Shown: piece by piece, positions 1-64,000 of the stretch
Position numbering within the stretch: position 1 is the stretch's first letter
Layout: each line of letters opens with the position of its first letter
Source of the DNA: Onchidella celtica
Lineage: Eukaryota; Mollusca; Gastropoda; Systellommatophora; Onchidiidae
Direction: 5' to 3'
Length of the DNA: 64,000 nucleotides
NCBI GenBank assembly: GCA_963931925.1
Contig: OZ007570.1
Coordinates: forward strand, 56,163,580 to 56,227,579
Position numbers and translations under genes: made by a program
The notes under the pieces: model-generated
The model's database searches: none
The model's input: only the letters and a program-made list of their open reading frames with translations
Told to the model about the DNA's origin: nothing

Positions 1-82
1 TCTCTCTTTCTCTTTCTCTCCGTCTTTCCCCTTCTTTCTCTCACTTTCTCCTTCTCTCTCTCTCTCTCTCTCTCCGTCTCTA
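1..82. repeat. TC-rich microsatellite
   Basis: Imperfect (TC)n/(TTTC)n pyrimidine tract on the + strand, running off the left edge. No coding potential. Confidence 0.9.
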
Positions 83-104
83 TTATAATGTTTATTAAAA
101 AATA

Positions 105-200
105 ACATTTCTTACGCGAGGCTTTGCTATATACAACCTTTTCTTCTTGCCAATTTTTTGACTTTGCTTTAAGCTTTGCTGCGACCCCACAGTTTTTCTG
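105..200 (+). repeat. Interspersed repeat with 'acgcgaggctttgct' core
   Basis: The block 'ttacgcgaggctttgct' followed by a T-rich segment and 'gactttgctttaagctttgctgcga' recurs at about 49900-49975 (+), at 49640-49745 and 43935-44045 (both reverse complement), and inside the 80-bp tandem array at 22491-23040. No protein is encoded. It looks like a short non-autonomous element (MITE or SINE fragment); the class is not resolved. Confidence 0.6.
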
Positions 201-539
201 TGGTTTTTATAGTGTATAGATGAACTGTTGCTTGTTTCTGCCTTTTTAATTAAAACTTCTATTGAACGTAGATCTATACATACTGAAACTTATACACTAA
301 AAAAACTCGCGGGATTTTAATAGAACCTCGGGCCGCTCAGACAGCTCGGATTGGCAGGAAAGTTCACATGTGCCTTCATTTCGACCTGCGGAAGGCTGTT
401 TTTTAGATTTGGAGACTTGAAATTGTGGGGAAGTACTTTTTTGAGTTTGCTTTGTGTTGCTAATTGTCTACCCCCGATCCTTCCTTTTCACGAAAGACAT
501 GAACCCATGATTGTTATCATCATATTCTGAAAAAATTCT

Positions 540-1260
540 AGGTTGCGCACCGGTGCGCTTTGTGGATGATCCTACGCATCTCGGTATCGGTATGTTTTTG
601 TGGTGATTCTTTTCCGTCTGAAGTGGTGTCCTTTGGTTTTGCTTTTACTACTCCAAGAATGGGGCAGTTGCTGGTATATACATATCTATATCCGTGTATA
701 TCCGTGCAACATGTTGTATGGATATGGACAGTGCATATCCGTACAACATGTTTACCAAAAAGCGCGACTGGTGAAGGTTTGCTGAAGCAAAACTTCTTAT
801 GGTGTTCACGAATTTAAAGTGGCAACACATGGAATAGTCAGATGGACCTTGGGGGCGTGAGGGTCTAGTCAGTTTGTAAGCCTATCAATGGGCGGTAGTC
901 AGATTGACTAATCAGGCGAAAAGGGGTTGGGGTAGCCATTGGTGATCGACGTACACTCAAGTATTATTATTATTAGCGCAGATCACGCAATCTCCGAGCA
1001 GAAGTCGGATTGTTTTGCTACTAAGCCGATTCACATTTTTAAAAACTATGCAAATTAACAAGGTCAGTAATATGGTATTCCGGTGCGTGTTGTACGGATA
1101 TGCACTGTTGTACAGATATTATGCGCTTCCATCTATTAAACCTTTTTGTATACTGTATACCAACTGTGTCCGATCATAGTGGGCCGTGGCTTCTTTTTTT
1201 TGTGTGTTTGTGGAAAACTGAAGTGGGACGTGGTACAAACAAGGTTAAGAAATACTGGTC
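540..1260. repeat. Gene-free stretch with inverted and direct repeats
   Basis: A perfect 20-bp inverted repeat pairs 728-747 with 1089-1108. Around 680-750 there are further palindromic words ('caacatgttg', 'tatccgt'). The words near 585-640 and 1180-1240 ('ttttgtg...ctgaagtgg') are also similar in direct orientation. No gene was recognised; this is probably a degenerate transposon copy. Confidence 0.45.
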
Positions 1261-1769
1261 TAAAACATTCCATTTCGCGTCATCTGGAAACCTTTTGAAA
1301 TAGTTCCATATAGAAAGTTTAATCTCTCTTGTTTGGCGTTTCGGTTGAAAGGATCCCCCTAAAGTTGTCCAACAAGCCTGTTTTGGAAGTTATCGGGACA
1401 TGTTTTTATGGGCTGCCACGACCCTGTACTGTACACAATGAGAGCGCATTTTCACCTATTTTGTTCCATGCTCTAGTGTGGAATGTGGATAATTTCGTCG
1501 CCGACCAGGAAAACAGTTGTATGTCAAAATCTCTACTTTTCAGGAGAAGCCACCAAAAACGTGTTTCATTCTTGTTATCTGTGTCGTACACATGTTCAAA
1601 CAGAGAAAGACACAGAAGATCGTTTTTGTCCCCCGCAATTCGGCTCAACAGGACATTACAGCTAGAATGATGTTTACCATATTTTGCTGAGGTTCCACGC
1701 CATGTTAGTTCATGTGTCTATGTACCATCACTGCATGTTAGATCACCTACAGACAGTAAACAGTTTAAA

Positions 1770-2095
1770 CTTCCTGGGATGTCCCTTAAGACCATGGGTG
1801 AAAGGTCTTTTTCTTTTCAAGGGCCTCGGATTTGGAATTCTCTGCTTCTGTCTTTGACAGAGACGGAACATTTTATGACTTTTAAACATCAGCTGGAGAG
1901 TCATCTTTTTACACTCTGAATGTCCATCTAGGTTTTTTTTCTTGTTCGTTTGTTTGTTTTTTTCCTGAGTATGTCTGTGTCTTGCGTGTGTGATTTATAA
2001 TCATGATATAAATGTTGTAAAGCGCTTAGACCCTCCCTATTAACGGGATGAAGCACTATGCCATTGCTATATAATATTATTCATATTATTACTAT
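1770..2095 (+). mobile_element. 5'-truncated LINE: ORF2 C-terminus and 3' UTR
   Basis: The + frame at about 1798-1920 reads ERSFSFQGPRIWNSL...FKHQLESHLFTL and a stop. This is the C-terminal motif of CR1/L2-like non-LTR retrotransposon ORF2 proteins (family knowledge). It is followed by a 3' UTR with 'tgtaaagcgcttagaccctccc...gggatgaagcactat', a typical LINE tail in invertebrates. There is no complete RT domain, so this is a dead 5'-truncated copy. Confidence 0.7.
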
Positions 2096-2104
2096 TATTA
2101 TTTT

Positions 2105-2255
2105 AATAAGCCTGTTCTTGAGTTATGATATGTTTATGTAATTATGCCTTAGATGTCCGTGCGCACCATAATTATATGTGCCCTTAAACGCTCTGTGAAA
2201 GAGAATTTCCCTCAAGATATAATAAAGTGATTCTTATCTTACCGTATCTTATTTC
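2105..2255 (+). repeat. LINE/SINE-like 3' tail, copy 1
   Basis: Shares 'aagcct...ttatgata...cttaaacgc...ctcaag...taataaag.gattcttatcttac' with 5735-5885. The conserved 3' end (AATAAAG-GATTCTTATCTTA) looks like the 3' terminus used for target-primed reverse transcription. No coding sequence. Confidence 0.6.
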
Positions 2256-3350
2256 AAAGTAATTCTTGCAACAAAAGTTGCAACGCTTGCCTTGTAACCC
2301 AGCTAATTAGATCGGCGAGGTCAAAAACTATGACATGCCAGAGTTTCAAGTTTTGGAAAATACGACATACCGCATTTTTTTTTTTTTTTTGTTTGGACGG
2401 CCACGCTTTGCAGTTTGTGTAAACAGAAGTGGGAAAAGGATATAACCCCACCTCACACTCAGACTGGAAACGCTTTTTTCTTCCACTATTTAGTTTTTAA
2501 TCCTTTTAAGGACTCTGGTTCCTCTCTTTCAGCATGACGGTGCTATATCTTAGGTTCGGGCCGCAGATTAGTCATCGTCGAGGAGGTAATGTTGAAAGTA
2601 CCGAGAGACATTAGTTACTGTGGGGCCTTTGCCGACGAGTTTGGAACTTGAAATCTCTGGAAAATGGATCCTGCGCAATGACAGTCTGACACTTGAACCG
2701 GCAAGTTAGTTACTGTCTTCTGTCGGGATTTTAGCCTCCCCCCCCCCTCCCCCCCCTTTTTTTTTAGCACAGTAAGTCATTATCAGTGACGAGACTTGGA
2801 GTCCTGTCAACCACTGAGTGCCTTAATTGAAAAAAAAATATCGACAGATATTGCTTTCGTTTGACCCCCCCCCCCCCAAACCGAAGAAAAACAAATCTCT
2901 TAGCGATACTCGACCTTAGAATGTCTCACTCAGAACTGTGCTACTATGCTAGTGAAATTGATTTTTGCTTTTGTTCAATTTTATTTCCGTTTTAAGGGCC
3001 CGATTTGTTGCTCAGACCAAAATATATTGTGTTTTATTACCCAAGACTGAAAAGTCGCTTGAGCTGGGTTTTCACGTGCAGGGAAAGAGAAATGGCTACC
3101 GGACGTCAAAAACCCGTCAAGCAGAGAAATAGACAGAATGTTTTCATGTGTACAAAATTAGAAACGCCATTTCCGTACACACGGAATCACTCTTTACTAC
3201 TTTGATTGATTTTTGACATTTCCGTTTCCTTACACACGAAAACCCAGCTTTATGCGGCCGTGAAGATTTCAAAATGTGACACAAACAATACTACATCTCC
3301 AACAAGCGCTACTTAACTGACATACTCAATAGTATGCCGAGACAAGAAAC
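2256..3350. other. No gene recognised
   Basis: AT-rich sequence with several C/T homopolymers (2735-2765, 2864-2877). The ORFs here are short and match no family I know. Confidence 0.6.
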
Positions 3351-3533
3351 TATCAGTACAATGGACAGCCCCCATCAGTACAATGGACAGCCCCCATCAG
3401 TACAATGGACAACCCCCATCAATACGATGAACAGTCCTCATAAGTACGATGGACAGCCCCTCATCAGTACAATGAACAGTCCTCATCAGTACAATGGACA
3501 GCTTCCATCAGTACAATGGACAGCCCCCATGAA
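3351..3533 (+). repeat. Minisatellite, ~22-bp unit
   Basis: About eight imperfect copies of a 22-bp unit (core 'atcagtacaatggacagccc'). An ORF spans it only because few stops occur in the unit; its translation is a simple repeat and I do not treat it as a gene. Confidence 0.9.
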
Positions 3534-5315
3534 CATGCCATTACTAATCCTAAGTTTCAATGCCAGTTATTTTTTTTAACATCAAAACAAGTGACACTGA
3601 ACGAAATAACGGTGCTTTCTCGAGTCCAATAACAAATATAAGGCTATAATAAAATAAGTTCTATCAACCATTCTCCACAAAGCACAATGGAAGCTTCAAA
3701 TAATAATTAATATGTTAGACCAGGGGTCTGTGGCGGTTATCGACCCCGAGTACTCAGTAGAAATATATATACCTAACTATGAACACATGTACGTATGCAA
3801 AGGGCAGCGAGTGGCATGTTGTACAGTATGCATACATTTCTTGTAATAAATGGCAAGCTGTCATCTACTCTCACTTCAACAACTTCATAGCTCTTTGTTC
3901 CCTCTTCACATACATAGCAGATTTTTTGCTACACTGGTGATTCATCTTAGCAGCCACCCATAAAGGGGGGGGGGGGTCACACCCAGAGTATGGAAAGAAT
4001 ACAATGGTATATTGCTTTCTTTATGTTTTTTCTTTACCAACTCTTAACATGTAGGATTGTATAAATATCAAAGACAGGCTATGTTTCTAATGAAACAGTT
4101 AAATTGTTCGTGTAAAAACTGCCATTTGAAGTTTCAAAATACCAAGGCTTTATGATGGACATTTAACGTTTCTTCTGGCCGTGCGCTAGTATAAGGTTGG
4201 GAGAGGGGCGTGGGAGTCAAGCATGTGAAAATCATACATAGTACATGCTGGGGGAGGGACCAAAAAATCGCTAAAATCCAGCGCACGTTTCCTCATGGAT
4301 GCCCCCTGATGGTGTATTGTTCAACTTCACATTTGGCTGACGAATGGGTCCAGGATTCCTGGGTCCATTCCACCCATCGTGCCAAATCAGTTGCTAAGTC
4401 GTATAACGTGATATTGATTAACGGAGTCATATTGAACTCATGCAGGTATTTTATTCATAGATATCATTTGGACATGCAAGAAGAGACACCCAGGATCACA
4501 ATCAACCAGAACTCCAGTTTGCACCGATATCACCCTTGCCATATAAACGGGCCATTTCCCGCGCTATCTAAATTACCGATCTGAGTAATTGGGTCACATA
4601 ATATTGGCTGGGTTGTTGTAAACAGAGTGCTTCTGATGAAAACCATCAATTTTGCGCTTATACAGAATACATCTGTCAATACTGCACTGATGATTATTTG
4701 TGCACCATTACCGTAATCATTGTTGACCTCATTCTTTTGAACCTCATATCAAGGCCCAGTGGATGATTGGACTGTTAAACTGGGTCACACATTATAATCC
4801 CAAATTTCTGATGTTGACTGCTGAAAATAGCTAACAGTCTTTAAAGCCATAACGTTGGACTTTGATGTGAACACACTTTTGATGTGTATTACATTTTGTA
4901 TTACTTTTCAACTTGAACACTCCTAATTAATGAACAATAGCCCAGTTATAGTAACCCACAAACTAACATGATATACAGTACATGACCCCAGGCAAATGAG
5001 ATCAAAGTACGTTAATTACTTCTCGAACTGGGATTTTTAATTGTGCGTATTTCTCAGACTGTAAACATCTGCGTTCGTGCCATCAATCGTTTTGATCTTG
5101 AAACTGACGCAAAGTTAAATATGTTTGTGAAAGTACATAAGGGCAGAAAGGTTTTCTAGCACGTTAATCTTTTTCCTCACTGAATTGGTGAAAATATTTT
5201 TAAAATTTTGATGCTAACGGGGAACATTTCGAGTATTTGAGGTCTTTATTTTAGGAGGTTCGCTGCCCTTGGCATTTACACCTCACTTTACTTGTTTTAT
5301 TATTTCTTGTTCTGG
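3534..5315. other. No gene recognised
   Basis: Moderately AT-rich. A 124-codon ORF at 4210-4584 shows no domain or signal and lies in unremarkable sequence. A G13 run sits at about 5317-5331. Confidence 0.55.
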
Positions 5316-5704
5316 CGGGGGGGGGGGGGGGATGATATGGATAAATTTTAATCTATTAATTTCAATTTTGCCCGGGCAGCGGCCTTTCGGCCTGCTCTTT
5401 ACGATTTCCAACTGCCAAGGTATCTTTAACGTGCGCAACGTGCACACGGGCCCTCCGAATTTTTTCGTCCTTATCCGAGAAGACTAGGTACTCGATCCTA
5501 TCCCCCCAATAGGACCAGGGACTTGAAAATATGAGAAAAATCCAATTTCCAAGAACTACTCGATCCTACCCCCCAATAGGACCAGGGACTTGAAAATATG
5601 AGAAAAATCCACTTTCCAACATGCCTGCACTGCCCGGGTTTAGAACCCGGGACCCTTGGCATGAGAGGCGAGCACCTTGCCTCTAGACCACCTTGTCCCC
5701 TGGA
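5316..5704 (-). mobile_element. tRNA-derived SINE, copy A (with internal duplication)
   Basis: Minus-strand copy of the SINE also found at 9769, 37760 and 39036. The head carries a pol III-like A region ('ggtggtctagaggcaagg') and a B box ('gggttctaaaccc'), then a conserved body ('ggacgaaaaaattcgg', 'gtgcacgttgcgcacgttaaag', 'aaagagcaggcc'). About 69 bp ('actcgatcc...tttccaa') are tandemly duplicated at 5489-5557 and 5558-5620, which is peculiar to this copy. Confidence 0.85.
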
Positions 5705-5734
5705 ACATTTCGAGAGAAGTTGAGTTACTTTATA

Positions 5735-5885
5735 TAACAAGCCTACTCTTGGCTTATGATATAATTATTATGTAATAATACATTAGATGTGTTTACCATG
5801 TATGCACTCTTAAACGCGGCGTGAACGGGACTTTTTCCTCAAGGGCTAATAAAGAGATTCTTATCTATCTTAACTTATCTTATTT
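5735..5885 (+). repeat. LINE/SINE-like 3' tail, copy 2
   Basis: Second copy of the 2105-2255 tail, ending in repeated TATCTTA words. It abuts the SINE at 5316-5704. Confidence 0.6.
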
Positions 5886-7370
5886 ACAAAGTGGGTGACT
5901 TCCTCATTTACTCTCAACTCTCCATATTAATGGAGGTTGTTTTGATTTTCTGGTTTTCGTCTGTATTTGTCTGGTTTGATTTTTGTTCATGTGTTTGCTT
6001 ACTTGTTTATACATTGGCTGAAGAAAGCATGCTACTGGAGAACGTTGTGGTATATCAATCGGAAAGCTGCATAATAATGCTTTAGAAGGTTGTCGTTAAT
6101 CATGAAGTTGAGAAATGATTAAGAGAAAGACGGCAATATAGAAATAATAATTCGCTACTTCTTGTCATCATTTCTGTCAAATGCTTTATGCCACAGCGAG
6201 AGATTAATTAGTGAAGTGACACTCTGATATCAAAATAATGTAAACAATGAAATGACGTCTCTCGCCAAATAGCTCGTGCCTTGCGGCCTGAGCACTTCAT
6301 CATTCAGATTCGAGCACAAATGAAACATCTGTCACTTGTAGCAATCCCGGGGCTTCTACTCCGTGGGCAGTTCTGAGAGCTGATGGAGATTTAGCATCAA
6401 CAAACAAACCCTTGCACGGAATCGAGACTTTCATGGTTGCCCGGGAAGCCATGGCATTAAGATAAATGTGTCACGGAACGTAGCCAAGAAAGTGTCCGTT
6501 TTCTAGTTGTTCAAGTTTTTTTTTTTTTACTTAAAAAATCATGAAGGTCTTCAGTGATCCAAAGTTTTCCTGGTCGTTGTATTTTTTATTTAGATGTTAT
6601 TTTTCTTTCAGAATTTATTGATTTTGTTTTGGTTAACAAGTGGCTCTGCAAACTACCTCTCCACCCTCTCTTTCTCTGTCCCATTCTCTTTCCCTGCCTT
6701 TCCTCTGCCCCCCCCCTTTCCCTTACCCAATCCGTTTCCCTTACCCCCTTTTCTATTTTTGTCATGTGTAATTTTTGTGCCAAGCCCTGCTATGACTTTA
6801 TAGTGGTGTTTGATTTGGCAATGTTAGTGGGAGGAGTCATCCCCGTCTCATAGCCACGTGTTTATCTATGGGTGAATGGGTGACTGGGTGGGATTTGTGG
6901 ATGTCATGATTAAGTTCAGGGCCGTTCAATTTTTTATCTTTTTTCAAATTTTGTCCTCCGTGTGTATTCCAGGAAGATAAAAGTTGAATTGCTTCCCGGT
7001 TCAAAGTCACTGTAAATGATCTGCATCGGTGATTCATAACTTTTTAAACCCATTTCTCCTGACATTCATGTTTCAGGGCTTTATTTGTCTCACTGGCGGA
7101 TTTTTTTTGAGGACTATTTTCTACTGTCTCATATTTTACTTCGCCTAGAGATTTTTGATACATCGTTAATTGACAAATTCCATAGAGGTAGCAATGCTGA
7201 TGGGGCAATCCGAATCAATGGTAGTCAGGAATGGAGATTGAGTTGAACGTCAGTAGAAAATTACTATGCACAATAAGGACACAGTTTAAAAAAAAAAAAA
7301 ACGTGTTGTTTTTTTAAAATTTGTTTGCTTTTTTTGACAGTGCATGCAGTATGCCTCACTGGGCTATTAT
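5886..7370. other. No gene recognised
   Basis: Contains a pyrimidine-rich tract (about 6655-6760) that opens several spurious ORFs on both strands. No domain, splice-bounded exon or RNA gene was recognised. Confidence 0.55.
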
Positions 7371-7600
7371 CATACTCAACCCAGAACGCCACAGCCAGTT
7401 GCTGCCAGCAAAATTTAAACCCAAAAAATTATAGCAGAAGCTGAGTGTGTCTGTTGACAGGGCATAGTATGATGGGGTCTTCCCGGATATACTAGGAAGA
7501 TATAGGAAACTATGGTGTGCACTTCCTGCCTTCCAGCAGCTGACTGTACCGTTCCAGGTTTATTATGTACCCCCTTCATTTGTAACATCTTGGGTATTTC
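7371..7600. repeat. Dispersed repeat 'ccacagcca-ttgctgcc' family, copy 1
   Basis: Shares an ordered series of blocks ('ccacagcc.gttgctgcca.caaaat', 'catagtatgat...tcttcccggat.tact', 'tatggtgtgcactt.ctg') with 46697-46825 plus 47586-47650. Non-coding. Confidence 0.65.
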
Positions 7601-7950
7601 CCGCCATAAATCCCAAAATTTTCCCGATACTATGACTGCTAGATTTAAGCATGCACCTGTGGGTACGTGCAGTTCATGAGACCATTGCTTTTCCTCTTTC
7701 ATTGTAGACCAGAAGTAAATTATCACTAACCCCCTTTTGTAATTTTGAGTGCGGTGATCTAGCCTTCCTCTACAATGTACCAGGAAGGATGCTCCTTCGT
7801 TGTCGTAAAAACCATTGCATGCTCATCGTTAGACAATAACTTTAGTAAATTCGGCGTTAGTATTGAAAGGAACAGGTCACTCTGAAATAATTATGCAAGT
7901 AGACAAAATCAAAGGAAGGGCGCCATGATATGGAGCACTAGGAAAGTAAT

Positions 7951-8197
7951 CGCGACCTCAGTTCATGCTTGTTCCAACTCTACTTTTTGCCACAACTGAG
8001 AAATTCGATGTTAAACGTTTGCGACTTCAGTATCATGATAAATCATTGGAATAAATCGGAACTGTGAAACAGCTTGATAAGTGCCACAGCACATTTTAAA
8101 CGAGTTTCAAAGTATGCATTTGTTATACCTCTCCTACATACTAAAAGATCTCCAGTTTTTCAGAAAATGGAATAAAACAAACAAGAACCAGGTCGCG
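7951..8197. mobile_element. Short TIR element (MITE-like), copy 1
   Basis: The left end 'cgcgacctcagttc...cttgttcc' is the imperfect inverse of the right end 'ggaat...caaacaagaaccaggtcgcg'. The interior carries 'gtgccacagcacattttaaac'. A reverse-oriented relative lies at about 25007-25260. No ORF, so non-autonomous. Confidence 0.6.
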
Positions 8198-9768
8198 TCA
8201 TTTCAAGATGCATCCCTTTTCACAAATCAGGCGTGGACTATTACGTGGGTGTTACAAAGTAAAACTTGACTTGTTTGCCAGGACATTTGCTCTATTTCCT
8301 TAATTACCTCTTCCCGATAAGAGCAATCCTTGGACCTTATCAGGCGCCTGTAGTTCAGTAGAGGACTATACGGTTCTTTGTGAAGTGAGCATTTTGGCTG
8401 AAAACGTTTATCCTCACACCCAAGACCTTTCATGATAGCATACTTTCAACCATAGCATTCATGTGCTATAGGTCTGCTTCGTTTTGCATAAGCAAAGTAA
8501 TTGCTCTCTTTAGCGGACAGGCATATTTGATTTTCCGAAAATTTGCCCCAGATCTCTAAGATTTCAAGTAACTATGTAACAAGTGCGCTTCAACATACAA
8601 GTCAATGTGTCGATATCATGTCTCTGCGCGGCGCTCGATTAACCCTCGTAGTTTAAAGTGCTGACGTCGGGAAATGGGTGACCTTGCAGATTCAAAATAA
8701 CTGTACCGACGTAGAAAATTAATACTTAAAATGGCCATGATTGAAGGATACACATGAAAGAGTTTATTTTTAGGAGGATGACAAATAAATTGTCTCATTG
8801 GATCAAATTCTTTCATATTTAATATATTTTTTTAAAACAGTATTTCAATATCAACCCTATCTCTACGTCTCATTAAAAAAAAACAAGACAAAACAAGAGA
8901 AACGTAAGCACAAGCCAAATAATACGCTCCCCCCCCCCCCACCCCTTTTTTTTCCTTCATCTTTTATTCCTTCCAACCAGGAATCCGAAACAGAATATGG
9001 AGAGGTCAACAGTGGCGTGTGTTGACGAAAACAGAATATTTTCGCGGCCTTCGGGTCGTACTGATCAAGCTATGAAAAATGTCAACAACTGAGCAGATAA
9101 AAACCTGCTCGATAAAAATTCCACTCAAGATTTGTAGTGCCGGCCATTTAGTCTGACTGGATCGTGAGTACTCTTGTCGGAACTGAAAACCGAAACCCGG
9201 GGAGTGAAATGTTCTAACCATCTGAAACGTTTTTAACATCTCCGGTAAAACCACCGATACACATGTATAATGTCGTGTACATCATGAAATGTACCACTGC
9301 CACGGAATCTGAGCACCAGTCATGTCATTTTCAGTAAAGTTCGCTTTAGCTGAACTGGGATGTTGATTTCTCGAGTACACAAAGACAGATCGTTGCCATT
9401 AGGGCTAAATTAAACTACTCAAGACAGTATTCTGCCGCCACGGAGCATGGATTACCCCAGTAAAACAACGAAATCACGTCTATTGAGAATGTGGTGACCT
9501 AGTTCGATTCTTTGTTCTTGTCGGGTGGTAAGTAAACAAATACATAATTACAATTCTTGTCTTTGATGGTGATTGTAGCCCTCGTAATTACTTAAACAGA
9601 TGTGACCCTGGCTTGACTCAGGAGTCACGTTATTGTGGTGAGCGACTGGACTCATCTGATTGGATGAGACTAACACAAGAGCCTGAAGAGTCTCCGCCAT
9701 TTTCCTACCTAATGTTGTTAGGGACGCGTAGTTCAATTACAATGCCAAATAGAGAAATATTGATATAT
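8198..9768. other. No gene recognised
   Basis: Short ORFs only, with no recognisable domain. A C-rich homopolymer tract lies at about 8929-8946. Confidence 0.55.
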
Positions 9769-10182
9769 GGGGACAAGGTGGTCTAGAGGCAAGGTGCTCC
9801 CCTCTCATGCCAAGGGTACCGGGTTCAAAATCCGGCCGGTGCAGACATGTTGGAAGTTTGGGTTTTTTCTCATATTTTCGTGTCCCTGATCCTATTGGGG
9901 GGGGGGGGGGTAGGATCGAGTACCTAGTCTTCTCGGATAAGGACAAAAAAATTCGGAGGGCCCGTGTGCACGTTGCGCACGTTGAAGACACCTTGGCAGT
10001 TGGAAATCGAAAAGAGCAGGCCGAACCGGCCGCTGCCCGGGCAAAATCAAATCAAATTCATCCTTACCGCCGATCGGCGCTGCACTGTGGCGACGACGTG
10101 CCTGCTCCAGTTGCAACTGGGTGCAATGACACAAAGGCAAATTTCCCAAATGGGATTAAAGTAGTATACAAATACAAATATT
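9769..10182 (+). mobile_element. tRNA-derived SINE, copy B (near full length)
   Basis: The head has an A-box-like 'ggtggtctagaggcaagg' and a B-box-like 'gggttcaaaatcc'. The body has 'attcggagggcccgtgtgcacg', and the 3' domain has 'cgctgcactgtggcgacgacgtgcc' and 'gcaaatttcccaaatgggatta', ending in an (ACAAAT)n-type tail. The ORFs across it are incidental. G13 near 9898-9911 is inside the element. Confidence 0.88.
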
Positions 10183-10329
10183 GAGTTGTGTTAACTGTTC
10201 AGCAATGGCAATAATTGCTCTCACCCCTTGTTCTATCAGATAGTCCGATCTGTTAGTCAAACAATCTTTTTTGCCACCCGCAATTCGAAGTAGTAGATCT
10301 TAGTGTTTCCTGCATTTGTAGTTTGCTGT

Positions 10330-10550
10330 TGTTAGACTTCCTAATGGACTGTTCTGACAGTGTGTGTGCGTGTGTGTGTGTGACTAATGTTCTTATTTGC
10401 TGGTAATGTTGTGTGAGCAATGTGCGTGTGTGTCGTATGCGTTAAAGACCTGTAGGTCTTAGATATTGTATTTACTGTGGTACCACTACTGATGCTGTGA
10501 CAATAAAATTTCCTGGAAACAGGATAATAAGGTCATATCTCATCTTATTT
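10330..10550 (+). repeat. Probable LINE 3' tail with GT repeats
   Basis: Ends '...gctgtgacaataaaatttcctgg' followed by 'ataaggtcatatctcatcttatttta', a layout typical of a retroposon 3' end. (GT)n tracts occur at 10360-10382 and 10420-10432. No ORF was identified. Confidence 0.4.
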
Positions 10551-12340
10551 TATAGTGTAAAATACCAAGCGTCCCCAACAACAGCCGTACTTCCATTTTG
10601 CCATCAAATCACCTCCACTCACCCTCTCTCCCTTTTTTTTTTCGGTGGGTGGTAAATGGAATCTTCTGGTAGGGTCTTCCGACTTTTCTTTCGACCTGCT
10701 ATATTCCGTAAATCGTCCTGCTTTTTCCTAGCACAACGTGGCCGTCGTGGTGTCGCCGTGGTCTTTCCAAACTCTGAACTCCACCCCCCCCCACCCCCCA
10801 CTTTTTTGTGCTTGGAAATACCAACTACATCATTTTTGCCTTCCAGCTTTATTCTCCTTTGTATGATCTAATTCTGTTGTCATGTCATCATGGTCTTTGT
10901 CCTCAGCGACCAGTTTATATCCCGTAAAAAGCCACGGAGCTTGAAGATTATCCTTTTTTACCTTCTATATTAATTAGGATGTACAAAGGAGCCCAGGTAA
11001 CATGTTGCCGCGAGTAGCCTACGTATTAATTAAAGCGTCAAAGAACCCCGTGTTGCTTGCAAAACTGCGCTTTTACCACTTCTGACACATTCTGTAAAGG
11101 AATACATTCTTCGCAACAAATCGCAAGGCAAATGTCAACGAGAGTCGACGTAAACATGGGCATTCATTATTTGATATGCTATTCGAAAAGAAAACGGTGA
11201 TTATGAATTAACCCTCTAATTAGACTATAAACTACTGGTATGAAACGCCAGGGCGATGGCATATGAAGGCACATGGTGGCACAATGAAATACACAATCAG
11301 AGACGTGACTTTGTGCACAGTTTTCACAACTCTTTCAGGGTTTTTGCTTCATCAGTGAGTTATCATACTCCTGGGCCCTCTTCCTTCCTTCCTTCCTACA
11401 TTTATTTATTTATTTATTTATTTACAAGGTATTTATTTGAAAACAGCCTCTTTGGCACCGCGGCAATTCTAATTTCAAAAGTAATTATTCTGGCTGACCA
11501 CACCAGACGGAGCCTGACAACACCCTTTATCCACGAAACTGATCAGAATAAGGACGTCGCAATATAACAGTGATGATTGGCCCTGATTGACCCTGTCATT
11601 AACCTGAACCTTACCTTTACTCCTTGCCCAAATCTTAATAATAATAATACTCATAATGATAATGATAATTATTACTGTACTGTTATTATTATTATTATAT
11701 TCGAAAAAAAAAAAAAGAGCACACACTGCCTCATTAAGCATAGGAGTGATGAGGCACATAGGAACTTCATCAATAAATCTGTCTGGCCAAGAATTTCTCG
11801 AAACCGTCTTTAATGATTACTTTGTACCGAGTTCACCAGACTATAATATATTTTTTGTTTTGTTTTGCTACTACAGATCTGACAATTGGTGAATGGAAAA
11901 CATGCCGAGCATCACACGGAATCAAGTAGATCAGAACTTCAGATGACGCCCCTCTCCAAATAATATTCCGGAACCACTCCAGCTATTAGACCCCGATAAA
12001 TACGCTCCACCCATGACGTCATTTTTGAGTGGGCCTCTGGATGGGTTATTTTACATTTGGCTGTGAACACATACAAAAATACTCAGTGCTCCTCTTTGTC
12101 CCGTTAGACCTCACCGAGAGTGCGGTTGTGTTTATATTTCTAACCTGGATTTGAGCACTACTAAAGGATCCTGTCTCATTCGATGATCCAGCGCTATTTG
12201 AGCTTCAATGGAACTGAGTACATCATAAAAAAATTGATAAACAGTTTCATTCCAGGCGACAACGGACTCGACTGTCTGATAGAACTGGGGACGAATTAAT
12301 AATAAGTTGCACGACTGGCTGATTCAGTAAGTGGGATAGG
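10551..12340. other. No gene recognised; microsatellites
   Basis: Holds (TTCC)n then (ATTT)n at about 11383-11425 and (AAT)n/(ATT)n at 11636-11700. A palindromic CRE-like TGACGTCA lies at 12014-12021, about 0.8 kb upstream of the GPCR start. Confidence 0.55.
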
Positions 12341-12349
12341 ATCAGACAC

Positions 12350-12358
12350 TATATAAAT
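12350..12358 (+). promoter_or_regulatory. Candidate TATA box upstream of the GPCR
   Basis: 'ctatataaatgg' matches the TATA consensus and lies about 480 bp upstream of the chosen ATG. The distance implies a long 5' UTR or a leader intron. Suggestive only; no initiator was verified. Confidence 0.3.
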
Positions 12359-12369
12359 GGCAGGCCTTT

Positions 12370-12800
12370 CTCATAAAATTATGATGGCATTCATTCTGAT
12401 CCAGAACTGACGCTAATTCTGAGAAATCAAAGAGCGTGGCTATTGTGGAATTTTATTATCTGGAATAATGTGACTAGTAGCGACAGAGCTCGTTGTTGTT
12501 TTTTCTTCTAGAGAACGATGTACAAGAGATGACTTGGTTTGATCTGACCCGATTTAGAACTTGTGCTCATGCGGAGAAATTAAAAAATCGGAATAATTTT
12601 GGAAACGTGTGTTCTGGGAAAAGCGTGTTTAGTATCAACAGAACAAGTTCTTTGTAGAGAACCAAGTACAGTAGATGATGCAGGATTTGACCGGATCCAA
12701 TTTAGAACTGATGCTAATTCTGAGAAATCCAAAACTGAAAAACCCTTCTAAAAACATGTTTTGTATCAACATATAGAATACAGAGGATTGCTGATGCCTT
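12370..12800 (+). repeat. Diverged tandem units in the 5' leader of the GPCR
   Basis: The block 'gatc-gaactga.gctaattctgagaaatc' starts at about 12397, 12540 and 12695, each followed by A-rich sequence. The last two also share 'gtgtt...gtatcaaca'. They read as two to three diverged ~145-bp repeats ending just before the start codon. Confidence 0.5.
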
Positions 12801-12831
12801 CATTTTGCACTCGAACTTTCCAGACATTACA

Positions 12832-14400
12832 ATGAATGAAACAACTGATTCTACAGACCTTGACGAAGAATCAACGGCGCTAACCGCTACTGGGATCATC
12901 CTGACTGTATTTGCTCTATTGTTGTCTGTCTTCATCATCGTGGTCAACAGTATAACGATAATAGTGATAAGGAGGACACGCAGCCTACACACGCTGTCAA
13001 ACATCTATGTCATGTCTCTGGCCACCGCTGATTTGGTGGTGGGTTTGGGTTTGATTCCCCTGTCAGCGTTCTACATTCCATCAGTCAGAATACAGTATTA
13101 CGATAAGAATGTGAATTTCTGTGTGTTTGTCCTTGGCATCAACTTGGGTATGGCTGTCGTGTCCAGTATTCACATGTCTCTGATAGCCACTGACCGGTAC
13201 CTGTACATTCTCCGTCCATACACCTATCAGAATATCATCGACAAGCGGCTGATCTTCATCATTCTCTCCATCACTTGGACATTTGGGATATTTTATGCCT
13301 TACTACCACAAGCTATCCACAATAAGGACTTTGAAAGGACAAAATGTGACGTGACTACCCTCTTACCCATCGGGTACATGTTCTACACAAACGTCACACT
13401 GTTCGTCACGTGTGTCATCATCGACGTGACTATGTACACGTTAATTTTGTACGCAGCGTTCAAGCAACGGCGGCTGATTCACACAACTACCGTCGGTCTG
13501 GATCTCAACAGGCCTTATGAACTAACGACAGCCAATAACAACGGCCTGAACAGATCTCGGGTTAGTTTTGACGATCAAAGACCGACTCAGATAAGAACAA
13601 TCCCTAATCAGGAGCCTCCACTTCATCCTTCCTCAAATACTCACGACACATCTGACCACTGCCAAGCTATACAAAGCGTCAGTGGTCAGATTGAGAAAAC
13701 TGAATACGAACACCATCCCCCAGACACCAAATGTAATGGTGAACGACCCCCAGGAGCTCAGAGAAAAAGAATGTATACAAAACGTTTTAACAGGAAACAA
13801 TCCAATGGTCACTGCAAAATTTTGAGTTCTCGGGCTGTAAATATTTCCAAAACTTGTTTACCAAATGGACATCAACAACCATCCAGATGTGCAGAAGACA
13901 CTGGACATCAGCACTCAACTATTCAGGGTAACCTTACAAATGTCGACCACGGACAAGAATCAAGAAACGGCTTCACGGACAAGAATCAACATAATATTTC
14001 CAACTCTCCTGGACATAACCGGGTTTTCCCACAAACAGCACCGAACAACACTGGGCATTTCATGAACGCGCAGCATGCCCCTGACCCGAGAAACAGCGTC
14101 AGTGCCCGCCCCAAAGGCACCTTACGAACCAAACATCTGAAATTTTTCATGACAGTTTTTGGGGTATATTTTATCTGTTTGACTCCTACAGTCGTCAGTA
14201 TGGGTGTAGATTATTTCATTACTATCACCCGAGTCGCTTACAACATGTTCAATTTGTTAGCTTTGCTCAATTCGGGGATGAATTTTATCATTTTTATCAT
14301 ACTCAACGCCAGGTTTAGGCAGGCAGTCTTTAAAATGTTTCATTTAAAAGGTGCTCGCAATATTGCAGACCCAACAGACACAACCATGATAGATTATTAA
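12832..14400 (+). CDS. Class A (rhodopsin-like) G protein-coupled receptor
   Basis: Encodes 522 residues in one open frame, an apparently intronless seven-helix receptor for the plasma membrane. I start at the ATG at 12832 (MNETT..., with an NET glycosylation site); the frame is open further upstream but has no earlier ATG in the 27 bp checked. Visible family marks: N39 in TM1; the LATAD motif with D67 in TM2; C97 at the top of TM3 paired with C172 in ECL2; DRY at 121-123; CLTP at 449-452 in place of CWxP in TM6. TM7 reads NSGMNFIIF at 480-488, so NPxxY is changed to NFIIF. Helix 8 (ARFRQAVF) and TM7 resemble adenosine/aminergic-type receptors, but the ligand cannot be told. ICL3 is very long (about 210-435), polar and Asn/His/Pro-rich. 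Not named as adenosine receptor because the binding residues were not verified. Confidence 0.92.
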   Translation: MNETTDSTDLDEESTALTATGIILTVFALLLSVFIIVVNSITIIVIRRTRSLHTLSNIYVMSLATADLVVGLGLIPLSAFYIPSVRIQYYDKNVNFCVFVLGINLGMAVVSSIHMSLIATDRYLYILRPYTYQNIIDKRLIFIILSITWTFGIFYALLPQAIHNKDFERTKCDVTTLLPIGYMFYTNVTLFVTCVIIDVTMYTLILYAAFKQRRLIHTTTVGLDLNRPYELTTANNNGLNRSRVSFDDQRPTQIRTIPNQEPPLHPSSNTHDTSDHCQAIQSVSGQIEKTEYEHHPPDTKCNGERPPGAQRKRMYTKRFNRKQSNGHCKILSSRAVNISKTCLPNGHQQPSRCAEDTGHQHSTIQGNLTNVDHGQESRNGFTDKNQHNISNSPGHNRVFPQTAPNNTGHFMNAQHAPDPRNSVSARPKGTLRTKHLKFFMTVFGVYFICLTPTVVSMGVDYFITITRVAYNMFNLLALLNSGMNFIIFIILNARFRQAVFKMFHLKGARNIADPTDTTMIDY

Positions 14401-14661
14401 GTGAAGACAACAGGAGAAGGACGTCAATTGTCGCAAAATGTGATTTTGTTCATTACTTCCTTCAACTTTTAGCTAATATCTTTAGTTTTGTTCCTCTTAT
14501 GCCGATTAAGTGAAAAACGGCCGTTGTCCAGCAAAGGAGCAAATTATCTTAGACAAGGCATTACTCTTTTCAACCTATGGACTTTCAAACTTTGCGAATT
14601 TCTCCAAACCTCCATAAAATGTTTGTGACAACTGACGTTTTCCCTTGCAGTCTTCAAGTTC
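14401..14661 (+). other. Proximal 3' region of the GPCR
   Basis: No gene. Likely 3' UTR; no canonical AATAAA was seen before the (ATTC)n tract. Confidence 0.4.
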
Positions 14662-14708
14662 ATTCATTCATTCATTCATTCATTCATTCATTCATTCATT
14701 CATTCATT
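14662..14708 (+). repeat. (ATTC)n microsatellite
   Basis: About eleven ATTC units ending in 'atttatatata'. Confidence 0.95.
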
Positions 14709-14860
14709 TATATATAATATTGAGGGTTGGCAACCAGAATGTTTTATGTCCAAAATAGCCAAATTGAGAAAAATGAGTTTGGAATTTGCAATTTTAGTGA
14801 AAATTCAAATAACTGCAGCAACCTCAACACGGTCACACGGAATGTTTTATTCAGTTATGA

Positions 14861-14866
14861 AATAAA
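14861..14866 (+). terminator. Candidate polyadenylation signal for the GPCR
   Basis: AATAAA, about 460 bp after the GPCR stop codon. Another AATAAA occurs at about 14913. Which one is used, if either, cannot be told from the sequence. Confidence 0.3.
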
Positions 14867-14869
14867 GTC

Positions 14870-15940
14870 ACACATCTTGTGTTTTGGATATTTACAGGCA
14901 TTTAAGAGCAATGAATAAAACTGGACAAAACACATTCTGGTGGAAAACCCTCGAAATGAAAACCTGCATTAAAAGAACGTAATGTTTTTTGGTGTTTTTT
15001 TTTAGCCTTTTATGGATGTGATATTGCATTCTGTTTATCTCTGTCAAGAACTTTCCTAGCCATTGTGAAAGCTGGAAAGTAAAAAATAAACAAATGAATG
15101 TCTTTGCAACATGTAAACGTGGTTTTGGTGTCTTATTAGTATAATAATTGTATTTGTTGTTTTAGAAATCCATTTTAATTTTGTTTTAGGATATTCCCGA
15201 AAAGAATCTGAAATTTAGCATCTGTTGTAAATCGTATTGACAAGATTGTCGTTTTCTTATGGCAGTGTCAACATATAGAACTGTTACAATACTGATACAA
15301 TACCTCAAACAAACATTCCTCATACCAAACTCAACATCTTTGACTGAAAATTCATATATTTGAATACTAAACAAATGTTGAAATCGCCGCTATTCCCTAA
15401 AACTGTAGTAACCAGTTTTGGCTATTTTTCAAGAGAGGCCAAAACTGTTTTATGTCAGTACCACTTTACTGGTCTAGTTATGATGAATTTTTGAAATAAC
15501 CATTCGATTATTTTTCGACTTAGGGATCTATAATCAAGATCATTCGATGCGGCTTTGAATGCAGTTGTTCAATATATATAATGATCGATTTTTCAAAATT
15601 TGAGTGACCAAGGTCTTTGGGAACGGTGACGTCATCTCCTGTTGCAAAAAGAAAAAATGAAAATCAATTATGTGACAGTTTTGTCACTCCCTTATCTTCA
15701 TGATACCTCACAGACACCCGAGATAATCTAATCTGATCAAAACCTGTAATTCCACGGTCGCTTAGTGAGAGTCCTGGATAGCTACGACTCTTCAGTGAGA
15801 GAGAATTTCTGAGCTCCATGTGACAATCACTTCTTAATCCCCAAGACAGTTTTTGTTATTGTTTTTGTGGTAGACCACACGTAACAGAAAAGGTCAAGAT
15901 ATGCGGTCTGGCCAAATGGGGGAAAAAGTATAAAATTAAG
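14870..15940. other. No gene recognised
   Basis: AT-rich sequence with short ORFs only. A TGACGTCA palindrome lies at 15627-15634. Confidence 0.55.
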
Positions 15941-15944
15941 CTGG

Positions 15945-16165
15945 TGACGCATTGAGTCAAGTCTGGTTTGAGTCTTTTCTGACTCCGTGTGCGAGGTCTG
16001 TCATTCCGCCAGCTGACTCAAGATAGTTTTGATACACCCAAGAAATAAAAAAAAAAAGACTTGCTGTTTCAGTCTCGCCGGTGCCCCAGCTCCTGTTTAA
16101 ATCCCATAATCCACTTCTCACAGAGAAAACAAAACAGTCTTGACTCAAGTGAACCATCAGTCTTG
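15945..16165. repeat. 'gagtcaagtctg' TIR-element family, copy 1
   Basis: Begins 'cattgagtcaagtctggttt' and ends near 'acaaaacagtcttgactcaagtg', the approximate inverse. The same family occurs at about 17785-17895, 37487-37640, 48742-48900, 50890-51050 and 62385-62545. All copies are about 110-220 bp and non-coding, so this is a MITE-like family. Confidence 0.55.
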
Positions 16166-16589
16166 GGCCCAAGAAAAAAAAAATTTTTTTTTAAATGCGA
16201 AGTCCTACGGAAGTGGACATGTATTAGAATACTGAGCTTTGAAAACTGAACACAATCACACGTAAATACATTCATGTATACACATCGTGCCGCATCTTAC
16301 ACAGTGTACTCTCACATAATAACCATTTACTGTCCCCCTCCCTCCCCCCCCCCCACTACATTTGAATTGACATGAAATATATATGTTCGCACCATTATAC
16401 ACTCATAGCGGTAACCATTGAAACAATCTATGGAACTGAATTTCTTTATTATTTGCAATCGCACGAAAAAAGAAACAAATCAATGGATCACAAAACATGA
16501 CTATGCTCCATTGACAAAAATTCCTGTCTGGAGTCCAGGTGCCTCCGGTTTGAGAGTCACTGAACCATATTATATATATTATGTGGACA

Positions 16590-17680
16590 CTGCACTCGGT
16601 ACACCAATGCTTTGGTGATAAATCCCCTGGAGAGTGTAATTGCAAAATTCAATACTGACGGAATAGGAAATTGGCTTTCTTATTTATAAACGGTCAAGAC
16701 ATACCATAGCTTGCGTCCGCGCACATGGCAAAGGTTAGCCACAGTAATAGGTTTGCATTCCACTCTCTCACTTGAATAATCACACAGGAACATGGAGTGA
16801 AAGAAAGACGAAGACGACAAAAGAGGAGAAGGGAAAGAGGAAGAAATAAAACGAGGACAAATGTGGGTGGATCTGACACAACCGGGCTGAAGATGAAACT
16901 TTATACATTTTTGAAAAATCAAAATAAAATAATTTTAAGACGTTTTCAAGTAAAATGTTTTAACTGAATGCAGAAAAATGGCTAATCTTTCATATCATAA
17001 ACAAATCTCAATTTCTGTACCGTACAAAATCGCCCCCCCCCCCCTTCCACCCCATGTTTTAGGTGTTTTCTCAGGAACTTGGGCTTTCACCTTCAGCTCG
17101 ATTTCGCCAGATCCACTCACACATTTTATACAGACACTGCACCCAAAAACTCCAATACTTTGGGAGTGTTACAAATGCAACAACATCTAATACTGACATA
17201 ACAGGAAATTTAGCCCTCTGATTTGTAAACACGTCAAGGCATACTATTGGTTGCGTTTGCTCACATGACAAAAGTTAGTCACAGCGGAGTTTGGGTTTGA
17301 GTTAGGAGACATCATGTGGACTCGATAACGGTCATATTGTGCTAGGGAGAAGCAAAGTCATAGAATGTGGCAAAATGATAGGACAGAAGAAGACCTTATT
17401 AGAAGCGCCCACAAAACCACCCGCTAGCCACTGTAGAAGGTTTGCATTACACGCATTTACTTGAATAAAACCACCCGCTAGCCACTGTAGAAGGTTTGCA
17501 TTACACGCATTTACTTGAATAAAACCACCCGCTAGCCACTGTAGAAGGTTTGCATTACACGCATTTACTTGAATAAAACCACACAGGAACACGCAATGAA
17601 AGGAAGACGAAGACAGTAGAGAGAAAAGAAAGAGGAAACAATAAAAACGAGGACAAATAAATAATAGAGGAAGAAGACAA
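16590..17680. repeat. Diverged segmental duplication with an embedded 54-bp x3 repeat
   Basis: The block at about 16590-16870 ('caatgctttgg', 'aatactgacggaataggaaatt', 'acacaggaacatg...gaagacgaagac', 'acgaggacaaat') recurs in the same order at about 17140-17665. In the second copy 17413-17574 is three exact 54-bp units ('aaaaccacccgctagccact' start). Because 54 is a multiple of 3, a minus ORF runs through it; I regard that ORF as spurious. Confidence 0.7.
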
Positions 17681-17784
17681 TAATGCACGCTCAGATGTAG
17701 TCTGTTTTGATCATTTTCGGCATTAACGTTTTGAGCCTTGAGATAAAAAAACATTTTCATGCGGGCGCAACATTTAGGCTGGAG

Positions 17785-17895
17785 GCACACTGGGTCAAGT
17801 CTGTTTCGTTCCGTTTTAGTAAGAGATGTGAACTATGGAGTTAAAAGGGACATTGCTCACTGGCGAGACGTAAACAGGTCTGGGTTCAGACGCGT
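17785..17895. repeat. 'gggtcaagtctg' TIR-element family, copy 2
   Basis: 'ggcacactgggtcaagtctgtttcg' matches the terminal sequence of the 15945 family; 'gtgaactatggagttaaa' matches its interior. Confidence 0.5.
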
Positions 17896-17969
17896 CAAAA
17901 TTGTCTTCAGTCAGTTGGCGGAAAGAGAGACCTCGTACACCGAGTCAAAACAAACGCAAAACAAGACTT

Positions 17970-18200
17970 AATTCCATGGGTTACCAGCATCCAGCACCAC
18001 AAGACAAGCCCTCACATGGAATCCTCAAGGGAAAAAGGAAAAGAGGCCGGCCGAAAAACACCTGGCGCCGGGACTTGGAGGCAGACACCAAGAAGATGAG
18101 TCGAACATGGCGACAGCTGGAACGACTGGCCCAGGACCGGGATGCCTGGAGAGCTCTTTTCGGCGGCTTATGTCCCAGGAGGGATCACAGGCGGAAGTAG
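17970..18200 (+). mobile_element. 5'-truncated non-LTR retrotransposon, ORF2 C-terminal tail
   Basis: The frame ends GKRKRGRPKNTWRRDLEAD, then TWRQLERLAQDRDAWR and GGLCP, then a stop at 18198. The GRPK.TWRRDLE...RDAWR pattern is the very C-terminus of many invertebrate LINE ORF2 proteins (family knowledge). Only the last ~75 residues remain, in an intact frame, so this is a short 5'-truncated insertion. Confidence 0.85.
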
Positions 18201-19439
18201 AGTGAAGTTACCAGCCATACAAATAATCTAAATAGTAATTTGCACTTTGGGAATAAAGAAATTAACATAAAAACATTGTGCGTTTTAAATGAGTTTTTTT
18301 TTTTTCTCCGAGTAATGAATTCCTTAAATCACCCAAGTTCATTTTTTATGTGACTCAGAATTGTATGTTGTCAATGCAGAAAATGACAAGCGAGTGAGAG
18401 ATAAAAATGAAAGAAAAAAAAATTAAAACTCCTTCGGTTCACGCCCTATTTTGCACTTTGTACCTCATGAGTAATTGGAAGTAAATTCTTATCAAACAAA
18501 AACCCCACCCATTTCAGCCTTTCAGGACATTAAATTGTACTGCGAACTTTCCTGAAGTGAGAATATCCAATCCCGGTCAGCTCTACTTTCCCACTCCCCA
18601 GTCTAAATCAAATCAGGACGGTTTATGCAATGTAGAGGAGGACGCGCGCACCAAGGACATCCCGCATTGTCTTCATGAATAATTGTAAAAATTGATCGTG
18701 ATACATGTATTAAGAAAGTAGAAGAAGTATAAAGTATTGACGCTCAAGCAGTTAATATCCCATCCCGCCTCCTGACATGTACAAAAACACATATTATGGC
18801 ATTCCCAGTCCACACTGAATAAAAGCGCACCTGCACGCTCTCGTATAAGGTTTGTATAACCACATGCACACACTACGTTTTTTACAGCCTTCTCATTCAC
18901 TTTGAACAATCGTCAAATGAGCGCTCGTATTATATATTTATTTTTTTTACAAATTTATGAAATATGAAAGGATACAATATAAGTTATTTAGTCCTTTTAT
19001 CTTTGTAATTCAACTGACAAATGCGCTTACTTGTTGACTGTTAACTCTTTCTTGTAATGTAATAGCCCACTTAAAAAAAAACAACGTTCAATTGTTGAAT
19101 GATTTATGACAAGACATACTTATCAAATTCACAAAGCCATTTGGAAAAACGGCATAATCAATCATACTAAGATGTCAGTTGCCATCAAAAGAATACGGAC
19201 GCTATCAAATATCAAAAATTATGATTTTGGCAGTCAGAGTTAAAATTGTGAGTCTGAGTTTAGAGGAACCACATCGAACGATAACTGTCACGTTGTGCAA
19301 TTGACAGAAGGCCATTGACAGACTACAACAGAATGATAGGCAAGGGCGACTCTATCAGAAGCGCTCACCTACATCCCTTGGCTGCCAGAAATCGTGGTGG
19401 ATAAGGAACTGTCATGAAATTTGTTCTTTACATATGTGC
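18201..19439. other. No gene recognised
   Basis: AT-rich with short ORFs. 19240-19375 holds a copy of the 'gagtttgagtttgg...gacagaa.gagacccta.cagaagcg' dispersed repeat also seen at 17290-17410, 40640-41030 and 44180-44310. Confidence 0.5.
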
Positions 19440-19441
19440 TT

Positions 19442-19442
19442 T

Positions 19443-19507
<65 letters not shown>

Positions 19508-19518
19508 CGACAACAACT
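19442..19518 (+). repeat. (AAC)n microsatellite
   Basis: About 25 units, one interruption near the end. It gives a poly-Thr ORF that I reject as a gene. Confidence 0.97.
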
Positions 19519-19744
19519 GTTCTCTGGGACAAATTAGGAATGATAATAATATATAAATATCCAAAAATATCTGTAAATTTATTTGTCACTTCAAGTCAGT
19601 CAGTTCATAATGTCTCTAACATTTATAAGAATATTTTTTGGAAGTGCATAGGTAGGGAAGATAGTGTACTACATCATCACTAAACGTGTGGAATTATTAT
19701 TGGTCTAAATTTAGTTCATTTGATTTGAATCGCGATATTAAATA

Positions 19745-20005
19745 GAATTAGTTGTCGGAGAGCCGGTGGCGGCAGGAGCGAATCGCGATTCGAGCCAATC
19801 AACGACATGGGGTTATATGAATCAAAATCATTCGAATCAGTCGGCGAGTCAGCAAGGACAAGGGTCAAACGAACGGCCTAGACCGAGCTCAGGGCAAAAC
19901 GTAGGGACAAAGAGGCTCGCTGCTCCATCGGTCATTCCGAGCAGGGAAGGTCAAGATGGAAGCCGACCTCGTGGTACGGCAGCATGGACTATAAACATAA
20001 TATAA
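19745..20005 (+). other. Orphan open frame, Ser/Gln/Arg-rich
   Basis: Frame with ATTWGYMNQNHSNQ-like low-complexity composition, then RPRPSSGQ and PSREGQDGSRPRG, ending at a stop at 20003. No ATG at the beginning and no known domain. It is higher in GC and more codon-like than its surroundings, and could be a piece of a transposon ORF1/gag or an isolated exon. I do not recognise it. Confidence 0.25.
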
Positions 20006-20969
20006 CCATGTGCTTACTGAACTTGTGTGTGTGTGTGGGGGGGGGGGGAGGGGTGGGAGGGGGAGGATCAGTCGATTTCTTTATTCAACAAAATTGAAAA
20101 ACAAACAAACAAAATATCTGCTTGGACAACACTGCACTGGCAAGGAGCAAATAATTATTAGCTTGAAATAGTTTCAAAATTTTTATTTCTCCTCTCCCGT
20201 GTAATTTGTGGAGAATGAACTGAAATGTGAAGGGTTCGATGGTCGAATTACTGCGTAGTCGAAGTTTCATCACTCCAGCCAGCAACCCTAAGGTAATCCT
20301 CTGTATAGGATGTTTGCGCAAAGCAATTGTATCGTTCCCTCGTAGATCCGCTGTTTACAGCATTGACCGACGTCTGTTTGATGTAGGGACCACACACCTA
20401 CGGTAATCCTACCTACTCTACGGAGATATCTTGCACAAATACGTCGGATTGACGCAGGGGTGCTGGCTGGGAAATTCCCTGGAATGCTTGACCTACAAGT
20501 GCCTCAACAAATTAAATGCGGGTATATTCTTCGTGTAGGTGTGCTTTACTGTATAGTATGTTTTCCTAAGTAGGCAGGAAACATCTAGTTCCCCTTGCTC
20601 CTCTCCCAATAGATCCACTCTGGACTTTTCATAGGTGCCATGCTCAATTACAATAATACATGTAATTACATTCTGCCTCCATGGGCTTAAAATTAAAACC
20701 TATCAAATTCATTGTTCCCTCATACATGAGCATAAATTGAAGAAGCATAAGAACAACAGAAAATCTATGGGGTCGCCTTCCTCCTTACAGCTTTTTCTTT
20801 TCACTATATTTTGACAGAGGTAGGATAGGTTTGCTGTCGCCAATGGGTCGTAATGGGGACAGGCGCTGATCTGGCTTCTTACCACCGGATGATGAGTGTG
20901 ATACATAATCACTACCTATAATTATAATGTTTCATAGCTATCGCAAACAGAGCAGGCAAAGCACAGAAA

Positions 20970-21285
20970 GAAAGGAATATCTTCTCTGCCTAAGCAAAGT
21001 AGGCCTATTACGCAAGAAATATCTTCCCGACCTAATAAACATGCAGAGACAAAAATATTTTCCTTGCCTAAGTTTAAGTGAATAGTTAAGAAATATCTTC
21101 TCTGCATGCGCTTTGGACATTATAGGGATTGCACAGGCTGGGGATATCTTCCTTACCTATGCCAAGTAAATAGGCAGGGGATAGCTTCCCTACCTATGCA
21201 AGGTGAATAGGTAGAGGATGTCTTCCCTACCTACGCAAAGCAAAGCGTATTGGTGGGGGATATATTCGGTACCTATGCACTTCCA
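20970..21285. repeat. Diverged tandem repeat, 'tatcttccctacctatgcaaag' theme
   Basis: About seven irregular units of 40-60 bp, each with a 'gatatcttcc-tacctatgc' core and an 'aataggtag' spacer. The terminal words 'tacctatgcacttccatatttttt' reappear inverted at about 19637-19675. Confidence 0.7.
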
Positions 21286-21633
21286 TATTTTTTTTATAAA
21301 AACTAGTGCTGGGATTATTTTAATGTGATCTATTTTCGGCCCCCCTTTTTGCTCAAGGCTACACTCTGACAATAGTTTAAACAACTATGAAATTCATTTT
21401 CTTAAGTGTCAACTAATGTAATCCAGACTCCTTTGTATCGACCTAAAGTGCTTAAAAATGCCGGGTTCAGGATTCCTTTTTAAAAATATCGATTGCCAGG
21501 ACATTGAAATAATGATTTTTTTTTCTCTCCTTTGAATAAGCCCAGCACATAAAAGATTGTGTTTGGCACGTGTTCAACTTGATGCGATTTCCCTGCCAAG
21601 CAAGGCTGTAGATTATTCTGGGAAACTTTCCGG

Positions 21634-21639
<6 letters not shown>

Positions 21640-21708
<69 letters not shown>

Positions 21709-21905
21709 GCAAAGAGAGAGGCATACAATACAGACAGAAACAGACAGAGAGAGGGAGAGAGAAAGAGAGAAAGAGAGAGAGGCAAAGAGAGAGGCATACA
21801 ATACAGACAGAAACAGACAGAGAGACAGGGAGAGAAAGAGAGAGAGGGACGCATACACAGACAGAGAGAGAGATACAGAGAGAGACACACGGGGAGACAG
21901 AGAGA

Positions 21906-21937
<32 letters not shown>

Positions 21938-21940
21938 AGG
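21640..21940 (+). repeat. (GA)n-rich complex microsatellite
   Basis: GA repeats with an imbedded ~67-bp unit ('gaggcaaagagagaggcatac...cagacagaaacagacag') present twice. The long ORFs on both strands are composition artefacts. Confidence 0.95.
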
Positions 21941-21962
21941 GTGGGAGTATACGTTTATCCAA

Positions 21963-22490
21963 GTACGCTTTTGTAGTTTAAAAAAAAGTAGATCGCATGG
22001 GGAAAAATGGCAATTTATTTGCCAAGAATACCTCCATCGAAAAGTGCAGGGTATACATTTTCTACTGGTTTCTTTCTTTCTTTCTTTCGCGTCCTTGGTT
22101 CAATAATATATTATATTCTCCCTTTCAAAATTTCCCTCCATTTCATTTTCCACTCCTCGTGCACGTGATCGATATCGTTCAGAAAACACTATTATTATCT
22201 TTGCACTTAACGACGTCTGCTATCTGTCGAAATCCAATCATCTTCGGAATTGAACAGTTTAAAGTTTCAGTTCGTTTCCATTCAAGCGAGGTGTTGTGAT
22301 CTAAGAAAAGAAAGCTGATGAATTCTTCCATTAATTTTTTTTTTACGATGAATGAAGATAACAAAAGAAACGATGTTTACAACCTTGAGAAATATTATAA
22401 AAACCACAGAAAAACTGGGGGGGGGGGGGGTCGCGGGGTCGCGGCAGGGCTATAAGCAATGTTAAAATCGGGCAAAAAGAAAAAGTTGTA
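21963..22490. other. No gene recognised
   Basis: Ends with 'gggcaaaaagaaaaagttgtacgtag', the inverse of the 105-200 repeat family, leading directly into the 80-bp array. Confidence 0.5.
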
Positions 22491-23042
22491 CGTAGCGAAA
22501 CCCTGCGTGAGAAATAAAACCCAAACGATACAAAGCAAACTAAAGAGAAGACAGAAAATGCTCAAATTTATGTAGCGAAACCCTGCGTGAGAAATAAAAC
22601 CCAAACGATACAAAGCAAACTAAAGAGAAGACAGAAAATGCTCAAATTTATGTAGCGAAACCCTGCGTGAGAAATAAAACCCAAACGATACAAAGCAAAC
22701 TAAAGAGAAGACAGAAAATGCTCAAATTTATGTAGCGAAACCCTGCGTGAGAAATAAAACCCAAACGATACAAAGCAAACTAGAGAGAAGACAGAAAATG
22801 CTCAAATTTATGTAGCGAAACCCTGCGTGAGAAATAAAACCCAAACGATACAAAGCAAACTAAAGAGAAGACAGAAAATGCTCAAATTTATGTAGCGAAA
22901 CCCTGCGTGAGAAATAAAACCCAAACGATACAAAGCAAACTAGAGAGAAGACAGAAAATGCTCAAATTTATGTAGCGAAACCCTGCGTGAGAAATAAAAC
23001 CCAAACGATACAAAGCAAACTAAAGAGAAGACAGAAAATGTG
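22491..23042. repeat. Seven-unit 80-bp tandem array
   Basis: Seven near-identical 80-bp units start at about 22493, 22573, 22653, 22733, 22813, 22893 and 22973 with 'tagcgaaaccctgcgtgag'. Units four and six carry 'tagagagaag' instead of 'taaagagaag', suggesting a two-unit step in the expansion. The unit head is the inverse of the 'ctcacgcgaggctttgcta' interspersed family. Confidence 0.95.
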
Positions 23043-25285
23043 TTCAAATTTGCAGGATTTCGCTTCATACAATTTTTTCTTTTAGCCCGATTTCAACATT
23101 ACAACCTTCACAGTATTTTTAGCATCATGTTTTTGTTTTTGTTTTATTTGTAGCAGTGTTGGCTACTTTTCAAGGTAAGGTCCAAGTCACAGGATGCCGA
23201 GACAAATCAATTCGTCATATTCCGTCCGTCGTCTTGCGCGCGTATCATCGGTGTCAGACGTGCAACGATTCGCACCATGCCCCTTCATAATTTGAACGAA
23301 AAAGAGTAGTTCGTACCATATTTATACACGCGGAATTTGGACAGATTACAGCGGGAGAAGGAATGGTTAGTCTTGGTATTTTGTGTCTCGGGTAATGTGA
23401 TGCGCTGATGAGGATAGTTTAAATTGAGAGACAATGCAATCGAACACGAGATCGAGGTAAAGCTCGTGAAATAGTCATAAAAAAAAAGTCTGGGCTCTGT
23501 TCATGTGTCGAAATTTTGGGAATATTGTATACAAATGACCAGACCATAATCATTACACTGCACAACAACCTAGTTCTGTACAGCTGGGCGCTGCTAGGCA
23601 GTCGGAGTAGCGGGAATGTAAGCAAACTGTTCTGAACTTATTCCACGAGCTAAGATACAGCTCACTAAAACGATCACATCGTTCATAGTCAAGAATTTGT
23701 ACCATGTCAGTGTTAAAACAACCTGTCATTGACTTAATGGGAAGCTTGGTACAAACAGTGTCTGTTAAAAAAAGGCTGAAATGAAAATGACAGTCACATG
23801 CTGCTGATGCTATTATTATCTTATTAATAAATTTACAAACGTATTTATTAATGTAAGTCTTCATACAGCTAGAATTTGCCTGATCAAAGAATTGTTCAAA
23901 ACCCATTAATTTCGTACATAGGAAAACAGGATAAATACCTCTTCTTGCTGACACTAGAATTTGTTAATGCCATACTTGCAAATGAATGCCAGATTTATTC
24001 ACGGCGAAGTTCTTTTCTATATCTTCATCATATGGAATGTCACGGGAGTTCCCGTTCGCTTTTGTCATTATTCTGAAGCCTCCCGCAGGTTTACGATAAT
24101 ATCAATGTATCGTCGGGTATGTTCTCTAAGGGAAACAATCGCGAAAAAATTATCGAAAGATAACGATGCAGTCGTTTTCCTCCCTTTAAGCTTTTCGCTG
24201 TACTTAATTTGCTTGCTATCTATTACATTCATCTCCGACTTCATTTCCAAGGGTGACTCGAGGAGATTTTAACCAAAGTGGAAAGACCCTCTCAGTCGTA
24301 TACCTCTCACCGGTGAATATCTGAAATAGCTGAAAGACTGAAACATACTACACCAATTTTTCGTACTAAAAAAATGTTTATAATTTGACACACCAAGAGC
24401 TCAGCACAAGAAATGGTCGAGGCACCACGCGTCTATTGAATTTGACCTCCCCACTTTGCTCAAACTATTCTTTCTAAGAAGTTGTAAAACGGATGGCAAC
24501 CCATACCCAGGTGGTCCCCGTGACAAACTGAATGACTTTAAAACTTCTAGTGTACACGTCGGCAACGCATCTTTTCAGGATGATTTCGTGGTTTTACTAT
24601 GCTTACTATCCAGCCACTTCGTTTTCTATTATTGTTTGAGCCGTTTTTCTTAACCCTAAAACTGCTGATGGCCAGTTGAATCAGCTGGTTTTTCAATGTT
24701 ACTTTGCTAAAGTCAGTGAAATCAGCTTTCCAAAAATGTATATCTTGTTGGAGTTTCAAAGTCAAAGAAAGCTCCAACACCAAATCATTTCTGCCTGCAG
24801 ATAAAAGTAAAAAAAAACGACTGGAGTTAGTAATTCCTCTATGACAGCCGCAGGATCAAGTTCCTAACTCTCCAACAAAACATGAGCTGATAATTAAATT
24901 TGAAACCGCTGGGACAGCGATTCCTTTTTGAGCAACGGAACCTATTTGACTCGATCGCCATTTCGCAGTCGCCCGTGACAATGACGATATTATATTGCTA
25001 CTCTTTGCAACCTTAGTCCTTGTTTGTTTTATCTCCCTTCTCTGAAAAAACTGGAGAACTCCTAGTGTGTAGTAGAGATATAACAAGTGCACACTGTGAC
25101 ACTTGTTTAAAATGTGTTGTGGCACTTGCCATGATGTCTCAGAGTTCCGGTTTGTTCTAACTCCTTATCATGATAACTAAAGTAGCAAATCTTTAACGCC
25201 AAATTTCTCAGTTGTGCTAACAGTGGAGTTGGAACAAACAAGAACCAAGATCGCGACTTGTAATGAATAAGATTCCTGCCCAATT
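23043..25285. other. No gene recognised
   Basis: Includes a second MITE-like copy at about 25007-25260 (reverse of 7951-8197). This stretch lies downstream of the last PGK exon, so a terminal exon of that gene could be here, but I could not identify one. Confidence 0.5.
25007..25260. mobile_element. Short TIR element (MITE-like), copy 2
   Basis: Ends 'accttagtccttgtttgtttt' and 'aacaaacaagaaccaagatcgcg' are imperfect inverses; the interior shares 'gttgtggcac' and 'ctgaaaaaactggag' with the 7951-8197 copy in reverse orientation. Confidence 0.6.
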
Positions 25286-25429
25286 TCACCCAGATTCGTT
25301 GAAATGTCTCGTGTGGCGTAGAAACGTTGTGGAACCTTCGGGGAACCCCGGAAGAATGCTCGTGGATCCCCGGGGATACCGCAGTGCCCACTCTGGGAAC
25401 CGCTGACCCAGAAGAGAAACGTCACTTAC

Positions 25430-25609
25430 CAATAACTGTGGGTTGGGATCCAGGGCAGCAACACCTGGCAGTGTTTTTCCTTCCAACAGTTCTAGAATAG
25501 CCCCACCCCCAGTGCTCACGTGGCTGATTTTATCAGCTGTTCCAAACTTCTTGCAGCACGTGGCAGTGTCTCCGCCGGCAACAATGGTCAGTGCTCCATT
25601 CTTTGTAGC
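25430..25609 (-). CDS. PGK: Tandem PGK gene, exon 16 (module 2 end)
   Basis: [35 protein letters not shown] and [21 protein letters not shown] replaces GGGDTAT. A perfect GTAAGT donor follows, in phase 0, so at least one more exon is expected downstream. Without splicing, 47 non-PGK residues would follow before a stop near 25288. Confidence 0.92.
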
Positions 25610-28600
25610 CTGCAATAGTCCACAGATAAAACTTCTACTAAAGCATAAAACTTCAACATCTCCAGCTCGTACTTTGGTTACTGTATTGTATGCACGCGAA
25701 TAAGTATGGCCGTGATCATGTTTGAGCTGGGAGGGGGTGGGGACATTTTTTAGGGGCATCAGCAGGCGAAAAAAAAAAATGCCCACGAAGAGAACCTAAA
25801 TGTCAAATATTCAGTGGCAAATTTGGCTGGTAAACCGCAATGTGATGAAGTTGATATTAACTTTTTCCGTTCTGGTCGCCTGTACAAGACCAGGTTAGCC
25901 TATATTACAGAAATGTGCCGTGATAAAGAGGCTTCTCCGGGGTAGCTTGACTTGAAGAAACCCCCCCCCCCCTCCCCCCGCAAAAAAAAAACCGCACACG
26001 CTCACAAATATGAGATATGCGATACACACGTTTAAGCAAATTACAATGTAGTTGAAGATCTATATTTTCAGGGGTTCTTGAGACAAGTCGTTTGTGTGGC
26101 TCTTGATAGCCCCCCGGTGTGGCCATGTTCTGCTGTAGTACCATAGGGAGGAAGACACAGAGAGAAAGGAAAGCGGAGAAAGGACCAAAGGCCTCGAGCA
26201 CAGTGAAGGCCCAGGTCCTGTTTTTCTAACAAGAGACGGGAAGGAAGGCGGGGTCGTCGGGTGTACGACTACTACTGCATCTATTATTTTTAATTTGAAA
26301 GGCTAGTCTCGGTTGTCCTTTAGGTGTGGTTAAATCCACTCCACATTATAATTGCTATTATTCTAGTTAATTAGTAAACAATATTTATTATTACTATACC
26401 GTTTTTAATCATAATAATGTCAATTTATTGCTTCACAAAGACAGTCTTATCAACTTTTAGAAATGACTTTCAGAACTTGGGATATACAGTGGATACACGC
26501 AAGCCAGCTGATATTTCTGATACATGACGACAAACCTCGACCACAGCATTCATCATAGCTTTAGTTCCAGCAAAGAAATTGTCCATCTCAAAGACACCGG
26601 GAGGCCCTTTCCAGATGATGGTCTTTGCTCTAGATATCACCTCGGCAAAATTGTCGCGGCTCTTCTCTCCGATATCCAGGCCCATCCATCCTGCAACAAT
26701 CGTTTGTTCTGTTTATCTAAATCAAATATACGTAGCTAGAAAGTAAATATTGGTATTTAAAGAAGTACGCATATGAAAAGGCATAAAAAGGTAGCATGCA
26801 GAAAGACAGAACAAGGGTTCAGACGAGCAGCAAAAGTAAAACATGGGATACTATATAATAATATCATGATTTTGATTAAAAGCTTAATGATATTACTATC
26901 AGTCTGCAGGAGGCTTGGGCTACATTATGAAAAGTAATTTTTTGCCAAATTGGTTAGGCGGTGATGGATGGCCTGGATATGGGCCTGACCCACACAGAGA
27001 GAAAGAAATCAAAGGCAAACCATTTGTTTAATGTTGTTTCTTTTTCTTTACAGATCTCCCAGTCTCGCATTTCCAAAACTTTTCAGGCCCTTCATTAACT
27101 ATGTAGCACTCTCATCAAAATGACATGCACTTCAACACTTATGTGTCATTGGTTATCATCTTTCGTTGTTTGTTTTTTTTTCTATTGTTGAAATGTCATC
27201 CAGCCAGCACTCCCTAGTCTGTCCGACTTAGATTTTTTTGGATGAGTTCCTTGGGATCAGTAGGATTACCGTATGGACGGATTTCCTACATCAAACCGGC
27301 GACTTTCCACGATTTCGTAACCATCTGATGTAGATCTACTAAAGAACGGTATCATTTCTGTTTGAGCAAACTTGAGGCCAGTCCTTTTCGTCAGATTGAC
27401 GTAAGGTTGCTGGCTAGGGTATATTTGCGATATACCCGCCGACCAGCACTGCACTGTGGCGACGACATGTCAGCTCCAGTTGTAACTGGGCTGCAATGAC
27501 ACTAACGCAAATTTCCCAAATGACATCAAAGTAGCAAACAAAATATAAAGTACGAAATATACATATTTACCTTCAGGAATACCAGATGACACATCTCCCG
27601 TTCCTGTGACCGCGTCATCCGAAAATTTATCCCCAGTAATGAAATCTTCTGGAAGGTGAAGCTGGACTCCATTCAAGTTAGCTTCCTTCACTAGATCCTG
27701 TACCAGCTCTGCTCCGTTCTCGTCAAACACTGAACTTCCTATTTTCATCCCGTGCTGAACTTTCAGAAATGTGAAAGCCATACCTGTCGCAGAGTTTTAG
27801 GTAAAAACGTACAGTAGCCTAAAAGTCAAATGATCAGCAAAACGAACCCCCCCCCCCCCCCTCCCCAAACCTGAAGTTTGTTTTCATTTTCGGTGGACAA
27901 AGAACAATATCCTAACCACTAAACATCAGTTAGACTACAACTTTGTATACGATCATATCCAGAACAGTGTGATAGTGACATCATTCTATAATAATCGTGG
28001 CAAAAAATGTAAATGTGTCCGGATTTCTCAAACTTTTGATTACAACATGGGAGGACAAGCACGTGCGCAAAAAGTGGGAGTGATCTATTGATGTGCTATG
28101 AGGAAATTGAGAAACCTGACTCCGTTTATTTTGGACATGACGATAGCTTTACATGGCAGTGGTTCTTAACCTTTGAAAATCTATTTTCCCTTACATTCAC
28201 GTCCCAGGTTTGATTCCGTGGATCCAGCACCCCTTACGAGGCAATTCTAGTCAATCAAATTAAACAACAGAAATTAAGTTGAACATCAGTAGAAATTGTT
28301 ATGCACAATCTCCAATGAGGAAAGTATACGCAAATGGCCCTCCATTACGCAATTGTACATGTCATGTAGTGTACAATATTCAAATATTTGGGTATTCTCA
28401 CCCCCCTTCCCAGGAAATCTTAAAACTGCCTCGGGTATTTCTCCTCGATTAAACGATTAAGGACCCTTGCTTTTACACAAATCCAGGAGACAGACAAAAA
28501 GTATCATAGCTTAAAGTGATAAATCACTACTATCTCAAACAGAGCCAAAATCTGTCTGAAATTGGTGAAAATCCTCCTGAAATATTTGATAGTGGCTAAA

Positions 28601-31600
28601 TTTCTCATCAGAGACAACCACCAATGGCAAGCAATGCAAAAAACATGAACTTGGCAATGACTGTAAACCTAAGAAAATGAAAACTATTTTCATTTCCACG
28701 CAGACATTTTCTAGAGTACATACCACCCCCTATGATCATTTCGTCAGCAATCTCTAGTAAGTTCTCAATGACTGGAATTTTGTCCATGACGTTTGCCCCG
28801 CCCAGTATGACCAGGAAAGGGCGCTCAGGTTTGCCCAGCGCTCTCTCAAAGAAGTTCAGTTCCTTCTTCATCAACATGCCACAGGCTTTCTCCTTCACCT
28901 GGATGCCCACCATGGAACTGTGGTCTCGGTGGGCCGTGCCGAGAGCGTCATTGACAAAGACATCCCCCAGCTGGCTCAGAGATTCTCTGAGAACAATGTC
29001 CACAACAAAGAAAAGAACTCAGGAAAAATAATTTGCATGATTCTGAGAAAAAAAAAATATGGAGTGTCTCAGGAAACAAAAGGTTTACATACATGAACTA
29101 TTTAATGCCGTTTGCAACTCTACTGAGCTGCGTTGTCATCAGTGCCTGGCCTAGAACTGCCATCTGCTTGAACACATGCAATAACCCAAATAAGAACGTA
29201 CCTGTCCTCTTTAATCTGAATTATAAATCGTGGATGTATTTTGATTGACACTGCATTAATAAATATTCGAAGTGTGTATATATATTTTTTAGACGCCGTA
29301 TATATAGTTGCCGTGAAAAACCGATACGGTAAGTCCAGACTATACGTTTTCGAAATTTTTGGACATGATGCTGGTAAAGGTGCATCACGTGATAAAACAT
29401 TAGGTTTTTTTCCCTTTTGTGCAAAGTTTACATATTGGACACACAGCAGTAAGAATTTCGGCCAGCAATATATAAATGATAAATGTAAGGAGGCATGACT
29501 ATTGATTATGAGCAATATGTCGATTAAGAAGAAAAAAAAAAACAATAGAAAAATAGTGCAATCCATGCAGTGAGCAGTTTGGATCTCAGGAGTATCCAGT
29601 ATTCTAGGTTGAGAAACTTAAGGATTTACACTGTTGCATTTATTTGATCTGTCTAATTCGGCCTTGGCCGATTCAGAATTTTTCAACATTGGCATATCCG
29701 TCTGGAAACAAGAAGGTTAGAATTTTATTGAGAGAACGGTCTACCTGAAGTTCTGCACCTGTTCGGGTGTGGCTTGGATCTTTTCCCCGTCTGGCCCTTT
29801 TCCTTTGCCTTCTTCCTCTATGTGAAACCTGAGATTTTCCAGTAAAATGACAGAGCCAGGCCAAGGGTCTCCACACATTTCTATTACGTCTTCTCCTACG
29901 CAGTCGTCCAGAAATGTAATTGGACGGCCCGACAGTTTTTCAAGCTCGTTGGCCACGGGTTTGAGTGAGTACAGCGGGTTTGGCTGGCCGCCTGGACGGC
30001 CCAGGTGGCTTATCAGTACCACCGCTTTGGCACCTCTGTTGATGACGTACTCGATGGTGGGAAGCGCAGCCACAATTTTTCTGTTATTGGTGATAACTCC
30101 ATTCTTCACAGGGACATTGAAGTCAGCCCGGATGATGACACGTTTGCCTGCAAGAGAACACTGGTCCACTTGGAGTTTGTTCAGCTCACCCTGCGCATGA
30201 ATGGAGGACGATATAAATTGTTACCAAAAAATGGAAGTAACAGTCAAAGCTAGTAGACCTGGTTTTCGCAAAGGTTGCAAAACGGAAAGCAAAAGATCTA
30301 GTTGTTCTGGCAATATGCAAAAAATAGCACAAGACTGGCAATGTTTACAATTAAATACACGTTGTCTTCAAGCAAAATTCTTCTAGTTTTTCAGAGTAAC
30401 TTGACTATTGGGGCAACACTGTGAAAATATTCCAGAATCTTTGAATGGGTGTAATGTCCCGACAGTCATGCAACTCGCGAGTGCAAACAACTTGACATTT
30501 GCAGAACCAATTGAAGTTCATTGTCATGAGAGCAGCCGTTGACTACAGAAATTGCACACGCAATCAAAATGAAAAGACAGACCGTAACTTGGAATGGACA
30601 CTGGTGGGTATTGAATGGGAAGAGGGCTGAGAGCAAGGTTAGAGAAGTTCAAAGAAAAACAAAAACGTTTTTTGCAGAGTCCTAAGGAAGTATGCAGACC
30701 AGGTAACATCCAGTTTTCCCCGTGTCCGTTAACTCTCGTAAGGCTCTGCCAGAACCTCATTATTTGACCTTTTACAGTAATAATATTTAATTTTGAATCT
30801 AATTACCACCCGGCCACCCAATGAAAATACTCTTTTTTAACCTTTTAATCTAGTTATTGCTAATTGACACCTACCTTCTTCCTGGGTCCTTTGGAGAGTA
30901 CATCAATGCCGGGCAGAATTTTACCCTCCAAGAGTTCTAGGCTAGCTCCACCTCCAGTGCTCACGTGGGTCACCTTGTTCTCTGCGTCAAACTTCTGGGC
31001 ACATGTGGCTGTGTCTCCTCCGCCAATGATCGTGGTAGCGCCTTTCAGAGTGGCCTGGACACAGTGAAAAGTAGATACAGCGTTATCTGATGCGGTATTC
31101 TTGCAGGCACACAAGGATGGGTAGGCTTGCAATAAGACGAATTCAACCATCACATACTCGCGAGTAGCTACCTTTAACATGTTCGTTCGAACAACTTCTT
31201 GTGACATTGTGTACTGTGACTGTGAGTTAAAGTTAAAAGTTAATGACCACGCAGGAGTAAAAACTAACATAACCTAACATTGGTCACCCATTAAACTGCA
31301 GTTTAGGTCAGTCCAAAGCGTAAACCCTGGTTAAATTATATCTGAATGTTAACAGCATTTTTTCAGTGTCTAGTACGATGCTAAGTTGAATACCACAGGT
31401 GGGGAGGGGGGGGGGGAAGAAACATTGTTCTCATGCGTACACACCAGCACAATGGCGTCCATCATAGCTCTGCTTCCACTGGCAAAATCATCCCATTCAA
31501 ACACCCCCGGTGGACCGTTCCAGACAATGGTTTTAGCCCTGGAAATCACCTCAGCAAACAATTCGTTGGTTTTCTCTCCAACATCCAAGCCGATCATGCC

Positions 31601-32103
31601 TGGCAGTAAAGACAACTGTTTTGTAGTGATGACAATGATGAAGCTTTTATCAGAAACAAAATTAAGTGAAAAGTTAAGTGTCATGTCCGACCTAATATGT
31701 TAATTCACTTTCATAAACTGGTGTTGACATTTTCACAGATTATGTTACAAAACTGATATGAAATTGTCTCATAAGTTTGGCCGAATTTGATAACGCTGCT
31801 CCTGCTAAGTTGCGATGACGGAATGAGACAATGATGAGAATGACGAATCAAGATGATGATAGTGATGACATGTCCCCGCTTCAGTGATTATCAAACGGGA
31901 AGCACTTGGCTACCGGAGGAGGAATTTCAGATCTAATGGTCAGAACTTTAGCCGGTGTTAGATTTCGGAGAGAAATGTCATCAGAGGACGTAGTCCGAAC
32001 TGAGAAAGAGTGTACCCTGCACACTGTACATATTTATCAAATGAAATACCGACATACACAACTATAAGGGCGTTGACAATTTACTGGTTCACACAAAAAC
32101 AAA

Positions 32104-32146
<43 letters not shown>

Positions 32147-35100
32147 GCTTCAGATTGAATCCCATTTGGAACTATTCAATTACTACTGTTTGAAGAACAT
32201 GCTCATGTTAATTTGATGCTCTGGTGGCATTTGATAACTTTTCTTTTACAAGTTCAAGTTTATAATAGGCTCTCTGAGGGTTAATTTTAAAAATTCAACA
32301 CGCATGTACACGCACAAACACACACTCACACACACGCACGCACACGCACAATTTTGATATCAAGAAAATAACCTGAGCTCGGCCATCCACTCTCTCCGTT
32401 CCTTGCTGCCTTGACCAGTTTCAACATTTGAATGCACTCAACAAATTAATTATAACTAAATTTGTAAACGTTAAGTTCTATAAAGCACCGGTCATTCAGT
32501 ACTATTTCTCATTTTCACCGCCCCCCCCCCCCCAAATTATTTGGTAATTCAAAATGGTGGGAGGAATTGAGGAAACTTGGGATGGCAAAGGAAGGAATGC
32601 GGCATGGAGCTCCGAGAACCACTGCTCTACATGTTTACATTTTCACAACTTTTACTCTCAGATGTCCTCCTCTCTTGCGTAAATGGCCACGGTAGCAGTT
32701 CAAAGGATGACGTTTTGCTCATGTTACCCCCCCCCCAACCCCCCACCCCCCCCCCCACCCCCCGACGACTGTGACAATATAGACGATAAGGACAGTGAGA
32801 ATGCCAAGCAAAACATCATCGTAAAACAGTGTATGCTGATCACCAACCTTCAGGAATCCCGTCGTCCATATGAACCTTCCCCGAATAGGCATTCTCGGCA
32901 TACTTATCAGCCACTATAAAATCCACAGGTAATTGTATGGATACGTGACTTTGTATGGCTTTGTCCATAAGGTCGGGCACCATCTCAGCTCCTTCTTTGT
33001 CAAACCAGGAGTCTCCAATGGGCATATCATGCAGCACCTGTATTGCGTATTACGTACAGAGGCCTTCGTTGTTGAGGCATGCAATGGGCATTGAGCAGAT
33101 TATAACTAATACAGGTAAGCAAACTTAGCTCAAAGTGCATATTATTCTTGTTTGTTTGGTTGTTTGTTTTTTTTGGCCCTCTTTACAATCTATTTTATTT
33201 TTCAGCTTTCCCATGAAAGTCCTCAACTCAGCAGTTCTTTTGGCTTTAACATTGAAACAACAAATTTAGTTCCATAGCACCACCTTTTAGTCTTCTAGTG
33301 CCCATTATTCCATTGCGGAAACGTTTCACATGGTGTCCAATGTTCTATTTTTAAAAAAAAACTTTCTAATTTATCAAGAAACATTTGATTATAGCGTATA
33401 TTTTTTCCCAGTATATTTGGACTCATCTGACCATTTTAAATCAGTGTTGCAAGATTCGGACTTGTTGACCAAGGGAAAACATGTCTGAGCACCAGAGGGT
33501 TAATTAGTCGTGGACGAGTTTCAAAGCCGTTGTTATGGAAACAGTTTACCTTCAGAAAGGTGAAGGCCATTCCTCCTCCAATTATCATTTCGTCCACTTT
33601 GTCCAAGAGATTTTCAATCAGCAAAATCTTGTCCGAGACTTTGGCTCCTCCTAGTATGGCCAAGTAGGGCCTGGTCGGGTTTTCTAGAACCTTCGAGAAA
33701 CTTTCCACCTCTTTCTTCATCAGCAAACCTGTGGTTCAACACAATAAAAAGATTTTGCTGCTGGACCAAGACAAACCGTTCAGAAAGACGGTAACAATCT
33801 GAGATTGTATTTATCGAAACAAAGATACAGGTCAGGGAATGAAATCCTGGCGCACTTTTTGTCTGCATTTAACAGAATTGCGTTTTATGGACGCACGTTT
33901 TTTGTTATTTTTTTTTAATTCTGACTAAATTCGTACACACGAATATTTGTTCTAAATTTGGCACCAAGAGCTCGTGTCCCACCTGCCTTACTTTAGTTAC
34001 ACCCTGGAATCAGACGCACTTACGCGTCCTCTCTACATTAATTTCAGCGTGTTCGTTTATCCTTTAATTCGTCGTTCTTTTATTCGAGAAGTTATGAAAT
34101 AAACTATTATTGGCCTACTCACCACAAGCTCTCTGCCGCAATGCACATCCAACAACTGAGCTATGAGCCCTGTGAGCTGTGCCAAATGCATCATTCACGT
34201 ATATGTCTCCCAGACGAGACAGGGACGCTCTGAACTCTTCGATTTGTTCCGGTGTTGCTGAAACTTTCTGTCCAGATTCATTCAAGCCGTTTCCTTCTTC
34301 TTCCACGTGAAATCTGAACGGAATAATGAAGAACACCAGATCACGTGCGAGCTGCTTTAATCTACAATACTATATTTCATGTATTATAGCTACGTTCCAA
34401 TCAAGGGAAATGATTCTGAATGCAAATAGTCTATCTGACACCTACCTTTTAACTTTAACTCCCTACCTAAAAGCAAGAGGTCACAACTCTCATAGACCAG
34501 ATGCAGCAATGGATGGCGCTCATTTTAAAGGACTTATGTGTCAACTACCTAATCCCAGAACCGAAGATGTGAATATTCAAAACCTACAAATGGTATTATC
34601 GTGACAAAAGCACTGTCTTGCGAGATGCACGCTGTTCATTTTTCGCACAGTAAATATTTCCAGTTTTCTGAATTCTGTTACGATAATGGTAATAATAACT
34701 GTCACCCTGTAGAATCTGTGTAGAATCAGTAAGGCAATTTCAGTGCTTTGTGTGAAAGTCTAGAATTAATCCACTTGTAATAATCACGTCAGGTTTGACA
34801 GAAAAGTGTTTCAGACGTTACAATGAAAACGAATTCATTAAAAGTACCGTAGATTCTCCAAGAGTATGACACTGCCAGGGATAGGATCAGCACAAGCTTG
34901 TTCTGTCTCAGGGCCCACACAATCTTCCAGAAAGACGACCGGTGCCCTCTTCAGTAGCTTCTTTAGTTCATTCGCTACAGGCTTCAAACTGAAGTCGGGT
35001 CTGACCTGGCCGTCTGGACGGCCCAGATGGCTCATCAGAATCACACATTTGGCGCCTGGGGGGGGGGGGGGGTGAGGCGTTGTTATGATTATTAATCAAT

Positions 35101-35998
35101 TTCCATCTTTAGTTTAAAGAATGCTGAAGTGTTACAGCCATATATATTTATTATACTGACATGTACATCTCCCGGCTCCACCACCTATGAATCCCGTCTC
35201 TGCAAAGACTTACTTACAAGAAACAGTACGTGCGCCACATTCTAAATTGATGTCCACTGACTGATTTTGTTTGGGCTAATTAAAATCTGTTATTCACATC
35301 TACAAGAGTTAGATATTAATTTGTCGTCTTAGATAATCATCTCTTCCGAAGAAGATCTCCTGCAGTATCGCACTCCTTAAGAGTTTCCTTTTTTTTTTTC
35401 TTTTTAACAACAACAACAACAAAGACTGACAACTCACCTTTTTCTAGCGCATATTTTATGGTTGGAACGGAAGCTTCAATTCTCTGTGTGCTAGTGATCA
35501 CGCCTTTCTTCATGGGAACGTTAAAGTCTACTCTCATAAGGACGCGTTTCTCGGCCAGATGACATTGGTCAATGCACAGTTTACTAGTTAGATTCAGCTG
35601 AAAATGACAGTAATAATGCTTCACGAGACAGTTTTCTTTTGGGCACTTCTCTTTGTCAGATTCAGGTGACAAACGGCGTCATAGATCTTTGAGCATTTGT
35701 TTTACTGGACACTTTAGTGAATGTATAGTTTGCCTGTCAGATTCAACAGAAAATGGTATGGCAAAGATTGCACTTCATGAGATGATTTTTGTTCATCCCT
35801 CTATTACCTATCTTTAAATTGGCTGTTCAAGAAATTATGGGTAACTGACCAATAATTCTGAAATGAAATGATCGAGGAAACTCACACGTTAATAAAGTGA
35901 GGGAGAGGGAAAGGGAGAAAGAGAGCGAGGGAGAGAAAAAGACAGAGGGTAGGGATAGACAAAGAGAGAGCGCGACTGAGGGAGAGAGAGAAAAAGAG

Positions 35999-36041
<43 letters not shown>

Positions 36042-36116
36042 CAAAGGGGAAAAGAGAGATGGGGGAGAGAGAAACACACACGCACGCGCGCACACAAACA
36101 CTTACACATACACACA

Positions 36117-36154
<38 letters not shown>

Positions 36155-39100
36155 CAAAGGGAAAAAGAGAGATGGGAGAGAGAGAAACACACACGCACGC
36201 GCGCACACAAACACTCACACATACACACACAAAGAGAGAGAGAGAGAGAGCGACAAAGGGGAAAAGAGAGATGGGGGAGAGAGAAACACACACGCACGCG
36301 CGCACACAAACACACACACATACACACACAAAAAGAGAGAGAGAGAGAGAGAGAGAAAGTTCTTGAACGAATATCCACTATGGCTATGCAATCTCCTGAC
36401 AACTTTCGCTCACAGTTCGTTGAGGTCTTTCCGTTTCCGACTCAGCCGTCTTGAGTGGAGGAAGTGGAGGTTCTGTATCCGTTGGTTCTTCATCTTCTTC
36501 TTCCACGATTGACTCCATCCGTCCAGATGACGCAATGGAAAGTTTTTCTTCTAGTTCTGGGCCGTCTGTTTCACCTACTGATGGCAACCAAAAAAAAAAT
36601 GGGCCGGGCATTGTTGTTTTTCTCAACTGTGTAATGTGTTGTGTAGGCCTACAAGACAATTAGAACCATTGTATCAAATATAAAAACCACAGAGGGAAAC
36701 CAGCGAGTATGTATGTATAGAGAGGTTTCACTATTGGTCGATTTGCACTGCGAGACACGGGAGGCGCCGCGAAACCACTGTTAGCATGGAGCGGAAAGTA
36801 GGTCACTGCGGTAAACAGTGTCCGTTTGTGCATTTCCGCGGGATATAAGAGATTACAAACGGCTGTAAATAGTTTCAATCTACCCATAAATATGGACAAA
36901 CCACAGTAAACAGATATGCACACTATCTTTGGTGAAAATGGTCTTTTTCAATTCTTTAATTTCTAGTTTACCGCAGCGACCTAGTTTCGCGATTTGGCGG
37001 AAGTGAGATCTCTCTGTAAATACATAATCTCCGGTGAAACTTAACCACATTCACACAAATATGAAACTGACAACATCGGTATTTAAAGTATAAAAGTCCA
37101 TTACTACCCTCATGCAACTGAAATGGTGGTTTCTAATATTTTGTTATCACCGCACTTTTCCCAAATTTTGGTTTCGCAGAGACCATTCTGATGAACCAAG
37201 TCTTGGTACAAAGGGGGATACAAGTGACCATCACTTTTCATGTCTGTGGAAGTTTTTCTCGTGTGGTTTCCATATACCTTTTTTTCTTTAAAAGTGTGTG
37301 TGGGGGGGGGGGGTCGGGGGGGGGCGGGGTGGCAAGTCATTATGTTTAAGTTACATTTTTTATTATTTCCTTATTTCTAAGTGTTACAGCCAAGTGCCAA
37401 ACTACGAGCAACCAGCAAACCAGTATAAATTTGATTACTTATATGATAGTCATCTTTCCCGACAGTCATAGGGAAGGCTAGTCGTGTACTGCGTGCGTCA
37501 AGTCTGTTTAGAGTCGGCTTTCGACTCAGATTTGAAATTCCTGTGAATCCACCTGCGAGATAGACTCGTGCGCCAGGTCGTGTTTTAACTCCATAATCCA
37601 CGAAAACTGAGGCAAAACTAAACTTGACTCACTGCGCCATGGGCCTGATACTTTGGTCTTTTTTCCTTCAGTATTTTAGACATGTTACAGTAGTGTTTCC
37701 CAACCTTTATTGTGCGCCCTACTTCAATTTTTTTTTTAATGCTCCTTATGGGAGGGGGGGGGGTGCTAGCCTCTCAATAGTCTCATGCCGAAGGTACCGA
37801 GTTCGAAATTCCGGTCTGTGCAGGCGTGTAGGAATTTTGGGATTTTTCTCATATTTTCCTGTCTCTGATCTTATGGTGGGTAGGATCGAGCGTCCAATCT
37901 AGTCTTCTCGGATGAGGACGGAAAAATTCGCAGGGCCCGTGTGCACGTCGCGCACGTTAAAAATACCTTGGCAGTTGGAAATCGAAAAGAGCAGGCCAAA
38001 CAGGCCGCTGCCCGGGCAAAATTCGAAAAAAAACGAATCCCTACCACAACATTTGGAAGGATAGAGGCACACCAACGGACCTCAAAGTGAACATACTTAA
38101 GTGCTTGATCTGGCCAGTCCTACTATATGGTTGTGAAGCCTGGACACTCAAAAAGGCAGACATAACAAGATTGGAGGCAGCTGAAATGTGGCTTTACAGA
38201 AGGCTACTCAGAATAAGTTGGACAGAAAGGAGAACAAATACAAGCATCTTAGAACAGCTTGGCACCACCAGAAGAATAACACCTGAAATAAATAAAAGAA
38301 GACTTGCATACATCGGCCACGCGGCCCGAAACAAAAGCACGGCCCTTATGATATCAATCCTTCAAGGAAAGACAGAAACAAAGAGAAAACAAGGAAGACC
38401 ACCCATTACATATCACGATAACATCAAGAAAGTCAGCCAGCTGGAAATAAGTGAACTAACTAGGAAAGCTAAGGACAGGATTGGGTGGAGGAGATTTTGT
38501 CGTGACATCCACTGTAGCAGCTAACATCGATGACGATGAAGCCGACAGGTGACAGGTGACCACAACAAGAAAGGGTGAGGTGTAAATGCCAGGGCAGCGA
38601 ACCGCCTAAAATAAAGACCTAAACACAACGTGCTCCTTACCGGACAAAGAGTGCATCTATTAAGTTCAATGTTATAATCCGAGCCAAACAAGGAAAGAAC
38701 CAACACGACATAAACAAACAACGGTTTATTTATAGAGTTACGTTAAAATACACAATGATAAGATATCTACGAATAAAATCCCTTCGCACCAATCAGAAGC
38801 CCAAGCCCCACCAAAATGTTGCCACGCCCCAGCGGTATATTGGGCAGGCGGCGTGATTTTTTTTTTCGTACTCACTTTACCAAATTCAGGAGCGGGGCAG
38901 CAACACACCCCCAAACACAGGTCATCGGCTAAGGGATTTCTCGTCCTACCGAACACTGCCATGGGTGCTGCAATCTCTGGACTGTGCATCCTAATCCTAG
39001 CCCTAAAATGACTCTGAATGTCACCAGAAATCCCTGGGGAGAAGGTGGTCTAGAGGCAAGGTGCTCGCCTCTCGTGCCAAGGGTCCCGGGTTCGAAACCC

Positions 39101-42100
39101 GGGCTGTGCAGGCATGTTGGAAATTGGGATTTTTCTCATATTTTCGTGTCCCTGATCCAACTGAGGGGTAGGATCGAGTACCTAGTCTCCTCGGATAAGG
39201 ACGAAAAAATTCGGAGGGCGCCCGTGTGCACGTTGCGCACGTTAAAGATAACTTGGCAGTTGGAAATCGTAAAGAGCAGGCCGAACAGGCCGCTGCCCGG
39301 GCAAAATTAAATTAAAATTCATCCCTCCCAGTCCCTCCCCCTCCCCCCTCATCTCCCCCCCCCCCTCAAAAAAAAAACCGCCGACCGGCGCTGCACTGTG
39401 GCGACGACGTGCCTGCTCCAGTTATAACTGGGCTGCAATGGCACAAAGGCAAATTTCCCAAATGGGATTAAAGAGTTATACAAATACAAATACAAATACA
39501 AATAATATGTTGGAGCTGCTGCTGTCCCGCTCCTGAATTTGGTAAAGTGAGTACGGAAAAAAAAATCACGCGGGCCGGCGCGTGCCCCATCTTGAGAAAT
39601 ATCGAGTTAAAGGAATCCTGATATAGATGACTGAACGCTGTTTGCAGTGTTAAATATCGTCTTTTACCGTCATCTGCATTGTTGGTTGTGGCGTTGTTAC
39701 CCCCGTCAGTGTCAACTGTTGCCCCGGTTTCCACTGGTTTCTTTACTGAACTGGTACCCAAAGTGTTCAAATCCTCATCCGAATTCTGTTTGTTGAGGAA
39801 CATTAATAGTATATTGTGTGCCTACGTATGGAGACATGTGTTATATTTTGCCCTATTGGCTGACTTAACCTTTTCCACCATAGCACATCTACCTACAAGT
39901 TACAATTGGCCATCGTTCAAAATAAAAAACATATGAACTGCAAGCTAGATAGTTAAGCTGGATTTCCATGTGTAAAGACACGGAAACGGCAGCAGACACG
40001 TCAAAAACCATTCAAGCAGTGAAACAGGCCGTTCCCGTACACTTCCGTACACATAGAAACACTCTTACTATTTACTACTTGATGGATTTTTGACGTTTCC
40101 ATTCCGTACACATGGAAACTCAGCCTTATTCTTCAAATCGGAATACTGCTCATGTTGTGCTTGAAAAGGTTAAAATATCCACGATGTTGTTATTTAAGAA
40201 TCTTTCTTTGCCAAATGAATGCTGTCAGTGTTAGGTAGATACAATGGCTTTGAACAATCTATTATGTAAATATTATACATAACGATTGTGATATTTTATA
40301 CAGAAGTCTATTATACTGAGGGCCTCTCACTTGCACCGCTATCTTGAGACAACTTGTTACTACCCCTCTCTTTCATTGAACATTAGATCACAACTTTATA
40401 TTTTCTGTCTAATTTGAATGAAAAGCGATGGCATGCTGTAAGCTGCTGTGGGGTAACAAAAGGGATATGACGAAGGGATCATTAACGACGATGACAGCGA
40501 TTGTGATGATATTAATTAATGTTGATGGAGAAATCTGTTAATGGTAATGAGACTGATGCCTTCTATTTAAAGTAATGTGATGAAGAGGATGCACACAATC
40601 ATTAACGAGAGTGATGATGGCGATGATAATGCGTCTGAGTTTGAGTTTGGAGAAAGCACGTCGACGCATATAGCGATGAAATTGTGCTAGGAAAAAGCAG
40701 GATGATAGAAAGAATGTAACAGTAATACAGTGGTAGATCAGAATGTAATACTAACACAGTGATAGGTCAGAATGTAACAGTAATACAATGATAGGTCAGA
40801 ATGTAACAGTAATACAATGATAGGTCAGAATGTAACAGTAATACAGTGATAGGTCAGAATGTAACAGTAATACAGTGATAGATCAGAATGTAACACTAAC
40901 ACAGTGATAGGTCAGAATGTGACAGTAATACAGTGATAGGTCAGAATGTAACAGTAATACAGTGATAGGTCAGAATGTAACAGTAATACAGTGATAGGTC
41001 AGGGGGAGACCCTACCAGAAGGTAATGCTAAATTAGCGTAATGATAAAATCAGCCATCGGTGATACGGCCCCCCCCCGCCCCCCATACACACACAAATTA
41101 ACAAATTAACTCTTTGTGTGCCAATAGCCGATGAATCGGTTCTCCCGATGGTCACGTTTGTGCCAATCACCAATGCAACGGTGCACAAGAATGCCAGGCT
41201 AATTTTGTTTCAGGAAGAAAGAAAGTTGCCTTTCTATTCATAAATGTTGCTGTAGTTGGTCTTCATTCATCTCCCTCACGATTTTTCATCCTATGTTGGT
41301 GAAAGTAGAAACATTCATGGCACACAAAGAGTTTGAAAAAAGAAAAACATGAAAAAATAAACTGAAGAACTTTTAATCTTTGACATGACTGCGAGTCAAG
41401 CAACATCCAGTTTCATCAGATTACCGTGTCAGCATCCTCAAAACCGCCATCACTGTACGAATCGTTATCATCCTCGCTGTCTCTATCTCCTTCCTCCTCC
41501 TCCTCCTCCTCATCATCATCAAAGTCATCCTCGTACACCTCATCGACGCTTAGGCTTTTGTCACCCTCGTTGCCCTTATCTTTGGTGTCGTAATTCTCGC
41601 CTTTGTCGATGTTGTCGTCGTCGCTGAGAAACCAGTCCTCCGTGTCGATGTCGGTACTCTGTTCCCCCAACATCTTTCCGCAGTCCTCCGAGTCGTCCGA
41701 CACTGTAGAGATGCTGGCAGATCCTTGGGTGAGAATTTTTACAGATGTCATTGTGTTAGTGACAGTCGAGGGCGATGTTTTCATGCAAACCATCAGGCGA
41801 CACCCCCCTCAAATTGCTATTACCAGTACTATTACATTTATTATCATCATCATTATTATCATGATCATCATCATCATCGTCGTTGTCGTCGTCATCATCA
41901 TACTCGTTATCATCAACATCATCATCGTTCCCTTATTGTTCCCATTGGGTTAATCATAGCAAGTGAAATGGATTTTAGTTTTATTTCATTGTTTCGCTAG
42001 ACTGAATTCTAATGTCCCGAGACTACGCCCAAATTTGTACTATCTGCAGCAGCCACTGAACCTTGATTTGACAGGTGTCTGAAAATATCTTTCGCATTTC

Positions 42101-42424
42101 TCACTCGCCCTAAAATGCATTGGGCACCTCCTCACTCTCAGTCAGTGGAAAGGATACATTGTCGTAATCTCGTTTTAAACAGACAAATAGACATTGTGTC
42201 ATCGGCGAAGCCACCATTGTGACCATCACTGCTGACACAGTATCAACCAAGATTTAGATTCAGAACCCACCTTTCTGCATCCACTCTTCCTCGCCACTTT
42301 GCCCAGAAAGTGTGCTGTTGTTGAAGTGGACATGAGCGGACCGGTGACTGTCCTCTTTCTTGTGAGAGTCCTCTTTTTCTTGCGGCACCGATGAAAGGTG
42401 CCCGCCGAGTGTGTTGTCTTCCAT
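25430..42424 (-). CDS. PGK: Tandem (two-module) phosphoglycerate kinase with acidic N-terminal extension; 16 exons, 3' end open
   Basis: PGK transfers phosphate between 1,3-bisphosphoglycerate and ADP in glycolysis. I joined 16 minus-strand exons, each bounded by AG and GT, with reading phase agreeing at every junction. They give about 245 residues of acidic leader, 421 of module 1 and 419 of module 2, in one frame (about 1,085). Human PGK1 is 417. Module 1 has no Met at its start and its last codon is followed by a splice donor, not a stop. Module 2's first exon starts in matching phase 0 and also lacks a start ATG. Module 1 keeps [37 protein letters not shown] and GGGDTAT. Module 2 has [23 protein letters not shown] and AGGDTAT, so it is probably weak or inactive. 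Alternative: two adjacent genes with missing ends. RNA reads across 31-30 kb would decide. Confidence 0.85.
26536..26690 (-). CDS. PGK: Tandem PGK gene, exon 15
   Basis: [20 protein letters not shown] and [24 protein letters not shown] replaces WNGP (human N336) and VFEM replaces VFEW. 155 nt, as in module 1. Donor GTTTGT, phase 0. Confidence 0.95.
26691..27436. other. PGK intron 14; no other gene
   Basis: Holds words shared in inverted order with 20383-20475 ('cagtaggattaccgta', 'cctacatcaaac', 'gattgacgtaaggttgctggct'), so a dispersed repeat is present. Confidence 0.5.
27437..27548 (+). mobile_element. SINE 3'-domain fragment in PGK intron 14
   Basis: 'cactgcactgtggcgacgaca', 'cagctccagttgtaactgggc' and 'gcaaatttcccaaatg' match the 3' domain of SINE copies B and D. 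The tRNA-like head is absent. It lies 22 bp from the donor of exon 14. Confidence 0.8.
27571..27783 (-). CDS. PGK: Tandem PGK gene, exon 14
   Basis: [31 protein letters not shown] and SSGIPEG. Ends at donor GTAAAT, only about 22 bp from the 3' tail of a SINE fragment (27437-27548). The EG|G intron position matches module 1. Confidence 0.95.
27784..28723. other. PGK intron 13
   Basis: Contains C14 at about 27847-27860 and a hAT-like terminal word 'cagtggttcttaacctttg' at 28157 followed by 'caccccttacgaggcaattctag', probably a degenerate hAT MITE. Confidence 0.45.
28724..28986 (-). CDS. PGK: Tandem PGK gene, exon 13
   Basis: [20 protein letters not shown], then DHSSMVG, and [17 protein letters not shown]. 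The Lys at the human K215 position is Asn; the next Lys (K219) stays. TAHRDHSS has Asp where Ala is usual. Donor GTATGT. Confidence 0.95.
28987..29744. other. PGK intron 12
   Basis: AT-rich, with short spurious ORFs on both strands. No RNA or protein gene recognised. Confidence 0.55.
29745..30190 (-). CDS. PGK: Tandem PGK gene, exon 12 (module 2 start)
   Basis: Begins [18 protein letters not shown], in phase with exon 11, with no Met before DFNVP. It covers in one exon what module 1 splits over three. Keeps SHLGRPGG and [18 protein letters not shown] replaces NNQRI, putting Lys at the human R38 position. Donor GTAGAC, phase 2. Confidence 0.95.
30875..31054 (-). CDS. PGK: Tandem PGK gene, exon 11 (module 1 end, no stop)
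   Basis: [30 protein letters not shown] and [14 protein letters not shown]. Where single PGKs stop soon after the LPG.D.L motif, this exon runs into a GTAGGT donor in phase 0. The KGPRKK end may be the start of a basic linker. Confidence 0.93.
31445..31599 (-). CDS. PGK: Tandem PGK gene, exon 10
   Basis: [20 protein letters not shown] and [20 protein letters not shown]; the WNGP Asn (human N336) and the Glu of VFE are present. The phase 0 exit matches the homologous intron of module 2; both exons are 155 nt. Confidence 0.95.
31600..32847. other. PGK intron 9
   Basis: Contains (CA)n at 32108-32141, further CA-rich sequence at 32300-32352, C14 near 32520-32533, a hAT-like terminus (inverse of 'gagcagtggttctcggagctcc') at about 32609-32634, and a C-rich tract at 32727-32763. 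Confidence 0.6.
32848..33037 (-). CDS. PGK: Tandem PGK gene, exon 9
   Basis: [31 protein letters not shown] and DDGIPEG; the C-domain segment of PGK. Donor GTTGGT. Confidence 0.93.
33550..33728 (-). CDS. PGK: Tandem PGK gene, exon 8
   Basis: [15 protein letters not shown] keeps both nucleotide-side lysines (human K215 and K219). [15 protein letters not shown] ends the exon in phase 0 before donor GTAAAC. Confidence 0.95.
34123..34313 (-). CDS. PGK: Tandem PGK gene, exon 7
   Basis: [29 protein letters not shown] and [12 protein letters not shown] of FRASL and HR of TAHRAHSS are the conserved basic-patch residues. Donor GTGAGT. Confidence 0.95.
34848..35055 (-). CDS. PGK: Tandem PGK gene, exon 6
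   Basis: [12 protein letters not shown] (phosphoglycerate-binding SHLGRP), [13 protein letters not shown] and SVILLENLR. The acceptor's pyrimidine tract is a pure C15 run on the coding strand (G15 at 35058-35072 on +). Donor GTACTT is weak. Confidence 0.95.
35438..35597 (-). CDS. PGK: Tandem PGK gene, exon 5 (module 1 start)
   Basis: [14 protein letters not shown], then [14 protein letters not shown] and [17 protein letters not shown]. Contains the substrate-side DFNVP and the conserved Arg of TQRI (human R38 position). Donor GTGAGT. Confidence 0.95.
35598..36413. repeat. PGK intron 4 with GA/CA-rich tandem array
   Basis: About 35895-36358 is GA-rich and contains three 99-113 bp units ('gcgacaaaggg-aaaagagag', 'gagagaaacacacacgcac', 'acacatacacacacaaa') starting near 36038, 36151 and 36250. 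The long ORFs on both strands come from the simple sequence. Confidence 0.9.
36414..36577 (-). CDS. PGK: Tandem PGK gene, exon 4
   Basis: [18 protein letters not shown], then [20 protein letters not shown], then [10 protein letters not shown]. Acidic with a short proline-rich stretch. Donor GTGAGC leaves phase 0, exactly what module 1 needs. The acceptor is a tandem CAGTAG (NAGNAG), so 36577 or 36574; both keep the frame and differ by one residue. Confidence 0.78.
36711..37023. mobile_element. MITE-like TIR element in PGK intron 3
   Basis: The left end 'gtatgtatagagaggtttcac' is the imperfect inverse of the right end 'gtgagatctctctgtaaatac'. Internal words 'aggtcactgcggtaaac' and 'gtttaccgcagcgacct' are also inverse. 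About 313 bp, no ORF; possibly Tc1/mariner-related, but the target duplication is not clear. Confidence 0.55.
37487..37640. repeat. 'gcgtcaagtctg' TIR-element family, copy 3
   Basis: Starts 'actgcgtgcgtcaagtctgttt' and ends 'aaactaaacttgactcactgcg', a clear inverted pair. The interior has 'ttttaactccataatccac'. About 154 bp; the best preserved copy in the window. Confidence 0.65.
37760..38026 (+). mobile_element. tRNA-derived SINE, copy C (3' domain absent)
   Basis: Degenerate head with B box 'gagttcgaaattcc', then the usual body to 'ctgcccgggcaaaattcg'. The 3' domain is missing, and LINE ORF2 sequence follows directly. Confidence 0.8.
38027..38524 (+). mobile_element. 5'-truncated LINE ORF2 fragment (thumb/C-terminus)
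   Basis: An intact frame of about 160 residues: [17 protein letters not shown] (typical end of a LINE RT), [61 protein letters not shown], stop at 38522. Same broad class as the tail at 50520-50880, but a different family. Catalytic RT motifs are absent. Confidence 0.88.
38851..39571. mobile_element. Element with ~55-bp TIRs, interrupted by SINE copy D
   Basis: Left arm 38851-38915 ('gcgtgattttt...cgtactcactttaccaaattcaggagc') pairs with right arm about 39515-39571. The interior, 38935-39035, matches in reverse a copy at 44339-44462. In that copy 'acatattacagggattt' is contiguous, whereas here SINE D sits between those halves. Confidence 0.75.
39036..39504 (+). mobile_element. tRNA-derived SINE, copy D (full length)
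   Basis: Best head in the window: 'ggtggtctagaggcaagg' (A region) and 'gggttcgaaaccc' (B box), then body, C-rich segment, 3' domain 'cgctgcactgtggcgacgacgtgc' and an (ACAAAT)n tail. Nested in the 38851-39571 element. Confidence 0.9.
39668..39785 (-). CDS. PGK: Tandem PGK gene, exon 3
   Basis: [25 protein letters not shown] and NNADDG; acidic and polar, no domain. Acceptor AACAG, donor GTAAAA, 118 nt, entering in phase 0 and leaving in phase 1. Confidence 0.7.
39786..41424. repeat. PGK intron 2; 29-bp minisatellite at 40712-41001
   Basis: About ten copies of a 29-bp unit ('gaatgtaacagtaatacagt' core) sit inside a copy of the dispersed 'gagtttgagtttgg...gagaccctaccagaag' repeat, splitting its ends (40640-40711 and 41002-41030). 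No gene in the rest of the intron. Confidence 0.85.
41425..41723 (-). CDS. PGK: Tandem PGK gene, exon 2 (acidic)
   Basis: Asp/Glu-dominated: [13 protein letters not shown], a run of [12 protein letters not shown], and [10 protein letters not shown]. No fold expected, so likely disordered. Donor GTAATC at the left end, phase 0. The acceptor is either CCCAAG (used here) or CTACAG giving 41702; both keep the frame. Confidence 0.72.
42271..42424 (-). CDS. PGK: Tandem PGK gene, exon 1 (start)
   Basis: Starts at the ATG whose first base is 42424 (context gaaATGG), the first Met after an in-frame stop at 42479-42481. Encodes 51 residues ([12 protein letters not shown]..., Glu/Lys/His/Ser-rich) plus one base, ending at a strong GTGGGT donor. 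An out-of-frame ATG with good context (gccATGG) lies 11 bases upstream and opens an overlapping frame. The promoter was not identified. Confidence 0.7.
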
Positions 42425-43934
42425 TTCGTTACCATGGCAACAGAGCGTGTGGTGTTTTCTAGAAATTGGTATGTAAAACTATAATTGATGAATGCCAATT
42501 CCTGAGCCTTAAGCACTACTGCAAATCGATGTTTTTTTTGTGTTTTTTTTCACATAGGTCACATTGATAAATAGAAAGTCCCCTCCAACAGCAAACAGAG
42601 AAAAGTCAAATGAACTTCGAACTTTGCCTTTTTGTCTTAACAAAGATAAGTGATCTTCCACAGTTCTGAGATTTTTTGGTCCATCGTTGAATGCTGAAAA
42701 CCTGGTCAAGAAAATAGCTGCAGACAGAAATTTACTTGTCTTCTGGAATGAATCAAAGCCTTTAAAAAAACAAAACAAAATTATCCTCAGCTTTGCAGTG
42801 ACACTTCTCTTGAATACCCCCCATCCCCTTCCCAGCCCCCTCTCCCCAAAAGTAAAGAAAATTCAGACTCCGAGTTTGTCACATAAGATCTGGCTTCCTA
42901 ATGCGCCCAATACAAAAGTGCAATATTAGCGTGATATCTGAAACTAAAAGTGGCAATGCAATTGTCTGTGATAAGAAATCTGTTCATTGCGTTATTGTTG
43001 TTGTTGTTGTTATTGTTGTTTAGTCTTCTGTTTTTTTTTTCAGTTTCAGCTTTGTGTGTGTGTGGGGGTGGGGGGGGGGGGCTCAGACTGATATGCGATT
43101 TGGAATGTTTTCATTCTGTGCATGACTCAGTGATTACAGCTAGCTGAATAGCTGTTTAAGTAATTATTCAAAGAACAGAATAAAAAGTAACAGATGGATG
43201 TTTATTCTTAGATAAGTAAAGGGATTTAAAGTGAATAAATAGAAAGACGAAAAAAAGAAAAAATGGAAACGTAAAATTTAGTCGTATGAACGTACGTACA
43301 TAACCAAGTAAATAAATACACAGCTGTCTTTAAGGACTATCCAGCGGATCGGACGCAGCTGAAGTCTTTTATATCCTAGAACTGTTCACAGCTGAATTCT
43401 GTGTTGTCGGCTGCGCGTGAACCCTTTTGGTTTTTTCATTACGATTCAGCTGTGAATCTGTTTAGATTTAAATCTATTCTCTATTCAATCCTTAAATCTT
43501 ACGTTAAACTGACGGTTGCACCCGGATCTCATTCCTCGCCAGCGTTTACCCCTAGACGCCTGGGAAAGTCCAGCAAGCCCGCAAGGTGACTGAATGAGAC
43601 GCGAATGTGGAAACCAGCCCTGATTTCACCTAAACAAATCAGGTAGTCTCGTAGATGCAACCTTATCCCTCCTCCATTTTGGTAGCGCTATTTCAAGTCA
43701 GCTTCCGCATGGCGTCATTTCCGGAATAGGGCAACGTCACGCTCAACCTATATGACGCATAATTAAAACATGAACGCTTTTGTTTTCATTGCAATTTCCA
43801 TACTGATTTCAGAAATAAACGTTACAAATAAAACAGAAGAATAGAATGCCTTGCCGCAAGCCGGTCTCAAAAGCTCCGGCGCTCAATCATTATAATCTTT
43901 GCTAAAATAATATTTTTTAAAAAACACATACAAT
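42425..43934. other. Upstream of the PGK start; no gene recognised
   Basis: Expected promoter/5' UTR side of the PGK gene. No TATA box or CpG-rich block is evident. A (TTG)n tract lies at about 42990-43020 and G-runs near 43060-43081. Confidence 0.45.
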
Positions 43935-44140
43935 CTGTGGGATCCCAGAAGGCTTGAAGTCCAAATAAGGCAAAACGAAAAGATTGAATGTAGCAAAGCC
44001 ATAGAGATACTATAATAATATCTCTATGAGCAAAGCCTCGTGTATTATAATACAGAAACGATGCAATAAAACGCGAAGGAAAAGAAAAGACAACTTCCCC
44101 TTTTCCTTTGCGCTTGATTGTATCGTTTCTGTATTAGTTC
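43935..44140. repeat. 'gcaaagcctcg' repeat copy with long hairpin
   Basis: Reverse copy of the 105-200 family, broken by a palindrome 'catagagata...tatctctatg' (44001-44029). It is followed by a hairpin whose arms are about 44053-44090 ('acagaaacgatgcaataaaa') and 44098-44137 (its imperfect inverse). Confidence 0.7.
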
Positions 44141-44179
44141 TTTCCCAAATCCCTAAAGGTACACCGGCTAACTTGAGTC

Positions 44180-44462
44180 TGAGGTTGAGGTTGACTTTGG
44201 AGCAAGCAGATCGATCAGATGATGGTCACATTTAGGAAAAAGCCAGACGATAGACGAAATAGAACAGAACGATAGGACAGAAGGAGACCCTACCAAAAGC
44301 GTCCACCAACCATATGCACTCCTGTTAACATTCCGCCCGCGTGATTTTTGTTTTCGTACTCACTTTACCAAATTCAGGAGCGTGGCAGCAACGGCTCCAA
44401 CATATTACAGGGATTTTCGGTGACATTCAGAGTCATTTTAGGGTTAGGGTGCACAGTCCATG
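44180..44462. repeat. Two dispersed repeats in succession
   Basis: 44180-44310 is a copy of the 'gaggttgactttgg...aggagaccctaccaaaagcg' family. 44339-44462 is the single-armed copy of the 38851-39571 element. Confidence 0.65.
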
Positions 44463-46020
44463 AATTTTCGAAAAAGGAGGAAAACTATGAGTGGCTTATT
44501 GACATGCCATTGGGTCGTCTCAAGAATTAGTAATCGACTGGCAAGAGTGAATATCGCCCACAATTTAAAAGAAAATAAAGCATAGACATTACCGCCTCGT
44601 CGATACAAAACCTAGTAACTCTCCTAGCGCTAATTTTGAGATAATGACGAGCAAAAGCTCGACAGATTTACGGCACCTTGCTTCAGATTTTCTAAAAACC
44701 GGTTGAACATTCCCTGGATTATAAGAAAAGAACTTATACTATAGTTTCGCCGAACAAAACAACACATTGTCACAGTCCTGTTAACTAGATCTAGATCTAG
44801 GTCATCAGTAACCAAGCACGGTGTCACTGATACACTGTTATTCCCTGTATCTTTATGGGTGTGTACTCTGTTTAATGCCTGGGATACACGGATTCTCATC
44901 TTAGGTATTTGACAAACCTAGATTAGGCATTTCATGACATTTGGGAATAGATTTGAAGCGATTTTATGTTTTATCAACTTTATCTGGACAAGCGCCTTTC
45001 CAAAAAGTTCCGGCGTGATGCGTTCTCCAATTGTTTTTTCTTTTAAATTAGGAGCTTCTTGTTTGTGACTGGAAACGCTGTAACAAACATTTGTTCTTTG
45101 TTGTCAAAAGATTGAAACAGTCTGTTCATTCAGCAAAGTATTTGTTTCTTATTTTAAAGTAAATAAGGTTATAAATGGTAAACGTCCGCGTTTTTACGCA
45201 TCTTCAAGATCCAATTTTAGGTGGTTCCAGTGACCATACGATGGTGGCCCACCTCGTTTTATAATCAGGAGATAAGGTAGATTTTACCATGTAAAGGTCA
45301 TACTGGTATCATAAAGTGCACGATTTGCACGCAGTTCTGCCATAAGTTCCCCCACTATAACCTCTTTGCTTTAACCACAAATCAGTATGTTTTGATAGAA
45401 TGAAGTGGGCGATTTTTTATTTGTTTGTTTGTTTGTTTGTTTGTTTGTTTGATCTGTGCCTACGAGACATGGTACTCAGAGTCGGATTCAGGGCAGTCGA
45501 GATAGTGTCCGGTCAAATGATAGGTTGGACCAGATAGGAGAGTTGTAATGTGTAGTAATGTTGAACACTACATACATGCAGTAGGCCTACTGTCGTAACC
45601 CACTCACACCCCACTGGCTCACGCCACTACGCACGAAGCGTATGATTCTCATCTGCTTCAGCTCTTTTTTTTTTATGTCTGCCTCCCCCCGTCTCTTTCT
45701 CTCTCTCTCTCTCTCTTTCCTGGTTTCCTCCTGCCTTTGTTTGATCACTACAAAAATAATAGGATCACACTCCCAAACACAGGCACAAATTCACACACCT
45801 GTAACCGTGCATCCTTTGATGGTTTTGGCTCGTTAGCTTTTCAGATAAGAACAAGATCACTACAGCGCCACTTAGAAAAATGCGCAGTGACAGTAACAAC
45901 TATTGCAGAACATAATAAACAAAATGCATCTCCCTAAATGACATGTTGAACAGCACATATTCAAGAGCATTAAACATACACAGCCATGAAGCTGAAATAA
46001 TCATAGATAATTATATTACT
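44463..46020. other. No gene recognised
   Basis: (GTTT)n at about 45419-45450 and a CT-rich tract at 45690-45717. ORFs are short and without domains. Confidence 0.55.
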
Positions 46021-46029
46021 TTCGGAAGA

Positions 46030-46230
46030 ATGAAAGACAACAGGTGGACAAGGCGTTGAATGGAGGCCTAGACAAGGAAGGAGAACGAAATGGCGCCTCA
46101 AGAGACGATGAAGAAATGATAATATTGTGCAGACAGCTGGGCAGGCACCGGCAAGTCAAACGGAAAACAGAGTAGAATGGAGATCATTGGCGGAGGGATA
46201 CATCCTGCAGTGGATGAACAAGGCGTAATG
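46030..46230 (+). mobile_element. Degenerate LINE ORF2 C-terminal tail
   Basis: Frame with GRPRQGRRTKWRLK, a stop, then NDNIVQTAGQAP and NRVEWRSLAEGYILQW ending MNKA and a stop. WRSLAEGYILQW is typical of LINE ORF2 ends. It carries at least one internal stop. Confidence 0.75.
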
Positions 46231-46696
46231 AGAACAAGAACAAGAATGAACATATTAAAATTTTATTCTTCTTTTGTACATGAACTCATGGAGCTATGCG
46301 CATCTTTACGTATACGGTAGGCTATATATACAGTATTTAATGTCGTAAGTTTGTGAAATCAGATGTATGTACCAACAAATCAAATAATTACTCCGTTTGT
46401 CTCTTTGTTGTTACGTGTCAACGAATGATTGGTTGTAAATAGATCACTCTGACATGAAGGCTATAGATGCTAATCAATGCCATATGTATGTGTGTGCAAA
46501 ATAACAACGTGTTAAAAGGGTATAAGTTTATATCTCTGATCCAAATACAAAACTGAATAAGGCTTACTTTTGTGAGACACATTTTTTTCCCCGTAAAAAC
46601 AGGAAAGTACGAAAGTACAGTATTGATGTTATAATAGAAGCCTTGCATCAAAACATTCACAGTCACGTAAAGTATTTAATTTGCTTAGGGGGGATG

Positions 46697-47650
46697 CCAT
46701 GCTAAGCCCACAACGTCACAGCCATTTGCTGCCACCAAAATGATTATACACCCTAAAAAATAATGACCGGGCTTAGTATGATAGATTCTTCCCGGATTTA
46801 CTATGAAAATATAAGAAACTAGATGAGCTACCGGGCATTGCCCAGGATAAACAATCATGTGATCCCCCCCCCCCCTCTCTCTCTCTCTCTCTAGTATAAT
46901 AAAAGTAATAAACTACAGTCTTGCTTCAGAACTCATGCGCACCAGAACACTACGCACCAAACTGAACGCTTGATACGGTTACTTTTTATGACATGCACGG
47001 TACTATAATATTACGAAACAAACATGCAAATATACAGATGATACATAGCAATAAACATTGTTATTTTTTAAAAATACATGCTTGAAGTAAACAACTTTTA
47101 ATTATAGCCATCATCTTCCTTATCTCAGTTGCCACCTTCCTGCCAAATTTGAGGCCTGAAGAGTGTATAGTTTGGTCAGTTAGTCATGCCAAAGGTTGCG
47201 AGTTACTGAAATATATAATAGACTAGATGACCTGTCTTCCCCCCCCCCCCCTCTCTCATAATAAAAGTAATAAACTACAGTTTTGCTTCAGAACTCATGC
47301 GCACCAGAACACTACGCACCGAACTGAACGCTTGATACGGTTACTTTTTATGACATGCACGGTACTATAGATATTACAAAACAAACATGCAAATATACAG
47401 ATGTTACATAGCAATAAACATTGTTATTTTTTAAAAATACATGCTTGAAGTAAACAACTTTTAATTATAGCCATCCTCTTCCTTATCCTAATTGCCACCT
47501 TCCTGCCAAATTTAAGGCCTGAAGAGTGTATAGTTTGGTCAGTTACTCATGCCAAAGGTTGCAAGTTACTGAAATATATAATAGATTATGGTGTGCACTT
47601 ACTGTCTGTCAGCAGCTGTCTGTGTCGTTTCGGGCTTAGTATGAGAACCC
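46697..47650. repeat. Dispersed repeat split by an insertion that is itself tandemly duplicated
   Basis: 46697-46825 and 47586-47650 together match the 7371-7600 repeat. Between them are two ~370-390-bp units starting 'tagatgagctacc' (46822) and 'tagatgacctgtc' (47222). Both contain 'aataaaagtaataaactacag', 'cgcttgatacggttactttt' and 'gcctgaagagtgtatagttt'. Confidence 0.8.
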
Positions 47651-48740
47651 TTCTCTCCCCCCCCCCCCCCGGCCCCCCCTTCCCCAACTCCCGTACGGGT
47701 ACAAAATTATAAGTTCTGATAATGGAAAGAACTTTTCATGGTGGTTCAAAAACAATAAATATTTGCTTGTGAATACCGATGAAAATGCCTCTTGTCTTGA
47801 TCTCAGAGAGAGAATACTGTATTGCCAAGTACTGGATTTAGTGCCTCTGCAACCAAAGGCTCCAGATAATAATTATTACTAACTTATCTGGACACAACCA
47901 GGCCGCTAAAGCCGGATAAACGTGTTGGCTACCAAGGCATTCCACTTGTGAAGACCTATAAGAGAGCATGTCGACACCTGAGTGAGACCCAAAAATTTTG
48001 TACCAGGCAGTTTAAAACAGTAAGAGAAAAACGCGGACAGCGCCTTTCTCGCTAGATAAACAAAATTGAAGGTATTTTACCAGAATGAAAAACTATGTCG
48101 AACGCTTAATGTACAGGATGCAGACTAAATCAGACTGTATGGCGCACATTTTTTTTTTAAAAAGGGAAAAGGTGTGGGGGGGGGGGATTTTTTTAAAGAA
48201 GGGGAGTAATGCCAGCTTCAGGAAAATTGATTTCAGCGATTTATCGCCCTTACCACTATTATTTTTGTGTTATGCACGGTTGTTCATGAGGCGTAGAGTA
48301 CACCCAGTGACAGATGGTCAATTTTAATTAAATAATATTAATTGTGTTCAAATTAGGTTCAGGAATTCTTTACTGGCAGGATTTTAAAGCTATGACATTC
48401 GTGTAACTAGGATTGATGGTGTCCAAGGCAAATAACTTTTATGAAAATGGAGTTCCTTAAAAACAATGTTCTTTAAAAAAATTTTTTTTTTTAACCATTA
48501 AATGATGCCTCCTCCCCCTCCCCCTCTCCCCCCTTTTCACTCCCTAAATGGAGCTTAAATTTGTCCTAGCTGCCTCATCTCAGTTACGCTGCTAAGCTAT
48601 AAAAATGAATAACATACGTGCTTATTCCATTTCGAAGCTTTATCGTTGAGGATAGCTGCATAAAATCCCTGTACATGAGATGGGCTGAGATTGGAGGAAA
48701 TGGTAAGCCGACGAGAAGCCATTAGTCAATGTTCATAGAG
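47651..48740. other. No gene recognised
   Basis: C/G homopolymers at 47658-47690 and 48176-48187. No domain in any frame. Confidence 0.55.
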
Positions 48741-48741
48741 C

Positions 48742-48900
48742 GCTGAGTCAAGTCAGTTTTGCCTTAAATTTATGGATTATGGAGTTGAACAGCACCAACT
48801 AGTCAAACTGAAACAAGTCTGGCTCGCTAGCTATTTGAAAGGCAGTTCAAGACTTAAGTCAAAACCGACACGAAGCAGGCTTTTGACTCAATGGACTTCT
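48742..48900. repeat. 'gagtcaagtcagttttgcc' TIR-element family, copy 4
   Basis: Starts 'gctgagtcaagtcagttttgcc'; the interior has 'ttatggattatggagtt' (inverse of the 'aactccataatccac' seen at 37590) and ends 'cttttgactcaatgg'. Confidence 0.55.
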
Positions 48901-48914
48901 TGCCTTAACATGGT

Positions 48915-49022
48915 TTCATCATCATCAGTTGCCTTGTCTGGAACAGACATTGGTGATCATGGCTCTCCACTCAGATCTGTCATCAGCCAAACTCAAGAAG
49001 TTGTTGTTGTTGTTGTGGCGTT
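48915..49022 (-). mobile_element. LINE 3' tail (reverse copy)
   Basis: The minus frame reads LADDRSEWRAMITNVCSRQGN then stop, the same ending as the + copy at 50810-50872 (LADDRSEWSAMIANVCSRQGN). Carries an (AAC)n block. Confidence 0.8.
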
Positions 49023-49640
49023 TATAAGGAAATATAATTTAAAAAAAACGTTACAATAACATGGTTTACCGTCCTAAAATATCTGAAAATCAAACAATAC
49101 TAGCCAGACAAAACCGATACTTCCTATCATGACAATGGTTTCAACAGCAGTCACATACAGTGATATGAGTTGTGGCATCCACATAATTATGAGCTCATCT
49201 GATCCAAATAAACGAATAAATCATACAGAGTTGAAACAATTGAATGTTTGATAATGTCCTTTAGTGCTCCCTCAACCGCGAAACTGTGACATCACAAATG
49301 TTTCCAGATCAAATCTGATTGTCCATGGTGAATGAAGGGTTAATTTTTCCACCAGACACTTTGGATGATTCAGTCACGTCGTTCAGCGCATAACTGTTCT
49401 TGCCAGAGCTACCCCTGTATTGGATAAAGGTATAGATAATAGTTGATTGTGAGTATAAAGTCTAAATTTCTACTGGTCTTATCAAAAGCATAGCTAGACA
49501 ATTGTTAACTGTGAAGATAAAGTGTATTTGTTAATGTTGTCACAATATGGAACTGGTTAAACACTTTAATAGGTGATGGATAAGGGGAAATTATGACAGG
49601 GGGAGAAAGTCGTGTATATTTTTGTTAAAATACTAACAGA
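49023..49640. other. No gene recognised
   Basis: AT-rich, no ORF of note. A terminal SLC22 exon could lie on this side of 50167, but none was identified. Confidence 0.5.
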
Positions 49641-49975
49641 AAATATGTGGCGTCGCAGAATGGCTTGAAGCAAAGTCAAAATGTGGCAAAACGAAAAAGG
49701 TGTGTGTAGCAAAGCCTCGCCTAAGGCATGATAGGGTTTTGGACTTGCACACATTAAGTACCCTTATAACTTTGTTAAACGTTCTACGATTTATTAATTT
49801 GTTTAATTTTCTATCTTTGCCAGATTTTTTTTTACTCGGACGAAGGTTAGTATAACGAAAACTTGATTTGTCTTTCCTTTTCGTCTGGTCGTACAGTTTC
49901 TGTATTATTTCTTACGCGAGGCTTGCTACACACAACTTTTTCTTTTTGCTACACTTTGTCTTTATATTTTTGAGC
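49640..49975. repeat. Inverted pair of the 'gcgaggctttgct' repeat
   Basis: 49640-49745 (reverse) and about 49885-49975 (forward) carry the same family ('gcaaagcctcgc' and 'acgcgaggcttgct') facing each other across ~150 bp. They could be the terminal inverted repeats of one element. Confidence 0.6.
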
Positions 49976-50166
49976 ACTGTAAATTCTATCGTTTTCCTAG
50001 TAATCTTCATGAGGATTTTTTTTCTCTTACCCTTGGATGAAATTCAGGTCAAAAGTATGCTCTAATTACCACATGGGGTGACAAAAAGTCATTGAATAAA
50101 TGTGGAAAAAAAACAACCTTGATACGATCTGTTGGTTTCTGGGTCTATAGATTCTTCTGACATTAC

Positions 50167-50318
50167 CTTCCAAAGTTCTTGGCATCATCCACGGTGTCCG
50201 GTAGCTTTTTGTTTGCTGTCTCTGGCAGGAGAAGTGCCAAGAGTCCGGCTGCGATACTGACACCACCAAAGATCAGAAGGGGCAAAGCGATGCCAAAGTC
50301 CCCGTCGATTACATTACC
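50167..50318 (-). CDS. SLC22A: SLC22 exon e
   Basis: GNVIDGDFGIALPLLIFGGV, SIAAGLLALLLPET and NKKLPDTVDDAKNFG; TM12 and the conserved LPET. Acceptor CCACAG in phase 0 with exon d, donor GTAATG leaving phase 2, so a short terminal exon must follow. Confidence 0.92.
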
Positions 50319-53300
50319 CTGTGGTAATACACATAAAATTACTGCAGACTGGTCGTTTTCAAATTTTGCTGAACAATATATTTATCGATGTAAATATTTT
50401 CTTTACCAAAGAGTTTGGAGAACGAGTTGTTATTCTGGCAAGTAAATTTCCTGATAAAGATTTACCGCATATTTTTTTTATGATTAATATAAATGAGGCT
50501 ATTATCGCACTAGAAGCAGCAGAGAGAGATGTGGTTTATTAGAAGAATATTGAGAATATCATGGATTGAGAAAAAATCAAATGAGTCAGTATTGAGAGAC
50601 TCTAATCTGAAAAGATCATTAATTAAAACAATAAGACAGAGGCAACTGAAATTTTTAGGGCACATCTGTCGCCTCAGGACCTCGAACATCCAGCAGTCAC
50701 AGGGAAGATCGAAGGCAGGAAAAGCGGGGACGGACAGAGAAAAACTTTCACTGAAAATCTGAATTCATGGACAACAAATAAACGTCACAACAACAACTCC
50801 TTCTTGAGGCTGGCAGATGACAGATCCGAGTGGAGCGCCATGATCGCCAATGTCTGTTCCAGACAGGGCAACTGATGATGATCATTATCGCACCGTGTCA
50901 AGTCAATTTTGCATTGATTTTGACTCAGACGTGAATTTCCATTGAATCAAATTGCGGGGACAGACGAGTTCCAGACTCACCAGATGCACGAGATCCCGTT
51001 TAACCGCGTAGTCCACAAGACAGAGGCAAAACAGGCCGGCCTCAGTCCGTTATGACCCATATAATCGAGACCGTTTTCAAAAGTACTTTGATTCTGCTTG
51101 TTTCGTTTGCGCCCCAAGTTTGTATTCAATTAAATATATCAAAGCTGAAAAAATGGCTCACTCTTTGAAGCTCGGTGTTTGTCGTCACGCGTTCATATCA
51201 AAAGTATCCTACTAAATCTTTTCAAATAAATTAAAGCTCGTTAATCCTGTCTATTTCGGAGACGACATTTGAAGGTGAATGTGACTAGACATGTAAGAGA
51301 TGGTATCTTTTTTCTCTTTTCTTCTGGAAAACACGTCTCCGTTAGTTTTCAGGCAGAAGTTCCCACCAATCGAGGGTAAATGTATCCCCAACGGGTTGAG
51401 TACATCTAACCAAGGAGTAAAGTTGCCGTTTGTGTAGTTGTTCATACATAAAGTGAAATAACATTGTTATGGGCTAGTATTAATTGTTATTGTTAATTTA
51501 ACTTAAAAATGAAGGTGTTAAAGATGTCACGAGTGGAGTGAGTGCAATTAAGGGGATTGCTACAGAGCGGGTGTAGAGTAAGAAGGACTCACAGTAGACA
51601 GCAAGTTAAGCGTGCTGTTGTGAGTAGTGGGGGGGGGGGTCTGAATGAGGCGAAAGCGCTGTATAACTATCACTGCAAGTTAGAAGGTCCTAGGGATCGG
51701 ACCTGTGAATAAAAGCCCATCGGGCGGACATAAAGGGGAAGCAGTCGAGAAGACTAGTGAGAGTCTTTCCAGTTATGACTGGTATGTAGAACGTTGATTG
51801 ATTATTATGATTGATGTATTATATTATATTCGTCTATTACCATGATGTGAGTAAGTATATGTGAGGAATGTGGAAGTCCTTGATATTGGATATAGCAATG
51901 TGCGCCATGAGCGATAGATGAAAGTGAGTTCATGGATTTGTAGCGCGAGTGAGTAGTGTGTACTCCGATGGAGGTGTGTTACCGTAAGATGTGTGGTGAG
52001 TGAAAGGTGAACTAGTGTGTGTACGCTTCATGGATTGTAAGGAGAGGTGGAGTGAATAGAAATGGTAGGGTATTATACCAATGTAATGTTATTCTTGTAG
52101 GTGTCGGGGACGGGCCGAAGAGCCACCTCGATGAGCACAAGTGATAGGCCAGCATAGGGCCGGAGGCCGCACATAGGCCAGAAGTGAGGCTGTCAGTGCA
52201 GGACAGTAGAGGCACATAAGTCGTGGCAGTCAGGCCACGGACAGGGACGTAGATATGAGAGTGAATGAGATACTATATTGTTGCCATGTTGATAGGCTAG
52301 TGAACTGATACTATGTTGTTGCCATGTTGATAGGCTAGTGAACTGATACTATGGTGTCGCCATGTTGATGGCTATGGAAATAATAATGTGTTATTGCCCT
52401 GCTGAGGTGCTAGGGGAGTGCTAAGGTGTATGACAATAGGAAGGTGATATTGAGAGACTGCGGTGCCAGTGAATCATTAATGTACTATTAAGACCCTGAG
52501 GGGAGAGGCTGAGGCCGAAGTGCCTTTAGGAGTAACTCCCGGATTGGGGATCCGAGGGAGCGTGTGTGTGAGAATAAGGCCGTTGTACGGCAGTCATTTC
52601 AATAATATAATATATGTAATTGCGCTATTATATGTATAATTATGTTTAATAAATGTGTGAGTCTGATGGGTTGTTTTGTTAAGTGTTAAACTTGTTTGTT
52701 CGTGATTGTCGTCCTGTCATAAACTATTACATCTCCCAGTCTGGGATTTGCGACACTGGGGGCTCGTCCGTTGTGACACTGGGGGCTCGTCCGTTGTGAC
52801 ACTGGGGGCTCGTCCTGTTTACCTGTGGTCATTTTGACATTGTGTATTCGTTATATCTAGTTGTTTTTCTGTTGTGCTAGGAATTCGTGCTGTTGTCCTT
52901 GTTCGTGGGATGAATGGAAATTTCATGATGGTATGATTTATGTATGTTTATGAATTATAATATGTATTGATGCATGTATTGCTATGAATAGGTATTAATG
53001 TGTACTTAAATTTCTGCAGAGTGTGTGTGCGTGCAGCCTGAGGAGACAAGTAGCCAGAGCTCCGATTAGGTCGAGGACTTAAACTCAAAATTTGAAAGTT
53101 AAGTGAAACTGAAATTTTGTGCCCTGGATTGTGGGCTGTTCCTTTAATCTGTCTTTTTCCGCTGTTTTTCTGTTTTTGTCGTAATTGATTGTACGGGCGG
53201 TGGCGCGGGGTTGCTGTGTTGAACTTAGTTTATCCTTTTAAAAAGGTGTGGTAAACTTTGGAACTTCGTTCATCACAGTGAACAGTTCTATAGGGACCTG

Positions 53301-56300
53301 TATTTTTGTTTAGATTGTGCCGTTCTATCTTCCTCGTTGTTTTAGGAAGACGTTTCTCTTGTCCTTCTTCTCCCTATCTGTAGATACGTTCTTTTTTTTC
53401 AGACTCTGTTCTTGTTTGTACCGTGTAGTATAATCGGCGTAGTAGGTTGCAGTTTTTTCCATTATAGTTTTTTTTGTAGAAGCTGTCCTAGTCTGGTTCG
53501 TTGTCCCTGACGTACTTGTGGTCTTTCTACTAAATTTCCTTATTCTTGTCTTTTCTATTCTTTTTATAATTAATAGTGCATACATTTTATAGATATAGAA
53601 TTAGTTTTGCTGTAAAGGTAAATTTCTGAATTGTATTCTGAATTGGGTATTGTTATATCTGGTGTGGTCTTAGGTCTCTGGTCGTGTTGCTAGTGATCAT
53701 ACCGACAGGTTGGTCGTCTTATAATAGATACCATAACCATAAATCTGTGAAATGGCGGAACTCCAACAACTAATGAAGTTGGGTAAGGAACTTGGCCTGG
53801 AGGGAGAAGAGCTACGCGGCTGGATTAAAGAACAGCAGGCAGAATTGCGCGATGAGCGTGCTAAGGATAGAGAGCAGGAAAAAGAGGCTCAGGAAAAGGA
53901 AAGAGAGGCTAAGGCTCAGGAGCAGGAAAGGGAGTTAAAGTTAAAGGAGATAGAAGCCCAAGAGCGGGAGATAGAGGCTAGGGATAAGCAACAGGAGAGA
54001 GAGGCGCGAATAAGAATCGCCGAGTTGGAAATCAAAAAGAATGCGCCAACAGAAACAGTTGAGCGGCAGGTACACAATAAGGGTGGCGTTAGGATTAAGC
54101 TCCCTACGTTCGACGACCGGAAGGACGACATAGACGCCTTCCTTTACAGGTTCGAACTGAACGCACAATTGCAATGGGGGGAAAATAAGGAATTATGGGC
54201 CACGTACCTGGCATCGCTATTGCAGGGGCGAGCGTTAACCTACTTTAAAGAGCTACAGCGCGAAGACGTGCAAGATTACGATAAGCTGAAGGCTTTGCTG
54301 CTTCGCCGATTTGCGCGTACCGAGGAATATTTCCGGGAGCAGTTTAGGCGAGCACGTGCAGATACCAGGGAGGACTTTGCTGCCTTCGTCGCGAGACTAA
54401 CTGAGTATTTCGCGAACTGGGTAGACTTGGCGCATGTGGGCACGGATTTTACTAAACTGAAAGACTTAATGATCCGTGACCAGCTGTACGCGTCGTGCCA
54501 CAAAGATCTGGTGGCTTTCCTGAAAGAGAACGAACCCGCGACGGTGCAGGAGGCGTCTAAGTTGGCGGAGGCATACCGTACGGCGCATCCGTCCAAACCA
54601 GTCGCCAGGGCGTACGTCCAAGATGCTGGGTACGTCGCCGTTGTCGAGGGGTCGCCGGCAGGACTTGGGGACAGGTCGCGTCAGCGTGGTGCCTATAGCG
54701 GGCAAGCCCAGGGGCAGCGTAGGGGATATCACCAACCACCGGCATATGGATCCGGTAAGTTTGACCGAGCAGGAGGGCTAGGTCGCGGTAATGGCCGGGG
54801 GCGAGTTGTGACCTTTGCCGATGACCGACGGCATAGGGACTCTAGTTCCGGTCGCGAGGGGTCACGGGGACCCAGGCCTAGGGCAGCACAGGGAGCGGAG
54901 TGTTGGACTTGCGGACGCGTGGGTCACTTTTCGCGCGAGTGTAGGGCCGCGAAGTGTTGGAACTGCGGAAGAGCAGATCACATCAGCGTGAATTGCCCTG
55001 CAGGTAGGATAGCGGCGAACGTGGACAGTAGCTCCAGTCCATGTTCCCCAAATAAATTTCATCATGCGGCTGCGTGTGTTACATCGGACAACGGAGGCGG
55101 ACAGTATTCTAAGTGTCCCAGTTGTGAGAAGTTATTATCTTCCGGTGTTTTACCTTGTGGGGGAAAGATCCCCGTTATAAATTCATGTCATACAGGAGGT
55201 GGTCTTAGGGTTTATCCGGGGTTTGTTGGGGACGAACCGGTCTCGGTTTTACGAGATACAGGATCTACCGTTGTGGGAGTGCATAGGGACTGCATTCGGG
55301 ATTCACAGCTTACAGGTGAGACTGTCCCGTGCATCCAATTTTCGGGGGCCATTGAGAAATTACCCATGGCAAAAATAATGATAGATACACCTTTCCTTAG
55401 CGGGGAAGTCGAAGCAGTCGTTGGTTGTTTTCCAGGCGCCCAGCTCATCATTGGGAATGTATCCCGGGTAGGTTCCCCTTCCGATGAGAACGTGCAAGCA
55501 TGGTCGCAATCAAAAGGTATTGACTTTTGCGCCGCGGTCGAAACACGTCGACGGGTAGCGGATAAAGATAAGATTAGACCTTTGGCGACGCCAGCGGTCA
55601 ACCTAGATATCACGCCAGAGCGCTTGGCGAGGTTACAAAGGGAGGATCCATCGTTAGACCAATGTTTTGGGGAAGCGCGAACCGAGAAAACGAGGAAATA
55701 TAGGAACGGGTCATCTTCTTTTTTTGTCCAGGGGGGCATTCTGTTCCGTATGTACGTCACAGTGGCTTCCGTTCAAAAGCAGGTCGTCGTGCCACGGTCG
55801 TTAATTGCTACAGTATGGCGTCTGGCCCATGATGTTCCATTAGCGGATCATATGGGAAGTGCTAGAATCAAGCAGAGAATTCTGAAAGATTTTTATTGGC
55901 CGTCAGTATACAGAGATGTACGTTTATATTGTAAGACGTGCAGTGCGTGCCAAAAGACGACGCATAAGGGTCGTTCACCCCAGGCTCCTCGTCAAAAGAT
56001 CCCCACGGTTTCGGAACCGTTTAAAAAGGTTTCAGTACCTTGTTGATTTAAGAGAAAGACTATCTTCAGCGCGCACTATAGCAGAAGAAGCTTCTGGTAT
56101 CGCTTCGAAAAGAGCAAAAGACTATAAAGATAGAGGTTCCAAACTGAGAATTTTTAAGCCAGGAGACAAGGTTCTGTTGTTGTTACCTACGGACCATAAT
56201 AAGTTATTGATGACATGGAAAGGTCCTTATGTTATTGAGCGAGTTGTTTCAAAGGTAGATTACGCTATCCACATTGATGGAACGAGTAAGGTTTTCCATG

Positions 56301-59300
56301 TTAATATGCTACAGAGATTTCATGAGAGACCACAGTATCTGGGTGCACAGACAAGACCAGAGGAGACTGTCTTCTCTACCGCTTGTACGGGGGTCGTAGA
56401 CCAGTTGGACTGTGACGTAAGCGACACCGAGGCGCAGGAAGAGTTACAAATTCAATTGCCGGAGTTAACTCCGACACAAGGTTACAGGGACGTTAAAATT
56501 AACCCTGACCTTACGAGTTCAAGGATTAGGGAACTTGAGACCCTGTTAGCGTCATTCCCGGACGTTGTTACGGATTTGCCCGGTCGCACTACGGTGATCC
56601 AGCACCAAATAAAGTTGACTTCGGATAAGCCAGTATTTCTTAGACCGTATCCGTTGCCTTTTTCTTCGAGAGATAGAGTCATAAAGGAAGTTGAGTCAAT
56701 GTTGAAGTTAGATGTGATAGAACCATCAACATCGCCGTATTCATCACCCATCGTCCTCGTGAAAAAACTTGATGGATCGGTGCGGTTCTGTATTGATTTT
56801 CGAAGATTGAACACTATTACGGTAGGCGATAGGGAGCCTATTCCGTTTCAGGAGGAATTAATAGCTTCATTGGCCGGGTCCACGTGGTTTTCCAAGATAG
56901 ATTTAACGAAAGGTTATTGGGAAATCCCGCTTACTGAGGAGTCTAAACAATACACGGCGTTCCAAACGCCCATGGGATTATTCCAATTTAAGGTCATGCC
57001 ATTTGGGTTGGTAAACGCGCCAGCGACGTTTGCACGATTAATGAGACTAGTGTTGAAGGACATACCTAATGTCGTGTCATTCTTTGACGATATAGCATGT
57101 CATACGTCGACATGGTCTGATCATATTCAGACACTAACAGTAATTTTTCAACGATTACGCCAGTTGGGCTAACTGCTAAACCCGCAAAGATGGATTTGGC
57201 ATGTCCAGAGATAATATTCTTAGGACATATCGTGGGTAGAGGTGTTCAGAGACCTGAAGTAACAAAAATTGACAAGTTAGTAGGATTGCAAATCCCTAAA
57301 ACAAAGAAACAAGTCAGAAGCTTAGTAGGAATTTTAAATTATTACAGAAAGTTCATTCCAAATTTTTCCTCCTTGTCACCTTCTCTTACTGACCTTACTA
57401 AGAAGGGACAACCCGATAAGGTCCAGTGGACGTCTGAATGTCAGACATCATTTGATAATTTGGTGACAGCATTATCATCGTCACCCATTCTGATATTACC
57501 CGATTTTCGATCTAATTTTATCCTCAGAACGGATGCGTCGGACTCTGGTGTCGGCGCTTGTCTTCTACAGGAGAAGAACGAATGTCTCCATCCTGTATGT
57601 TATGTCAGTAGGAAGTTATTGCAGAGAGAAAGAAAGTATTCTGTGATAGAGCGTGAGTGTCTTGCCATTGTCTGGTCCGTCCAGAAACTAGGACGTTATC
57701 TCATGGGACGAGAATTTTGTATCCAGACAGACCACAAGCCACTGACATTTTTGTCGAAGAATCGTTCGTCCAGCCCACGCTTGTCTAGATGGGCATTGGC
57801 TTTGCAGCCGTATACCTTCGTTATTCAACCAATTCCAGGAACCAGCAATCATATCGCCGACTACCTTAGTCGAGCCTAGGGGAAGAGTTCAGCAGCTTAT
57901 ACATCGGAGGACAGGAACATTGACAGGATCTGTGTGAATAAGGCGACTTTAAAATATTGACATTATAAATATGATATGAAGAATGGTTGATAGGTTGAAT
58001 GGTTTTTGATTCTGTATTAAGTATGGTGGTTAGTTAGCTATTCATGATGTGACACATATATGCATATTTCAGGCCATATTGATCCCCATATTTTCCCCTG
58101 ATTTCGGTATTTTATATACTAGGGGAACTGCTAGGTCAGTTTTTTTAGTGTAGGTATTGCTCACGCTCACTCGTTGACAGTCATCTTGATGCGATTTGAA
58201 ATTAATTGCATTAATTTTTTTGGGGTGGGGGATGATGTCACGAGTGGAGTGAGTGCAATTAAGGGGATTGCTACAGAGCGGGTGTAGAGTAAGAAGGACT
58301 CACAGTAGACAGCAAGTTAAGCGTGCTGTTGTGAGTAGTGGGGGGGGGGGGTCTGAATGAGGCGAAAGCGCTGTATAACTATCACTGCAAGTTAGAAGGT
58401 CCTAGGGATCGGACCTGTGAATAAAAGCCCATCGGGCGGACATAAAGGGGAAGCAGTCGAGAAGACTAGTGAGAGTCTTTCCAGTTATGACTGGTATGTA
58501 GAACGTTGATTGATTATTATGATTGATGTATTATATTATATTCGTCTATTACCATGATGTGAGTAAGTATATGTGAGGAATGTGGAAGTCCTTGATATTG
58601 GATATAGCAATGTGCGCCATGAGCGATAGATGAAAGTGAGTTCATGGATTTGTAGCGCGAGTGAGTAGTGTGTACTCCGATGGAGGTGTGTTACCGTAAG
58701 ATGTGTGGTGAGTGAAAGGTGAACTAGTGTGTGTACGCTTCATGGATTGTAAGGAGAGGTGGAGTGAATAGAAATGGTAGGGTATTATACCAATGTAATG
58801 TTATTCTTGTAGGTGTCGGGGACGGGCCGAAGAGCCACCTCGATGAGCACAAGTGATAGGCCAGCATAGGGCCGGAGGCCGCACATAGGCCAGAAGTGAG
58901 GCTGTCAGTGCAGGACAGTAGAGGCACATAAGTCGTGGCAGTCAGGCCACGGACAGGGACGTAGATATGAGAGTGAATGAGATACTATATTGTTGCCATG
59001 TTGATAGGCTAGTGAACTGATACTATGTTGTTGCCATGTTGATAGGCTAGTGAACTGATACTATGGTGTCGCCATGTTGATGGCTATGGAAATAATAATG
59101 TGTTATTGCCCTGCTGAGGTGCTAGGGGAGTGCTAAGGTGTATGACAATAGGAAGGTGATATTGAGAGACTGCGGTGCCAGTGAATCATTAATGTACTAT
59201 TAAGACCCTGAGGGGAGAGGCTGAGGCCGAAGTGCCTTTAGGAGTAACTCCCGGATTGGGGATCCGAGGGAGCGTGTGTGTGAGAATAAGGCCGTTGTAC

Positions 59301-62300
59301 GGCAGTCATTTCAATAATATAATATATGTAATTGCGCTATTATATGTATAATTATGTTTAATAAATGTGTGAGTCTGATGGGTTGTTTTGTTAAGTGTTA
59401 AACTTGTTTGTTCGTGATTGTCGTCCTGTCATAAACTATTACATCTCCCAGTCTGGGATTTGTGACAAAAGACAGTATTTTAAAATTTCCCTTTCGTCAG
59501 TTGCTTTATTACAGTGAAACTTACTGAACAAAATCGGGGGGGGGGGGTTAAATATACACGTACTTCCCAAAAATACCAGGGGTAAAACGGGAGGAAAACG
59601 TTTGGGAACCAGTTTTTAGGTGTCATGTCTCTGGCATGGAAAAATGACCGAAGATATGCTAACAACTTACAATATCAGCGACATAAGGCGAGAGAATCCC
59701 ACCAATCCTGGCAGAGAACGAGCTGAGCCCCATGCCAGAGTTTCTCATAATCGTAGGAAACAGTTCCGCCGAGAAGACGTAGATGATGGCAAAGGACGCT
59801 GATGCTCCAAACTTGCCAATAAAGGACAGGGTCAAGGTTACCCATTTCACGTCTTGAGATAGATACAGAACATTGCATTGGTGAAGAAAGTTGGGAATGC
59901 TATAATATTAACCGTATTCGAATGTTCTGGGGTCCGACAGACACCATACATGAATCGTTAAGAAGGATATCTTTAGGAGTATGCTGTCGATTAGACACCA
60001 CGACTTATCCCAGGCACTGCTTTTAGCGAAGTACGAGGACGGTTAAAAATAGCATGGATGGCATTACTGTTCTGCAATCTATGCTTGTCATGTTGGCCTT
60101 TACTTGATTCATCAAGTCGTGGAAGATGTATTGACATCAAAGTATGACAAATTTCTATTATGATATAGGAATATATATTATATGGACACCACTACAATAA
60201 TTAGAGTATGCTAAGCACAGTTTATTTGAAAAGAAAGAAATAAACGAAGAGAAATGAAAAAAAAAAGGAAAAAAAGAAAAGGGAAAAGGGAATGAATGCG
60301 TAACTATTGTTCTCTGGCATAAATTCTAGCCAAACTTCATGAGTGATGCTTTAATTACCATTGATTTATCAGTAAAAAGACCAGTGGCTCTGATGCTGAT
60401 GAGAAATTCATTGACTGAAAATCACGGTAAGACAGAAAATTATCTGTGACCTTTATACAGTTTGATGCCGTCTCAATGTAACAAACTCTTATCTCGATAA
60501 CTTAAAATGATACGGATATTGTCTTTTTCCCGGTAAATTATCTTGTCTAAGTTTCATACTTTGCTTATGTAACAAAAACACTGTCGAAAGTTGTATCCGA
60601 AAAAAATGTTGATATACTTAATGTAAAATACAATCAATGTCAGCTATCTTCTGCTTTTCACATTCTTTGTAAATATAATATTATTAATATCACTATTATT
60701 GCAAGTTCTCAAAGTTTTCTTTTCCAACCTGATGAAGGTCTCTTCCAAATTGTAGTACATTTTATTTTATTTTCATTTTCAATTTATTTTCATTTTTAGA
60801 ATTTATTGCCTAGAAATGTGTCACATGTTTTACTGCCAATCACAGACATGAAAGAACATTCTGTTGTCAGTGTCATCAAAATTAAACTAACCTGAATCTC
60901 CGTAAATGACAGGAAACATTGTGCAAATACAGGCCACACCGCCAATGATCATAGAGAAACATTGCAGAGGCTTTCTTCCAGTAGCGTCCAGTAGGATCAG
61001 ACAGAAGATGTAGGAAGCCAGTTCCACAACGGCAGACAAGAAGAAGTTGAGGTAAATGTTACCCGACAGATTCCCCACGTTCAGGCTGAGTCCGTAGTAC
61101 ACCATGCTGGCCACCAACCTGCAGAGTTTGTTTGTATTGTGAAGACAATGTCAGGGATAGAACTGAAGATGACCTATTAAAATACTTCTTGCCCTCGTTT
61201 TTCATTTATTCAAAGCCAGTGCCAAATGTGTTTTTGTTTGTTTCACTTATCGCGAGCTTGGTTCTCGTTTGTTCTATCTCCACTTTCTGAAAAATTGGAG
61301 TGGTCATTTCGTATGTCGTCGGTCTGTCTCCCTCACCCCCCCCCTCCCCAAACACATACAATCACACGTACACACAAGGTGGAAATCACAAACCAGTTGA
61401 AAAAGATAACGAGACATCTTATCAATAATAGAGGTGTGGTAAACATGTGCCAGATTTTTTCCCCTTGTCCCTCCTGTTCTAGATCTTCCAGTTTGAGCAT
61501 TTTGTCGGAGAGCGTCACGCCGTTGCCTTCAGCCGTGCGTTTTAGGATTTTGGCAGCATCTTCGTATCTGCCCCTGCTGATAAGCCAACGTGGAGATTCT
61601 GGAAGATAACTGAAACATATGAGAAATTAATTTTACTTTCGTACTTGAAATAGTGTAATGTTAGATAGTTCAAAGATCCGTTGTATTTACTAGTTGGCCT
61701 GCTGACTCGGGGAATACACAGATGTGATTTTTAAAGCAGAGTTTCGATAACCAATGTGTAAATTGAGGCGCAGAACGAAATTTCCTGTCATACTTTTTAA
61801 TTCTACTCGAAGAAAATGTGTTGCTTTTTTTTTTTCCAGCTCAAAATGTCGGAAAATTTTCTTCTGTTCAACTCAAAATCAACAAAAATATTAAAAATAA
61901 AGCGGACTTCAAGACCTAGTAAAATATGCCCACGTACACTTTCACGCTTCTCTTTGTGTAACATATTTTGTAGAGTTTAAGGCTCACAAGTTAAAAAGCA
62001 GGGTACAGATCAGGGAATGAAAAGGGGGGGGGGGCAGACAAAGAAAGACAACATTACTGAATGGACAGGCAAAAACTTTGCCAAAACGCAGGCACTTGCC
62101 CAAGACGGCCAGAGGTGGAGGCAATTGGTGCAATGCTCATTAGTGCTGAACCCCCACGACTCCCGAAAGGAATTAGGGGATCCAGTGAGAGTTAAAAAGC
62201 CTTTCATGATTACATTTAAGGCCTTACTTCTTCTATAATATGATTAAACCCATCATCAATCCACTAATCGTGTCAAATTATAAATGCATCTGCATTACTT

Positions 62301-62739
62301 AGCATAACAGGGACGCTGCAAATCTGAAGCATATTATTTGTGCTGGACAGAATATAATGCCAGAACAAAACAATGGGGCTAACGGTGCACTGACTCAGCT
62401 GTTCTGTGTCGGTTTTGACTCAGACTGAACTTCCTTTTAATCAACCAGTAGGACAGACTTGTTTCAGTCCCTCTAGTGCGCGAGGTCTCGCTTAACTTCA
62501 TAGTCCACAATACTTGGGCAAAACAGACTTGAGGCAATGTGTTACTGGCCTGGGGTATGTCACTCACTAAAAGAAGATGGGCACCACTAAGGCAATAGGG
62601 ACAGATACTGCGATCTGCAGATGGCGCCAGTCTCTGAAGGCGTAAGCCAAGCCCGTCTCTAGAAACAGGCCCACAACCCAGAAGAACTCGATCACAATAC
62701 CGGAGATCTTCCTGTAACTTGGACCAACCAGTTCCATAC
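50167..62739 (-). CDS. SLC22A: SLC22-family transporter (organic cation/anion type), five internal exons
   Basis: Major-facilitator membrane transporter of organic ions. Five minus-strand exons join in phase: 62569-62739, 61394-61609, 60892-61118, 59671-59852 and 50167-50318. Family marks in order: ELVGPSYR after TM4; PESPRWLISRGR in the central loop; FFNW then VASMVYYGLSLNVGNL (TM7); GKFGASASFAIIYVFSAELFP and RNSGMGLSSFSARIGG (TM10-11 motif); LPETANKKLPDTVDDAKNFG near the C-terminus. The N-terminal exons lie beyond 64000, and the last exon was not found left of 50167, where the frame ends at a GTAATG donor. The intron 59670-50319 holds a whole LTR retrotransposon in antisense. The substrate cannot be told. 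Confidence 0.92.
50430..50875 (+). mobile_element. Degenerate LINE ORF2 tail in the SLC22 intron
   Basis: MWFIRRILRISWIEKKSN, TIRQRQLKFLGHICR and finally LADDRSEWSAMIANVCSRQG with a stop, but in at least two frames with breaks. 5'-truncated and dead. Confidence 0.8.
50890..51055. repeat. 'gtgtcaagtcaattttgc' TIR-element family, copy 5
   Basis: Start 'caccgtgtcaagtcaattttgc', interior 'ttgactcagacgtgaatttcc' and 'aaccgcgtagtccac', end 'aggcaaaacaggccggcctcag'. The interior also matches 62410-62520. Confidence 0.6.
51520..51524 (+). repeat. Target-site duplication, left (AAAGA)
   Basis: Identical to 59468-59472 immediately after the 3' LTR. Confidence 0.9.
51525..52755 (+). repeat. 5' LTR (1,231 bp)
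   Basis: Starts TGTCAC and ends GCGACA; the 3' LTR ends GTGACA, a perfect inverse of TGTCAC. Contains three 38-bp direct repeats starting near 52269, 52307 and 52345 ('gatactat.ttgttgccatgt'). AATAAA at 52648-52653 is a plausible R-region polyadenylation signal. Confidence 0.95.
52757..52815 (+). promoter_or_regulatory. Primer-binding site, tRNA-Pro type, three tandem copies
   Basis: TGGGGGCTCGTCCG occurs at 52757-52770, 52780-52793 and (13 of 14) 52803-52815, in 23-bp units that also repeat the LTR end 'tgtgaca'. The 14-mer complements the 3' end of tRNA-Pro, the primer type of gammaretroviruses (established knowledge). Only the first copy lies two bases from the LTR. Confidence 0.85.
52816..53751 (+). 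other. Retrotransposon leader
   Basis: About 0.94 kb between the primer site and gag, U-rich in the second half. No ORF on the + strand; the minus ORF at 53325-53585 is not supported. Confidence 0.7.
53752..56046 (+). CDS. Retrotransposon Gag-protease-integrase N-part polyprotein (truncated)
   Basis: 764 residues from an ATG. Residues 20-105 are a highly charged Glu/Lys/Arg coiled coil. A gag capsid-like domain follows (about 110-280, with FLYRFE, YLASLLQGRAL and LKDLMIRDQL). Two CCHC knuckles are at about 384-397 (CWTCGRVGHFSREC) and 402-415 (CWNCGRADHISVNC). An aspartic protease site, DTGST, lies at about 502. The HHCC zinc-binding domain of integrase is at about 693-730 (H..DHMG, then CKTCSACQ). 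The frame stops at 56044 right after the PFKKVSV segment, where the DDE core would begin. The break is a deletion with loss of frame. Confidence 0.93.
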   Translation: MAELQQLMKLGKELGLEGEELRGWIKEQQAELRDERAKDREQEKEAQEKEREAKAQEQERELKLKEIEAQEREIEARDKQQEREARIRIAELEIKKNAPTETVERQVHNKGGVRIKLPTFDDRKDDIDAFLYRFELNAQLQWGENKELWATYLASLLQGRALTYFKELQREDVQDYDKLKALLLRRFARTEEYFREQFRRARADTREDFAAFVARLTEYFANWVDLAHVGTDFTKLKDLMIRDQLYASCHKDLVAFLKENEPATVQEASKLAEAYRTAHPSKPVARAYVQDAGYVAVVEGSPAGLGDRSRQRGAYSGQAQGQRRGYHQPPAYGSGKFDRAGGLGRGNGRGRVVTFADDRRHRDSSSGREGSRGPRPRAAQGAECWTCGRVGHFSRECRAAKCWNCGRADHISVNCPAGRIAANVDSSSSPCSPNKFHHAAACVTSDNGGGQYSKCPSCEKLLSSGVLPCGGKIPVINSCHTGGGLRVYPGFVGDEPVSVLRDTGSTVVGVHRDCIRDSQLTGETVPCIQFSGAIEKLPMAKIMIDTPFLSGEVEAVVGCFPGAQLIIGNVSRVGSPSDENVQAWSQSKGIDFCAAVETRRRVADKDKIRPLATPAVNLDITPERLARLQREDPSLDQCFGEARTEKTRKYRNGSSSFFVQGGILFRMYVTVASVQKQVVVPRSLIATVWRLAHDVPLADHMGSARIKQRILKDFYWPSVYRDVRLYCKTCSACQKTTHKGRSPQAPRQKIPTVSEPFKKVSVPC
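56047..57172 (+). CDS. Retrotransposon integrase C-terminal part and reverse transcriptase (broken)
   Basis: The open frame starts upstream at 55916 in overlap, but recognisable sequence begins about 56040. Integrase C-terminal region: RAKDYKDRGSKLRIFKPGDK, WKGPYVIERVV, HVNMLQRFHER. RT follows from about 56480: PYSSPIVLVKKLDGSVRFCI, DFRRLNTITV, FSKIDLTKGYWEIPL, FKVMPFGLVNAPATFARLM, and the active site FFDD (YxDD variant). It ends at a premature stop (57170-57172) in the thumb. Confidence 0.93.
57174..57879 (+). CDS. Retrotransposon RT connection and RNase H (frameshifted from RT)
   Basis: Continues the RT after a frame change: EIIFLGHIVGRG, VRSLVGILNYYRKFIPNFS, FILRTDASDSGVGACLLQE, ERKYSVIERECLAIVWSVQK, FCIQTDHKPLTFLSKN and the terminal NHIADYLSRA. 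The RNase H residues D (TDAS), E (ERECLA) and D (TDHK) are visible. Stop at 57877. Confidence 0.93.
57880..58235 (+). other. Retrotransposon 3' untranslated region and polypurine tract
   Basis: Non-coding; ends with TGGGGTGGGGGA at 58221-58232, three bases before the 3' LTR, a good polypurine tract for plus-strand priming. Confidence 0.8.
58236..59467 (+). repeat. 3' LTR (1,232 bp)
   Basis: Matches the 5' LTR throughout by eye, except one extra G in the G-run near 58341 and T for C near the end (GTGACA). Confidence 0.95.
59468..59472 (+). repeat. Target-site duplication, right (AAAGA)
   Basis: Matches 51520-51524; five-base duplication as expected for this element class. Confidence 0.9.
59671..59852 (-). 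CDS. SLC22A: SLC22 exon d
   Basis: VKWVTLTLSFIGKFGASASF, AIIYVFSAELFPTIMRNSGM, GLSSFSARIGGILSPYVADI; TM10-TM11. Acceptor CTCAAG, donor GTAAGT (phase 0). The retrotransposon's 3' flank is 198 bp downstream of this donor. Confidence 0.94.
59853..60891. other. SLC22 intron; no gene
   Basis: AT-rich, with an A/G-rich purine stretch at 60225-60290. No exon or repeat family recognised. Confidence 0.55.
60892..61118 (-). CDS. SLC22A: SLC22 exon c
   Basis: LVASMVYYGLSLNVGNLSGN, FFLSAVVELASYIFCLILLD, TGRKPLQCFSMIIGG and FPVIYGDS; TM7-TM9. Acceptor CTGCAG, donor GTTAGT, exit phase 1. Confidence 0.94.
61394..61609 (-). CDS. SLC22A: SLC22 exon b
   Basis: YLPESPRWLISRGRYEDAAK, LKRTAEGNG, KLEDLEQEGQGEKIWHMFTT and IRCLVIFFNW; the large cytoplasmic loop then the start of TM7. 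Donor GTTTGT after AACTG completes the NW pair with exon c. Confidence 0.93.
61610..62384. other. SLC22 intron; possible LINE tail
   Basis: The + frame at about 62040-62170 reads KDNITEWTGKNFAKTQALAQ, then DGQRWRQLVQCSLVLNP. The TEWTGK.F...Q......WR.LV pattern resembles a LINE ORF2 C-terminus. No other gene. Confidence 0.5.
62385..62545. repeat. 'tgactcag...ttttgactcag' TIR-element family, copy 6
   Basis: Interior 'ttgactcagactgaacttcc', 'gacagacttgtttcag', 'gcgaggtctcgcttaact' and 'catagtccacaat' match copies 3 and 5. It ends 24 bp from the donor of SLC22 exon a. Confidence 0.6.
62569..62739 (-). CDS. SLC22A: SLC22 exon a
   Basis: GMELVGPSYRKISGIVIEFF, LFLETGLAYAFRDWRHLQIA and SVPIALVVPIFF; two membrane segments. 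Acceptor CTACAG, donor GTGAGT, exit phase 2. Confidence 0.93.
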
Positions 62740-63068
62740 CTGTAGAACAGACAACATAACGTGGAAAACGAAAATCTCACACATTTTAATTCTACATTGC
62801 AAGACAAAATAACACAGGAAACGTTCAGTATAATGGTAGTAAAGGGAAATGAACCGCATGGAACAACAACAACAACAACAACAACACAAAAAGACAAAAA
62901 GAAATACACTTGTACAGAAGACACATAAAAGCCTTTGCTTTATTCTTTGTTTAATATCAGCTTTGTGATGACCATAGGAAACTATTGCTCGAAAGAAATT
63001 GTAACCCTGGTATATATGGCCTTTAGCGTCTTTACAGACGGTCTTAGCAGCTAGAATATTCACTTTCA

Positions 63069-64000
63069 CTTTGACTGACAGCTTCTCTCGTGGCTTATTC
63101 TACCAATGTTTGACCCGAGAGTGCGATGGCAGTGATTGCAGGTCAGTCTTTTGGGTTCACTTTGGCGAGTGTTTTCATTCCGCCTCTGTCGTTTTGTCAG
63201 GTATGTTTCTTTTGCCTTGAAGTCTATTGCGAGCGTGCCACTGCGCAATTTTTGTCTCCATCTGCTTCGATCACTTGCAAGGTTCTCCCATTCATTGGGG
63301 TCGATGTTGAATGCTTTCATCGTGACCTTGCAAGTGTCTTTGAATCGCAGATGTGGCCTACCTCTGGGTCGGTTGCCAGTAGCAAGTTCCCCGTAGAGAA
63401 TTTGTCTGGGGATGCGATCATTTTCCATACGGTGGAGATGTCCAAGCCACCGCAGTCTTTTTTTTGCCTAGGAGAGCCTGAGTTGATGGAATGTTGGCTC
63501 GGCTCAGAACTTCGATATTTGAGATCCTGTCTTGCCACTTGATCTTGAGAATTTTGCGTAGGCAGCGCAGGTGGAAGGAGTTGAGGGATCTTTCATGTTT
63601 GGAGTAGGTGGTCCATGTCTCTGAGCCATACAGCAGGGTGCTTAGGACGCAAGTTTGGTACACGAGTACCTTTGTTTTGATGGTCAGCTTGCTATTGTTC
63701 CACACCCTTTTTGAGAGTTTGCCAAAAGCTGTGGCCGCCTTTCCTATTCTGGCATTTATTTCAGTTGTTATGTCTGTGCTACCACTGATGGTTGAGCCTA
63801 GGTAGCAGAATTTTCCCACTTGCTCCAGAGGAGAGCCATTCAGCATGATTGGGTTGGAGTTTCTCAAGCCTTGTGTCAAAACTACAGTTTTTGAGACACT
63901 GATCTTTAGCATGAATTTGTCACAGGCTTTGGCAAGGCTATTGATGAGAGCCTGGAGCGTGGTTTCATCGTGGGCCACGATTGCAGCATCATCTGCGAAG
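63069..64000 (-). mobile_element. LINE ORF2 (RT and C-terminal zinc finger), running off the right edge
   Basis: At the edge the minus frame reads FADDAAIVAHDETT, the RT catalytic FADD motif. It continues through KFCYLGSTISGSTDITTEIN, YQTCVLSTLLYGSETWT and LRCLRKILKIKWQDR. The frame changes near an A8 run at about 63459-63466, then continues MENDRIPRQILYGELATGN, RPRGRPHLRFKD and ends with a Cys/His cluster (CNHCHRTLG...HERSC) and a stop near 63066. Probably recently inserted but inactivated; located in an SLC22 intron. Confidence 0.9.

Follow-up and report, generated by a model that had tools for sequence, protein, structure and literature searches.

We analyzed a window of 64,000 nucleotides from Onchidella celtica contig OZ007570.1, part of a 1.14-Gb assembly of 43 contigs, whose minus strand carries a gene predicted to encode two fused phosphoglycerate kinase (PGK) modules. 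Sixteen exons run from 42424 to 25430, and rejoining them from their coordinates reproduced the AG/GT borders and consistent phase reported in a preliminary description of the locus. The joined exons comprise 1,085 codons with zero stops, where 55.8 would be expected from the stop density of the same gene's introns; a pseudogene was rejected on this count. Exons 1 to 4 (42271..42424, 41425..41723, 39668..39785 and 36414..36577) encode an acidic N-terminal extension beginning at an ATG at 42424, upstream of which lie in-frame stops. Exon 1 closes with the donor GTGGGT, exon 2 holds a poly-D/E stretch, and exon 4 ends in RPQRT, comparable to the RPKRT preceding module 1 in Lymnaea. Module 1 starts in exon 5 (35438..35597; DFNVP), continues through exons 6 (34848..35055; HLGRP), 7 (34123..34313), 8 (33550..33728; GGAKVSDK, with K216 and K220 retained), 9 (32848..33037) and 10 (31445..31599; WNGPPGVFE), and ends in exon 11 (30875..31054; GGGDTATC). 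Module 2 occupies exons 12 (29745..30190), 13 (28724..28986; GGANVMDK, with K216N), 14 (27571..27783), 15 (26536..26690; N337K) and 16 (25430..25609). The extension measures 735 nt and the modules 1,263 and 1,257 nt, each divisible by three, in agreement with the module lengths first described. Because exon 16 closes with a donor (GTAAGT), the gene extends beyond 25430. A plausible last exon lies at 24762..24794 on the same strand, placed from splice signal and phase only; encoding AEMIWCWSFL followed by a stop, it would give a protein of ~1,095 residues, the final ten of them inferred.

The border between the modules is likewise as originally described. Module 1 ends at a donor rather than at a stop codon of its own, and reading through the exon 11 donor adds VGVN before a stop within the intron. 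Module 2 begins at an acceptor without an ATG; the frame upstream is open for 10 codons, contains no ATG and is then closed by a stop, and the earliest methionine is residue 105 of the module.

PGK is usually regarded as a single-module monomer. The Pfam PGK family (PF00162) matches two stretches of the window protein, with 957.2 bits for the whole protein against a cut-off of 27, and a search of Pfam with E values up to 0.001 returned no family besides PGK, the THEG family (PF14912) being absent. Among solved structures, PGK1 chains are the best relatives of either module; identity to human PGK1 is 65% for module 1 and 61% for module 2. The modules share the fold and the per-module length of ordinary animal PGK1, from which the window protein differs in having two modules per chain and an extension of 245 residues (78/245 of them D/E, pI 4.05).

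Twenty-one active-site positions, which we take to be the ligand sites of PGK1, were tabulated across the modules and their relatives. Module 1 is identical to human PGK1 at 21/21 positions, as are 21 of the 22 non-human canonical PGK rows (the exception is Candidula), both modules of Lymnaea and the first modules of Physella and Biomphalaria. With this intact active site, module 1 looks fully working. Module 2 agrees with human PGK1 at 17/21 positions and differs by R39K, K216N, N337K and S399I, while D24, N26, H63, R66, R123 and R171, the remaining tabulated 3-PG-site residues, are retained. The substitution R39K preserves the positive charge. Two studies (PMC6040698; PMC5594045) describe R38, K215 and K219, numbered without the initial Met, as offsetting the charge of the phosphate in transfer. 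R38M almost eliminates turnover, bringing it from 89.8 per s down to 7.2e-6 per s (PMC6040698). Two of these three residues are lost from module 2 through R39K and K216N, and since the three balance the phosphate charge and R38M nearly abolishes turnover, a weak or dead module would be expected; module 2 is thus probably a poor or dead enzyme. A measured effect of R39K was not found in passages of these two papers (PMC6040698; PMC5594045). More changed than module 2 of the window are the second modules of Physella and Biomphalaria, both modules of Bulinus and Elysia, and three rows of the C13 type described below. Because the site is complete in Lymnaea module 2, a dead second module is not a feature common to all family members.

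To find related proteins, a protein search covering lengths of 597-1,899 residues scored 7,994 candidates and gave 5,881 matches; among the best 120 of these, most are nameless and the five animal-named ones all belong to heterobranch gastropods. These are gene models from Lymnaea stagnalis (P0001; 70% identity across 100% of the query, which spans both modules), Physella acuta (P0002; 63% over 100%), Bulinus truncatus (P0005; 52% over 100%), Biomphalaria glabrata (P0007; 60% over 79%, with the second module cut short) and Elysia chlorotica (P0033; 51% over 65%, more degraded). All five have an N-terminal extension followed by two PGK modules, as in the window protein. Their common layout bears out the reading proposed in the preliminary description, a tandem PGK fused into one chain of no fewer than 1,085 residues. 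Judged from gene models only, in the window as in its relatives, we regard the fusion as real. The extension has a pI of 4.05-4.13 in the window, Lymnaea, Bulinus, Biomphalaria and Elysia and is less acidic in Physella (5.05). A predicted structure for the Lymnaea protein, built on a 13-sequence alignment, has pLDDT values <50 at residues 1-152 and mostly ~90 in both modules; its pTM of 0.56 means that the relative position of the two modules is not settled by the model. The window protein is closer to Lymnaea in module 1 (74.2%) than in module 2 (66.5%). Within the family, Lymnaea differs from the window in that both its active sites are intact, and Elysia and Bulinus differ in that both their modules are degraded. 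The Physella and Elysia proteins share a lysine-rich C-terminal tail with a common KYTG; a pattern search downstream of exon 16, on the minus strand from 25430 to the end of the window, did not find this tail.

The same genome contains two further PGK loci, on contigs C7 and C13. The first is a separate canonical PGK gene modelled in 12 exons, and its six closest named relatives by identity are heterobranch PGKs (86-89%, that of Elysia at 89%). On C13, THEG repeats are followed by a string of degenerate PGK modules A-D, at least four modules over ~100 kb. The models at this locus are approximate: B and C are full modules, scoring 317 and 302.5 bits, and A and D are rough or partial. The THEG repeats upstream of module A score 53.4 bits against a cut-off of 27, and repeats and modules are collinear with P0155 of Physella, a protein that joins THEG (40.8 bits) to PGK. 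Through this Physella model, a reading of C13 as a single predicted protein is supported for the THEG repeats, module A and the start of module B. The THEG repeats set P0155 and C13 apart from the window protein, which has no THEG match.

A first tree of 38 rows and 200 bootstrap trees grouped module 1 of the window, Lymnaea, Physella, Bulinus and Biomphalaria in a clade (99/99) that stands apart from ordinary heterobranch PGK. Elysia module 1 and most second modules are fast-evolving and lack a resolved placement in this tree, with long branches in play: the six second-module rows form one group in 0% of the 200 bootstrap trees, and the six first-module rows in 32%. A second tree was restricted to 28 rows by dropping ten fast-evolving ones: modules B and C of C13, PhysTHEG_A, both modules of Elysia and Bulinus, the second modules of Physella and Biomphalaria, and Candidula. 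There, the first modules of four species form a clade (100/99), window module 2 joins Lymnaea module 2 (100/99; the other second-module rows had been dropped), nine canonical heterobranch PGKs group at 100/100, and these three clades are joined at 96/94. This joining suggests that the tandem family arose within or near the heterobranchs, and the separate clades of window and Lymnaea first and second modules suggest that both modules predate the split of these two lineages. Holding first and second modules together as sisters gave a p-AU of 0.485 in the 28-row tree. By BLAST, the second modules of Physella and Bulinus match Lymnaea module 2 best, and that of Elysia matches Bulinus module 1 best.

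Intron positions, given as human residue/phase, add a second line of comparison. Modules 1 and 2 have 310/1 and 361/0 in common, two exact matches of 6 and 4 positions (P about 0.0001 under random placement), which agrees with a single intron-bearing module having been duplicated in tandem. Modules B and C of C13 match the window gene at three of 16 positions (P about 0.0001, with the C13 models approximate): 187/1 of module C and 246/0 of module B are found in module 1, and 151/2 of module C in module 2. The intron 22/2 of C13 module B also occurs in the canonical C7 gene (P 0.13 by chance). That canonical gene has 0/11 modelled introns at a position of module 1 or module 2.

Gene callers are known to merge neighboring genes at times, and the locus could in principle be two adjacent single-module PGK genes joined in error by the reader or a gene caller. 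If intron 11 were retained, module 1 would meet a stop four codons further on. Faulty or merged PGK entries may exist elsewhere. We counted domains in 129 proteins, namely the best 120 rows of the search and nine chosen from a further protein search, and found two near-full PGK domains in 124 of them (the exceptions are P0007, P0030, P0033, P0034 and P0042). These two-domain proteins are mostly nameless and many look bacterial; the named ones include two bacterial entries (Bacteroidales, Marinilabiliales) and four from plants. The plant entries (P0044, P0051, P0056 and P0110), with modules 78-87% identical, may be merged neighbors, and a hookworm entry of 585 residues (P0164), in which a stretch of its own PGK recurs almost unchanged, appears to be an error of modelling or assembly. 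P0006 and P0035 have identical halves and look like assembly doubling. Against a merger in the window stand the missing start of module 2, with no Met before residue 105 and a closed upstream frame, and the exon 11/12 junction, which the gene models of Lymnaea, Physella, Bulinus and Biomphalaria also traverse. Merged neighbors were rejected on these two grounds, and we give this reading almost no weight. The entries P0061 (Bacteroidales), P0092 (Marinilabiliales) and P0008, of ~794 residues, resemble the window protein in carrying two full PGK domains per chain; unlike it, they begin their first domain at residue 3 and so lack an extension. Their modules are 64-76% identical to each other, their identity to the window protein is 40-41%, and their origin is presumably independent of the gastropod tandem. 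The preliminary description knew of no described animal tandem PGK. This agrees with searches of open-licence PMC, whose listings showed no publication on an animal tandem or two-domain PGK; it does not hold for the databases, where the tandem proteins are present under general names and the Lymnaea and Bulinus entries are already called PGK.

The reading we favor, and consider likely, is of one ~1,095-residue protein that originated by duplication in or near the heterobranchs and would act as a placed source of ATP. A PGK duplication followed by an in-frame tandem duplication, in or near the heterobranch lineage, would have produced the gene, and the ordinary PGK gene would have persisted beside it. 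The chain would run from a disordered acidic extension through a PGK module whose active site is intact and a short linker to a catalytically crippled module of PGK fold. Module 1 may generate ATP from 1,3-bisphosphoglycerate, and module 2 and the extension may position or regulate it, together forming a fixed ATP source. Instead, the fusion might be genuine and module 2 a functionless, decaying remnant, as its lower conservation relative to Lymnaea and the loss of active-site residues from the second modules of the window, Physella, Bulinus and Biomphalaria would lead one to suspect. We find this unlikely: window module 2 still has a complete, uninterrupted PGK domain whose splice sites are regular, and PGK matches the second modules of Physella and Bulinus at nearly full length (that of Biomphalaria is truncated in its model). 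Less probable again is that both modules are active and that the fusion just gives twice the activity, as tandem phosphagen kinases do. Lymnaea, with both sites complete, would suit such an arrangement, and the loss of two of the three charge-balancing residues from window module 2 speaks against it. The parallel with phosphagen kinases drawn in the preliminary description therefore stands for tandem fusion and probably fails for two working enzymes, given R39K, K216N and N337K. We also considered a retrogene origin of the tandem gene, like that of PGK2, because no canonical-gene intron recurs in module 1 or module 2; it is no more than possible, since random placement also yields zero matches 93% of the time and C13 module B has 22/2 in common with the canonical gene. 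Module 2 sites that are lost in the window and Physella and kept in Lymnaea would offer a natural series from a glycolytic enzyme to a pseudoenzyme or scaffold.

The likeliest site for such a protein is perhaps the sperm flagellum, a tentative suggestion. It draws on the paralogue in which THEG repeats are fused to degenerate PGK modules (Physella P0155 and C13) and on the three exact C13 intron matches to module 1 or module 2; we treat the THEG-PGK locus as a weak hint of a flagellar role. THEG is a spermatid-expressed protein, and mice without it are reported to have normal spermatogenesis in one study cited there (PMC8850557). Ciona PGK is found mainly in sperm flagella rather than in branchial cilia (PMC4427456), and in trypanosomes an N-terminal insertion directs arginine kinase 3 to the flagellum (PMC4517888). 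Mammalian PGK2 is described as a testis-specific retrogene (PMC3449122). Like the window gene, PGK2 is an additional PGK gene alongside the main one and lacks the latter's intron positions; it differs in being intronless and single-module (PMC3449122), where the window gene has introns of its own and two modules. We set aside an observation in Biomphalaria, where PGK genes drop early in trematode infection together with sperm-tail genes (PMC11184841), because those PGK genes cannot be matched to the tandem gene. The THEG link, Ciona PGK, arginine kinase 3 and PGK2 together point to the sperm tail as the site to examine first. A bolder and somewhat more doubtful extension is that heterobranchs have made PGK a structural repeat, a multi-PGK family in the sperm axoneme, ranging from the tandem gene to a THEG-repeat protein of at least four degenerate PGK modules, in which the live module would supply ATP and dead modules would serve as building blocks. 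The three-domain creatine kinase of sea urchins and adenylate kinase are fused multi-domain flagellar kinases. They resemble the window protein in that kinase modules are repeated along one chain to supply ATP locally; they belong to other enzyme families, and a flagellar place for the window protein is a guess. If the THEG-linked paralogue does mark the site, tandem PGK would represent another animal route to local sperm ATP, beside PGK2 and the fused phosphagen kinases.

On contig C13 of the genome assembly to which the window belongs (G000), THEG repeats (PF14912) are followed by at least four degenerate phosphoglycerate kinase (PGK, PF00162) modules at about 42.741-42.841 Mb, comprising loci L013-L015 and L020-L022 together with the sequence between them. 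The Physella THEG-PGK protein P0155 is collinear with this array of repeats and degenerate modules, which may possibly constitute a single very large gene. The tandem PGK models of Physella acuta (P0002) and Elysia chlorotica (P0033) share a C-terminal arrangement wherein PGK module 2 leads into a lysine-rich tail and then a common motif ending KYTG.

Outside the snails, many two-domain PGKs of about 794 aa with diverged modules (P0008, P0061, P0092 and similar proteins) were found among the matches listed; two of them bear names, P0061 (Bacteroidales) and P0092 (Marinilabiliales). The hookworm entry P0164 (Ancylostoma caninum, 585 aa) contains part of its own PGK a second time, nearly letter for letter, and this internal repeat is probably an error of gene model or assembly.

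Within the window, an array of a 29-bp unit occupies intron 3 of the tandem PGK gene (40711-41002), and an 80-bp unit is repeated in 6.9 copies with 99% matches downstream of the gene (22492-23040). Judged by eye, gag- and pol-like retroelement frames lie at 53743-57876 (plus strand), reverse-transcriptase-like remnants at 37961-38521 (plus) and 63421-63999 (minus), and an open frame resembling a seven-transmembrane receptor at 12739-14397 (plus).
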